The notes under the pieces: generated by a model
The model's database searches: none
Told to the model about the DNA's origin: nothing
The model's input: the letters and a program-made list of their open reading frames with translations, nothing else
Part shown: one piece after another, positions 1-64,000 of the stretch
How positions within the stretch are numbered: position 1 is the first letter of the stretch
Layout: each line of letters starts with the position of its first letter
Source of the DNA: Icerya purchasi
Taxonomy: Eukaryota; Arthropoda; Insecta; Hemiptera; Monophlebidae
Length of the DNA: 64,000 bases
Direction: 5' to 3'
Assembly (NCBI GenBank): GCA_039619475.1
Contig: CM077115.1
Span: 413,920,557 to 413,984,556 of the forward strand
Position numbers and translations under genes: made by a program

Positions 1-2429
1 TAGAATTTGCATTTGTGATTTTTACTTTACATTTTATTTTTCGGTATTTTATTTGTTTGTTTTTTTTTTGGTTGGGGCGGTTGGGGAGCTAGAGAGCTAA
101 AAAGGAGAAGCGCAAAACAATACGAATATGTGTATCGTAATAAACAAGTAACCGAACATAATACAGGAAAATGGTGTGGTGCTATTATCATTCATTAAAA
201 ACTATAATGCAGGATGTGGAAAAAAATAATACGAATTGTTCTCGGATTTGCAAGAAACGAATTTCAAGCTTTCTCCTTCAATTTTTTTGAAAATCTAAAA
301 TTAAACGATGTCAGTAATTAGGCTGGAAATTGCTATTTCGATCGCCGGATTTTTAATCGATAATACTTTTAAGAATATGCAGAAGTTGAAAAAAAAAATA
401 CATTTACCTCTTAGTAGTTGTGTTCGACCTGAAAATCAGTTCCTTGAGAAAGCGCAATCTAGATTTACTTTTGCCGTATAGCATAATAGTAAAAGTCTCT
501 AGATTCGATCATTACGAAACTTAATTATTTCCGGATGATTTTTGTAATTATATAACGAAAGAAGTTCACAATTATTGTCTGCAATTAGTTTTTCCTAGAA
601 CTGGAAACACTAGCACATTAGAAAAAAAGAATTTTAACTGATATGTTAGTAGATTTTCAATTTTAACATCAGCGATGAAGATGTGTGCATAGTTTTATGT
701 TACACCAAGAGGTTCCTGAAATAATAGACACTGATTTTTTATGAATGGTGTGCCATAAATATTTCGAATAGCAATTGATATCGTTTCGGCATTATTTATT
801 TTAATTACATTATTAATCGCGTGTAATATTATTTACATACGAAATTGTGTTTTAACCTTTAATTTCTATTCTTATGTATAATGGTTACCCTACACGTATT
901 TTATGTATAAACAAAATAGCAAAAGTTTGCGTCGATACGGACGAAGATATATTTACCAGCGTGTCTGGCGACGGTGTAGGATTCTGTAAATCAGTCTGTG
1001 AACTACACTAGCCGTGCTCGGTACGACAACTTGTCGCTTCGCTGTAGTTTTAAATCGGCAGCAAAGCCGAACGTGTAGCATTTTGAATAAATGTTTGTAA
1101 TTAAGACAGCGCTGTAGAATTTCTCGTTTTTTTGTGTTCCCTGTGACATCAAAATAAACTAAATAAATGCTGTGCACGTTGAGAAAATTATAATGCCGCA
1201 CCGTACTCGCGGCCCGGATCTACCCCGTGATAGTAAAACAGCGAATTACCAGTCGAAATATAATGAACACCGTGCACAAGTTCATACGATTTAGCCTACA
1301 TCAATCCATTGCTGAACGACGTAGGCATTCCGCGGCTTTTTCCACTTATTCCGGTCTTGCACGCTTTCCTAATCCGATTCTACCATCCTCTCAGCGACTT
1401 AACGATCTTCCGTTGTTTTGTGTCATAGGGGCTAGATCAATGATAGCGAAATGGGAAGAAAGGTTACACGCCCCAATTCTTTAGCGGTGTCTGTTTCGAA
1501 AAATATCGAGACTGTGAATAATTTTTTTGTAAAATAAAAAATCTCTTGTAAACCCACAGGCTCCAACGGTTGTACCCTTATTCAAACAGCTACAGCAGAA
1601 ATCGTTACACCGAGCGCACAACGTTAAAATTTGACAAAGCGAATCGAGATAAAAGCGTTTAAACGTTTTATCAATATTTTCCATAAACGAAGAATATGTT
1701 TTTAAGTTATTTAAATTAGGTTTTGTTTTCTTCCCTTTTTTTTTTTTTTTTAATACAAGCAACCGTTGTAGCTGATGGAACTTTAGCGAAATTTCTTTAA
1801 CGAGTGCCACGACAGTAGTTTTAACAATATCTGAAAGGGGAGTGTTTTTGTCCGTTCTTCGACTGGCGGTATAGGCACAAAAAAATAGGGCATGTGTGGC
1901 ACGTATATAGGCAGGACAGCAACCAGTTATAGTTGTTTCACGCTCGAAGGAAAGCAAGTCAAAAAAGCGCGGTAAATCTCATTTGCATATTTCGTTATAG
2001 GTGATGAGAAAAATCCATTAAAATTTATCGACAAAAATTTTTAAGGAAAAAAAGAAATGCCATTTACAGTATACGCACGCCGACGAAGATTTTCACATTT
2101 TTATTCACGTTCTTTCTTCGTCCATTATATACGCATTTTCTTATTTTATGCGGGTTAAACCTATTACTACATAAATGGAAACGAGTTGGTTTTTTCTTCT
2201 CACGGTATATTCTTTGTCCGCTTTCCCTTCTGCTCCACTGAATCCACTTATTTGCCGTGATATGTTTCGCAAAATATGGCTTAGCAGTCAGGATAGGTAA
2301 TTTAAATAATTCTGTAGATTCTGTCGATGTACTTCTGGTCCTTGACGAAATAATAGATTTCGTGTTTTTCGACTACTGATGGTACGCAGATCTTCTTAAC
2401 TATAGCTGGCGGGCTGCTAACGATGGAAG
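1..2429. other. AT-rich noncoding stretch
   Basis: I see no supported gene here. The sequence is AT-rich with short homopolymers. A less AT-rich island at about 1,200-1,490 stands out from its surroundings and has an 85-codon open frame on the plus strand, but it matches no family I know and has no splice or codon signature that convinces me. It may be old transposon sequence. Confidence 0.5.
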
Positions 2430-3100
2430 TTGTCAATCGAATGGCAGTTTTTGCTTGAGTTTTTTTTTTTTTTCAGATTAAAAATAAGAAGAACGAAAAA
2501 AAAAAAAAGAGAAAAAAAGGCCATCCATCTTTTAAATGCCGAAGCTAATTTGGCGCGAACCGCATCTCGGGTATTCCGAACAGCTAAATATCTCGGAATA
2601 ACCCTCGAGCAATACCAAAAAAACTCTTAAGATAAAAGTGGAAGCGAGGATCAACAAAGTATCATCGAAATGAGGAGCAAAACCGCGCTTCTGCTTACTA
2701 CCGCTTCGGTAGTTCTCCGCTATAGAATGCGGCTGTCCAAAAGTTGATGGTACATACCAAAACGGTCGACGTATCTGATCGAAAATGTTCAAAACTTGCT
2801 AAAGTGGACGACAATCTCTGTGTATCTAGCCTATTAATGTAATCCATCAGGATGATTCGTCGCAACTGATGTCGAAACAACACTAGTAGAAACAGGCTAT
2901 AAAAAGGGCTAACGCACTGAAGTCTAGAAGGATTTTCCGACACATTTCTCGAATTAACTGAGGAGAACTGTACCTCGTTAAAAGCTCCTTGAGCGTAGAA
3001 ATAGACCGAAAGGATTGGTGATATGGAAGAACTTTAAATCGGCTACGTCCTAGATGCGCCAGGAACGCAATGAAGGATAAAAAAAAAGAGTCAATTCACA
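2430..3100 (+). pseudogene. possible decayed LINE reverse-transcriptase fragment
   Basis: The plus-strand frame at about 2,540-2,630 reads ANLARTASRVF, then KYLGITLE, which resembles the 'KYLGv.l' segment that follows the palm domain in R1/Jockey-type LINE reverse transcriptases. Downstream, frames interrupted by stops continue with a Leu/Thr/Ala-rich stretch (about 2,670-2,760) that could be the thumb region. The upstream part runs into a T-run and A-rich tract. No catalytic motif is visible. The match rests on one short motif, so this is a weak call; it may be chance or a different repeat. Confidence 0.22.
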
Positions 3101-6100
3101 AGAATGACTTAAAAAATTAGACGCGTTACCGAAGAGCCTTCAGCTGGTCGAATTACGTACGCACGACCTGTCGCGAAAAACCTTAATATATGTTTATCCG
3201 CATGAATTATTTAGAAAAATTAAAATTATTAAAAAAATTTCAAGCTGACATAGTCGCGCACCGGAATTTTTACACATTTTTGCGGGCATCGTGAAGAGTC
3301 GATTTTAATAGTCAGCCTTTCAAGAGGGACGCGCCTAAGACCCGTTCGTACGCATATAATTACGTCAACCGTTTCGATCACGATAACTAGAGGCAGTGTG
3401 ACCGAAAACGCTTTTCGCAATAAGATTATCAGCATTATCACGATGTTACAAGCGGCAATCATTCCGACGTCACATTAATTATTTTCGCTAATTTCCAATC
3501 AGCACTTTTAATGTCGGGGAAATCATACATTACGCGACTTCAATAATTTTTTTCTATCGACATGTCGGTCAGTTCAAATTTCTTATTACGCGGGCACTTA
3601 AATTTGCCGTACCCTCTTTCCTTCATTCAACTGCTCTCGTAGAATTTTCTATTGCACATCTTTTCTCGTCTTTTCCATATGCCGCACTTACATTCCATCT
3701 ATCCGAGGCTCTCTCGTGTTGTTGTCGCTTTCACTTAGGCAGTCAAGAGACTTACGTGTTTTAAAATACCTTTTTACACTATGAATTGGAGCGAAAACTT
3801 TAAAATTCCGACTAAAACACGGATTTTATACGTTTACAGCGGGTTGAATAATTCAATTTTCCTCCAAAAAAAAAAAAAAAAAAAAAAATAACCTATTTCT
3901 TTACAAACAGCGGGTTATGCGAATTTATTTAGTTTCGTAATTTATCTAAAATCAAGACTAATAATCTAAAATAGATTTTGAAACTTTTGATGGGGTTTTT
4001 TTTTTCTTTTTCTTTTTATTATTTTCCATTCTTAGCCGTTTATTTGTCGGACGCGCCGAGAATAGAACTTTTTTAACACATGTCCTAGAGACGCGCGATG
4101 TTAAACCGCAAATTCTAATTTCATCTCCTCCTCCTGCGCCTGCAGTTCATTGCAGCTTCGCTAAGCGATGTTACTGAGCACTGCCTGAATTTTCATAGTG
4201 GAAAGGAATTTGATGAATTTTGGAATTTTTGAGGTGACTACGAAATTAACTTCTCAAATTTTAGTTTAAAAAGAATTTTCGTAATTTTCAAAACGCGCAG
4301 AATACGCAAAAATGTGAAAGTGTATTATTCTCACCAAATTACAAGCTCGTCGACGCGACTTCCTTTCGCTTAATTAATATTAACCATTACGAACGAGTCC
4401 GGTTAAATTACATTCGAACGGACGTCTATTTTTATTTTTTTATTATTTTTTCGCTCTTCGAATAATGTTCACGATCGGGGAAGTAAAAATTTACCTTACC
4501 GTCAAGCTACCGTATAACCATTAATGTGTATCATTAATGGAGTTCACGCAAACGTTTCACGAAAAAAATAAAAAAAAGATAAAGCTATTAATCGTATTCC
4601 AACAAGCTCTAACGAATTGCGTGTAATAAAAATGTCTTCATAATATATACCGGTACTAGACTGGAGTATCTTTACGCCCCTTGCCGAAGATCTCAAAAAA
4701 AAATAATAATAATAAAATAAATAAGTAAAAAATACCTTTGTGCTTAGAACTCTAGCTTTTATTCCTCATAATCATTTTAATTCCATTTTAAAAGCTAGTA
4801 ATTTTACATTTGACAATTTTATTATTAAGAGTATTTTACCGCGGGTATTTATTTTATTTTTATTTTATACTAATAAAATTCTTACCCTTCGTTAGATTAC
4901 AATTTTTATTCATATTAAAAAAGAATCAGTGTGTCCCAGGTTAAACGTAAAATGCCCCCCATATGACTCTGTATTTTAGCTTTTATTTCTTCGTTAACTC
5001 CTTACGCGATTTTATCAGTTAAGCGCGTTCTTCCTGTATACCTAATATGTGTCTTTTTTTAATCACTCAATATTTATAAAGTCTCTAATATGCCAATTTA
5101 CGGAATATACTATTAAAACATAAAATAGTATAAATATAAAGTGCCGACATTAATCCGTCACATATCTAGCCCCAATTGAATGGATTTTACAGTTAATATA
5201 ATTACGAGTAAAGTGGTCGACTAGATGAATACATCTACCGCGTATTGATGACTATCGAGATTACTGCAAATTTATTTTCTGTAATTTTGTTACTTTTACG
5301 TCGATATTTCAATTGATTTATTTTTTTTTTTAATCAATTTATTTTATCTTTTTTTTTTTAATCAATTTCTTTGAGAGCTATATTTCAATTTACTGGATGT
5401 AATATTTCTCAGGCTATTCGTAATTTTCGATCATCTCTTTTGTTATGTCGTAATAGCTGTGAAATATTAATAAATTTAGCCTATAAGAAATGATCAGCCT
5501 TTAGCGGAATTTCCAAGAATTGTTTGTGACAAAGGAACTCGAGGTAACAGTAGTTGATATATTTATATTTCTATAATTCACTCGAATATGCACAATATAA
5601 AAAATGCGTTAAAAACGTAAAATAAAAGGATTAACGCGGAGAATGTATTTTATTTTCGTTTTAAATTCTAAATTATTACAGTGAATTTTATAAACGTTAA
5701 AGTGACACAAAAACGGGTCTCTTATCAGTGTTTATCAATTCTAATATTGTTCTTTTTAATTAATCGTGTCCCCAACTCGTGATTCGATAGTGATATTTTT
5801 GTATGTGTTAATTTTTGTACGAAATCCGCATTTCCGAATATTGCATATTGTATGCGTTCGTGCTTTATTGTACCAATAACAGTAAAAATGTCAATGAATG
5901 ATTATTAGGTGCATAAAAAATTTAAAAAGAATTATAACGAATAAAGAATCTAATCTATGTGCTAAAAGTCAGCGATAATAACGAAAAAAAACAAAAATTA
6001 ACGTAATATGAGCCGGAAACATATTCCTTCGGGCGAAAACTGGACATCTTGAGACGATTACTCAAACTGTCCCGCGCGCATTACCAATCGGGAAATTTTA

Positions 6101-9100
6101 CAAGAAGAACAAAAACGCTTACAATCAGGCGTGGGCGGGAATGCAGGCAGATACCGCAGCGGGGAGGGTAAAGTGGCGGGAAAAAGACCAACGGGAGAGA
6201 ATTATTCTAGACGCAAAAGTTGGAAACTGTTGCAACTAACAACAACCGGGAAAAATGGAAAACGGAAGTGTAGCGAGAATGGCTTAATTGATGTCTAACC
6301 TGAACGACACGAAAAAAGAAGAAGAATATTTCTACACCGAGCCGATGATGTAAAACGTTCATATTTCTGCTAATGAATTATACTATTTCGTTCAAAACTA
6401 GAGTCGTACATAAATGCTATCCTCAAAGATAAACATCGATTATTGAAACATTAAAATGCGACATTAAAATGCGACATTAAAATGCGACATAAAAATCGAT
6501 TAAAAAAAGTCGATAACCAATGGCCACTACCTCTTTTTTTGTTTCACTTTTGGTAACATTTATTTTTTTCGCCGTGTAGACATTTTTTGATGGTCAAGAA
6601 ACTGTTCACGCGCGAAATCTCGTTTTCAATCGAATTATTAAAGCCGACTAATAATCTACGCGTCTTTTGTTACCGTTTGCGCCCCTAGTTATCAACTTTT
6701 TAATATTTTTCACCTTCGTCGCTGGTGAAAAATGACAATTATTATTTACTTAAAAAGTTCTTTCCACACTGACGGATTGCGCGCCCGACAAAATTGAAAA
6801 CATATTAGGACAGGATTCTGCACACGACTGTAAACAATTTCAGGATGAGAATTTTTTTCGAAAACGTGCCTCTTTTCCGTTTTGATCCGGCTACTCTCTT
6901 TCTTCTCGTTTTTATCATCCGATTTCAAAAAATTCGTATCATTTCACAAAATGCGCAGTACACACAGAAGAATAAATTTCCACTCGAAGTGTGGTGTCCG
7001 AAATATATTTTACGAAAACGCTGTCCTTTTTTTTGCTGTATATTATTATTACTTGTTCCTTTTTTTAAAATTGATTCGGTGTTTTTCAACATGAACTTCC
7101 AGGAGAATTTTAACAAAATAAAATTAAAACGAAACGAAAATAAAACAAATCAGCGAAAATTCGGAAAAAGGAAGTAGATGTAGTCGAAGATCGTGGTTGG
7201 TACACGTTGACGTTTTAAAAGTTGAAGAGCTGTCGCATTGGAACAAAGCCGCGCTAATAATTTCCGTTTGAGCGCTTTTGCAAGTGTCAGGGGTCTCAGC
7301 GATTGAAAAGTCGGAAATAGTGCGATATAAAAGTGGAAAACTGGTAAAGTTCGCAACTTTCCTAGAGAATAACTTATTCGAAATAAAGTTTTTCCAGTTA
7401 GTGAATGCCACACTTCGATAACTGTTTTCGTCACAAAGGTGTATGTTAATTAGGAAGAAAAAAGTGTCGACGATAGCCGGTATTATAGCGAAATTATCGG
7501 ATAACATGGCTGTGTGCGTTTCTCGGTACAAGGACGAATTTCAAAGTACAAACTGGCATAACTGGAACTTTTCCCTCGGTCCGCTGCGTTTATAAGTGGT
7601 AGATAAAATTTTTGGATATACTGATATGGCACTGCTCTAGCTCCCCCCCCCCAAAAAATATATATTTTCAACAGTTAATACGATGCGATGCGCGAATAAA
7701 ATATTTCAGTATGAATGGAAATTAACCTAATAAATCGGAATATAGTTTATTTTATTAGCGACAATAGCTTCTTAACGACTTCAAAAAGGAGGGAGTTATG
7801 TCACGTAGGTTTTTTTTGTTATTTCGATTTTGATGCTTCATTACTCACTGGAAAGTGTGTCAGCCAGTGCTAGAGTATCATGTTAATACCGGTAAATACT
7901 TATATTTTACTTATTTTTAAATTTATTTCACATATTAACATCATATGTATATACACAATTTCTCGCGTAAGCTGCGCAAGTGGCGAGAACAAATTACAAA
8001 ATTTTTATATACAAATATAGGATATACGTATACTGTATAAAAAATAAGAAACAAACCTTTAATAATGAGTAACGAAATTCAAAAGTTAAGAAATGAAAGA
8101 TAAATATAGGTAAAAGTAATTTCAGTAGCTAAATATTGTTTCACAAATATAAAATAATATTTTTGAATAATAAAGAAATCAGGCTAAATAAAGTACACCT
8201 CTATACGAGTGATATAGTTGTTATTCGACTTTTATTACTGAATGGAAATAATTTAAATTTCTCTAGAAGTGTGTTAGACATCCTGAAATTTTTTTCCAAA
8301 CGGTCTTGTCATTATCCAGATATAGTTGATCTCACGTTATGACAAATGCCTGCAGCGATATGGCGATTATATAGAAAAGTAGAGTAAGACTTTGTGAATA
8401 ATAAAATATTTTTTCGATTTTGGTTTGTCCCTTTTTCCTCGTTTCCTGAGGGTTGTATACTTACTTTTCAAACGCCCCTAGTATGTTTAATTTGAAATAA
8501 TTCAGAAATAAATACAGGAAATTGCTCTAATAGAATAATTTCATTTAGTTGAAGTGCACAGTCTCAATCATATACAATTGTCGCAGGTGGCGTTATACTT
8601 GCTACACGTGTATATTATATGCTGAACATTTTTCCCTTCATTACTTTCACAATTACAACATTTACTATCAGCAATAATGTTTAATTTATTTAAATAGTAT
8701 CCAATGGGGAACCATGACTAGTGGCTATTTGAGTCGTGTAATAATTTACTTTAATGTTTTTGTTTTTAAAGCGTTCTATTACGTTAGGAAAGAACTTGAT
8801 TATTATTTTACCATTCGATAGAGTAATCTTGTTTTAAATTCATCAAAAAATTTGTAAATCAACTATTTTAAGGAGTTCTTTACTTATAATAAAGATCGAT
8901 AGGTAAGACCAATTGTATTATTGCAATTATCACACATTTTCTTTCCTTACAGTTAAATATTTTTATCATTAATTTTAATATGAAAAATTAATCGATTTTC
9001 GTAAGTTCGAATCTCTACTGTTTTATTATTTATCCGGCGAAGTTGCACTTGTCAGAATTTTTATCGTCTATTCTTGTTTTTACATATTCTCATTTACAGG

Positions 9101-12100
9101 AACTTTTCGTAAATAATTTCAAAGATTTTCCTTTCTTCCTATTATTTGTTAAATAATTTCAAAAATATTTTCCTTCCATTCTATTGTGTTTTATTTGTTC
9201 GCTCGTTATTATTAGATTAAAATAAATCTTCATAGTCCCGCACAATCCACAACATCATTACTTTGTCTCGAGACCCGTTCTAGGGTATATATCGCAATAC
9301 TTCTACGGATACTCTCATACGCATGTTACTACGATCAGTTATTAACATATAGGATTAAATTTTCCAAAATATCGATGCTTTATTGTGATGATGCTGGCCG
9401 TTTTTTTTGTCGAAGGTGTTAACCATATATTTTGTTCACTAGTACCGAATACAAACGATCTTAAACGATTTTATATGCTTCAGAAGTTTCTCCCCGCGTA
9501 GTGTACCTTATTTATTACCTTGTACAGACGCTATTATTATTATTTTAATCTTATTCCGATTTATCTGATTAATAACCGTTTCGTTACGAAATTCCCCTTT
9601 ATATACCTATCCATCCAATCGAGAAACATAAACAGTCGACCACTAGGCTGGGATTTTTATGATGGAAATTTCTTTCAGCAGATTATTTCGTAAAAGTATT
9701 AAATGGAAATTACAAATTAAATTAAAGCGATATCGTCGAGGCCCCACTGATTTCAAATAAAACAGGGGGTTTCGCGTAGGTTAGAAATGAAAAATAATTT
9801 TCACGCGAATACTAAATATGTATTATCCCGGTGGAAAAAGAAAGAGGCGCCAATTGGTTTTTTTAGATACTTTAATAAAAAAAAAAAAAGTAAAACAAAA
9901 TAATGTAGGAGAAATTCCGTTTTTGGGGTTTTTCGCAAACCGCGCCACATTCAGCTAAATATTTGCATAAGCGCTGGCTAAAAACCGAGGATGTTTAAAA
10001 TATCGGCGTGTCACTACTAAACCTGTTTCCGATAATAAAAAAAGGACTTTACTGAAGGAATTGTAAAAACTGATGGAAGGTATTCTCAATGGCTATTACG
10101 TACTATATTAAAAAGTTTGGCAAAAAGTCAAGGAAAAAAGAAATACGGAATAACGATGATTTAATTTTCTCGCCCCACACATGCACACACAAAAGCAGTG
10201 ACCGAATTAGCAGAATTATCAAGAAAAATACGATTCGATCGACACTACATTAATGATCTAGCTCCGTATCGGGTGGCTGGTGTTCATGAAAAAAATTTTG
10301 CGCGTTCAATAACTGTAACAGCGGATAAACAAATATGTCGGGAACAATTGTGGTATACAAAGAACACAAAGCGAATTAAGCACATAAACGTGTAGAGAAA
10401 TCAACGATGGCGGATAACAACCCCCGGTTATTGAAATTCGACAAAACGGAAGTTTTAGAGATCAATGGATTTAAAAATAGAGACAAGTTAGAAAATTCAT
10501 CGAAGTCATACATAATAAATAATAAATTCGACAGAGAGGAGAGTTTTTCTCTTTTTTTTTTTTCTTTTCTCATCCGGCTCTTGGAGACCTGGTTATTCCT
10601 ATAGGATTCTCGGAGCACGTATTGTAGAGAGTATGACAGTGCGACGACAACAACTAGAATTAAATATATACCGGCCTGTTTCATTTTTATTCATTTATTT
10701 ACATAGATTCCGATTTTATTCCTCATTCGGTCCTAATAAATGCACGACTGAAGTATAAATTTAAGAAATAAAAAAAAGTAAAACAAGTAGTAAAACAAAA
10801 AGTAAAGCAAAAAGTAAAACAAAAAGAAAAAGAGAGGGTAGGATGGAAAATAAGAAAAAAAAACAAAAAACCAAAAACAAGAGCTTGATAAAATTGGCTA
10901 GAAAAGCCGATAGAAAAACAGAAATGTCGGTAAAAAGCTAATATGCGAGAAATAATGTTCTTCTTGTAAAGGATAAAAATTCGCATGTCTTTCCCGTAAA
11001 TCGCTGTCCTATTATATTATGTATATGCAAAAAAGGCCGGGGTCTTCACGAGCCCCCGGATTTCGCTTCTTTCAAAATTCCGAAATTCGGGCTTAACCGC
11101 TGCCCGCACCGAGTCCTCGCTCGGGCGCCTAAATTTGTTTATATTTATGCGCAACACGCGAACACTGTTCAATTGTTTACAACTTTAATGGACTTTTACT
11201 TTCTCCACACTTGCCTCATTTTTCAACCTTTTAAACTTTTCTATCCGCTCTGCACTGCCGTGTTCCTGTCACCAACTTTCCATCTGAATTTTTTTCCACC
11301 TTTTCCGGTTTTCTCGTGTTTTTTTTCTTCCTTTTTTGCAGAAACTTCTTTCAGCGTCGTTTTAATAGACAATGATCAGCGAGAGCTCTTCGAAAAAAAT
11401 TCCGGCACATCCGCTAAAAGCTGTTACACGAATTTTATGGTCGCGCTGCTCGCGAACATAATTACGAAAAAGAGTACGCGGCTACGTCAAATATAAACGT
11501 ACGCTGTGATAAGGGAAAGAGTGTAAGGTAGTCTCCGTATGGCCCCCAGCTCCATAACGATTAGTTCGCGTTTAATAATTTAATTATAATAAACAATTAG
11601 CATCCGTTCTTTACCGTGTGTTAAATATGTAGCTGCGCTAAAATCGGCGTCGCCTGTTCCAGAACATCCTGCGCCTATCTTATCTCTTGCACAAATTTTA
11701 TCCTTCTCTTCCCATGTTCTTCCTTGCAGGTTGTCCTTGCGCCGCCGAAACGAAAATTTCCTTTTCACCTAATGATACTTTCGTCAGTATCATTGTTTTT
11801 CGAAAAAATCGATCTACAAATTATAATCGGCGATGATTTGGAAAGAATTTTATTTTATGTTTTCGTATATATAATTGCAATATTGGATACCAAGCGTATT
11901 CTTTTCTTTAAAAATATTACTCGAACTGTCAAATGCCCGTTTCGCCGATGCAGTTGTCAGCTGTTTTATTTTATTTCTTCTTCATCTCCGCCATCACGAC
12001 CACACCCGGTTATGCAAAATTTTCCACCTCCTCTTCGTCACCAATTAACTTTTACATCGTTCAGCTTGTGCGAATGACTTTTGTTTTCTTAGCGCTGTTC

Positions 12101-12670
12101 GTTAATTTTTCACATTTGTGTTCCGTTTATTCTACCATTTTCTATGACCGTTCTTTCGTTTGAGCGAGTAGGGGGCTTTACCGGTCCGCATAGCTAATAT
12201 TTCATAGACAATTCTTCGTTAATTTTTTCATCGCTTCTACATACATCCTTGGCGAAAACGAAAATCACCTGTTCTAATAATACTTTTCTTTTTATATATT
12301 TTTTTGAATCGCCTGCAATTATCGATTAATATATGATAAACTCAGACGTTCGTTCGGGCATTATTGCAAAGAGGAGCAAGCCAAGCTCCCTTGCCAATCA
12401 ATTTTTTTTGTCTTCAAAATTTATTTAGAAAAATCGTTTTCAATTGACTACGTCGTTCTTCCCGGTCTCTTTTATTTTTAAATAAAATCTTAGCAATTGT
12501 ACAACACAGCATTCAACCTTTCTTTTTTTTTTAACCCCCCTTTTGGCATGTCAACAAAGGATCATCGCCCAGAAACAAAACGAAGGAGAAGGATCAGTTA
12601 AATGTAGATTCGTAACATAATGATCTATAATCATGGGACCAAAAAAAATAATATTATACCTCGTCGTGGG
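3101..12670. other. long AT-rich noncoding region
   Basis: No gene supported. All open frames are short, A/T-driven and without recognisable domains. Notable local features are a 13-bp tandem repeat near 6,450, a GC-richer patch at about 6,060-6,300, a 12-bp (AAAGTAAAACAA)-like tandem at about 10,780-10,830, and a GC-richer patch at about 11,035-11,140. Intron or intergenic DNA is the likeliest reading. Confidence 0.6.
6448..6498. repeat. 13-bp tandem repeat
   Basis: Three exact copies of ACATTAAAATGCG lie head to tail, followed by a fourth degenerate copy. It is a short minisatellite with no obvious function. Confidence 0.9.
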
Positions 12671-12679
12671 CTAAGTATA

Positions 12680-13436
12680 ACATGCAGTCATTAATATAAA
12701 TATAAATGAAAGTTGAAAAATCTGTCTGTCTGTCCTTCTATGTTTCTATGCGCGCTTATCTAGAAAAAAAAATATATCTAGAAAAACTACCGAATCCAAT
12801 TTCGTTCCAGTTTTCACCGGAAGATAATCAGCGCGTGGTTCCTGAAGAAGGTTTTAGCACGTAATTTATAAATGACCGAGCCGTACAGGTTTTTGTCGAT
12901 AAAAATTGGAAAATGGGTAAAACACAATCGATAAAATGAAACAAATATTTCTCTGTATTATGTAAAATCATTTTTTACATAAAGTATTTTTTTTTTTTTT
13001 TAATGTTTTATTGTAAAATAAAATTTCAAAAAAAAATAATGCGGGAGTAATTTAGTCAAACGTATTAATGAAGAAAAGAAAACAGCATTGGAAACTTGAA
13101 AATAATTTTGAATTGCGGGAAAAATATTTTTGTTAGAAAAAGATGAGTTTTTTTTTTTATACCGTCATTCCTCTTTATTATATGTTCTACACATATGTAA
13201 TTTATATCGCAAGGATAATTAATCAAGCAGTGGTGTTTCGTTAAATTCGAATTTCATTTATTGCATATATATCGAAAATTGTCACTTTGGGTTGTATGGT
13301 TCCATTCGTAATTGCACACAATTTTATACCTAAACCAAGGTAATTCATAATATCGCATTTGAAAACATTTTACAATAAATACTTTTTGCTTTGAATTTCT
13401 CATTTCAATCAGAGGGTTGGCGAAAGCCCCTCTAGT
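12680..13436 (+). mobile_element. Helitron-like non-autonomous element
   Basis: The 3' end has what Helitrons need: a hairpin (AGAGG, bulge, GGC, GAAA loop, GCC, CCTCT; 13,411-13,433) running directly into CTAGT at 13,432-13,436, followed by T. The 5' part (about 12,690-12,900) has the usual look of insect Helitron leaders: a TATAAATATAAATG start, a GTCTGTCTGTC stretch, then a segment with AAACTACCGAATCCAATTTCG. No coding sequence lies inside, so it would depend on Rep-helicase from elsewhere. The 5' boundary is approximate and no TC start has been fixed. The stem overlaps the terminal CT, which is unusual. A Rep relic at 42-43 kb shows the superfamily has been in this genome. Confidence 0.45.
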
Positions 13437-13911
13437 TGATGGATTATTTATTACGCCGAATATGTTTAATTAATTACCACGGTAAACATAAATTAAACGT
13501 AAAAATTTAAATAAAGTGAAGTTAACGTTTTTCATTTATTTCTAGCGTAATTACCGAAATCTTGAAATCTCATCTAGAATAGAATCTAGATTAGAAGACC
13601 GCGCTCTTAGTCCAGCTGCTGTACTTAGCGCGGAGATTTTAAAAATAAAAAATGTTTCCTATCAGTTTTTACGCAGAATACTGCAACAGAAAGTTGCTAT
13701 CGGAAATATTATTTATGTACAAATTTTAAACTCTTGCCCATCTATTCTTGTTTTCCGTTGTAATAATTACTTTCTTATGAAAAAACTCGGCCCTCAGATG
13801 ACGCAGAACAAAATGGGTATTGGAGAACGCCTAAACTATGTAATTCTGGGAGGTTAAACTATGTGACCAACTCAGAACCGACTTATGACGGAATGCCCCA
13901 CGCGAGTAAGG

Positions 13912-13940
13912 TATAAAAACAGGAACTATGCGTCGTCAGT
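13912..13940 (+). promoter_or_regulatory. candidate core promoter (TATA + arthropod initiator)
   Basis: TATAAAA at 13,912-13,918 is followed by TCAGT at 13,936-13,940, putting the initiator A 26 bp downstream of the first T of the box. The usual spacing is about 30, so this is slightly short but plausible. TCAGT is the preferred arthropod initiator. Only a 24-codon frame (ATG at 13,969) follows. It could be a host promoter, a transposon or LTR promoter, or coincidence. Confidence 0.3.
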
Positions 13941-16920
13941 TGTTGATTTTATATACCTGTTTTTAAAATGATACGGCTATATACTCTAGTCGGGGAAAAC
14001 TTTTTTTTGTTATACCGCGACAAACATAGCGGTTATACATAATATTGAGAATTTTCAACTGAACGTGAAGACCGTTTTTTCTTGATAAGTACGAAAAAGG
14101 ATACATTATTTAAAAATACGCTAAAAAAAAATAAAGATTATTCCCATTTAAAGCTAAAAGCGGCAAAGTAGACAATTTATAGAATAAGTGAATTACACTT
14201 AACTGGTATGAGGAAAATGGAATGATCAAGAAGGAGTAAAAAACAGACGATTGTGGTGATTGATGCAAGCGGTGTTATGTTCAGGAAGCTTAGTTGATTC
14301 TAGTAAATTTTTACCTAAAAAAGTAAAGTCGCGGAAAGCAGCTTTATAAAACCTAGGCATAGAATTACTCTGCACAATTGAAAGCATTGATTACGAAAAA
14401 TGTTTGAAAGTCAGTAACAAAGCGTCCATAGTAATTTTTCAAATTGATAGCATTTTAAGTCAAATAAAAAATAATAAGAAAAATAAAATTATCCAAAAAG
14501 ACCACATTTTTTCACCTTTTTTTCTGACGAATACTTAATTTCTGTTCACCGATTTCCATCATTACTCACATGGTACCTAAGTTGAATGGTACCGATTCTA
14601 ATGGACAAAGAATCAGTAAAATCACAGTCTATATATGCGTAAACAGACATAAAAAATAAAAAAAGAAAACATACGAGACGAACGTATGAAAGTCGGTAAA
14701 AATTAAAATTTACAAACGTTAAGTAAATTTGGAACATTTTTTCGTTAGATAAAATTGGGACATTTCTTTTAATGGGGTCCGGCCTAAGAATTACGTTGTA
14801 ATTAATATATCTTACACGTACGTGTGTGTATATTTTCTTTTTGTAAGAAAACTAATCAAATTTTATATATTTCTAACAAATAATTAGTAACCATATCTTG
14901 ACTCAAAGAAAAAAACCTAATACAAAATAATTATATTATTTTATTACATATAATCGCGTTTAATTTATAACGGGACGCGTTGTTAACTATTAAATGATTC
15001 CGAGAAACAATGAAAATTTTATAAACATTAAAAACGATTACAGCACGCATCGTACTACTCTAAATCGGTTTATCATTAATAATCGCAGGAGTTTCAAACT
15101 CCGTAATACGTGTATTATGAAATAAAGAAACATCATATAGTAATGCTTGCAATTAAAAATGGCGTAAATATCACATCACAGACATGAACTTAACGATATA
15201 CAAATTGTAGTTGCATTAGCATTAAAATAAAATCTTTAACCATAAAACAGTATGTATATCCGAGTAATAGGAAAAATATTTTCGTAGAAAATTGGTACGA
15301 GAGTGGTTTTTTTTTCTTTTTTGAAATAATTAATAAAAAAGAAGAAAAAAAGATTGATCGGTAATGAAAATTAGTGAAAAAAAATATTTTTCTAGAGAAG
15401 TTCGAAAATGACTAAAGTGATTGTTTGCCTAATTTTTTTTTCAAGTATCCGAGAAAAATTAAAACTGCAGTACATTCCTACTTTTTTCCAAGTGTACACT
15501 TCTTAAAAAAGTTTGCCTAGATTTAGGATAATGGATAAAATGTATTAGATGAACCCTCGAAATGATACAAATATCGGATAGTTGTAATATCAGTAACGGA
15601 ATAATATCTTAATTTTACCCCGGTAAAATTAGTAAATAATGAACTTCAGAAATAAATTACATCGACACCGTTAATTAAGAAAAAAAAAAAACAAAACAAA
15701 TTCATTGTATTAACCTAACAGTATTAAAGGATAATTAGATGACGCGATTATTAATATAATAATATAAGGAGAAAATATACAAAAAGGCTCCGAAATAATC
15801 ACGAAGAACATTTAAAAGGAAGCTGGAATATTAATCGCGTTTAAGAGGGAATCATCATGAACGCTAAGGGAGAGAAACTTCCGCCTCGCGTTATTAGTAC
15901 TTGTATTTGTGTAAATATTAACCTGATTCGACGCTTTGATATTTTACGTAATACATTTCTTTATTAATAATTGTGTAAATATATATCGGCACCGGTCTAG
16001 TAAAAGCGATGACAGGCTTGGCTGAAAGATACGCCAGAGCTGGGATCGACGAAAGTTTTAAGTAAATATTTATTATATAAAATATATATATATATATATA
16101 TTAATTATTGGCGCACCCAAGGATGGGGGGGATACGGGGCTGCTGCCCCCTCGCCCGAGAAAAAATAAACAGACCTGTTAATAATGGCCAAATTTTAGAA
16201 TTAATCAGCTTGTTGTTAAATAACGGTTGCAATGAAATTTTAAGCAGAAGAGAGAAGAGAGAGATATATAGATATACGAAACATGTTCGAGCTCCGCCTT
16301 TACACTTTCCTATATGTTACACTTTTAGCTCCCGCCAGGGACAAGTCCAGGGTGTACTAATGATATTACTTATAGCAATATTATATTCGAGTTGGAAAAA
16401 AAAAATTGGAAATGGGGCTTTTAATTTTATTCGCGTAGAAACATCTTGTTCGTTGTATTAAAGTGAAAAATTGTAGCTGAAATTATTCAAACAGATCAAC
16501 CAAAAGATCTACTATCCGTTCGGCATTCTTAATCTTGACTTTTGAGCAACATTCAGAATAGGATTTTAAGTTAATCCGTAATACCCTACGGCCTACTACC
16601 TTTTTTAGAGTAGCATTTATCTAAAAAGTTTTCATCATTATTCGAAAACAAATCGGACATGGAAGATATTCCGAAGAAAGGTTTCCTAAATTTTTCACTT
16701 TTTGTAACATTGCCATACAGCAATAAAATCTTCCTTTCCGTTTCGTACTTAATTAGCTCAATCGTTCCGATTCGTGATATTGTAACATGTACAATGTTAA
16801 ATTTAAAAATTACACAAAATAAGTAATTATAAGATCCTACGAGAAGATAGATGAGAAAGCGAACAATAATGATGGCTAGAGAAAAAGGAAAGCAGAGTCG
16901 ATTGTAAGAAGAAAAAGAGA

Positions 16921-16962
16921 CTCGGAATTGTTAAAAAGAGACTCGGAATTGTTAAAAAGAGA
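16921..16962. repeat. 21-bp direct tandem duplication
   Basis: Two exact head-to-tail copies of CTCGGAATTGTTAAAAAGAG plus A. A small recent-looking slippage duplication. Confidence 0.85.
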
Positions 16963-17517
16963 GACTTCGAAGAATAAAGTATCAGTATTGGGAGTTTGAT
17001 CGTGAGCAGACGCCGTTTTAAAAAACCTAAAGAAAGCGGTAATAGCGGTCGATGATCAAACTTGTTCTTCGTGATTTCCTAATGTGCGGAAATAATTAGT
17101 GTCGCGAACAGTATTAAAAAGAGCAAGAAATAGCAAAAGATTTTACATCCAATGGAAAATTCATCGAAAAGAACATAAAGTCAATCTTTCTCACTACTAG
17201 CGATACGTACAATTTTATTTATACCGAGTGCTTAATGGTTTTTTTTTTTGTGATATTTTTCCCCGTTTTCGTGTTTCTGATTAAAGGTAGACACACACCT
17301 GTGTAAAGTAGTACAAGTAGGTAACCTAAAACATAAATAAAAATAAATTATTGCCATATAATTATGATGTGATTGAATATTACGAAATATAAAACAAAAA
17401 AAAAATAAAAATAAAAAGAGAGGTACTGAAAAATGAGGTAACTTTTTTAGTATGTTACGTGCGTGTATATTATTTATATCTTATAATACAAGCATATATT
17501 GTGTTTATGTCTATATA

Positions 17518-17539
17518 TTTTTTTTTTTTTTTTTTTTTT
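17518..17539. repeat. T22 homopolymer
   Basis: A run of 22 T. It may be the poly(A) tail of an unrecognised retroelement on the minus strand (the adjacent 17,555-17,600 is GC-richer), but no coding remnant was recognised. Confidence 0.7.
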
Positions 17540-17698
17540 AAATAAATAAGTTGTGGGTCTCAATGGGCAAGCAAGCCCGTTGCGTGAGTGCCCAGCACTC
17601 TTATTATCGTTTATTCTAGTAAACAAAATTACAGTTAATCATTCTTACCATCTAAATCGAACGTATTAAACCAAAAAAATAAAATATATCAATCGACG

Positions 17699-17699
<1 letters not shown>

Positions 17700-17735
<36 letters not shown>
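17700..17735. repeat. (AT)n microsatellite
   Basis: Uninterrupted alternating A/T of about 34 bp. Confidence 0.9.
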
Positions 17736-17904
17736 CACAATAATTCACCCATACACAGAAGCCGCTTACATATTGGACGTTGCATACATTAATGTACAGG
17801 AAAGAAAAAGAAAGGAACCGGTAAATAGACGGTATAAAAGGGCCCTAAAAAATGCAGCAATAATAATAAAGGGGAAAGAAGATGCAGCAAAATTCCTTAA
17901 TCTT

Positions 17905-18065
17905 TGCACCATTCTTTCAACCACTTCCTCACTTCCCTCTTCAAAAAACTAATTTTTTTTTTTTCGTTTATTATGCGACTATGGTACTCATTAATTTAAT
18001 TAGAACCGAATCATCTGTATTGTCGATTCGTAGATTTACCCCTCTAGGATGAATATAACGGGGAT
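17905..18065 (+). repeat. dispersed tail repeat, copy 1
   Basis: This roughly 160-bp block is clearly related to 48,330-48,501. Shared landmarks in the same order are TTAATCTTTGCAC, a pyrimidine-rich segment, TACTCATT, AACCGAATCATCT, CAATTCGTAG/CGATTCGTAG and CCCTCTAGGAT. Sequence upstream of the block differs between the two copies, which suggests a shared 3' tail as seen between SINEs and partner LINEs. No coding sequence. Confidence 0.65.
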
Positions 18066-21000
18066 TACTTTGATTCCTATATATGTAACTAAGTTCTCGC
18101 AAACTAACGATTTTGATAAAGTTCACGAATTTTTTAGGGGTTTAAATAAATCGATTAGTTGAAGTTCCGTTAAGCGAACAGTTTTTAAAAAGAGGCGACC
18201 GATGTTTATGCTCTTATTTTTAGGGTTTTTGTCAAAAGCAAAACGCTCATTCACACCGTGGTTAAAAAGTAATAAATTTATTTACATTAATAAAAAATTA
18301 TAATGCATCTTCATATTTACCCTTTCAACGGCGGACTTAAATATTACGTCAATTCCGAAATATAAACGAGCATTGTTATTATGATACAGAGATGATAATT
18401 TCTGACTCGACGAAAATATTTATTGTTATATATTTCAACATAAAAAGGAGAGAATACGACAAAATATAGCTTTCGTGATTATTGCTAAATGTCTAGCTGC
18501 TTGCGAGGCTGATCTCGAGTTCCGTCCGATACCTGAACAGAGTACCTTGTTTTCTCGGATATAAGACACGCTATATGTGTAGTTGCGTCTGCAAGCTACT
18601 TTAGGAACTCAACCGCACAAATAATAGCTGGGCCACATGTAAAAATGCGATACAAAAAATCGATTGCGAATTAAAAAAGTTAAAATTAAGAAACAAAAAA
18701 AAACTAGAATTGAAAAAATTAAAATCATTTATGCTTCCGCTTAAAATAAATACCGGTAAGAATTTCGGCGACATAACCATGTGACGAATTTTTGACGACT
18801 GATGTCACCACTTTTCCGAAGAAGCATTTTTTCGTGTAGAAACCACTACAGATGCAGTTAGTGCATTTTTACATATACATCGCATTGCACATCAAGCAGT
18901 TGAAGATAAACGCTAGCTGGAATTCGATCGTGGGACATAACTCAAGGGTCTCATTATTCGACCCCAGCGACGGGATGGCAACTTGATTAGTTTATATTCG
19001 ATTGACTTGTAAGTTCAGAGAGAACGAAATCAATTAATATACATATACATATATACATGCGTGTAAGTGACCTGGTCTACAAAAACCGGGCTGGTATGCG
19101 AACAAAAGTTTTCGAGATAAACGCGTTTAAAGTTGAGGGTGGTAGCACACGATGTCACGTGTTGCTACGACAGCACTATTCCTCCACTTCTTCAGCACAT
19201 TTGCCAGATGTTTTATGACCTTCTGTATGCAGTGATGCTTTTATAAGAAATATTACCATAGCTAAATCGAACAAATTTCCCTGTATGGTGTTGCTAATTT
19301 CTTTATCCGTGAAAGAGATATAGTGTGATATTGTTCGTACTTCGTTATCGAATCATTTTGGAATCGCGATGTTTTTAATTACGCGAAATGGTTTTGCATC
19401 GTGAAGATTAATTAACTGTCCCCTGATAAAGAGCTGTTTTAATTTCGATAAAGTGAAAAATGTGTTCGCAAGAAGTTGAAGAAGAGCTTAGTAATGCACA
19501 GAAACTCTGACAACTTGGATGATCGACATCAGCTCATAACAGTGATGAAAAAAATCCAGATGAAATTCGCCTACTCTCAACTCTTCGAATAATTTTTGGA
19601 ATTATCTCTCCTAGATGCAGAGGAAGAAAAAAGTAGTTTAAAAATTTTTTGAAGAACCTTGTTGTAATTGAAAATGTAATATTTCAATACCACGAGATAT
19701 GATCGAGAAATCGAGAAATAATTTTTTAGAATTAGATAAAGAGAACAGCGAGATTTAGTGTCATATTGAGCCAAACTGAATCAGGTAGAACACGTAACGT
19801 TTTTTAGATAATGTTCATGGAGCGATCTGCGAAAAAAGGTCGAAACCTGGTACGATTGGACCACCCACCTGAAGCAGTTTTATAAACCTTTAGTAGGAAT
19901 CACAAGTTTCCCCCACTTCAAAATTTCCTCAGACGGCGTAGCAACAAAAATGTATGCAAACAGTGACGATATAAACAAATTTTTGAAAAATTGGTACAAC
20001 CTACTGATGATAAGATGCATAAGAAAATCACTTCAAAAGGTTTTTAGATTTAGAACGCCAATGGTACCTTTACAATGACATAAGAAGTTTAGTTCCTGAT
20101 ATCGCTGTAAAGCTGATATTGTAGCCTTATTACCTGAAAAACCCTTAATTAACGAATCAAAAGTGAAGGTAGATGAAAATTTGCCGAAATCAGAATCGAA
20201 GATGAAAAAATAAAACCAAAACAACCGGAACAAGATAAAAATTTGGCAAAATAAAAATAAAAAAAAAAAACCAATAAGACTAAAGTGTGGCCGTGGCAAA
20301 GAAAAGGAAGAAAACCGTTGAAAAATACGATAAACCCTATCCAGAAATCTCAACACCGAAGAAAAGAACTCGCAACAAGTAGTTTATACTAATTTTTCTA
20401 AAAAAAAAATTGATTATTTTTTTTCTATTGTAGTTTTTCACTTCTTGTAAAGTTCTTGTTTTCTTTTAAAACTCGATTTGTGAAGAATGTAATAAAGATA
20501 GAAATCTGCGGTTTGTAGCGCTTGCTTTTTTCTATCAGAATTGCCAAAAAAGTGAAAATTGATTTTTTGACACATTAGTAGCCCGGTTTTCATATATGTA
20601 GTGATTAAATCTCTTCTACAACGCAACTGGTTCTAGAAATAGCTCTGAAGATTTTGATGAAATGTCCGCTAACTTTCTCCTATAATTACGCGCACCGTCG
20701 TGAAACTTGTGAATGATAATAAGTTCGGAATAAATGCGTGCGAAGCCGTCAGAAGCTGCGAGTAGATTTAAGGTGATTAAAACTAATTCTAAGGTGATTT
20801 CACTAACGAAAAAACCAGAGATACCGTTACCGAAAACCGTTTCGATATTTACGTCATCGTAATAGGTGATATGCGTTTACAAGGTCAGCCGTTTTTTCAT
20901 TTTCATATAATAGAGCAGTCGCCGCCTGTTTGTAAATTTGTGTAAAAGTAAAATGACGTGTGCCTAGTGAAACCGCTCTGCTGGTACTGCGAAGCCGAAA

Positions 21001-22380
21001 TTTAAATTCTATTCAGAAGTACGCGGATTTTCTTTCAGATGTTCAAAAATTCTTCTCGACGAACCAGATAAAAATCCGATCTAATGCGTGAAAACTTTCT
21101 TTTTGGCTTCGACATTTTTTTACTTCTTCCGAAATTCGCCCAGTTGCGAAAAACACGGAAAAGCCAAAACGGTCGTTATACTTGAAGAGGCGCATATACA
21201 TACGTGTTTATAATTGCAGCTACTTCGATGCAGCTCCCCGTTTTTTTATCCAGTTTTCCCATTGAGCTACCGGAGGAATAGGGAACTCATTTGTCGACGA
21301 ACCAGAAATATTAAAAAGTCTTTATCCCGAATTTCGCTCGGACATGCCACGGTGACGGCGCTAGCTTTCAATTTGGATTTCTTTTATCTTTTTTTCCATC
21401 ATTTGAAATCGCTCTGTTTGCAAACTTTGGATAAAATTCGAAAAAGAAAGAAAAACCAAAATTAGCGTAAAATACACGAAATTTTGTTGTAACATCTCAA
21501 AATGTAAAGCGTACGATTTATTTCTTTTTTCTTTCTTTCTTTTTTTTTTTTTTTTTTTTTTTTGGAGGGGCTCGTCAACCAGGGACCTTACCCAGAAGCG
21601 CCGTACCATTACGCGAGTCGAGTTTAACAATGGAAAAAACTGCCATTATTACCTGATTCCGCGTCGCGTTTTATCTTTTTTTTTTTTTTTTTTTTCTTTT
21701 CCGCAAGCTAAACATGACTTCTAAGCTAACCTATAGAATGTGTGACGAAATCTCCTACAATGAGGAATAATTCGTAGGAGCAGATTGACATTTTTCGTGT
21801 TTTTTTCTAAATTACATATGTTCTAGTGATTGTCTTTGAAAAGTAATTTCTAAATTAGCAGCGAGAAGCGATGGTAAATTACGACATTGGACTAATTGTG
21901 AAATTGAGGCTTTTACAAGACCAACGAAATATTATGACTTTTTACGAATTTTCCCCCCAACATATAAAATGATCTACCGCGATAAACGTACAAATGATTT
22001 TTAAAGTATTTTTCCCCCTTTTTTTTATTTTCTTTTTTTTTTTTTTTTTTTTTTTTTTTGTACTAAAAAATACCAGTCGAGAACTGAAATTTAGAAACAA
22101 AGCGCAAAAGTGAAATATGCCCATGTTTATATGTAAAGTTCAAAAATGATCAGAATGAAAACATCTTTTTTTCTTTTTTCTTTTTCTTGTTTGGGTTTTT
22201 CCCTGGACTTGCCAATAATAGACGATTACTCATCAACACGTGTAAATAGTAGCAATTAGGAGTTACAAGGAATGAAATCTGACAAAGAACGCTATATACC
22301 AAGGAAGGAGAAACAATGACAATCAACGTCGACAAATATCAAACATATGCATTCTGAAAAGAGAAGGAACGACACTGCAG
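18066..22380. other. AT-rich region with unclassified debris
   Basis: No supported gene. At about 19,450-20,390 on the plus strand there are stretches that look formerly coding in shifting frames (one starts MCSQEVEEEL; another at about 20,110-20,390 ends in a Lys/Arg-rich tail KKRTRNK), but I recognise no family. Poly-T runs occur near 21,540, 21,676 and 22,034. A decayed element is likely at 19-20.4 kb; its class is unknown. Confidence 0.4.
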
Positions 22381-22639
22381 AAGATAAGAACAAAAGGAGA
22401 GTTAGCTGTCCCATACCATGGCCACATCTGCAATTACAGAGAGTACCAACGGACAATGGAATTAGACTGCCAGTAATTAAGGAAGAAGAAACACGAGATG
22501 TTTAAAAAGCAGTTAGAGCCATCAAGCACCAAAGCAATGAAAACATCTAGTGCGCTATCAACGGCCGGACGGATATAGATGATGCTTGAAGATCTGAGCA
22601 ACGGCTCATCGGGAGCAGTACATACTCTGTAAAGGTTTA

Positions 22640-23400
22640 ATTCAAGCCTTGTCCCACGGTGCCGCTGTCTATGTTAATAAAAGAATCCTTTCAAGGCTTA
22701 ACCCTCAACAAAGGAAATTCCTTTTACGCCTTGCCTCGCTTTATAAAACTTCTCCAACGTGTGGAGCCTATGTGATTTGCGGTGTCCCGCCAATGGATTT
22801 GTATGTCATCGGTAGAGCGATGATTAGTGAACACAGGTTGGTTGGTGACCTAAACTCTTATGAAACAATTGAAGCTTCTGGAAAATAATTTTCTAAGAAT
22901 TCAGCAGCCCATTTCCAATAAAATTTTTAAGAAACTCATTGTTGAGCTAATTATTTCCGAGTGGTAAAGACGGTAGGACACCGACCCCACTGGCAGGAAA
23001 ACGCCAGATGTTTCATTACGTCTAAAAATTAAAGATATGAAGATAAATTTTTTGAATTCACAAGTATTATCTGGGCATGGCAAGTTCCAATCCTATTTAT
23101 TTAGGTTTAAGCTTGCTGATGCTCCATCTTGAACACTGTGTTCATCGGGTGTTACTGATGATATTAAACATTATCGGTTTGAATGTCCTGCCTTCTGCAG
23201 CATTCGTAAAGCTTATAATATGGCTTCATTCCATACATCCCTTACTCTTGATAAAGAGTAACCATGCGGTCTTCCTGGAGTATGCTTCGAGAGCTATGCG
23301 CCTTAAATTTGCTCTTCGTGTAATCAGTAGCTTTCTCCACACACTAATTCAACCGTTAACCCGATGATGTCGATCTGGTTGAGCGGCGTGGCCTTTTCGG
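22640..23400 (+). pseudogene. R1-like LINE, 3' fragment (RT C-terminus and zinc-knuckle region)
   Basis: A plus-strand frame from 22,649 reads RLNPQQRKFLLRLASLYKTS, then YVICGVPPMDL, matching the thumb/connection segment after the reverse-transcriptase palm in R1-type LINEs ('l...qr..LLr...aYrT', then 'aG.pPldl'). After a stop and frame changes, about 23,060-23,200 gives SGHGKFQSYLFRFKL and then a Cys-containing tract and FECPAF, the usual C-terminal region ('GHG.F..YL.rf.', then CCHC with 'FECP'). Catalytic RT motifs and endonuclease are absent, so this is a 5'-truncated, frameshifted remnant. Sequence at 22,380-22,640 may be more of the same element but is too decayed to assign. Confidence 0.6.
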
Positions 23401-23785
23401 CATGCTTAATTTACACTATGTATTATATTAAGCGTTATATTTAAGAACATATTTGTATAGAACAGTATTTTCATATGTTTCTACTTTTATAAACTCGTCC
23501 TTTTATCCTTTCTTCATTGTTGCTACAGACTACTTTACATACAACTTGGTCAGTGACGGGACTCTCATCTCGTCCCCTTCCAATAATCTAAGTACATCTT
23601 GCAGGGAACTACTCCACACACCACCCTTATTTCGTTTTGTTTAAGCTACACATTCACTTGCACCCATCATTCCTTTTTAGGTACACTAGTTTCCTGCACT
23701 TTGAACACACATATTATAATAAATATATTTCCCCATCCATAATTGTGGAATTGGGGTTTAAAAAAAAAAAAAATAAAAAAAAATC
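23401..23785 (+). other. probable 3' UTR and poly(A) of the LINE fragment
   Basis: Non-coding sequence follows the decayed C-terminal region and ends in an A-rich tract starting near 23,759, in the right orientation for the poly(A) tail of the upstream LINE fragment. The link is inferred from order and orientation only. Confidence 0.35.
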
Positions 23786-24699
23786 GCATTACAGAAAGAA
23801 AGATCGAGAAAGAAGAGAAAAAATGAATTTGAAACGCAGAGAGCAGAATGTAAATGGTGAGCTAAAGAGAACACTGGCGATTAATAGAAAATGTTCTAAT
23901 GCGAGAAGAGTTAATGTAAAAGAACTTCCGGTCTTTCCGATAGCTAATGTGTCTGCTGAACAGATCTATAGTTCTCGAAAAGGCTCTATTCCGTGGCATA
24001 CCTTTCTTTTCCTTCGACATGTAGACCGGTCATTCATATTCTGTCTATTACTTCTGTCTGCTGAATGCAAAATGAAATAGTCGCGCTCCACATCAAGTTT
24101 CCCCCGTTCACTGTCAAGTATTTTTTTTGGTCGTCATAAGAGTGTGAGCCGTCATCAACTTTCTTTAATTTTTTAGTTAACTCCTTTCTCCCCGCTACAT
24201 CTCCGTTCCTCGTAATTTTTTTCCGATGGAACAATATTTCAAATGTTTCCCCAGTCGGTTCAGTTTGCCAACTACCAAATCGAAGGTATTCGGCAATTAG
24301 TATTATTAAAAATAAATTGCAGTACACTAAATCGCGATGTACATGTTAATATCGATGATTGATTCACACGTTTAACGTTTACAAGAGCGCACGGTACCAA
24401 TTTCAGATGTGTAGTAGTCCGACATACGCAAAACTACGTTGAGAAAGAAATGCGAACAGGAGTGATTTAAAAAAAAAAAAAAAAAAACTCTATACAACCA
24501 TATATTCATGTATACACTTTAATATAATTATGATGGTTGATCAAGTTGGCTTTTCAGAGTTTTAACTCTTTTGCATTACTTTATGAGAGTATCCGTAATC
24601 GATTTAAAACATGTTTGTTTGTTCATGATTATTGATTTTGATCTCGATTTCACATCGAAACCTCAGATTGTTGAATGGCTTTCAAATACGGTCTTGTCA
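23786..24699. other. noncoding flank left of the palindromic element
   Basis: No supported gene. A 147-codon open frame overlaps this (from 23,637) but is Lys/Arg-rich through A-runs and has no recognisable domain. The flank ends at the GATATC that borders the 15.5-kb element. Confidence 0.5.
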
Positions 24700-24705
24700 G
24701 ATATC
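24700..24705. repeat. putative left target-site duplication GATATC
   Basis: GATATC immediately precedes the AGTAGTATA terminus and recurs right after the other terminus (40,211-40,216). Because GATATC is its own reverse complement, it could equally be the outermost 6 bp of the inverted repeat; outside it, the flanks (TTGTCA and GCCTAC) do not match. Confidence 0.55.
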
Positions 24706-24759
24706 AGTAGTATAAAAATGGGGGTTCTGGGCCAGTGGGTGAGGGGGGTGAGGGGGGAA

Positions 24760-24773
24760 GTGTGACGTCACAC
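24760..24773. promoter_or_regulatory. CRE-type palindrome, left arm
   Basis: GTGTGACGTCACAC is a perfect 14-bp palindrome containing TGACGTCA, the consensus CREB/ATF site, between the G-rich terminus and the tandem repeats. Binding is inferred only; it could also be a recognition site for the element's own protein. Confidence 0.5.
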
Positions 24774-25050
24774 ACCAACTACCCCTATTCTGGTGCAAAG
24801 GTCACCCAACTACCCTTATTTTTAAGTAAAATTAACCCAACTACCTTTTAAAAATGCCAAAAAGTCACCCAACTACCCCTACCCCAGCCCAAAGGTCACC
24901 CAACTACCCCTATCTTTAAGCAGAATTTAACCCAAATACCTTTAAAAGCAGTGAAAACTAACCCAACTACCCCGCAAATGCCAACAAGCCACTCAGCTAC
25001 CCCTATTCTAGCCCAAAGGTCACCCAACTACCCCCTATTCCCACCCCACC
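24774..25050. repeat. 31-bp subterminal tandem repeat, left arm
   Basis: About nine units of a 30-32 bp motif, consensus around CCAACTACCCCTATTCTG then GCNCAAAGGTCA. Units vary; the outermost is the best preserved. Arrays next to the termini inside long inverted repeats are typical of Foldback-like elements and may serve as transposase-binding or replication sites. Confidence 0.9.
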
Positions 25051-25600
25051 CCCAAAAACTACCCCTTCATCTGATTTAATCTAGACCTCTTAAAACAACC
25101 AAACTACCCTCTTTTTAGTATTCCACCCCTATTTTCCACCCCCTCCCCCTTAAAAACTACCCCTTGATCTATTTTAATCCAGAGCTCTAAAAGTAACCAA
25201 ATCACCCTCTTCCCAGTACCCCACCCCTAATTTACACCCCCTCACCCTCAAAAAACCACTCCTTCATCTATTTTAATCCAGAGCCCTAAATTAACTCATC
25301 TACCTTTTCCAGGATAATCAACCCCACTGTTTTCAACCCCTCCTTGTCAAAAATACCCATAATTCTCTTGGAACAGTTTAATATCTAATCCACCCCTCAC
25401 CCTACAGTCTCTCATTACCATTGTAACCCAACCTATACTATAACCCAATCACTACCCATCACCCCACAGTTTATCATTGGTAATATAACACAACCAATAC
25501 TATAACCTAACCACCACCAAACACCCCCACATACCCACTAAGCACTATCCTCTACACCCCATAGCCTGCTCAACCATAGCACAAAATGTGATGAATATTA
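25051..25600. repeat. C-rich degenerate repeat zone, left arm
   Basis: Continues the subterminal region with longer degenerate units built on CCAC/ACCCC and ACTACCCCTTCATCT-like segments (for example near 25,060, 25,150 and 25,250, spaced about 95-100 bp). The strong C bias on the plus strand is mirrored as G bias in the right arm. No coding sequence. Confidence 0.7.
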
Positions 25601-25685
25601 GTGTGATAGATAGTACCAATACATACACAGCATCACACATATACACTAAAATTGACTGTTACAGGCCATTTAATTATCCTTTCCA

Positions 25686-25956
25686 TAGTGGCATATCTAA
25701 CTCCCCAATGCATTTCTCCAGATTTTCCATTGATGCTTTTATAGAACGTTTCAGTTTGATTGTGTCCAAAACATTGACCAGACGTCTGCCCAGCATGGTC
25801 ACATAGCTACCCTATATAGGAAAAATATCTTAGGCACCTTAGTAACCACCTCTTTTAAGCTGGTCGGAGTAAGGCTCTTCTGCAACCATTTACTAATCAC
25901 CACTTCATAGGCCATCACCTCAGTTTCAGTCGCTATTACACTGACATGTAGTAAAC
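25686..25956 (-). pseudogene. decayed repeat-module protein copy, left arm (copy a)
   Basis: On the minus strand, frames interrupted by stops give ATETEVMAYEVVISKW, then a segment ending SLKEVVTKV, aligning with the start of the better-preserved module at 28,779-29,066 ('TEAEAMDDDMVIGK' and 'LASLKGPVKETLKD'). The end of this copy is disrupted. The module's function is unknown; it is predicted helical and charged. The mirror copy lies at 38,930-39,200 (plus). Confidence 0.4.
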
Positions 25957-26125
25957 ATTTTTCCTCATTTTTTAACTAATTATGGCCAATTTACCACTAT
26001 TTCTCACCATTTTCTTACATTTTAGCATTTTTACACTGTTTTTGTCAACATTTGCTATTTCTCACTATTTTCCTATGTTTTTAGCACCTTTCACACAACT
26101 ACACTAATCTACATCCTTAATGACC

Positions 26126-26596
26126 TTCTCTAGGTTTCCTTTCAGCCCCTCCACCTCCACCAATCACATCTCCAGCCTAGAGAATGCCACCGTTGTAGAA
26201 ATGTTTTATGTATTCCACTACAGTCTCCAGTTGCCTATGGGCTGTATCGGCTGAGTCGGTCATACCTTTGAGTGCCTGATCTAGCGCATCAAACCCAGCT
26301 AGGTTTTATCTTTGGTCATCTAATGCTGGAGGATCCACTTGGCAGCTTCCACATGGTAATCGCGCAGACGCTTGAAAAGAGCATCCTGCAGAGCGATCAC
26401 ATCCAAGACATCAACCAGATGTCTGCCCAGCATGGTCACATAGCTACCCTATGCAGGGAGAATATCTTTAAATGCCTTGGCAACCACCCATTTTAAGCTG
26501 GTACAGGCAAGGGCTCCGCGCGACCATTTTCCAATCACCACTTCATCATCCACTACCTCAGCTTTAGTCACTACTGCATTGACATATAGTAAACAT
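26126..26596 (-). pseudogene. decayed repeat-module protein copy, left arm (copy b)
   Basis: The minus strand reads VTKAEVVDDEVVIGKW and a downstream SLKWVVAKAFKDIL, then in another frame SYVTMLGRHLVDVLDVI, and later LDQALKGMTDSAD with an ETV..IKH tail. The order matches copy c, so these are paralogous repeats of one protein module. A stop and frame changes break it. The mirror copy is at 38,290-38,760 (plus). Confidence 0.5.
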
Positions 26597-26650
26597 TTTT
26601 TCCCCCCAAAGTATTTGTAATTAATGTTGAAGTCCAAGTCATATGATTAG

Positions 26651-26923
26651 AAGGATGATAGTAATGATAGTAACAATGGTGGTGGTGATGGTGATGTTAA
26701 TGACAGCAATGTTGACAATAATGCTAGTAATGATGATAACAATGCAGACAATTATAATGAAGGTGATTGTAGTAATAACAATGCCAGTGATGCTAGTGCT
26801 GATGACAACAACATTGACAATGATAGCACTGCTGATGACAGTAACACTGACAATGATGCTTATGATAATGACAACACTAATGATGGTGATGATAATAGCA
26901 AGGCTAGTGGTGTGGGCTGTTAG
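26651..26923 (+). pseudogene. Ser/Asn/Asp/Gly-rich open frame, left arm
   Basis: From 26,651 a 90-codon frame, ending at TAG (26,921-26,923), reads only low-complexity acidic/polar sequence of the type DDSNDSNNGGGDGD and NASDASADDNN. It arises from GAT/AAT/AGT codon repeats. There is no start codon in this frame. Similar stretches occur at 27,040-27,140 and 33,106-33,363, also mirrored in the right arm at 37,963-38,235. It could be the acidic tail of a decayed protein or simply trinucleotide-repeat DNA; I cannot tell. Confidence 0.35.
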
Positions 26924-27299
26924 AAGGTTATAGGAATGGTGGTGGTGTCTTTGACATCATGCATTATTGTATATAGTATCAATCAGCATCTTTGTGATAG
27001 TAGTGTATACAGCAGTGTGTATTAGTGTATATGATGCCTTTGTGATGATGCTGGCAATGATGGTGATGATGGTGGTAGTAAAAATGCCAGTGATGCTTAT
27101 GACAGTAACATTGACTATGATGATGGTGATGGCAGCAGTGTGCATTAGTGTATATAGTGTCTGTGTTATGGTTAGTAGTGATGGTATAAACAGTGGTATG
27201 TATTAGTGTATATAGTGTCTTTGTGATAGTGTTGGTGCTGCTTGTGTCATCAGAGGGTGTAGGGGGGGTCGCTGGGGCACAGCAGGAATGTTAGGCGAT

Positions 27300-28540
27300 A
27301 GTATACAGTTGGAATTTCCCAAATAACAAATTGCTTATGCTTTTTGTGTGCGCCCACATCCTGCACAGATGGAAGCAATGTACATGTTGGTTTGCTAGCA
27401 ATTGGTCACTAATTACTAGTCAATTTCTCATTATATCTCATCAGTTTCTTGTGTATTAGCACTTTTTACACTATTTTTCACCAATTTGTGCTATTTCGCA
27501 TCATTTCTTATGTTTGAACACTTCTTACACATTTTGTTTGATATATTCACCATTTTCTCATATTGTAACACCTTTTACAGGGCTCTCTCAATTTTTACCA
27601 TCTTTCATCAATAATTCCATTAATTTGACTCTCCAAATCATCGTTCTACCTTATAAGCTAATTTTTACTATACCTCTTGTGCTAATCCTTTAAGTTCCTC
27701 AATGTTATATATTTTTGCTATAGTATCCACACAAACATTTTTTTTTTTGTCTTATGTAATTGTATAAATCCAGTTAGGGCCTGCATTATTTCAAGTATAT
27801 CTCCACTCTGAAATGTGTTGGCGCATCTTTTTGTGTTAAAAACAAATCCATAACATGTTTGTCTGCTATTAATTGCTGTATTGATGCTACATTTGATTGC
27901 CTAGTCAATATAATACTTTCCTAACCAGTTCCTTCTGTTTATGCTTGTGTACACTTATGCATTACTATTGACCGTCTACCATTAAACTTTTCCAACCCCA
28001 TACCAAATCTGCTATTTTTTGCATCTGCATGCTTCAGGGATGTGCTCCGCTATATCTATAACCAATCTGTGCTAATATAACTTACTAACCTATGCTACAC
28101 TGATTTTGGGTGTTTGTGTATGTGTATGTGTATGTGCTTTTGCATGTGCACATGTGCATGTGCCTGCATGTGAGTATGTGTATGCATGTAACTATGTGTG
28201 AATGGGCATGCATGTGTTAATTACATTGTCGTCACCATCGTTGTTATCACAATTATTATAAAAATTGTAAAATGTACTTGTCAGTGCAATAATCAAAATT
28301 GACCTTGGTACATCCCATCAGGCACACCACCACAGCTAAAATATGCATTAGTGTTAGAGTTAACCTGGGATGTGAGCAGTAGATAAATAGTTGTGTCAGA
28401 AATGCCCACTAGATATACAGTTTTTCTTATTAAATTTTAAGAAAATGTATTTTTTTCTATAAGTTGGGAATAGTAGTCTTTTGAATAGTACACAAGACGT
28501 CCAAGTATTGGTTATAATGAAAAGTTCCAACAGCAGTAAC
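27300..28540. other. noncoding part of left arm
   Basis: No gene supported. It contains scattered related motifs (CTATTTC..CATTTTC and TTTAGCACTTTT) shared with several other places in the arms, and an alternating purine/pyrimidine (TG/CA)-rich stretch at 28,095-28,210. Part of it (27,340-27,670) has a diverged relative in the spacer at 31,700-32,020. Confidence 0.5.
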
Positions 28541-29081
28541 CTTTTTTTTGCAGATTTTTTTTTTCTTCCAACTCTGCAAGAACCATTTGTAATTTAGCGT
28601 CTAACTCTTTATGGTATCAATCTTCTTCTGTGATAACCTTTCAGACTCTAGACTTCTACTAGGCACATCTCCAGCATAGTGATCACAGCGGCTGTAGTAT
28701 GTTTCAGGGCGTCCATGGCAGTCTTCATGTGAATATGGGGTTTATTGACTGAATCGGTCACATCTTTAAGCACCTGGTCTAGTGCATCAAGCCAGGCTTT
28801 TTCTTCAACCACCCGTTCCTCGAGGGCCTCCGTTTGATATCTTCAATATGGCTATTGCGATAATGTTTGGTATGAGCATCCTTTGGATCGATCACGTCCG
28901 AGACATTTACTAGACGCTTGCCCAGTACACTTATGTAGCTGGTCTGTATATTGATGTTATCTTTAAGCGTCTCCTTCACTGGTCCTTTTAAGCTAGCGAG
29001 AGCAAGGGACACCTGCATCTGCTTGCCAATCACCATATCGTCGTCCATTGCCTCAGCTTCAGTCACCGCTGCACCGACATG
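28541..29081 (-). pseudogene. best-preserved repeat-module protein copy, left arm (copy c)
   Basis: The minus frame 29,066-28,779 encodes 95 residues: VIGK motif near residue 12, a helical segment LASLKGPVKETLKD, then LGKRLVNVSDVI and DAHTKHYRNSHIEDIK. A frameshift follows; another frame continues with DKAWLDALDQVLKDVTDSV and a C-terminal coiled-coil-like KELDAKLQMVLAELEEK near 28,560-28,610. Length and composition suggest an alpha-helical structural protein built of repeated modules of about 200-250 residues. I recognise no family. The mirror copy at 35,805-36,345 differs by one Lys/Thr codon. Confidence 0.5.
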
Positions 29082-29325
29082 CAGTAAATGTTTTCTTCCT
29101 TTACCATTTTCTTACACTTAAACACTATTACACCATTTTCCTCATTTTTAACTAATTATAGCCAATTTTCCGCTATTTCTCACCCTCTCCTCACATTTTA
29201 GCACTTTTTATGATGTTTTCATCAATTTTTGCTATTTCTCGCCATTTTCCTATGTTTTAAGTGCTTTTCATAAAATTTTCCACATTTTTTCACCATTTGT
29301 GTTAGTTTTTCCTTCCAACTCTTTA

Positions 29326-29661
29326 CTACGTCCATGTTCGTCCACAATAACCTTCTACAGGTTTCCTTTCAGCCTCTCCACATCTACTAGCCTCATCTAC
29401 AGCTTAGCAATCGTTGCGGCTGTAGAACACTTTAGGCCTTCTATGGCGGTCTCCAGTTGTCTATACGGGTTTCCTTGTTAAATCGGGCATAGCTTTGAGC
29501 GCCAGGTCTAGCCCATAGAGCCAGGTTTTGTCTTCAGTCGCCCAACTGCTCGAGGTACCATTTGATATCGTCAGTGTAACTATCATGTTGCCATTTAGTA
29601 AGAGCGTTCTGAGGAAAGATCATATCTGAGACATTTACTAGACGTTTGCAGAAAGAACTTG
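29326..29661 (-). pseudogene. decayed repeat-module protein copy, left arm (copy d)
   Basis: The minus strand from about 29,650 gives KRLVNVSDMI, then ALTKWQHDSYTDDIKWYLEQL, followed by a stop and frame change, then a tail with LKGNL and KELE in other frames. The order matches the second half of copy c, directly upstream of it in the coding direction, so copies c and d were once tandem modules. The mirror copy is at 35,225-35,560 (plus). Confidence 0.45.
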
Positions 29662-30949
29662 ATTTTATACATTATTATAATTGTGTGAGCGGTGCATGTG
29701 GTAAATTATGCGATAATTATAAGACATATTAAAATATTCAAAGTTATAAACATATACTGTATACCCTGAAGCAGAATAAAATAGTATTAAGCGGTAGAGA
29801 CGATAAATTCGCTTATGGAAATTGTACATATAATGAATTCTGTGAAAAGTTTAATATTGTTTTAGCCGAACTAAGAGTGTGTATATTGGAGAAGAATAGG
29901 TATATTGCATGAGTGCGCGGAACTGTGTATTATTATATTAAGTGTGACATTAAGCATTATGTATTGTATTTTACTGTGTAATAAAATTCGCTACATCTGA
30001 GAATATGTAGGCTTAAAATAGTTTGCATAAACTTAGTTATGGTGTATTGAGATAGCGTCATTTCTAATTAAAATGTATTTGCAGTTAGATTGGGAGATCA
30101 TTTTTCAATATATTTTGGTGTTTTCTGCCTAAAATTGAAGCGATTTTAGCCTAAAATGGGGTATTTTGCACTATAATTGCTGTTTTGTGCCTAAAATGAC
30201 TGTATTTTTGGGCGAGATGAAGTTTATCTCCTAAAATTTGATGTTTTTGTCTAAATGTAGTTATTTTAGTCCTAAATGGAATAATTTTCATGTAAAGAGG
30301 AGTGCGTAACCTGAGCTGTATACTTCTTGTTACAGCATTCTATTCATTGTGGAATTATGTTTGAACAGATTGGTGACTGGTTGTGGGAGGTTTACAGAAC
30401 TTTCTGATGTATTGATTATAGTATAATGGTTGTTGTGTGTTAGTGAGAAGATGTATATTATAGAATTCCTAGGAGTGTGATTGCGTCTGTAGAACAATAA
30501 ACTGGGATAAGCGATGAAGTGTACCCCATCAGAGGGGCGGGGTGAGTGATACTTGATAATTAACTTGGTCTTTGTGCACATTGCTGGGTGGTTATAATAT
30601 GCCTGGCCAAAATGAGTTGTTGTATACCATTCTTGTTATTCATTAAACATACACACTGAAAGGTGTGATAGGCCCATCAACATCTAGATTCCTACAATCA
30701 TCTCAATTTTATAATTGTAATCTGCACTAAACAAGTGTATATTACTATGACTGCATCAAGTCTGTTATGGCTGTTAATGTTGGGAGGGCAGATATTGCAC
30801 CATGCATTAAAAGATGAATACAGGCATGTACATACCTCTGCAGGCTCACACAGCATCATAATTAACATTGTTACATCACATGTATACATATGCGTACTAT
30901 ATAAAACATGCATAAGCATGTCATGGGCGTGCACATTACTATGTTGGAA
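29662..30949. other. inner part of left arm, noncoding
   Basis: No gene supported. It includes a degenerate tandem zone at 30,110-30,300 built on CCTAAAATG/TTTTAG units about 30 bp apart, and a block at 30,440-30,740 with a diverged copy in the spacer (32,050-32,340). Confidence 0.5.
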
Positions 30950-32759
30950 GGTTTTGGCACTTCATTCACTGAAAATTTCATTAAGTCTTACATAATCAGA
31001 TAGTAGACCCAGGATATGATAAAAGTACCCTCATAAAAGAGTATACATTGAGCGCATTCTTTGCAGCAATTAAACAGGCTGTATATTACTACATGTTAGT
31101 GGCCTAAACAGTTTTATTAGTCATCCACTATTTTAAATTAATTAGATCAATCTAAGCTCATTTCCAGAAATATTGTAAAGTGTATATGCCATTGTCATCA
31201 TATCGTCATCGGCATCACCATTGTTGTAACTATTACAAACAGTGTAAAGCGTCCTTCTGACGCACTACCATTCATACAACCATCTTTGATGAAGAAACTT
31301 TTACTGTTATCATCTCATGATGAGCGTATTATCACACATGGAAAATGAGCATTGACATGTTGAGAAATGTATTTTTTAGATCTTTTACACTATTTTCATC
31401 AAGGTTTGCTATTTCCCACCATTTTCTTATGTTTTTTAGCACTTTTCATGCAATTTTCCTTGTTTTTTCAACATTTTTGTCAGGTTTGCACTAATTCAGC
31501 TCTGTCAACCATTATTATAATTTAAAAGTGGCTCCTCTGTTTAATTGTTAGCACTTTTCTTGTATAGATCCTATGATTTCCTGGATGTTGTATATTTTTA
31601 TTATAATATCCACATCAACGTTTTGTCTTGTTTAATGATGCGATATTAGTTTCCGTCTCTGTGTTAATCATAAATCTCATCGCTCTGAGGTCTAATGGTT
31701 CCTCTTTCCATTCACAGATGGAATCCATATACATGTTGGTTTGCTAGCAAGTTGCCACTAATTACAATCAATTTCCTGGTATTTCTTACCAGTTTCTTGT
31801 GTTTTAGTACTTTTTATGCTACTTTTTCACCAATTTGTGCTATTTCACACCTTTCTTATGTTTGAACACCTATTGTGCAGTTTTTCAGTAATTTTCACAA
31901 TTCCTCAGTATTTTCTTATGCTGTAACACCTTGTATACAGTCTTCACCAAATTTTACCATCATTCATCAATAATTTCACTAATTCGGTCCTCCAAACCAT
32001 TGTTTTACCTTATAAGCGATTGTCTATTTAATTTTTTATGATTAAGAAAGAACATAATGTATATTATAGAATTTTCGGAAGTGTGATTGAGTCTGCAGAA
32101 TAATAAACACGGGTAAGAGGTGGAGCATGCTCCATCAAGTGGGGTAAGTGATGCTTAGTAATTGACCTGGTTATTATGCACATTGCAAAGCAGTTATAAT
32201 ATGTTTGGCAAAAATTAGCCGTTGTATGTCATTCTTGTTATACATTAAACATTTACACTGAGGAAGATGATTAGCTTGTCAACATCGGGATCCCTGCAAT
32301 TATTTTGATTGTATAATTGTAATCTGCACTGAGCAAGGGGAATTTCATAAAGACATATAATTAGATAGTAGACACAGCACATGACAAAAGCAGCTCATAA
32401 AAGAGTGTACAATGAACACATCCTTTGCAGCAATTCAACAAGTTGTATATTACTACATGTTAGTGACCTAATTAGTTTATCAATCATCCACAATGATTAC
32501 TTGTATGCAAAGCAGAACAGTAGAAACATATAGGCTAAAACACAAATAAGCCTTGTGAGGGCTAGTACTATGCTTATTTTGGTGTCATATATGGGAATGC
32601 CTATGAGACCTATAAGCTAAGACAGATCTCCTCATATACACTATCATCACAATTATCAACAACACAAATATATAGGCATACAAAGCAATTTGGCAGAGGT
32701 TAGCATGACATATCAGCTTTGGTATATTAGTGGTGTAATAAAGCACACCCTGATGTATA

Positions 32760-32850
32760 CACACCCACACATATGTGTACACACACACACACACACACAC
32801 ACACATTCATATGAATACATACACACATACACATGCAAGCACACACATAT
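32760..32850. repeat. (CA)n-rich microsatellite in the spacer
   Basis: A pure (AC)n core at about 32,778-32,806 with flanking CA/TA-rich degenerate sequence. It has Z-DNA-forming potential like 28,095-28,210 in the left arm. Confidence 0.85.
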
Positions 32851-33105
32851 CAAGTTTTGAGCATTGTCATTGTTGCTGTCTCTGTCATTATCATCAGTAT
32901 CATCATCGTCATCATCAGTGGGTACAAAGTTCATAATGCAAAGTAATTTTAATTTTTTCAACAGTTTTACTCACAAATAAATTCATTTAAACAATTTTAT
33001 TTTTAAAAATTATTACCACTTGACCGACTTTACCTGAATCCCCGAAATGAAATAAACACCTTTTCCTATATTTTTTAACACTTTTCACACAATTTTTGAC
33101 TATTG

Positions 33106-33363
33106 GAGTAATGATGGTAGTAACAATGCCAGTGATGCTAGTGCTGATAACAACATTGCCAATGAGATAATGATAGTAATGATGTTGATGCTGATTACAG
33201 AAATGTTGAGGATGATGCTAGTAATGATGATAACAATGTTGAAAATTATGATGAGGGTGATGATAGTAATAAAAACGCCAGTGATGCTGATGTTGATGGC
33301 AATAGCACTGACAATGGTGGTAGTAAAAATGCTAGTAATGATGCCAACAATGCTGGCAATTAA
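33106..33363 (+). pseudogene. Ser/Asn/Asp-rich frame in the spacer
   Basis: Codon-repeat DNA (GAT, AAT, AGT, GCT) reads SNNASDASADNN, then after a frame change NASNDDNNVENYDEGDD and ends NAGN with stop TAA at 33,361-33,363. It is a diverged relative of 26,651-26,923, with the same phrase NASDASAD or NASDAD preserved. Protein coding is uncertain. Confidence 0.3.
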
Positions 33364-33408
33364 TACAAAGGTGATGTGGTAATGGTAATGATAAATGTTA
33401 TAACCTAA

Positions 33409-33790
33409 ATGGCTCTAAAAATAGCCAAAACCCACCCAACTACCCCTATCCCAAGGACAAATTTAACCCAAATACCTATAAAATCTTTCATTTTTAACCC
33501 AACTACCCCTAAAATTTGCCCTACAGCCACTACTTATGTAATGCACATTATTTTCCACCTCCAACCAAAAACTGTCCCTACATTTCTTTTAATTCAGATC
33601 TCTAAGGTTAACCCAACTACCCCTTTCAGGACAATCCACCACCTATTTCCCATCACTCCTAGCTGAAAACTTTCCCTATGGTCTATTATTAGTATTGTAA
33701 CCCATCAAATACCTGCTACCCCCACATACTCACTAAGCACTATCCTCTACCCCCTTCAACCCACAGCCTGCCTGACAATACTATAGTGGG
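33409..33790 (+). repeat. diverged internal copy of the subterminal region
   Basis: CACCCAACTACCCCTATCCC units recur, followed by CCCCCACATACTCACTAAGCACTATCCTCTAC, matching the order seen at about 24,900-25,560 in the left arm but clearly diverged. This places terminus-type sequence in direct orientation immediately before the right arm. Confidence 0.75.
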
Positions 33791-35224
33791 TATCCCGCAC
33801 AATAAGATATTGTAGGTTGCATCTGGTGGATCGGACAGTACGTAATATAGAGGCCAATTCGTTTCACACCTTTGCTCTCATAGATTTCTCCACTATACAT
33901 TCAATGGCAAATATTACATGTATGTTCCTGGGAAAATTCCAACATAGTAATGTGCACGCCCATGACATGCTTATGCATGTTTTATATAGTACGCATATGT
34001 ATACATGTGATGTAACAATGTTAATTATGATGCTGTGTGAGCCTGCAGAGGTATGTACATGCCTGTATTCATCTTTTAATGCATGGTGCAATATCTGCCC
34101 TCCCAACATTAACAGCCATAACAGACTTGATGCAGTCATAGTAATATACACTTGTTTAGTGCAGATTACAATTATAAAATTGAGATGATTGTAGGAATCT
34201 AGATGTTGATGGGCCTATCACACCTTTCAGTGTGTATGTTTAATGAATAACAAGAATGGTATACAACAACTCATTTTGGCCAGGCATATTATAACCACCC
34301 AGCAATGTGCACAAAGACCAAGTTAATTATCAAGTATCACTCACCCCGCCCCTCTGATGGGGTACACTTCATCGCTTATCCCAGTTTATTGTTCTACAGA
34401 CGCAATCACACTCCTAGGAATTCTATAATATACATCTTCTCACTAACACACAACAACCATTATACTATAATCAATACATCAGAAAGTTCTGTAAACCTCC
34501 CACAACCAGTCACCAATCTGTTCAAACATAATTCCACAATGAATAGAATGCTGTAACAAGAAGTATACAGCTCAGGTTACGCACTCCTCTTTACATGAAA
34601 ATTATTCCATTTAGGACTAAAATAACTACATTTAGACAAAAACATCAAATTTTAGGAGATAAACTTCATCTCGCCCAAAAATACAGTCATTTTAGGCACA
34701 AAACAGCAATTATAGTGCAAAATACCCCATTTTAGGCTAAAATCGCTTCAATTTTAGGCAGAAAACACCAAAATATATTGAAAAATGATCTCCCAATCTA
34801 ACTGCAAATACATTTTAATTAGAAATGACGCTATCTCAATACACCATAACTAAGTTTATGCAAACTATTTTAAGCCTACATATTCTCAGATGTAGCGAAT
34901 TTTATTACACAGTAAAATACAATACATAATGCTTAATGTCACACTTAATATAATAATACACAGTTCCGCGCACTCATGCAATATACCTATTCTTCTCCAA
35001 TATACACACTCTTAGTTCGGCTAAAACAATATTAAACTTTTCACAGAATTCATTATATGTACAATTTCCATAAGCGAATTTATCGTCTCTACCGCTTAAT
35101 ACTATTTTATTCTGCTTCAGGGTATACAGTATATGTTTATAACTTTGAATATTTTAATATGTCTTATAATTATCGCATAATTTACCACATGCACCGCTCA
35201 CACAATTATAATAATGTATAAAAT

Positions 35225-36345
35225 CAAGTTCTTTCTGCAAACGTCTAGTAAATGTCTCAGATATGATCTTTCCTCAGAACGCTCTTACTAAATGGCAACA
35301 TGATAGTTACACTGACGATATCAAATGGTACCTCGAGCAGTTGGGCGACTGAAGACAAAACCTGGCTCTATGGGCTAGACCTGGCGCTCAAAGCTATGCC
35401 CGATTTAACAAGGAAACCCGTATAGACAACTGGAGACCGCCATAGAAGGCCTAAAGTGTTCTACAGCCGCAACGATTGCTAAGCTGTAGATGAGGCTAGT
35501 AGATGTGGAGAGGCTGAAAGGAAACCTGTAGAAGGTTATTGTGGACGAACATGGACGTAGTAAAGAGTTGGAAGGAAAAACTAACACAAATGGTGAAAAA
35601 ATGTGGAAAATTTTATGAAAAGCACTTAAAACATAGGAAAATGGCGAGAAATAGCAAAAATTGATGAAAACATCATAAAAAGTGCTAAAATGTGAGGAGA
35701 GGGTGAGAAATAGCGGAAAATTGGCTATAATTAGTTAAAAATGAGGAAAATGGTGTAATAGTGTTTAAGTGTAAGAAAATGGTAAAGGAAGAAAACATTT
35801 ACTGCATGTCGGTGCAGCGGTGACTGAAGCTGAGGCAATGGACGACGATATGGTGATTGGCAAGCAGATGCAGGTGTCCCTTGCTCTCGCTAGCTTAAAA
35901 GGACCAGTGAAGGAGACGCTTAAAGATAACATCAATATACAGACCAGCTACATAAGTGTACTGGGCAAGCGTCTAGTAAATGTCTCGGACGTGATCGATC
36001 CAAAGGATGCTCATACCAAACATTATCGCAATAGCCATATTGAAGATATCAAACGGAGGCCCTCGAGGAACGGGTGGTTGAAGACAAAGCCTGGCTTGAT
36101 GCACTAGACCAGGTGCTTAAAGATGTGACCGATTCAGTCAATAAACCCCATATTCACATGAAGACTGCCATGGACGCCCTGAAACATACTACAGCCGCTG
36201 TGATCACTATGCTGGAGATGTGCCTAGTAGAAGTCTAGAGTCTGAAAGGTTATCACAGAAGAAGATTGATACCATAAAGAGTTAGACGCTAAATTACAAA
36301 TGGTTCTTGCAGAGTTGGAAGAAAAAAAAAATCTGCAAAAAAAAG
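35225..36345 (+). pseudogene. repeat-module copies c and d, right arm
   Basis: Mirror of 28,541-29,661. On the plus strand copy d (35,225-35,560) precedes copy c (35,805-36,345). Between them a Lys-rich stretch of related short units (GTGCTAAAA, ATGGTGAGAAATAGC) encodes nothing continuous. The 95-residue frame at 35,820-36,107 is the longest preserved part. See the left-arm entries for motifs. Confidence 0.5.
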
Positions 36346-37962
36346 GTTACTGCTGTTGGAACTTTTCATTATAACCAATACTTGGACGTCTTGTGTACTA
36401 TTCAAAAGACTACTATTCCCAACTTATAGAAAAAAATACATTTTCTTAAAATTTAATAAGAAAAACTGTATATCTAGTGGGCATTTCTGACACAACTATT
36501 TATCTACTGCTCACATCCCAGGTTAACTCTAACACTAATGCATATTTTAGCTGTGGTGGTGTGCCTGATGGGATGTACCAAGGTCAATTTTGATTATTGC
36601 ACTGACAAGTACATTTTACAATTTTTATAATAATTGTGATAACAACGATGGTGACGACAATGTAATTAACACATGCATGCCCATTCACACATAGTTACAT
36701 GCATACACATACTCACATGCAGGCACATGCACATGTGCACATGCAAAAGCACATACACATACACATACACAAACACCCAAAATCAGTGTAGCATAGGTTA
36801 GTAAGTTATATTAGCACAGATTGGTTATAGATATAGCGGAGCACATCCCTGAAGCATGCAGATGCAAAAAATAGCAGATTTGGTATGGGGTTGGAAAAGT
36901 TTAATGGTAGACGGTCAATAGTAATGCATAAGTGTACACAAGCATAAACAGAAGGAACTGGTTAGGAAAGTATTATATTGACTAGGCAATCAAATGTAGC
37001 ATCAATACAGCAATTAATAGCAGACAAACATGTTATGGATTTGTTTTTAACACAAAAAGATGCGCCAACACATTTCAGAGTGGAGATATACTTGAAATAA
37101 TGCAGGCCCTAACTGGATTTATACAATTACATAAGACAAAAAAAAAAATGTTTGTGTGGATACTATAGCAAAAATATATAACATTGAGGAACTTAAAGGA
37201 TTAGCACAAGAGGTATAGTAAAAATTAGCTTATAAGGTAGAACGATGATTTGGAGAGTCAAATTAATGGAATTATTGATGAAAGATGGTAAAAATTGAGA
37301 GAGCCCTGTAAAAGGTGTTACAATATGAGAAAATGGTGAATATATCAAACAAAATGTGTAAGAAGTGTTCAAACATAAGAAATGATGCGAAATAGCACAA
37401 ATTGGTGAAAAATAGTGTAAAAAGTGCTAATACACAAGAAACTGATGAGATATAATGAGAAATTGACTAGTAATTAGTGACCAATTGCTAGCAAACCAAC
37501 ATGTACATTGCTTCCATCTGTGCAGGATGTGGGCGCACACAAAAAGCATAAGCAATTTGTTATTTGGGAAATTCCAACTGTATACTATCGCCTAACATTC
37601 CTGCTGTGCCCCAGCGACCCCCCCTACACCCTCTGATGACACAAGCAGCACCAACACTATCACAAAGACACTATATACACTAATACATACCACTGTTTAT
37701 ACCATCACTACTAACCATAACACAGACACTATATACACTAATGCACACTGCTGCCATCACCATCATCATAGTCAATGTTACTGTCATAAGCATCACTGGC
37801 ATTTTTACTACCACCATCATCACCATCATTGCCAGCATCATCACAAAGGCATCATATACACTAATACACACTGCTGTATACACTACTATCACAAAGATGC
37901 TGATTGATACTATATACAATAATGCATGATGTCAAAGACACCACCACCATTCCTATAACCTT

Positions 37963-38235
37963 CTAACAGCCCACACCACTAGCCTTGCTATTATCATCAC
38001 CATCATTAGTGTTGTCATTATCATAAGCATCATTGTCAGTGTTACTGTCATCAGCAGTGCTATCATTGTCAATGTTGTTGTCATCAGCACTAGCATCACT
38101 GGCATTGTTATTACTACAATCACCTTCATTATAATTGTCTGCATTGTTATCATCATTACTAGCATTATTGTCAACATTGCTGTCATTAACATCACCATCA
38201 CCACCACCATTGTTACTATCATTACTATCATCCTT
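37963..38235 (-). pseudogene. Ser/Asn/Asp/Gly-rich open frame, right arm
   Basis: Exact mirror of the left-arm frame at 26,651-26,923. Confidence 0.35.
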
Positions 38236-38289
38236 CTAATCATATGACTTGGACTTCAACATTAATTACAAATACTTTGGGGGGAAAAA

Positions 38290-39200
38290 ATGTTTACTAT
38301 ATGTCAATGCAGTAGTGACTAAAGCTGAGGTAGTGGATGATGAAGTGGTGATTGGAAAATGGTCGCGCGGAGCCCTTGCCTGTACCAGCTTAAAATGGGT
38401 GGTTGCCAAGGCATTTAAAGATATTCTCCCTGCATAGGGTAGCTATGTGACCATGCTGGGCAGACATCTGGTTGATGTCTTGGATGTGATCGCTCTGCAG
38501 GATGCTCTTTTCAAGCGTCTGCGCGATTACCATGTGGAAGCTGCCAAGTGGATCCTCCAGCATTAGATGACCAAAGATAAAACCTAGCTGGGTTTGATGC
38601 GCTAGATCAGGCACTCAAAGGTATGACCGACTCAGCCGATACAGCCCATAGGCAACTGGAGACTGTAGTGGAATACATAAAACATTTCTACAACGGTGGC
38701 ATTCTCTAGGCTGGAGATGTGATTGGTGGAGGTGGAGGGGCTGAAAGGAAACCTAGAGAAGGTCATTAAGGATGTAGATTAGTGTAGTTGTGTGAAAGGT
38801 GCTAAAAACATAGGAAAATAGTGAGAAATAGCAAATGTTGACAAAAACAGTGTAAAAATGCTAAAATGTAAGAAAATGGTGAGAAATAGTGGTAAATTGG
38901 CCATAATTAGTTAAAAAATGAGGAAAAATGTTTACTACATGTCAGTGTAATAGCGACTGAAACTGAGGTGATGGCCTATGAAGTGGTGATTAGTAAATGG
39001 TTGCAGAAGAGCCTTACTCCGACCAGCTTAAAAGAGGTGGTTACTAAGGTGCCTAAGATATTTTTCCTATATAGGGTAGCTATGTGACCATGCTGGGCAG
39101 ACGTCTGGTCAATGTTTTGGACACAATCAAACTGAAACGTTCTATAAAAGCATCAATGGAAAATCTGGAGAAATGCATTGGGGAGTTAGATATGCCACTA
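38290..39200 (+). pseudogene. repeat-module copies a and b, right arm
   Basis: Mirror of 25,686-26,596. Copy b is at 38,290-38,760 and copy a at 38,930-39,200, on the plus strand, separated by the same Lys-rich AAAATGGTGAGAAATAG-type units that separate c and d. Stops and frame changes as in the left arm. Confidence 0.45.
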
Positions 39201-39835
39201 TGGAAAGGATAATTAAATGGCCTGTAACAGTCAATTTTAGTGTATATGTGTGATGCTGTGTATGTATTGGTACTATCTATCACACTAATATTCATCACAT
39301 TTTGTGCTATGGTTGAGCAGGCTATGGGGTGTAGAGGATAGTGCTTAGTGGGTATGTGGGGGTGTTTGGTGGTGGTTAGGTTATAGTATTGGTTGTGTTA
39401 TATTACCAATGATAAACTGTGGGGTGATGGGTAGTGATTGGGTTATAGTATAGGTTGGGTTACAATGGTAATGAGAGACTGTAGGGTGAGGGGTGGATTA
39501 GATATTAAACTGTTCCAAGAGAATTATGGGTATTTTTGACAAGGAGGGGTTGAAAACAGTGGGGTTGATTATCCTGGAAAAGGTAGATGAGTTAATTTAG
39601 GGCTCTGGATTAAAATAGATGAAGGAGTGGTTTTTTGAGGGTGAGGGGGTGTAAATTAGGGGTGGGGTACTGGGAAGAGGGTGATTTGGTTACTTTTAGA
39701 GCTCTGGATTAAAATAGATCAAGGGGTAGTTTTTAAGGGGGAGGGGGTGGAAAATAGGGGTGGAATACTAAAAAGAGGGTAGTTTGGTTGTTTTAAGAGG
39801 TCTAGATTAAATCAGATGAAGGGGTAGTTTTTGGG

Positions 39836-40143
39836 GGTGGGGTGGGAATAGGGGGTAGTTGGGTGACCTTTGGGCTAGAATAGGGGTAGCTGAGTGGCTT
39901 GTTGGCATTTGCGGGGTAGTTGGGTTAGTTTTCACTGCTTTTAAAGGTATTTGGGTTAAATTCTGCTTAAAGATAGGGGTAGTTGGGTGACCTTTGGGCT
40001 GGGGTAGGGGTAGTTGGGTGACTTTTTGGCATTTTTAAAAGGTAGTTGGGTTAATTTTACTTAAAAATAAGGGTAGTTGGGTGACCTTTGCACCAGAATA
40101 GGGGTAGTTGGGTGACCTTTGCACCAGAATAGGGGTAGTTGGG
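39836..40143. repeat. 31-bp subterminal tandem repeat, right arm
   Basis: Reverse complement of 24,774-25,050 with one extra unit (about ten in all). The two outermost units are identical to each other, indicating recent expansion or contraction. Confidence 0.9.
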
Positions 40144-40157
40144 GTGTGACGTCACAC
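40144..40157. promoter_or_regulatory. CRE-type palindrome, right arm
   Basis: GTGTGACGTCACAC, mirror of 24,760-24,773. Confidence 0.5.
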
Positions 40158-40210
40158 TTCCCCCTCACCCCCCTCACCCACTGGCCCAGAACCCCCATTT
40201 TTATACTACT

Positions 40211-40216
40211 GATATC
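40211..40216. repeat. putative right target-site duplication GATATC
   Basis: Follows the TATACTACT terminus directly; see the left copy for the ambiguity caused by GATATC being palindromic. Confidence 0.55.
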
Positions 40217-41450
40217 GCCTACGTACTTGCAGTTAAGATTTTCAGAAGAAAACGTTGTAAATATATACGGGCTAAAATTTCCGTGCCTAGTTTTAATATT
40301 TGAACATTGAAAAATGTCCAGAGGTTCTTGAGTTCTTATTTTGTTTCGACACAAAAAAAGAAAAAAATTGGCCACTGCGTTTAATGACTTCAATAGATAA
40401 ATATAGAACTGCCATGAATTCGTGATTAAGTGAACATGAGTATATTGTGGTCTTTTATATAGCTTGCATGCGGTTATCATAAATTATTTGCTAGTTTGTT
40501 TTTTGTAGGAAAATTATTCCTTTTTTTAAAAAAGTTAATAGTATTATTACAAATTTTTTTTCTGTTGTCCTTGTAATGGAAGATTTTTGTATTATAATTA
40601 TATATATTTTATAAAAATCGATGATACAATTTATATTCATATCAGTTATATGTGATCAAACTTTGTAAAAGTTTTATTACAAATAAACGTTATAGCTGTG
40701 CTGGGAACTTACAGATGAGCGGCTGTCTTTGGATTCTCCATATGCTAATTAAAACAAAAAAAAAAAACAAATAGTTAAAAATTTATACAGAGATTTTTTC
40801 AATTTGCCAGCGAATCAGTATAGTATGAAATATTTCTCAAAATTGAGCGCCAATTTTTATTAGTTTTAATATTATGAATATTTTATTCTCGTACATACTT
40901 AAAATGCGTAAAAATAGGCAGTTTTTAATTACTGTTTTAAATATAAACGTTTCGTTACAATTTGTAATTTTAAATTTTAAATTAAAATGATAATGCCGGC
41001 GATTACAATGTTAGTTGCGTAGTCTGAAATATGGCCTATGACATCGTTAATTCCTTGGGAAAAAAATAAGATGTTTGCACTTGTAACTCTCCGCTTATCC
41101 GAACGTGTCTTATTTTTTAAGACGAACTTTGAAAATTTTATATCCTTTTTATTCTTCTGTTACTATATCGTTTTACTCTGTCTCGCATTATTATTAAAAA
41201 ATTACATTAGCGTCACAGCTGGCTTAATGGATGTCTCTCTGCGGGACAACAGAAAAAAAAAAACAACAAATAGCCCCGTTTTCGTTATTATTTAAATTTT
41301 GAATAAATAAAAATTTTTAATACAAATCTTATTTATTCGAATTTATTGAATAAACCGCTTATTTGATCTTGTTGTCCGATTCTATTCCAGAAACAGTATA
41401 TAACAAAATGTGAGTGTTGATAACTCTCCCAGTGACAACGAGAGTTAAAT

Positions 41451-41500
<50 letters not shown>

Positions 41501-41524
41501 TTTTATGTTCTTTTCATTTTGCAG
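40217..41524 (+). other. probable intron upstream of the GPCR exon
   Basis: AT-rich, no supported coding sequence. Ends with the acceptor TTTTGCAG at 41,517-41,524. Contains the (ATT)n tract at 41,453-41,497 just before it. Confidence 0.5.
41453..41497. repeat. (ATT)n microsatellite
   Basis: About 15 uninterrupted TTA/ATT units lying 28 bp upstream of the GPCR exon, so between branch-point and acceptor territory of the preceding intron. Confidence 0.95.
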
Positions 41525-41672
41525 ACAGTTTCGGTGGCGGTCTCGGTTTTAACGTTGACCTTCATATCGGTCGATCGCTGGTACGCCATCTGCTTTCCAT
41601 TGAAATTCAAATCGACCACAGCTCGCGCCAAAGTATCCATCGTTATCATATGGATCATTTCCTTAACTATCG
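41525..41672 (+). CDS. GPCR exon (TM3-TM4), allatotropin/orexin receptor-like
   Basis: A 148-bp exon bounded by acceptor TTTTGCAG and donor CG|GTACGT. It reads TVSVAVSVLTLTFISVDRW, YAICFPLKFKSTTARAKVS and IVIIWIISLTI: TM3, the DRW variant of the DRY motif, intracellular loop 2 with a KFKSTTARAK basic stretch, and the start of TM4. This is a class A (rhodopsin-like) peptide receptor. DRW together with YAIC.PL.FKST..RA is characteristic of orexin and insect allatotropin receptors; other neuropeptide receptors (CCK- or SIFamide-type) share part of it. A second, poorer donor lies at 41,677. The exons for TM1-2 and TM5-7 were not found in this window, so introns are long or the exon is a stray copy. 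The reading frame is intact and shows no decay. Confidence 0.75.
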
Positions 41673-42149
41673 GTACGTACCGTCACAATATACAGTATTA
41701 ATGGTATCAAATTTTTATGCTTGGTACTTCGTTGCGGAGACAGTCAAAAGATGCCTCAATAGCAAATTTGTCGCGGCATTCTAGAGACAGGTCGTTTTAA
41801 AAAATCAGTGCTAACGGGAATAAATTCAGCATTGTAGAGTATACCATTTCATTTAATTACTCCCATACACAATATGCAACAACTGAGTAGCCATTGTGGA
41901 ATGTTGCACTAGTGTTCTGAAGCTGGCGCCTCTGGATCGTTTTTCGAAACTTTACTTTTTATTCTTTCATCCCATAGATAAAATTTGTCTTGTCTAAAAA
42001 AAAAAAAAAAAAAAGCGGGCCAACCGATATAACATCATTTTTTTAACAGCACCGTTACTGGTAGCTCCAATCGTATATAATTAAATAAAAAATAAAAATA
42101 AATAATCGCTAATAATCACGTGGTACGTAGGTACCGCCCTGTAACTTGC
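41673..42149. other. noncoding stretch after the GPCR exon
   Basis: Likely the start of the next intron. Includes an A-run at about 41,996-42,014. Nothing else recognised. Confidence 0.5.
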
Positions 42150-43290
42150 GTGTGCGCTTTCAGGTGACAATTTCACTATTCATTTGGTACATTGGAAGTG
42201 CGGTGCGCTGTCCGTACCCAGGGGATCTCATTCACGCTCAATGTATGAAAGATGGTCGGCTTTCCCAGCTGGCGAATCATCGCGAACACGTCATTTTTAT
42301 GCGTCATCCAGTAATACGGATCGATTTCCGCAAAGACAGGTTATTCTCGATCATCCATAAACTGCTTGTCCTCTATGTTTCCGCGTGTCACATTCTTCAG
42401 GTTCGCGTTCGCCTTGAATGAATAATACATACTCTCTGTGAGACGCATTTTCATCGCCACGTATAAAACGGGTTTGACTCCACGTCGATCGGTACATCGA
42501 ATCTCGCTGTTGGCCATCATGTACAGTGTGACATTTTCCATCACAAACTCGCGAGGTTCGCGCTCAATTAAACTGATGGAAAGTAGAGCTCTGAGCGACA
42601 ATTGACGTTCACACCGGGAGCGACTTGTCCTCTCACGTCGGGTCCTTGGAGATGGGCTCGATCATAGAGATTCACGGGACGAAGGATCGCCATCATCTTT
42701 GGAAACGGTCGCCAAAGCTGGTGAGTTGTCATACTCGCGATACAGCGACTCGTCGATGCGAATGCCGTTCATGCGGTATAATGGTTTCGAAAGTCAGCTT
42801 TTCACCATCGATTTTTTCACACACCCGTTGAGGTAGGTCGATTTGTAAATGAGGTGGCTCTTGGGGTGCACATTGAACACGCGATCGTCATCGAACTGAC
42901 GTGGAAGCTCTGAAACCATTACAGGAATGTTTATTATCACTTATCCGACGATGCTTTTCGAACCGCGTTTTTTATATCGCCGTCTAACCGGAGACGATCG
43001 CAGATGGGGCACGAAACGCCGAATCGGTTCTGACGGAAGCAGCGATCGAACCCGACGTCGGTAGCAAGACCTTCGTCGACAAACACTTCCTGCGGTGGCT
43101 GATAAGTCGAATCCTCTCTTTTTTTGTCAGTTTCATTGGCAGCCTTTTGCGTTTACGTTTCTCTATTTCCTTCTTTTCTTTCGAACGAGCGTCGCGCTTT
43201 CGCAGTTTGTTAGACTCTAGCTTCGAACTGTCATGTCGTTGACGCAATTCGCATTTGCGTTCGGTGGCAGTTTTTGGTTTTTGTGTATTG
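42150..43290 (-). pseudogene. decayed Helitron (Rep N-terminal region) fragment
   Basis: This GC-richer block reads on the minus strand, in shifting frames: at about 43,130-43,245 a basic RKRDARSKEKK stretch; at about 43,000-43,060 RFGVSCPICDRL; at 42,860-42,890 FNVHPKSHL; at 42,465-42,545 a segment with MANSEIRCTDRRGVKPV; and at 42,185-42,310 YYWMTHKNDVFAMIRQLG, then KPTIFHTLSVNEI. The order (basic region, Cys pair with CDRL, the DUF6570-like region with 'sTDRRGvKPV', then the Helitron_like_N opening 'P.YW...k.d.fAMIRQLG.PTiF.TLS') fits the N-terminal half of a Helitron Rep-helicase. It stops before the HUH nuclease motif and the helicase, so it is truncated, and at least two frameshifts break it. 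Confidence 0.7.
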
Positions 43291-43585
43291 GACGCGCGTA
43301 ATTAAAGAAACACTTCAAACTTTTCTACACCTGTCGTTTTCGAACTAAAAGACGTATCAAGTATAAATGTGGCAAATTCTTCGCTATTGCACAGTTCGTC
43401 GTCCTGTTTTCGTTTCTGCAATGCGTGTTTGTGTTCGGTGGCGGTTTTATACACTTCTTATTACTGTGCAGGTTGATGAATAGAAAGTCCCACCCCATAG
43501 GGGGAGAATCATGTGAAGATTTTGTTGCTAATTTAATAATACCATGAAAACGCAAAAAAAGTATTATATACATATATATGGGGTA

Positions 43586-43623
<38 letters not shown>

Positions 43624-46495
43624 ATAATGTCACGGTAACATTTTATGGTAATATTTCGTGTGACATTTTGTGGAGCGGACAAAAAACATGTTCATGTCAA
43701 AAAATCTCCATTAAAATATTTCAGACATTTAATTTACGCGGGGGGTTTATTAGAGAAGGAAACCCAGCGACAAGAGTTTTGATAGCGATTACGGGATATA
43801 TTATTTACATTCAAATCTTACTTTTCGGCTACACTTAAAGATGGCTTTAATTATTACATTAGCAATATGGCAAAAAACAAAAAAAGGGAAGGGGGAACTG
43901 AGTAGAGGAAATTAATCTCGGGCAGTTGCAAATGCCTCCACATCCACATTGGGCTGTGAGTTCGAACAAATAATAAAATTAATAAAATCTATAACAGTAA
44001 AATAATCGTTAATAGTCATGTGAAAGTCAAAATAGCGTATCAGCACTCGTGTACCATCATAGTATGTGAATATCGATTTATAGACAGACACGCACGAAAT
44101 TACATTGGCTCGCGACAAAAATCGTTTACGATGGATTCGAAATGAAATTCTCATATCGTGCCGATAATTGCATTACAGAATATTTCTATGACCGTGCTGC
44201 TGCCTGTATATCTGCAGAACAAAAACGTACGAACAGTCAGTAATCATTCTTGCTGAAGTGATGAATTCAATTGAACGTAAAAGAGGAGAAATAATTAAAG
44301 ATTTAAAAGGCGCAAACAGCTAGTAAAAATATAAATGTGCAATACATTCGAAAAAATAAATGAATAAATAAAATGTTTAGTCCGCCGAGGTGAAAAAATG
44401 TTTTGTATTTTTTAAATTTATTGCATTAATAATTTTACGAGCAAAATTGAAAACGTTGAAATTAGTACGAACGAATTAAAATGATAAAGAAAAAAAGGTG
44501 CTAAAATTAAAAGTAAAATTTTCGATAAAAACTACATTAAAAATACGCCTTTGATATTTCGAACGCATTTGCATGGCGGACCTATTTTTAATTCTGACGA
44601 ATCGCATTCGAAGCGTCAAGTAGTGTTTTTTGTAGCGACGCGATAAAATTTTAATTATAAAAACGAATGGCAGGGAAACTCATTCTTAGCTAAACGTGAG
44701 AGAATAGTTCACTGTTAGACTGTGGCAAGCGTGTGAACAATCTTTACATAAGTCTGTTAATTAAAAAATAAAATAAAAGAAAACCAAAATATAAAGCCCG
44801 AAGAAGCCGACGAGCGAGTACTTATAGAATAAGGGAATGTCTGAGAAAAAGTGACGAAGAAGGAATAAAAATCTACCTATTGCAGCGATGAAAGCAACAC
44901 CTTCAGAAATGGTACTCGATAGAGGAGAGAGTATTTCGATAACTGAAGTCAAGTCACAGGAAACCGCTTCATAACGTATAGATGCAGTATTGAATTACCA
45001 CATAGTCGTAAATTTTAATTAATAATGATCCGTAATTCTTTATAATAATATTTATTATTTTTTTTATTCTTAAATATGTGAATACGAAATTTAGTAAAAC
45101 TACGCATTGTATTGAAAAATAGATTTCTTCGGAATATCTTGTAAATTTAAATTGCAGAAAAAAATTATTAAAGAATTCTGCATAGTTCCCTAGCAGAAAT
45201 ATCATTCACTTTTAAATCATAAATTCTCGGCAACTATTCCGCTGTTCTGAGCTGAAAGTTCCTTTTAGTTGTTATAATGTGCCTCTTCTCCAAAATAAAA
45301 AAAAAAAAAAAAAATGAAACTAAATAAAAAAATAAATCTGCAGAGAAAATGTGTGGAGAAAGAAAAGAAAAAAGTCAGAAAGAACCGCGGGCAACACTAC
45401 CAGTATAAAATATGATGATTAGAGGCATTCGTTTGCACAGAGTGTTAATAGTATCCGAAATAATAGTGTCAGGATCTTAAGAAAAAATCGATTAACGTTT
45501 TTTTAATTTTTTTGTCGGATGCTACGTAATGTCACAATGACCAAAAATACCCGTGAATGTATTCCTTGAATGTTATTAAAAATGTTATTGTTTTGGAAAA
45601 ATCACTTCCGTCATTCGATCAAATTTTCCGTAATGGCTTTTGTTCGAGGTTAGTTGGACGCAATTTCTTACATTGTAGGCAAATGAATATATCGTGAATA
45701 ACGCCTAAAGGTGGATCTGATTTTTACAGTACCATGTGTCAAAGAGGTGTGCCAATACGTAGTCGGCCCATTAAACCTCCCGTTTTTTTTCTAGAACGCG
45801 TGCATGGTATCCGTAAAGTGGTGGGAGATTAGTTTGTTTTGATCTGCATTAATTTTCAAAATTTTTTAGAGCCATTTATCGTTTACATTTGAAGCAATCG
45901 CTAAAAACACATACTTTTTTTTTCGACCAAAGCGAAGAAAAGAAAGAGGAATAACTCACGTACTTACTGAACCCCGACGAAACAAAACGTAATTCCCTGG
46001 TTCGCGTTAGAGATTTGATTTAACCGCTGAAAATGTGTATTTTCAGAAATTGCGTTTACGAAAAGGCGAAAAACTTCAACATTAACGCGGAACTTTGCAA
46101 AGTTTGCTGTGCAAACGCGAGTTTTAGTTCTTTAAAATTAGCAATCATTTTGCAACAGCCTACGCAAATGATGGGCACTTCAACATCATAAATTCGTCCA
46201 CATAAAATTTAAACATTATAAGCACCTTCGAAATTTGTATGCGGACTAGTTTTAGCACCTACGCTCTTATCTGCTGAAGTTTGTACGCTTTCGTCAGTTT
46301 AGCTGATCAATAAAACGGCTCGGTGTTATTATATAACTGATATCAGTGAACATCATCGAAACAGTGCTTTCCAGACGTGTCAGTCACTTTGACCGCTCTC
46401 TTCTTCTACTTCATCCGTCTTACAGAGTGTGTGACTTTAGGGATTATAGCCCGTAAATTTGATACTTTAATGAAAGGCGTTTAACGCGAAATGCG

Positions 46496-46529
<34 letters not shown>

Positions 46530-47520
46530 CATCGGAAACGTCATGCTACTAAGCGTGTTACCAGGAGTGTTACTGAAAAGTGTAGTACTTCTTCGTGTTA
46601 CCGTCCGCGATTTCACTGTACAAATCATCGCTGTATATTCTCTGAATTATTTCCAACGAATGTACTAGCAAAAGAATCGCAGGAAAATCTAAGAAATACC
46701 TTCAACGTAATTCGGAAGGTTGCAAATTCACTGCTCTGCCTGTTAATGTAATTTGTACGGTAAAAAAAAAAAAAAAATTTATTAAAATTTAACAAGCGCA
46801 ACGAGCACTCTCTAAAATCTTCGTCTCGCTTAAAACAAAAGCTGCATCAATTTTTATCGCGTCGCTCTGGATAGCGAGAAAAAATGCTTGACACTTAATT
46901 AATCAGCCCTCACCTCGAAGAAAGTACCAAAATCAGCCTGAATGCAGAACCGAACGGAAGATGAAAATCTTAAAATGATGAGCGTATGGGTGGAGATATC
47001 TGCGTTGTTGAAACAACCATTAATAACCCCGATGAATTTCGCTCGTCAGCCTTTTTAACATGTCGCCGAGGACGTAAGAAGTGTACAATAATGCTTCGAG
47101 AATTCAATCTAACACCGTCACGTGCTCTTAAACAGGCGATTGTTTGAAACAGATACTGAACTCGCGCGGATACCGTTCATAGCACCGATCGTTCTAAGAT
47201 ACATTTTCGCTACGAAGAATAATACATCAAAGCAATCTGCCGAATTTAGGGAGAGAGCAGTCGGCTTATGTCTAAGCAATAATTCTACGACTCGAGCAGA
47301 TTCGGCGAATATTCTGCATACATCGTGTGAACCTCTGAGGAGTGCAAAAGCGAATTGGGCCGTGAATTGAATAATTTCAAATTAACTATGTACTCGTTTT
47401 AACGTTCGCGCATTTTTCGACAGCCCGTATGTATGTTAGGATAATTGAAACCTCGCACACACAGGCATAATCATCTCGTAGTTAGGTTAAGAATTTGAAT
47501 CCTTCCCATAAAATTGATTA
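43291..47520. other. AT-rich noncoding region
   Basis: No supported gene. Contains (AT)n tracts at about 43,588-43,620 and 46,497-46,527, A-runs near 45,297 and 46,761, and scattered short frames without recognisable domains. Confidence 0.55.
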
Positions 47521-47524
47521 AGTT

Positions 47525-47580
47525 CTTCTGTGGCCTAGTTGGTTAGGCAGTGCTGTTTCGTTCGGGGTTTTCCCTTTTTT
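47525..47580 (+). ncRNA. possible tRNA-derived SINE head
   Basis: TGGCCTAGTTGG at about 47,531-47,542 matches the polymerase III A-box consensus TRGCNNAGYNGG exactly. It continues GTTAGGCAGTGCTGTTTCGTT. A clean B box at the right distance is missing (GTTCGGGGTTTTCC instead), so it is degraded. Related CAGTGGTGTTTCGTT sequences lie at about 13,223 and 51,000. Confidence 0.35.
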
Positions 47581-47589
47581 TTCGCGCGG

Positions 47590-48329
47590 TTTTCGATAAA
47601 CTTACACGCTCGCTCTTATTCGTATTTTCCACATGGACTGTTTCACTGTCTTCGTAAAACTGGATAGGAAGGCCAGCAAGCGCAGTGTGTGTCATGCGCA
47701 ATATAAAATTCGCCAACGAATTTCATAGCCCCTCGGAACACTTGCCTGTATGTGTTTGCTGCGCCGAGCAACCTGGTGTGAAAGTTTTAGTTGGGTGAAA
47801 ATCCCGGCCAGGTCGGCAAATCAAGTGGTGTATGGGCGATCTGAGAAGGACTCTGGTATCGAGTTCAACTTGAGAAAGCGCTTCTCAGACTGTACGGGAA
47901 CAAGAAGGGCAAGAGAAGTATTAAAAAACCAACTGCGACGTTCCGCAGCATTGAAAATGAAGGCTACTGCCTAGGACAGCAGCTGTTACCGGTACGTTAT
48001 TGGAGCTAAAGACAAATATAATGTCAGCAAGGTCAAAGAGATTGCGAAGATCGCATACCCTGGTTCGAAAGCAAGAAGAAACCGCTTCATTATTTATCGA
48101 GTTTTAGCGGCACAACGAAAGATTACAAGTACCAATGATTAAGGGGCACTTAGCGACTAAATCAGAGGACACGGGTTCGGTCCTTGTACCGGATCCAAGT
48201 CGCTTCCAAGTTTACCCGGCCTGAAACAATTGGGTACCAGAGAAATTTGAGAAAGTAAAGTTGGCCGAGAAAAAGGAACTGGCCCCCCTACCATCATTAA
48301 TGCCCTTAGTCCATTGTGAACCTTCGGCA
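47590..48329. other. GC-richer unclassified repeat-like region
   Basis: Base composition differs from the flanks. Open frames are short and unrecognised. At about 48,150-48,185 GGGTTCGGTCC resembles a B box preceded by TTAGCGACTAAATCAG, so a second tRNA-derived head may lie here, directly upstream of the dispersed tail repeat. Confidence 0.3.
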
Positions 48330-48501
48330 CTTAGTTTAATCTTTGCACTATTTTTTCAGCCATTTCCCTGCTTCCTTTTTCCACTTACTAATTCTATTTT
48401 TAAAATATGATTGGGGATATTACTCATTCATTTTTAATTAAAACCGAATCATCTATATAATCAATTCGTAGTTTTGTCCCTCTAGGATAAATTTAATATA
48501 C
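48330..48501 (+). repeat. dispersed tail repeat, copy 2, interrupted by mariner
   Basis: Related to 17,905-18,065 in the same order and orientation. It ends exactly at the TA where the mariner-like element is inserted, so it is older than that insertion. ATTACTTTG, which follows soon after in copy 1, appears right of the mariner and (TA)n at 49,679, consistent with an interrupted copy. Confidence 0.6.
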
Positions 48502-49628
48502 TGGGTGTGTCAAAAGAAAAGCGACATGTGTCATAATAAACGCGACACTCGTTTTTGTCATAACCAATGGCATAATCGCCGTGATAAATGCAAATGAAAC
48601 AAAGAATGAGGTCCTACATGTCAGTTGACGTTGCTGAAATGAAAAACACAAGTCATAGTTGTATTAAAACTGGTATTTTTAACAAAATTGTACAAAAAAG
48701 TTGTAAAATGATTTTTTTGCATTTTTAAAAAAATAAGTAATTGAATTAAAACGTAACTTTTTTTTAACAAAACTTCATATAAAAAAAAAAAGTTTGTTTT
48801 TACATGTTTTTTAATAATAATTGATTAAAATACGGTATTTCAGGAATAAAAAAAATTTGACAAGATCACAATTACAAGTCTAAAAAAAAAAAAAAAAATC
48901 GTGAATTTTAAAAGTTATTTCAGATACTCGAACTGTTTTCCTTCTTCCTTTATGCAGTCTTGAAGGCGATCAGGCATACTGTTAATCACATTTCTGATCA
49001 TCGCGGCGTTTCCTTCCAGTTCTTCAAAAATTAATTTGATGCATGCCTTGAGTTCCTCGATAGTTCTCGGTTTCTTCGCATAAACTTTATCTTTAATGTA
49101 ACCCCATAAAAAGAAAACCATAGGAGTAAGGTCGGGCGATCGAGGTGGCCATTCGATGTTTCCGCCGCGTCCAATTACTCTACCATTGAATGCTTCGTCT
49201 AGAAAATGACGTACTGCAACCATGAAATGGGCCGGCGCGCCGTCCTGCTGGTAATAAATCGTATTCAACCTATGGTAGAAGGTAATTTTTCAACATTTCC
49301 AAATAAGCAGCACCCCATAATCGTATCATCGAAAAAGTATGGTCCAAAAATACCAAAACTCGAAATACCAGCCCACACTGTAACACTAGGTTGATTTAGT
49401 TGTTTTTCATACATGGTGTGAGGATTGAGGGTGTCGTAATAAACACTGTTGTAATGCAGTTACAATGGTGAAAATTGCTCTAACTTCATGCCAAGACCAT
49501 TATCATTGAATGCCAAATGGATTTGGACACTTTGAGAAATTTTTGTATTCACACTTTTCAAAAAACTGAAGTTATAAAATGTTTGTCCGGGGTAGTAGCG
49601 AAAAGTGTCGCTTTTCTTTTAACACACC

Positions 49629-49631
<3 letters not shown>
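48502..49631 (-). mobile_element. mariner/Tc1-type element relic, 1,130 bp
   Basis: Ends are CTGGGTGTGTCAAAAGAA at 48,502 and its near-complement ending CACACCCTG at 49,631; about 26 bp of terminal inverted repeat with two mismatches. Both ends abut TA (48,500-48,501 and 49,632-49,633), the target duplication of the IS630-Tc1-mariner superfamily. The transposase lies on the minus strand. At 1.1 kb it is shorter than a complete element of this type, and the N-terminal DNA-binding region appears to be missing. Confidence 0.88.
48915..49440 (-). pseudogene. mariner-type transposase, truncated and mutated
   Basis: The minus frame 49,268-48,915 (117 residues) holds YYQQDGAPAHF with the second catalytic Asp, then NIEWPPRSPDLTPMVFFLWG. 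In relatives the third acidic residue sits in the 'PMDFFLW' position; here it is Val, so the active site is lost. Spacing from the second Asp to that position is 41 residues (DD41D, as described for rosa-type mariners; subfamily is inferred). Upstream, broken frames at about 49,290-49,430 give NPHTMYEKQLNQPSVTVWAG and IFGPYFFD, the segment between the first and second catalytic residues, with a stop and frameshift. No helix-turn-helix was found. The protein ends EGKQFEYLK. Confidence 0.82.

Positions 49632-49681
<50 letters not shown>
49632..49681. repeat. (TA)n microsatellite at the mariner edge
   Basis: About 50 bp of uninterrupted TA. It includes the right-hand TA target duplication and may have expanded from it. 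Confidence 0.95.
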
Positions 49682-49684
<3 letters not shown>

Positions 49685-50345
49685 CTTTGTTTTCTTGTTA
49701 TTCGAGTTTTTTGCCTGTACGGTAACTTTACATTATTGCTATTAAATTCAAGTAATCTATAATAGTAATAGAGATATTTTTCGTTGTTTTCTTCCACCAA
49801 GTTGATCTAGAGTCGCTTCGCTTCCAATGAAGTATATAGTGTAAGTTTCAAACGCCTTTTCTGAATTTTACCTATTTTATTGATTTCCGTTTTCTTGATC
49901 TCTCCCCATATTTGCATTCCATATGGAATTTTAAACCCTCATTATTGCATTATCGTAGTGTTCCATACGATAGCACCTGCTTTAATTTATATAATACTGG
50001 AATTGACAATTACAAAAATAATTTTATATTTTAATAAAAAAGTAATTAACTTTTAAAAGTGACGCATTAAAACATCACACCAGTTAACATTTTATGTAAA
50101 CAATAGGTATTAATAATTAATTTAAAAAAAAAAAAAAGGTAAAAGAACAACGAAACTTAAAATTGTGTATAGTTTTCAAATTTGCCACATTAATTTTACA
50201 TATTGTATTAAAACTAATTTAGCCTGCCTACGCTTAGGCGGCAAGTGAAATTCTGAATTAGCTGGAAAAAGATATAATTTTACATTTGCGAACGTTCTAA
50301 TCGGAATCGAGAACTAAAATTTAGTGCATAAGCGGTTTTACTATA

Positions 50346-50457
50346 TATTTTATTTATTCATTTATTTATTTATTCATTTATTTATTTATTACATTTATTT
50401 ATTTATTCATTTATTTATTTATTCATTTATTTATTTATTCATTTATTTATTTATTCA
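50346..50457. repeat. 12-bp minisatellite (TTTATTTATTCA)n
   Basis: About nine tandem copies of a TTTATTTATTCA unit, with one variant (TTACATTTA) in the middle. Confidence 0.92.
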
Positions 50458-53400
50458 GTAGCCATTACAATGATACGAAAAAGGTGTATCATTACATTTG
50501 AAAATTAGGTATAACTAAAAGACCACATTTCGAGCAGAAGCCTTCTTCATCAGCCTTGTCTATTGAGCAATTTTCCACAATGTCGTTTATGTAAGAATTT
50601 TATTCATCATCCCACCTTAAATATTATCTAGCCCTTTTTCTTTTTCCCATTATATAGCAATTTTTTAAACAATTTTAAAATTTCCGTAACTACTCGCGTC
50701 GCAAATAATTCGCTGGAAAAATATGTCCTTCGTTATCCAGTGCTATCCGCGAAACTGATTTCGAAATTCCTTTTTAGCCTTTATCCTTTTAAATTACCGT
50801 TGTAAAAACTCGGTATTGCTCCGCTGTTAAATCTATCTTTAATTTTCAGGAAGAATTTTTTAACGATTATTTCCCTTTGGTTCGGCCAAACCACGAATTA
50901 CAATTTCTCTGCGCATGAAGAAGTTTTTGAATTTTGTGTTTTTGTTAAACTTTCTTATTCGTTACTTTAAATTATAGCCAGCTACCGCGGTGTATTAAAC
51001 AGTGGTGTTTCGTTCGCGTATTCGAATCTCACAGCCACACATTAAAATTTCCCTCGTGCAGGGTTAATGTCCATAGTTAATAAGACCAAAAAGAAAAAAA
51101 GGAGAAATCATTAGAATACGCGATGATATTGAATTGTGGTTTTTCACTTCTAATTTGTTTTTAATTAAGAATATTGTAATACGTTTTTCTACTTCCAACT
51201 TTGACGATAAAAATATTGCAGAGCTGATATGACGATGTTCTGTCGCAATTTATCGTTCACCGGATTTTATAAACTAGATATCATTGTCAGACACACAGTG
51301 CCTTAAGAATGAACAGACAAGACTTTTTATGTAGATTATATAGCATTTAATAAATAACTGATTTTTGCGTTACGCCCTTTTCGAAATTTATCTGCCTATT
51401 GTTATTATTGTTAAACAGTTTTTTGTGAATTACATAAGTTTTATATAATCTTACATTATTTAAATATTTCACGCAACTGTAGAATTTGAAACTTTTTATA
51501 AAGACAGTGAAATATTTTATTTTATTTCATTTTTCCGGTAACGTTAGGACGATACTTTGACACATTCAACTTAGTACGAGAGAAATGTAAGTGAAATTAA
51601 TTTTGTTTGCACATCGATATTAAATTGTACATTTTTCAGAGGTGGATTTTTTTTTTTTTGTAAATCGGCTCCCATGACGTAATTTCGAAAAGGCAGAGCC
51701 GTTCGACTAAAATATCCCGCTGCCCTACGCATTGACACATCCACAAATTTCACTTGCGCTCGGATTAATATTCACAAGTGACGCAACCGAGAAAAGGCAA
51801 AAAAAACGCATCTTTTAGATTTTTAACAATTTTCTTTTTCGAGTTTTCGGTATTTCTCTACCTGTTAGAATTTTATTGTTAGATTTCTTTAATTTTTCCA
51901 TTTTTAGGCTCAACAACGATGGACTTTATTCTGCGTATATTTCCAATGTGCGGCAGTCGGATATCAAGTTCTTTCCGAACAAAACACCGCTGCCTCGCCG
52001 ACTATGCTAGCCTGCTTTTATTGCCGGATCACCCTTAAATTGTTACTATTTTTAATTACAACTGACAGAAATATAAAACAGATAAGCGAAAAGAAAGTTC
52101 ACCATAAATGGAATTCTTACTTAAAAAATTTATACTTATTTTTTTTTTATTAATAAAGTACTATTTCAACGTTAGTTTATCACTTTCGCAAATAGACTGC
52201 CGATCCACCGACCACACCGAAATTCCAAACTTTTATTAACCATTAGTAGACTTTGACACGCCGAGCAAACCCTAAACTTTGTGAAAAAAATAAAAAAATA
52301 GATAGGAAGAAATGAAACGCAAAAAAAAAAAAAAGGAAAAAAAAAAAGAAATTTGTTGAAACTAATTTGAACCTGAAATACGGAAGAAGCCAATGTGTGC
52401 CTGATGTAGTACTGAATTATTTCTTCTTCGTAAATCGTATTAATTGGTAAAACGTGGGATTACATGGCGCGTCGCGCAATTCAATTTCGGTGGACACATT
52501 TAATAATAAAAGAAAAACAACAACAAAAAAAAAAGCGGTTAAAAAAAGGTACCACGAAAAATCTGGAAGACCGCGATAACATCGATAACAATTGTACGCA
52601 CAACAGGTTCTATTGAAATGCTAATAAACGATCGATCACATGTGGTGACAATGAATCACCACATCTATAGCGGCCTGGGGAATTCCCACCGGGAATAATA
52701 ATTGTAACGAACAAAATCACATCGTTTTAAAATTTATAATTAAAATTAACTTAACACTTATTTATTAGCGTAGAATTTTGTAAATATCTCCGTAATAGTA
52801 AATTAAAATTTTTAAAAGAAAAAAAGTAATTTTTTCATTCAGTATACAATAGTTTAATCACAAATGTATAGTATTTTTTTTTTTTTTTTTAAATTGATAG
52901 CAAATGACTACATTAATTATTCTAAAATTATTCTTTCATTTTTAAATTAAATTATTCGTAACTGAAATTATTTGTAAGTTAAATTATAATTCATATGAAG
53001 AATGGCTGTCCGATTTTAGCTTTTGAATTTTTAGCCATCCACATTGTTGACTAAATTTGAAATATTTTAAATACTTTAAAATATTTTAAGACCAATAAAT
53101 TCGGTAAAATATTTCAAAAATTTTGAAATATAAAAGAACAGCAAATTTGGATTATTTTCAACAAAATTAATATTTTTATTTAATTTTCGATGAAATATGA
53201 ACTAAATTGAGATGAACTAAAAGGTAGCGATGACGTGCGTATCACTACGAACTGTAAAGACGTAAAACGAAACGAACTGGTGCTGCGTAATTAAATATTT
53301 ACCCCTGTTGTCTCTTGTAAACTACCGCTTTCATTTTTCTCTCTTCTTTAATAGCAAAGCACGATTCGCCGTCAAAATCTCAATATGCTCTCTGTAAGTA

Positions 53401-53698
53401 GTGTCGTTTGGAGTTTCGCCGCTAGGATAAAAAATATACTCCAAAATAAGCGTATATTTTCCGAATTATGTATAATAAAAAAGCCAAAAATAAACGAAAG
53501 ACAGCGTAATTAATTTCTTTATCCAGTAGCGGGGAAAACAGTTACACGAATTTTAATGAATGCCGGAAATATCAATATTTAATGTAACAATATAAATTTT
53601 GAAAATTCTTATAATTATACAAAAAATAAAAGCTTCGAGTTTGTAACGGGGATCGACTTTGAAAAAACCGATCGTGTTCCAAAAATCTAAATAATACC

Positions 53699-53753
53699 AA
53701 AAAAAAAAAAGAAAAAAAGAAAAAAAGAAAAAAAGAAAAAAAGAAAAAAAAAA
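53699..53753. repeat. (AAAAAAAG)n purine tract
   Basis: Tandem octamers A7G, six or so, between longer A runs. Confidence 0.9.
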
Positions 53754-54149
53754 GGCATAAAAAAAAACAAAAAACAATGCAACGACACGGTAAACGGTGT
53801 ATTTTATCCGACAGCGGAATGGCAATTCACCGGTAAAATTTACAACATAATCATCCGAATTATCGTCATTACTTAAATTATGAAAATTCTCGTACATGTA
53901 AATTACGAGTCATCAATTTGAATAACGCGCAAGTTAGAACATTTCTTTAACAATTGTTTTCATTACTTTTATTTATTTATTGGTTTATTTATGGTCGCTT
54001 TGTAACAACTAGGTTTTTAGCGACCACTATATACATACATATATGTATGTATGTAAGTTTTACAGAATTCCAAATTAGTTAATTATATATTAATTAAACA
54101 AGAGAAAACATTTAATTAAATGAAGCTAATTGCATTTACGGATTTAATG

Positions 54150-55420
54150 TATTAGTCTCGAGGCAGTTTTTTGTGCTTCCGAGTGTGTCATTGATGGATT
54201 CCAGGATGTTGAACTGTTCTCTAGTTGTCCTGAGGGGGCGACATTCTATTAAAATGTGACGTACATCAAGGTTTTGGTCACACAGTGTGGGCATTTTTGT
54301 GGCTTCTCTTTAATTATATGATAGATGTACGACGTTCTGATGTGGCCAGTTCCTAAGTCTGGTAATTATACATTGGTCTGATAGATTAGTTGGAATCATT
54401 GGTCTTGTTCAGTGTATATCTTGTCTTGCCGAATGGAGCTTAGAGCTGATGGCTTGCCACCTCTTGTTCTAGTGGTTTTTCACATTTTTGTGGATTCTTC
54501 TTCTTTGCTTCATGGAGTTGGACTGGTATAATCTTCTTGGGGTTTAGGCATGGTTGAAGCCGTTTTGGCTAAAGTATCGGCTCTTTCATTGTCTGGGGTC
54601 CCTTGGTGTGCCGGTATCCGTAGTAGTATAAGACTTGTTCCTCAAGTTTGAAAATTATTGATTAAGACTTGTACTGATTGGACTAGTGGATTTTTGTTAC
54701 TATAGATTTTTTTGGGGCTGTTAAACTAGACAGTCAATCAGAGCATATGACGTATTTGGTGCCGCGGGACCACATTTTCTAAGGCTTGGAATATAGCATA
54801 TAACTTAACAGCTACAGATTGAGAATTGACTAGGAAGCCTGGTCGATATGCAGTCCTCGATCTCTGTGGTAAGTGCGAATCCTGCTTGGCCTTCTTTGAT
54901 TGATTCGTCTGTGTATAGAGGAATGTGTGGTCGTCAAATTTGATTTTGCTTTCCAGGAATAATTGTTGGTATGTGTGATTGTTAGTAACCGATCTATAGT
55001 TATGTGCTAGTTTCATAATCACATCGAGTTAACCAAGGTGACAACGTACGTTGAACTCTTTGATAAGTTGGTATCAGCGCGGTTTTTAATGTGTTTAGAT
55101 GTTCATGCAGTCTGATTTTTAGTGGTTTTGGTGGATATCTTTGGTACACGTTGTTTGCTGCATTTTATGCCAGGAAGACGTGCATAGGATTGAGAGGCAA
55201 TACTTTGATTTTTGTAGCATATATAATAGTTAGTTCCATTCTTCGATATTCAAGAGGGGCTTTTTTGGGCATCTACGAGGATGCTAGTGGTTGGAGTAGT
55301 TCGGAATGTTCCAAGACTGAGCCTGAGGGCTGTATTTTGAACCGTATCCAGTTTTTTTTGGTAGGTTTTTCATAAAAGATCGAACCGCAGTAAATTTCGG
55401 AACAAATTAGACCTTACTTT
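54150..55420 (-). pseudogene. old LINE 3' fragment: RT C-terminus, RNase H, zinc motif
   Basis: On the minus strand, in broken frames: about 55,370-55,230 reads a TVQNTALRLSLG segment followed by RTTPTTSILVDAQKAPLEYR, the conserved post-palm region of Jockey/I-group LINE reverse transcriptases; about 54,930-54,780 reads FLYTD and EGQAGFAL, the start of an RNase H domain, with the later part in another frame; about 54,320-54,190 reads QKCPHC in one frame and RHILIECRPLRTTREQF in the next, a Cys/His C-terminal motif split by a single-base shift. Endonuclease and RT palm are absent. It is more decayed than the element at 56-61 kb and belongs to a related but distinct family. Confidence 0.75.
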
Positions 55421-56019
55421 TATTTCGATGACTTCACTAGTGAAGCTTTGACACTAGAATACAAAAAGATCGCGCGCATACGTTTTCTATTATGATGTCA
55501 TTGGAGACCAGGGAAGAATCTTGAGTTACTCTTTATTAGGAAATACGAAATTATTGTTATTTAAGTGTCATTTCGATTTCCACGCTGAGGGCATATTTTA
55601 AAATTTCGTTCGGTCTCTGTTAATCCGAATCTTTATGAAATTTCACAATTAAATGCGAAAAGAAATTGCGTTATTTATAATTTTTTTTTTTACAAATAAA
55701 TTACTAATTAGTTGTCGATACTTTTAAATTTTATTTATTCGGGTTGTTATTTTTTGTGTAAAATTTTTAATAATGACAAAGGTAAATGACTAAACACGAG
55801 AGAATATATTTGGTGTATTACTAAACCGTAATGATCACCAGATGGTTACGTTAGACTTACTGCGGTGCACGTTAGCCGTGATTGCTAAACCTATTCCTGT
55901 TACCTCGATAGTGTGGTTAATTTATTTTTTCAATACGTGATGAGAGATTTTTAATGATATCTAGAAATATACCGGAATAAATTATTCATCTCAATTATAA
56001 TTTATTATCACAACTCTAC

Positions 56020-56023
<4 letters not shown>
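55421..56023. other. noncoding spacer between two LINEs
   Basis: AT-rich, nothing recognised. It ends with AACTCTACAGAG just before the poly(T) of the next LINE; no convincing target-site duplication of this was found beyond the LINE's other end. Confidence 0.5.

Positions 56024-56054
<31 letters not shown>
56024..56054 (-). repeat. poly(A) tail of the LINE (T31 on plus strand)
   Basis: 31 uninterrupted T, directly beyond the LINE 3' UTR, marking its 3' end and orientation. Confidence 0.92.
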
Positions 56055-56055
<1 letters not shown>

Positions 56056-56127
56056 TGAAAGCAACATCCTGTACCGTGTTTAACTGCTGTGGCTATTACA
56101 GTATACGAGGGTGCTCAGTATTTGTTT

Positions 56128-57835
56128 TTATAGATATCTGATTATTCCGCTAGTTCTGATAAATTGTGTTATGGATAAAATTGCATCGGGGGAATTCTCA
56201 AGAATGTTGGTGACTGTTTTGTTATTAATTGAAGGGGGCCGGTGAGGTGATAATGCTGGACAGTCGCATAGTATATGAGGAGTTGAGGGAGCAACATCTT
56301 GGCCACAGAAAGGACAATTCGTAGGAGAGGGGTTTCTTTGCAAAATAAAATTATGCGACATGGCCGTATGGCCTATGCGCAAGCGGCTAAGTGCACAGAA
56401 ATCTCTGCGGGAAATGTTTTTTTCTGGCCACCATGGTTCCGTTGAGGGTTTAATTAACCTCGAGAAAGTCTGACACGAGGACCAATGGGTTTTCCATAAG
56501 GACGTGAGATTATTGAAGATTATGTTCGAGAGATAAGGTGGAGGTGGACTGTTACTAGGCGAGGGGCAATATATTTCTGCTCGGGCGGATGTATCGACGC
56601 GTTCATTTCCAGGAATCCCTGCATGGCTGGGCGCCCACAGAAAGGATACGGAGCACTGTCTCTTAATAAGTTCGTATAATACCTGCTGGGTTCGAATTGC
56701 TACAGGATGTTTGGTGAGGGGATTAGAAATTGTCAATAAGGCCGCGGATGAATCAGATACCAGCAGGGCTTTCTGTGAAGTAGGCTCTGTAGAAAGAAAA
56801 TATTCCAAACAGAAAAATACTCCATATATATTTCAGCATCCAGTACCGAGCAATTGTCATTCAGTCGAATGCTTCGAATCACGTCGCAGACTTCAAAGGA
56901 ACAGGCGGTTGGGGAAGAAGTAGCCTCTGGGGTAGCCTTGGCAGCATCCGTGTAGAAAAAGAGGCGGTCGGGGTATTTTTGCATTGTTGCTGCTGTCAAC
57001 TGAACGATATTCGGGTGCAGGGGTTTATTATACTTCGTCGGGGAAAAGTTAACATCAATGTTTAAAGGGGCCCACGGCGGAATCATGATGTTAGGAGCTA
57101 GGTTAGGGAAAGGGATTACGCTCACGTTGTGCTGCGATAGGAGAGCCAGGATTTCTGGGAGAGGGTCATTAGGGAACTCTGGGGTGTTGGGGAGGTCATT
57201 TGTGTCAATAGGACAGGCGCGTTTCTCACGGTGGTAATAATAGGTTCGGAAATACTTTAGTGGGGGAGTGCCTAACAAGGCACACAAACTTACAGACGGG
57301 GAAGTTCTATGTGCGCCAAGTATCGTGCGGAGCGCCGTGTGGTGTATTGAATCAAGGGATTTAAGTAAAGAGGGACTGGCTGACGCATACGCCTGGGACC
57401 CGTAGTTTATTCTGGAGATGACTAAGGATTTGTATATGGAGAAGAGAGTTTTCGGAGGTACATTATACTTTGTGTTTGATACATATTTAAGAATAGATAG
57501 GAATTTATGACATTTAACTTTAAGATTGGATATGTGGGATCGCCAAGTTAGCTTTTGATCGAACAGTAGTCCAAGGAAAGTAGCAGTAGGGTGGAAATGA
57601 AGTGAGGAATTTTCTAGATTGAGGCGGATGCTGGAAGAGTTTTGACGTCCCCTATAGAAATCAACACAGATAGACATAGATGGAGAAAACACAAGACCAT
57701 TATTGTTACACCAGGATTGTAGTTTTGAAATAGTTTTTTGTAGGATTTTTTGAGCATTTGCTGGAAAACTAGCAGACAGGGAAATGTTCAAGTCGTCAAA
57801 GTAGGAGCCGAGCGTTTACAATTACAATCATTTAT
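56128..57835 (-). pseudogene. LINE ORF2 part 2: RT C-terminus, RNase H, Cys/His motif
   Basis: The frame from the YFDD box runs to 56,733 with the RT thumb region (LGLLFDQKLTW, INYGSQAYASAS, LGAHRTSPSVSLCALLGTPPLKY) and the start of RNase H (FYTDAAK, catalytic Asp; LDAEIY, catalytic Glu). Near 56,790-56,808 the frame shifts; the rest continues as LVSDSSAAL (third acidic residue), WAPSHAGIPGNERVD (fourth) and a C-terminal CPFCGQDVAPSTPHILCDCP Cys/His motif, stopping at 56,128. All four RNase H residues are present but split between frames. Apparent starts at 57,791 and 56,808 are artefacts of the shifts. Confidence 0.85.
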
Positions 57836-59815
57836 ATCGTTAATATAAAAAATAAACAAGGTTGCACTAAGGGCAGATCCTTGTGGTAAGCCATTCTCAG
57901 TTTGAATGGTGCTCGATGTTGACGAACCAATCTTAACATGGAACGTTCTGTTTGTTAAAAAATTATTCAGATACTTGGCCATGTTTCCACTTATACCAGC
58001 TGTTGTCAGCTTGGATAAGAGGCCGTATCGCCATACTCTGTCGAACGCCTTTTCTATATCGAAAAAGACGGAGTATACATGTTGGCGTCTGTGAAATGCT
58101 GTTAATATTTGCCTTTGTAGGCTCAGCAGATGATTAACTGCAGTACGCTTCTTACGCTCTCCTTCTTGTGACGAGGATAGGAGATTATTCTGTTCAAGGA
58201 AGAAAAGGAGACGCCGATTAACCATTTTTTCCAGCGTTTTTACGAGGACACTTATGAGGGATATAGGCCTGTAGTTTTGTGGAAAAAGAGGATCTTTATT
58301 TTGCTTCAGAATAGGAATAACAACTGCTAATTTCCATGGCTCAGGGATCGATCCGGAGAACCATATTTGGTTATAGATATGTAAGAGGAAGTTTTTCGCT
58401 GACGGAGGTAAGTGTTTTAACATATAAGGATGGATGGAATCGGGCCCAGGCGCGCTGTTTGCAGTATGGTACTGGAGTTGATAGTCTAGTTCGGAAATGG
58501 TGAAATGGCAATTGTAGGAAAGTGAGGAGTCAGAGATGATAGTTATTGGTTGTTGTTCCGTGGAATATTTCTTTAAAGAGAAAGCAGACGAATATGACGA
58601 TGAGGATGACTCCATTGCAAAATGATTCGCAAAAGCATTTGCGACTTCCAACGGATCAGATAACATGGAACCATTCTGGTTTATCGAAAAGGAAGGGGTC
58701 GCACGATTAATACCGTTCAGTGCCTTAATTTTGTGCCAAATATTGTGACTAGAAGTATTTATGGAGATTGAATGCATAAATTTCTGCCAAGATTCCTGTT
58801 TTTTGCGCCTAATGAGGCTCCTCGCAGCTGCACGGCGTTTTTTAAATTCGATCAAATCAGGATATAAGCCTGTTGATTTAAACTTCCTAAGGGCATGTTT
58901 ACGTTGGCGTATGGCTGTTCCTATTTCGAGGCACCACCATGGGACCCGTCGAGATCTGTTTGTTGGGACAAACCTAGGAATGGATGCTAGAGCAGCATTC
59001 GTAATAGCGTCGATAAAGGAGTTGATGTTCTCTGATAAAGATTCGGATGGCTCGCTGGGAACGTTTACTTTAACTGAAAAAATATCCCAATTCGCCTTGT
59101 GGAATAGAAATTGAGGCTTAGGTGGGGGGGTTTGGGTAGGGAGGGCTTTGGACGGGCATATGAGTATAGGAAAATGGTCGCTAGAGCATAAGTCCTGTAG
59201 CACAAAAGTGCTCAAGTGAGGGAAGATGGAAGTGGAAACAAGTTGTAGGTCGATTGTTGAGAATGTATTATGGGACAGATTGAAATGGGTGTAACCTGGG
59301 GACGGAAGCAGTATCATATCGTTATCTAGGACCAGTTTATTGATGACAGAGCCATGTCTGTTTTCCAGTGTTGCTCCCCACAAAGGTGAGTGGGCATTAA
59401 AATCACCGAGTAATATTAGTGGCGGGCTGACCTGTGATAGTACTGACTGAAACATATCTGCAGTAATTATATAATTCGGAGGCACATAGCAGTTACATAG
59501 AGTTATCGGGGTGGCAGATATCTGAGGAAGATGGACGGCCACTGCAATCATTTGTAAGGGGGTACTAAAATTCAACTGTGTTGCTGGGACAGAGGAGTGG
59601 ACCATAATGGTAACCCCTCCATTTGCTCTAAACCCTTGATCATTGCTGAAAGTGAATAGGGAGTAGTTTTGTAGGGCTGGGTTATCTGTGGGCTTCAAAT
59701 GAGTTTCCTGTAGACATACCACAGCAGGGAAGTGATTTGCAATAAGCAGCTTTAATTCAGCAAGTTGAGGGAAGAATCCTCGACAGTTCCACTGCAGGAT
59801 AATGTTACGAACCAT
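57788..59815 (-). pseudogene. LINE ORF2 part 1: endonuclease and reverse transcriptase
   Basis: I choose ATG 59,815 (MVRNIILQWNCRG); the frame is open two codons further up. Apurinic-type endonuclease: QWNCRG (residue about 8), LQETHLKP with catalytic Glu, LLGDFNAHSPLWG, TIDLQLVS and SSDHFPIL (Asp-His). Reverse transcriptase: NYRPISLISV (about residue 510), FFDIEKAFDRVW with the first catalytic Asp, GLPQGSALSATLF. The frame ends at 57,788 just after YINDIND. The catalytic YFDD is present at about 57,797-57,808 in the next frame, so one base has been lost or gained between about 57,809 and 57,835. All endonuclease residues appear intact. Confidence 0.88.
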
Positions 59816-59840
59816 GACCACTATTAGCTTTCAAATATGT

Positions 59841-61422
59841 TTAGTCTGCTGTTTGATCTGAATCCGACTGTCTAGCAAGTTTGTTGATTAGCTTAGTGAA
59901 ACGTGTCTTCATTGATCGGTTTTGAAGTAAGGAGTAATTATCTGAGAGCATGTGAATAAATCCATCTATGTCTTCAGTGATGTTGGCTACTATACTCGCC
60001 GGGTCGTGTTGTCCTTGAATCGTTTCCATTAAGGCTACGAAGTCATTAAAAGACAATGGATAGTCTTTATTGTTGATGTTGCTTTCTGCGGGCTTTAGGA
60101 GCTCAACAGTAGGCAATTTTTGTTTTTTCAGTTTTGATGGTGGAGGTTTGAAGTCCACGTTTGCTCCATTGTCTCTGGTTTCTACCGCATTTGGATGCTC
60201 TCTGTTTTCTGGTTCGTTTGTCTGCATTTGTAGAGGGAAAAGAATAGCTCTTGTGCTATTTGTAAAGTCGGGCTCCGTAGTCTTCTGAGAAGCATCAGGG
60301 GTTTGTGGGTGGAGTCGCTTAGTTGCTGCTGGGGTTTCCTCGGTGCTGACTGTTGTGTTATTTTCAAAGATAGAGGCTTGAGTGTTTTCCTCAGCGATGG
60401 CGGTTATGTTTTGCGGGGCTGGAGCGGCTTTAGTGTCTGTAGCGGGGGGAACACTATCTTCTACAGATGGGGCAATGGACGGCATGTTCTGCACACCCGT
60501 TTGGATAAATATTCGATGTTCACGTTCATTATGAACTATTAAGAAAGAGTCGGGTAAGGGTGGGAGATTGATCAACATACAGCTGCCTCCTCCAGCTGAT
60601 TATATGGTCAAACCCTGGATCATTGGGTTTAACACGGAGCAGAGAAATTGCCGAGACTAATTTTAAATTTAATATTCCCTCAAGATAGGCTTTGACAACA
60701 GAGTTTGGGATGGTTGGAGATACGTTTGATAATATAATTTTTTGAGTAGGGTTTTTTAACCTTTGACCGGCGATTGTATTATTATTTACGGTAATAACGG
60801 CTCCGTTATGAAAGAGGTTTTCTGTGATGATTTTCGATTTTAAAAAAATGAGGACTCGATTGTTGCTAATTTTGGAGCCTGCAATTATGTTTTTTGGGCC
60901 TCCTACTAGGTTTTTAAGGGCGTTAAAATAGTCTAAAGGATTCGCATTTTCGACGTATGGAAACAATACGCCTTGGTCTTCTGTAGGAAAATCGAAATCT
61001 GTTATAGGAGGGGTAGGTTTTCGAGATTTTAGTTTGTCGGAAAAAGAGATTGAGTTGGTCACGATGTTTGTGCTTGGGGATGTTTTATTTATTGCTGTTA
61101 AGTTTATTGTAGTAGCGGTTGGAGTGTGTGAAATAGGTGTATCGAGCTTGTTTTTTAAGTTTGCAGGCTTACTTGTTTCATTTGCCGTTAAATTTGTTTT
61201 TGGAAAGGCGGAAGAGTTTTGCGTGTTAGAAATATTTAGCGGAACGATCTTACTTGTGTTTGATGAAGAAGCCGCGTTTTTATTTTTCTTGTTATCGGAC
61301 GCTGCAGGTGTAACTGTCCGGCCGGTTGGTACAAAAAGAGATGCTGCTGTTGTCTTTGTAGATGTCTGCGACGTTGATAAGCTCGCTTCACCGGGCATCG
61401 TTAATTGTTTCACAGAGTTCAT
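59841..61422 (-). pseudogene. LINE ORF1 (gag-like), frameshifted
   Basis: ORF1 starts at ATG 61,422 (MNSVKQLTMPGEA). Its N-terminal half is a Ser/Thr/Asn-rich linker; residues about 150-290 (to about 60,530) carry a compact region with VLFPYVENANPLDYFNAL, and FDHIISWRRQ near the frame end, like the RNA-binding part of insect LINE ORF1 proteins. Near 60,565-60,580 the frame shifts; the next frame continues LPPLPDSFLIVHNEREHRIFI and runs to 59,841, ending in a helical domain (YPLSFNDFVALMETI, then IDGFIHMLSDN). A zinc-knuckle would be expected after HRIFI; only a hint (HAVHCPIC in another frame near 60,475) is visible, so a small deletion may have removed it. Confidence 0.75.
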
Positions 61423-61470
61423 AAATATTTACCTGGAAAGATAAAACTTTATCCCCCCCCCCCCTGAATG

Positions 61471-64000
61471 TAATCAGAACTGGAACGATCATTCGACAAA
61501 AATGGAAAAATTTTTGCGACGATCACACCTAATAGGAATATGTTTTAAAGTGATGATTAATTGCGAAAAAATTGGAGAAAACTTGTCCAACAAAGTACGT
61601 GTCGGCTGTGTTTTTAAAACTTTGCCTCTTATATGTATATTTCAGAGCAATGATGGTAAAATAAATTTTTACGTGTATTCTATCGATAAAAATGCAGGGT
61701 AGACCGTTGGTTACAAAAAAGTTTTGTCGTATCAAGTTAATATCCGCCTCGTGGTAAAAAATAGTGCGTTAGAAAAACACAATAAAGAAAAAAACGCTCG
61801 TGAATGATGGTCAAAAGTATTATTTATAAATATTGTTGTGTGAAAAATTATTATCAAAAATGATTGCTAAAAATTGTCATTTAAAAATCATAGCGCCAAA
61901 AATTATGTTTTGGGTTAATTAAATTTCACGATGAATAAATGATAAAAATAATGCGACTCTGATATCAATTTCACGGTGAAAACATCGCGCAACGAGTTGA
62001 AAAATACAAAAAATATTTCACGAAATAATCAAGGACAAAGTACACAAATTGTCAAGATTATCCGTGAAGACGCGCTTTTCACGTTTTTCGCTTCTCATGC
62101 TGCCCGCGCGCGCAACTTAATGATGAAAATTCTACGAAAATCATGAGAATCTCTATTGAGCTCGAAAAGTACTCAACAACTTCCGGTACATGAGCGTTTG
62201 TCGCTGTCTCAATATTTTCGGCGTTGCAATTGCTTTAATTCTATTTTTCATTTAACAAAGCCTTCAGTATGTGTTTTACACCTTTCATGCCGGTATTTCA
62301 GGTACTAAAAGATAAAACCTATGAAAGCGGCAAAAATTACAGCATCAGAAATAGTTTCGAAAAAAATCGTTATTTGATAATACCGCCGTCTTAATGTAAT
62401 TACAATTAATTGTTACTATCATTTGAATTACAGTGGGTCAAATTACGCTCATACGAATTACAATTAGACGAATTACAATTAGTCGAATTTCAATTTAGCG
62501 AATTGCGGTCATTCGAATTATACCCGTTTGAAAACGCACGTAAACGTTAATGAAGACTTAAAAATTCAAGAGGCTTCAATGTTTCTTCGATAGAAATCGT
62601 TAGTAAGCAACTAAGAGGATGATACTCCATCGTTCAGGTATTGTGGTGCTAACATAACTTTTTTTTATTTCTCCTCCTGATTCGATTTTCACCCTCGACC
62701 AGTTTAAATTAATACAGCAATTTTCAGTTCTGCTCGGCTATTTTAAAATTTTTATCTCGTGTTCGCCTAGATATGTTAGATAAGTTCTATACAGAAACCG
62801 AAAAATGTTTCGGAAATTACCCTTCAACGAAACCGAATTCACTCGCTGTATACAGTCAGTTAAAACTCTATCGAATAACTTCGCAATACGCACCTAATTT
62901 AAAATTTTGCTGATATTTCGTCCATCTATTGCTATAATAATCGTGATAGCACCAGAATGATCTAATTTTAACAAGATAATGTTATTTTCACACTATACGT
63001 TATTTTTATTTTTCGCCACATCCATACATATAAACGCGGGCCCGCGCGCGCACAGACACATTACCATCTCATTTTGATAGTTTTCAAACTCAGAAGTCTC
63101 TTCATCTTTCACTTTTGTTTTCCTCGGTTTGGCATTTAACCATTAATAGCGTAAGCAAAATGAACCATTAAATGAGAGGAGACACCGTATGAAATACTGA
63201 GATAAATGTGCATGTAATATATAATTAATATGTGGCATTATAACATTTTTTATCGAGTTTGCATTTATATTGGTTTCCACATTTTTTCATTTTTCTTTTA
63301 ATTTCTTTCTCTTTTTGTATTTTATTATTATTCTTTTTCTTCTAGAAATGGGCCGAATACGTTAGCTTTACAATATCGTTGCGTACATTAAAAGAGCTGA
63401 TTAATTTAATGAATTCGAATTTGATAAAATTTCTAAATAAGTGGAAAAACCATAGTAATTCCTTTCTCGGATGCTCAGATGGCCAATACAATTAATATAA
63501 AATCAGCGTCTAATTACCTGCTAAATAAAATGTGACAAAATCCCCTGCTACATCTTATCTCTGTTTTTTCAATAAATTGCGAAAATGAAAACAATTTTCA
63601 CATGCAAACAGTCCGAATCTTATAACCGGTACGCGAAATTCCGTGACACAATAAAATAAACAATTTCTACTAATGAAACTAAAAATAATGACAATGGTGT
63701 TAATAAAGAGCAAGGCCCGTACCGCAAATATAACCTACTAGTAATTCTAAAAAATGAAGAAAATCAGCTATACTGCGATAAAAAAATATCATACCAACAG
63801 GATAAAGACCCATAATAGGGCAGATAAAATTTTAGTAAATAATAAACGAAGAGAGGGACTGATTATAGACATAGCAGTGTGTATGAGCAAGTATGAAATT
63901 ATGAAGGGAGGGATAAGGAATAATATTTTGAAATTTATATATAACAATCGATGACATCGTAAAAAACTAGTATAAAAATAAATGGCCAAGAAATTCTTCT
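61471..64000. other. AT-rich noncoding region
   Basis: No supported gene. Includes the GAATTACAATTAG-type tandem at 62,450-62,522 and a short GC patch at about 63,037-63,056. Frames at 61,502-61,702 and 63,754-63,954 are short and unrecognised. Confidence 0.55.
62450..62522. repeat. degenerate ~16-bp tandem repeat
   Basis: Four to five units of GAATTACAATTAGNC with drift (ACGAATTACAATTAG, TCGAATTTCAATTTAG, GCGAATTGCGGTC). Confidence 0.75.

What the first reader, a model, noticed from the sequence alone, without database searches (positions are those of the whole stretch)
24706..40210. A 15.5-kb palindromic element with 6.2-kb near-identical arms and no recognisable transposition gene
Two arms of 6,244 and 6,274 bp are inverted around a 2,987-bp non-palindromic spacer. 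The outer ends have defined termini and border GATATC on both sides. Known long-TIR elements usually have TIRs of 0.1-1 kb (Polintons) or are much shorter overall (Foldback, Galileo). Size, possible 6-bp duplication and AG...CT ends suggest a Polinton/Maverick derivative, but none of its core genes can be seen. This could be a new non-autonomous giant element class.
Basis: partly seen in the sequence, partly recalled or inferred. Interest (0 to 1): 0.9.

Follow-up and report, generated by a model that had tools for sequence, protein, structure and literature searches.

The report
Giant palindromic, gene-less Polinton family
A scale-insect genome carries at least 23 copies of a mobile DNA, typically about 18.6 kilobases long, whose two halves mirror each other and in which no intact gene was recognised; it is likely a folded-back remnant of a Polinton, a virus-like transposon, and would need intact Polintons to move.

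Summary
The palindrome is real: arms of 6,244 and 6,274 bp, 99.97% identical over 6,179 bp, ends (AGT)2...(ACT)2, flanked by duplicated GATATC. The assembly matches Icerya purchasi. It belongs to a family: 23 inverted terminus pairs, median 18.6 kb, 17 of 23 at 17.8-19.0 kb (lower bound); 20 of 21 checked have an exact 6-bp target duplication. Four of ten fetched copies are palindromes down to a 13-15 nt loop; the window copy is internally deleted. No Pfam domain was found, but each arm keeps a relic of a Polinton polymerase (PolB) C-terminus. Another Polinton lineage in this genome has one-sided (ordinary) and symmetric elements sharing the same ends; one, 19.8 kb, has two inverted PolBs and turns back just before the capsid gene at a 5-nt microhomology. 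Best reading: snap-back derivatives of Polintons, likely moved in trans and kept near Polinton length. In 10 of 10 copies tested the two arms are each other's closest relatives. This family's own helper was not found.

The parts
24700..24705 (.). target-site duplication GATATC, left copy
24706..24711 (+). (AGT)2 end motif, start of the element
   Evidence: motif as reported for Mavericks, passages
24706..30949 (+). left arm, paired part (6,244 bp)
24775..25040 (+). subterminal tandem repeats (31- and 94-bp units), left
29646..29879 (+). PolB C-terminal relic, left arm (one stop inside), reading toward the centre
   Evidence: tblastn E 2e-8 (PolB of L101) and 8e-9 (L107); 23 of 111 foreign PolBs hit the same place weakly
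30950..33389 (+). inner left arm, unpaired because its right-arm partner is deleted
   Evidence: alignment to copy E4
33390..33785 (-). part of the family's central segment, in the orientation opposite to that in E4
33786..33936 (.). about 150 bp with no match to E4 or E5 at the deletion joint
33937..40210 (-). right arm (6,274 bp)
35007..35240 (-). PolB C-terminal relic, right arm
39846..40143 (-). subterminal tandem repeats, right
40205..40210 (+). (ACT)2 end motif, end of the element
40211..40216 (.). target-site duplication GATATC, right copy

Best explanation
This is a likely non-autonomous Polinton/Maverick: a multi-copy palindromic insertion with 6-bp target duplications, (AGT)2 ends and a PolB relic in each arm, which likely arose by snap-back copying of the PolB half of a Polinton and is predicted to be replicated and integrated in trans by intact Polintons. 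Shown: the palindrome, the duplications, the end motif, the relic, the copy number, and in the same genome another Polinton lineage with both one-sided and symmetric members. Inferred, step by step: (1) during strand-displacement copying from one end, a 3' end stops inside the element, folds back on a few complementary bases and copies its own strand, so the other half (capsid, integrase) is lost and both ends become the same end; (2) the palindrome, now with the same origin at both ends, is copied and inserted by enzymes supplied by other Polintons; (3) single strands of it fold into long hairpins whose arms pair, which would re-equalise the arms; (4) its length stays near that of a Polinton, perhaps because the DNA is packaged.
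For: Exact 6-bp duplications in 20 of 21 copies, AGTAGT at both ends of all 21. PolB C-terminus relic in both window arms, E 8e-9 and 2e-8, reading toward the centre as PolB does in the PolB palindrome; reversed proteins gave nothing below 0.19; 23 of 111 foreign PolBs hit the same place, reversed 0 of 111. PolB palindrome C1:475533444-475553252: 19,809 bp, duplication GGCGAG, LINE frame restored when flanks are joined, PolB regions identical over 4,233 bp. Its ends resemble this family's (score 14, best of 2,000 shuffles 10). Compared with an ordinary element (PolB, DJR capsid, rve integrase) it turns back just before the capsid gene, AAATC pairing GATTT over a 53-nt loop. Of 19 terminus pairs in that lineage 7 carry the PolB-side signature at both ends, 6 at one, 6 at neither. 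Six convergent PolB pairs within 10 kb, about 0.07 pairs expected by chance. Arms of one copy are sisters in 10 of 10 copies. 17 of 23 copies measure 17.8-19.0 kb.
Against: No intact Polinton with exactly this family's ends was found (40 of 106 and 40 of 156 candidates scored), so the helper is inferred. The similarity of ends to the other lineage is partial. A third PolB of this genome (L103) hits the relic only at E 0.002, and no foreign PolB reaches 1e-3; one hits elsewhere in the window at 0.004. Copies share their loop or central joint, so the palindrome is inherited and not re-made at each move. In the PolB palindrome the outer 133 bp differ at 6 sites while 4,233 bp are identical, which looks like patchy conversion. 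Interiors of six of the seven symmetric elements were not read. Nothing shows replication, movement or packaging today.
Confidence: 0.72

Rival explanations
1. A palindromic Polinton derivative whose arms are kept alike by gene conversion between arms in the chromosome, with no role for replication hairpins.
For: Central joints are inherited; the outer 250 bp are less alike than the rest (0.52% against 0.03-0.12%); the PolB palindrome is identical over 4,233 bp but differs at 6 of 133 outer bases.
Against: The outer 250 bp also differ most between copies (0.91%), so the pattern does not decide. One-arm deletions in E0, E1, E2 and E7 were not converted back. It does not explain the origin of the palindrome.
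Confidence: 0.2
2. The palindromes arise by host repair: a broken end of Polinton DNA folds back and host polymerase fills in, rather than by Polinton replication.
For: Fold-back priming on short inverted repeats is established in yeast (PMC10622511, passages); the joint here has a 5-nt microhomology.
Against: Several independent centres in PolB elements (loops of 10, 53 and 197 nt) with Polinton ends and a 6-bp duplication in the one followed to its ends fit events on free Polinton DNA; host repair of such DNA is not excluded.
Confidence: 0.15
3. Assembly artefact from fold-back reads.
For: One PolB locus (C1:427.2 Mb) holds an N gap between two identical 801-bp centres.
Against: Different flanks and 6-bp duplications (20 of 21 exact); centres shared by copies at different sites; HiFi assembly (PMC11183206, part 1 of 3 read).
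Confidence: 0.03
4. A foldback element of another superfamily with 6-bp duplications (IS3EU- or Dada-like, recalled) that picked up a PolB piece.
For: Subterminal repeats and large inverted repeats occur in other superfamilies (recalled); this family's helper was not found.
Against: (AGT)2 ends with 6-bp duplications, end similarity to a PolB element, and PolB palindromes of the same build and size. No transposase domain was found.
Confidence: 0.05

Closest known systems
Polinton / Maverick elements
   Same: 6-bp duplications, (AGT)2//(ACT)2 ends, length near that of Polintons, PolB relic
   Different: No intact gene recognised; the inverted repeats make up the whole element instead of short terminal repeats (402 +/- 276 bp is given in a passage on vertebrate Mavericks)
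AAV snapback (defective interfering) genomes
   Same: Self-complementary genomes of one end of a virus, symmetric or asymmetric, depending on helper functions (PMC8235507, passages)
   Different: Parvovirus, seen in particles; here chromosomal insertions of Polinton descent, particles unknown
Foldback / Galileo elements
   Same: Large inverted repeats with tandem repeats near the ends (recalled)
   Different: Recalled as shorter and with other duplication lengths; here 6 bp and a PolB relic
Fold-back inverted duplications in yeast
   Same: Short inverted repeats prime fold-back synthesis (PMC10622511, passages)
   Different: Chromosome ends after breaks, not a mobile family

Membership tests
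Polinton/Maverick (as non-autonomous derivative) | 6-bp target-site duplication | tested here: met
   20 of 21 copies exact, the other 5 of 6
Polinton/Maverick (as non-autonomous derivative) | (AGT)2//(ACT)2 end motif | tested here: met
   both ends of 21 of 21 copies; motif from passages of PMC8097293
Polinton/Maverick (as non-autonomous derivative) | sequence descent from a Polinton | tested here: met
   PolB C-terminal relic in both window arms; 8 of 11 copies in the cut listing, E3, E5 and E9 by a weak DNA match (E 0.017)
Polinton/Maverick (as non-autonomous derivative) | an intact Polinton with the same ends as helper | tested here: inconclusive
   none seen for this family among scored candidates; shared ends seen only in a second lineage
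Autonomous Polinton | intact PolB, integrase, ATPase, protease, capsid genes | tested here: not met
   six-frame Pfam scans of arm and spacer: nothing over cut-off
Autonomous Polinton | terminal repeats of about 0.1-1 kb | tested here: not met
   arms of 6.2 kb here, about 8.7-9.4 kb in fuller copies
Snapback (defective interfering) genome | self-complementary copy of one end of a helper genome | tested here: inconclusive
   shown for a PolB palindrome against an ordinary element; for the window family only through the relic
Snapback (defective interfering) genome | packaged and interfering | not testable with these tools
   no particle or RNA data
MITE | short (under about 0.6 kb, recalled) | tested here: not met
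   10.7-19.5 kb in 23 pairs
Foldback / Galileo | its own duplication length and transposase | tested here: not met
   6-bp duplications; no transposase domain; the Galileo features are recalled

The most novel reading that the evidence does not exclude
These are germline-resident satellites of Polinton viruses: snap-back genomes that gave up every gene yet keep full genome length because they travel in Polinton capsids, and that act as heritable interfering particles (and, through hairpin RNA, a possible source of silencing) against the Polintons they parasitise.
Probability: 0.3. Interest if true: 0.93.

Novelty: new variant of a known kind. Interest (0 to 1): 0.82.

Why it matters
Non-autonomous DNA transposons usually shrink (recalled); these have no recognisable gene left and stay near full Polinton length as a doubled half. 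If that length is held by packaging, they are sequence evidence that Polintons form particles in animals, which the Maverick paper states have not been observed (PMC8097293 abstract, as listed). Paired ordinary and folded-back elements also give a natural record of strand-displacement replication turning back, and show that 18-kb palindromes can spread in an animal chromosome.

Tried and rejected
Rfam scan of the window: no family. No tRNA gene. Exact 16-mer of the end in viral contigs: 48 matches, which I judged chance from a rough estimate of my own (no call) and did not follow. Homologues of the ORF next to the capsid gene: none at E 1e-3. PDB search with PolB: none. Where arm differences lie as a test of conversion against replication: inconclusive. 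Literature listings for palindromic, foldback, snapback or head-to-head Polintons (11 of 11, 9 of 9, 12 of 22, 12 of 22, 3 of 3, 15 of 103 and 8 of 59 papers shown) had no title or abstract start describing them; one candidate looked at by passages was not about this. The library is open access only. An earlier count said the relic was seen in all 11 copies; that listing was cut at 25 rows and shows 8 of 11.
Full report
WHAT IS THERE. The window copy runs from 24706 to 40210. Its arms (24706-30949 and 33937-40210) align over 6,179 bp at 99.968%, and the outer 74 bp at 98.6%; they differ by one base, one G-run length and one 31-bp repeat unit, plus one mismatch beside that gap that depends on the alignment. 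Chance is excluded by length alone. Six-frame Pfam scans of the left arm and spacer, stops read as X, gave no family over its cut-off; the three weak hits had E 0.31-0.65.

HOST. The window lies on contig 1 of a 1,103,370,081-bp assembly in 41 contigs. Icerya purchasi was published at 1,103.38 Mb with scaffold N50 601.66 Mb, two chromosomes and HiFi reads (PMC11183206, part 1 of 3 read); contig 1 is 601,656,059 bp. I take this as the host.

A FAMILY. DNA searches with the end found many copies (156 candidates, 40 scored; 106 candidates, 40 scored), so counts are lower bounds. From both lists I paired 23 copies with inverted ends; other ends in the lists stayed unpaired. Lengths are 10.7 to 19.5 kb, median 18,598 bp, 17 of 23 within 17.8-19.0 kb. 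Flanks of 21 of the 23 were read: 20 have an exact 6-bp duplication, all different, and one matches at 5 of 6; AGTAGT begins both ends of all 21.

FULL COPIES. Ten further copies were fetched, chosen because both their ends stood in the first list. E3, E5, E9 and E10 are palindromes along the whole 18.6-18.8 kb, with loops of 13, 13, 13 and 15 nt. E4, E6 and E8 have arms of about 8.6-8.7 kb and a central segment of about 0.7 kb, the tip of one arm whose partner is missing; the three share the same joint. E1 and E7 have further gaps in one arm. E2 has lost most of one arm. The window copy has one full arm and a right arm cut at arm position 6276. So the palindrome is inherited from copy to copy, and single arms are then lost piecemeal.

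ARMS OF ONE COPY ARE SISTERS. In a tree of the outer 5.6 kb (E2 dropped because one arm is nearly gone; last 120 columns trimmed), left and right arm of the same copy group together in 10 of 10 copies, local support 0.63-1.00. Differences within a copy are 0.018-0.144%, to the nearest other copy 0.089-1.15%; for E1 the two figures are close (0.144 and 0.165%). The outer 250 bp are less alike within copies (0.52%) but also differ most between copies (0.91%), so the pattern does not tell replication from conversion.

DESCENT FROM POLINTONS. tblastn with PolB proteins of this genome finds 83-88 residues of the PolB C-terminus in each arm (29646-29879 and 35240-35007; E 8e-9 and 2e-8, one stop inside), reading toward the centre; a third PolB (L103) gives only 0.002; reversed proteins gave nothing below 0.19. 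The listing, cut at 25 rows, shows 8 of 11 copies; E3, E5 and E9 show a weak DNA match at that place (76% over 71 bp, E 0.017). Of 111 PolB relatives found elsewhere (insects and corals among the named), 23 hit the same place, each weakly (best E 0.002), and 0 of 111 reversed ones do; one forward protein hits another place in the window at 0.004. The end motif (AGT)2//(ACT)2 and 6-bp duplications are those of Mavericks (PMC8097293, passages).

POLINTONS IN THE SAME GENOME. PF03175 finds 638 candidates, 91 scored; I listed 89 loci. Six neighbouring pairs converge within 10 kb, where about 0.07 pairs of any orientation are expected; one divergent pair lies between two of them. That run, at C1:427.2 Mb, may be an assembly duplicate, since two identical centres flank an N gap. 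Centres at three loci are palindromic to loops of 10, 53 (between the 5-bp joint arms; 101 for a stem without mismatch) and 197 nt. One element was followed to its ends: C1:475533444-475553252, 19,809 bp, duplication GGCGAG, two PolB regions identical over 4,233 bp, inserted in a LINE whose frame is restored by joining the flanks; its outer 133 bp differ at 6 sites between arms. It begins AGTAGTGTCG...CCTGGCACAGTGGG, similar to the window family's AGTAGTATAA...CTGGGCCAGTGGG (alignment score 14; best of 2,000 shuffles 10).

AN ORDINARY RELATIVE AND THE FOLD-BACK POINT. The element at C2:121154541-121175291 (20,751 bp, ends) has PolB near one end, then on the other strand a double-jelly-roll capsid stretch (PF21738, E 4.7e-27, 114 residues read) and an integrase (PF00665, E 1.3e-12; a chromodomain hit stays below its cut-off). 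Stretches between were not read, the longest about 4.9 kb. Its own target duplication was not checked. It matches the palindrome up to ...AAAAATC (96.8% over the last 379 columns); there the palindrome turns back, and AAATC can pair with GATTT 53 nt earlier. This is what a 3' end folding back on itself would leave.

ORDINARY AND FOLDED FORMS SHARE ENDS. A search with the PolB-side end (91 candidates, 40 scored, listing cut) gave 41 terminus rows: 19 pairs and 3 unpaired. Seven pairs bear the PolB-side subterminal signature at both ends (13.8-20.9 kb; six of seven 18.9-20.9 kb), six at one end (18.8-24.9 kb), six at neither (0.6-32.7 kb). PolB lies on the signature side in all five one-sided elements that show one. 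Of the seven symmetric ones only one shows PolB in that capped listing, as two copies; the other six may be gene-poor folded forms like the window family, but their symmetry is seen only to about 0.8 kb from each end.

HOW IT LIKELY WORKS. Snap-back copying of the PolB half gives a duplex with the same origin at both ends; Polinton polymerase and integrase from elsewhere would copy and insert it; hairpins of single strands would re-pair the arms. The first step is supported by the joint in the PolB palindrome, the others are inference. AAV snapback genomes are the nearest working analogue (PMC8235507, passages), and fold-back priming on short repeats is known from yeast (PMC10622511, passages). 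Length close to that of Polintons fits packaging, an idea raised for the narrow size range of vertebrate Mavericks (PMC8097293, passage), but nothing here shows particles.

VERDICT. No description of such forms was seen in the listings named under Tried and rejected, within an open-access library only.

Noticed in passing
window 56128-61428 (-): LINE remains: ORFs with endonuclease and reverse transcriptase domains (PF14529, PF03372, PF00078) and a weak RNase H match below its cut-off.
   Followed up: partly
L113-L115 (C1:427206060-427219569): Two identical 801-bp palindromic centres (10-nt loop) of a PolB element on either side of an N gap: a real array or an assembly duplication.
   Followed up: partly
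G000 C2:167076590-167097969: A 21.4-kb terminus pair with the PolB-side signature at neither end; it might be a fold-back of the integrase side.
   Followed up: no
window 42582-42812 (+): Weak match to an N-terminal part of PolB (P0008, E 0.004) outside the element; may be chance or another Polinton scrap.
   Followed up: no
G000 C2:53547593-53548897: A PolB locus about 10 kb beyond the right end of copy E9.
   Followed up: no
window 27364-27658 and 31713-32017; 30451-30735 and 32057-32337: Older direct repeats (76-79% alike) inside an arm, signs of earlier internal duplications.
   Followed up: no
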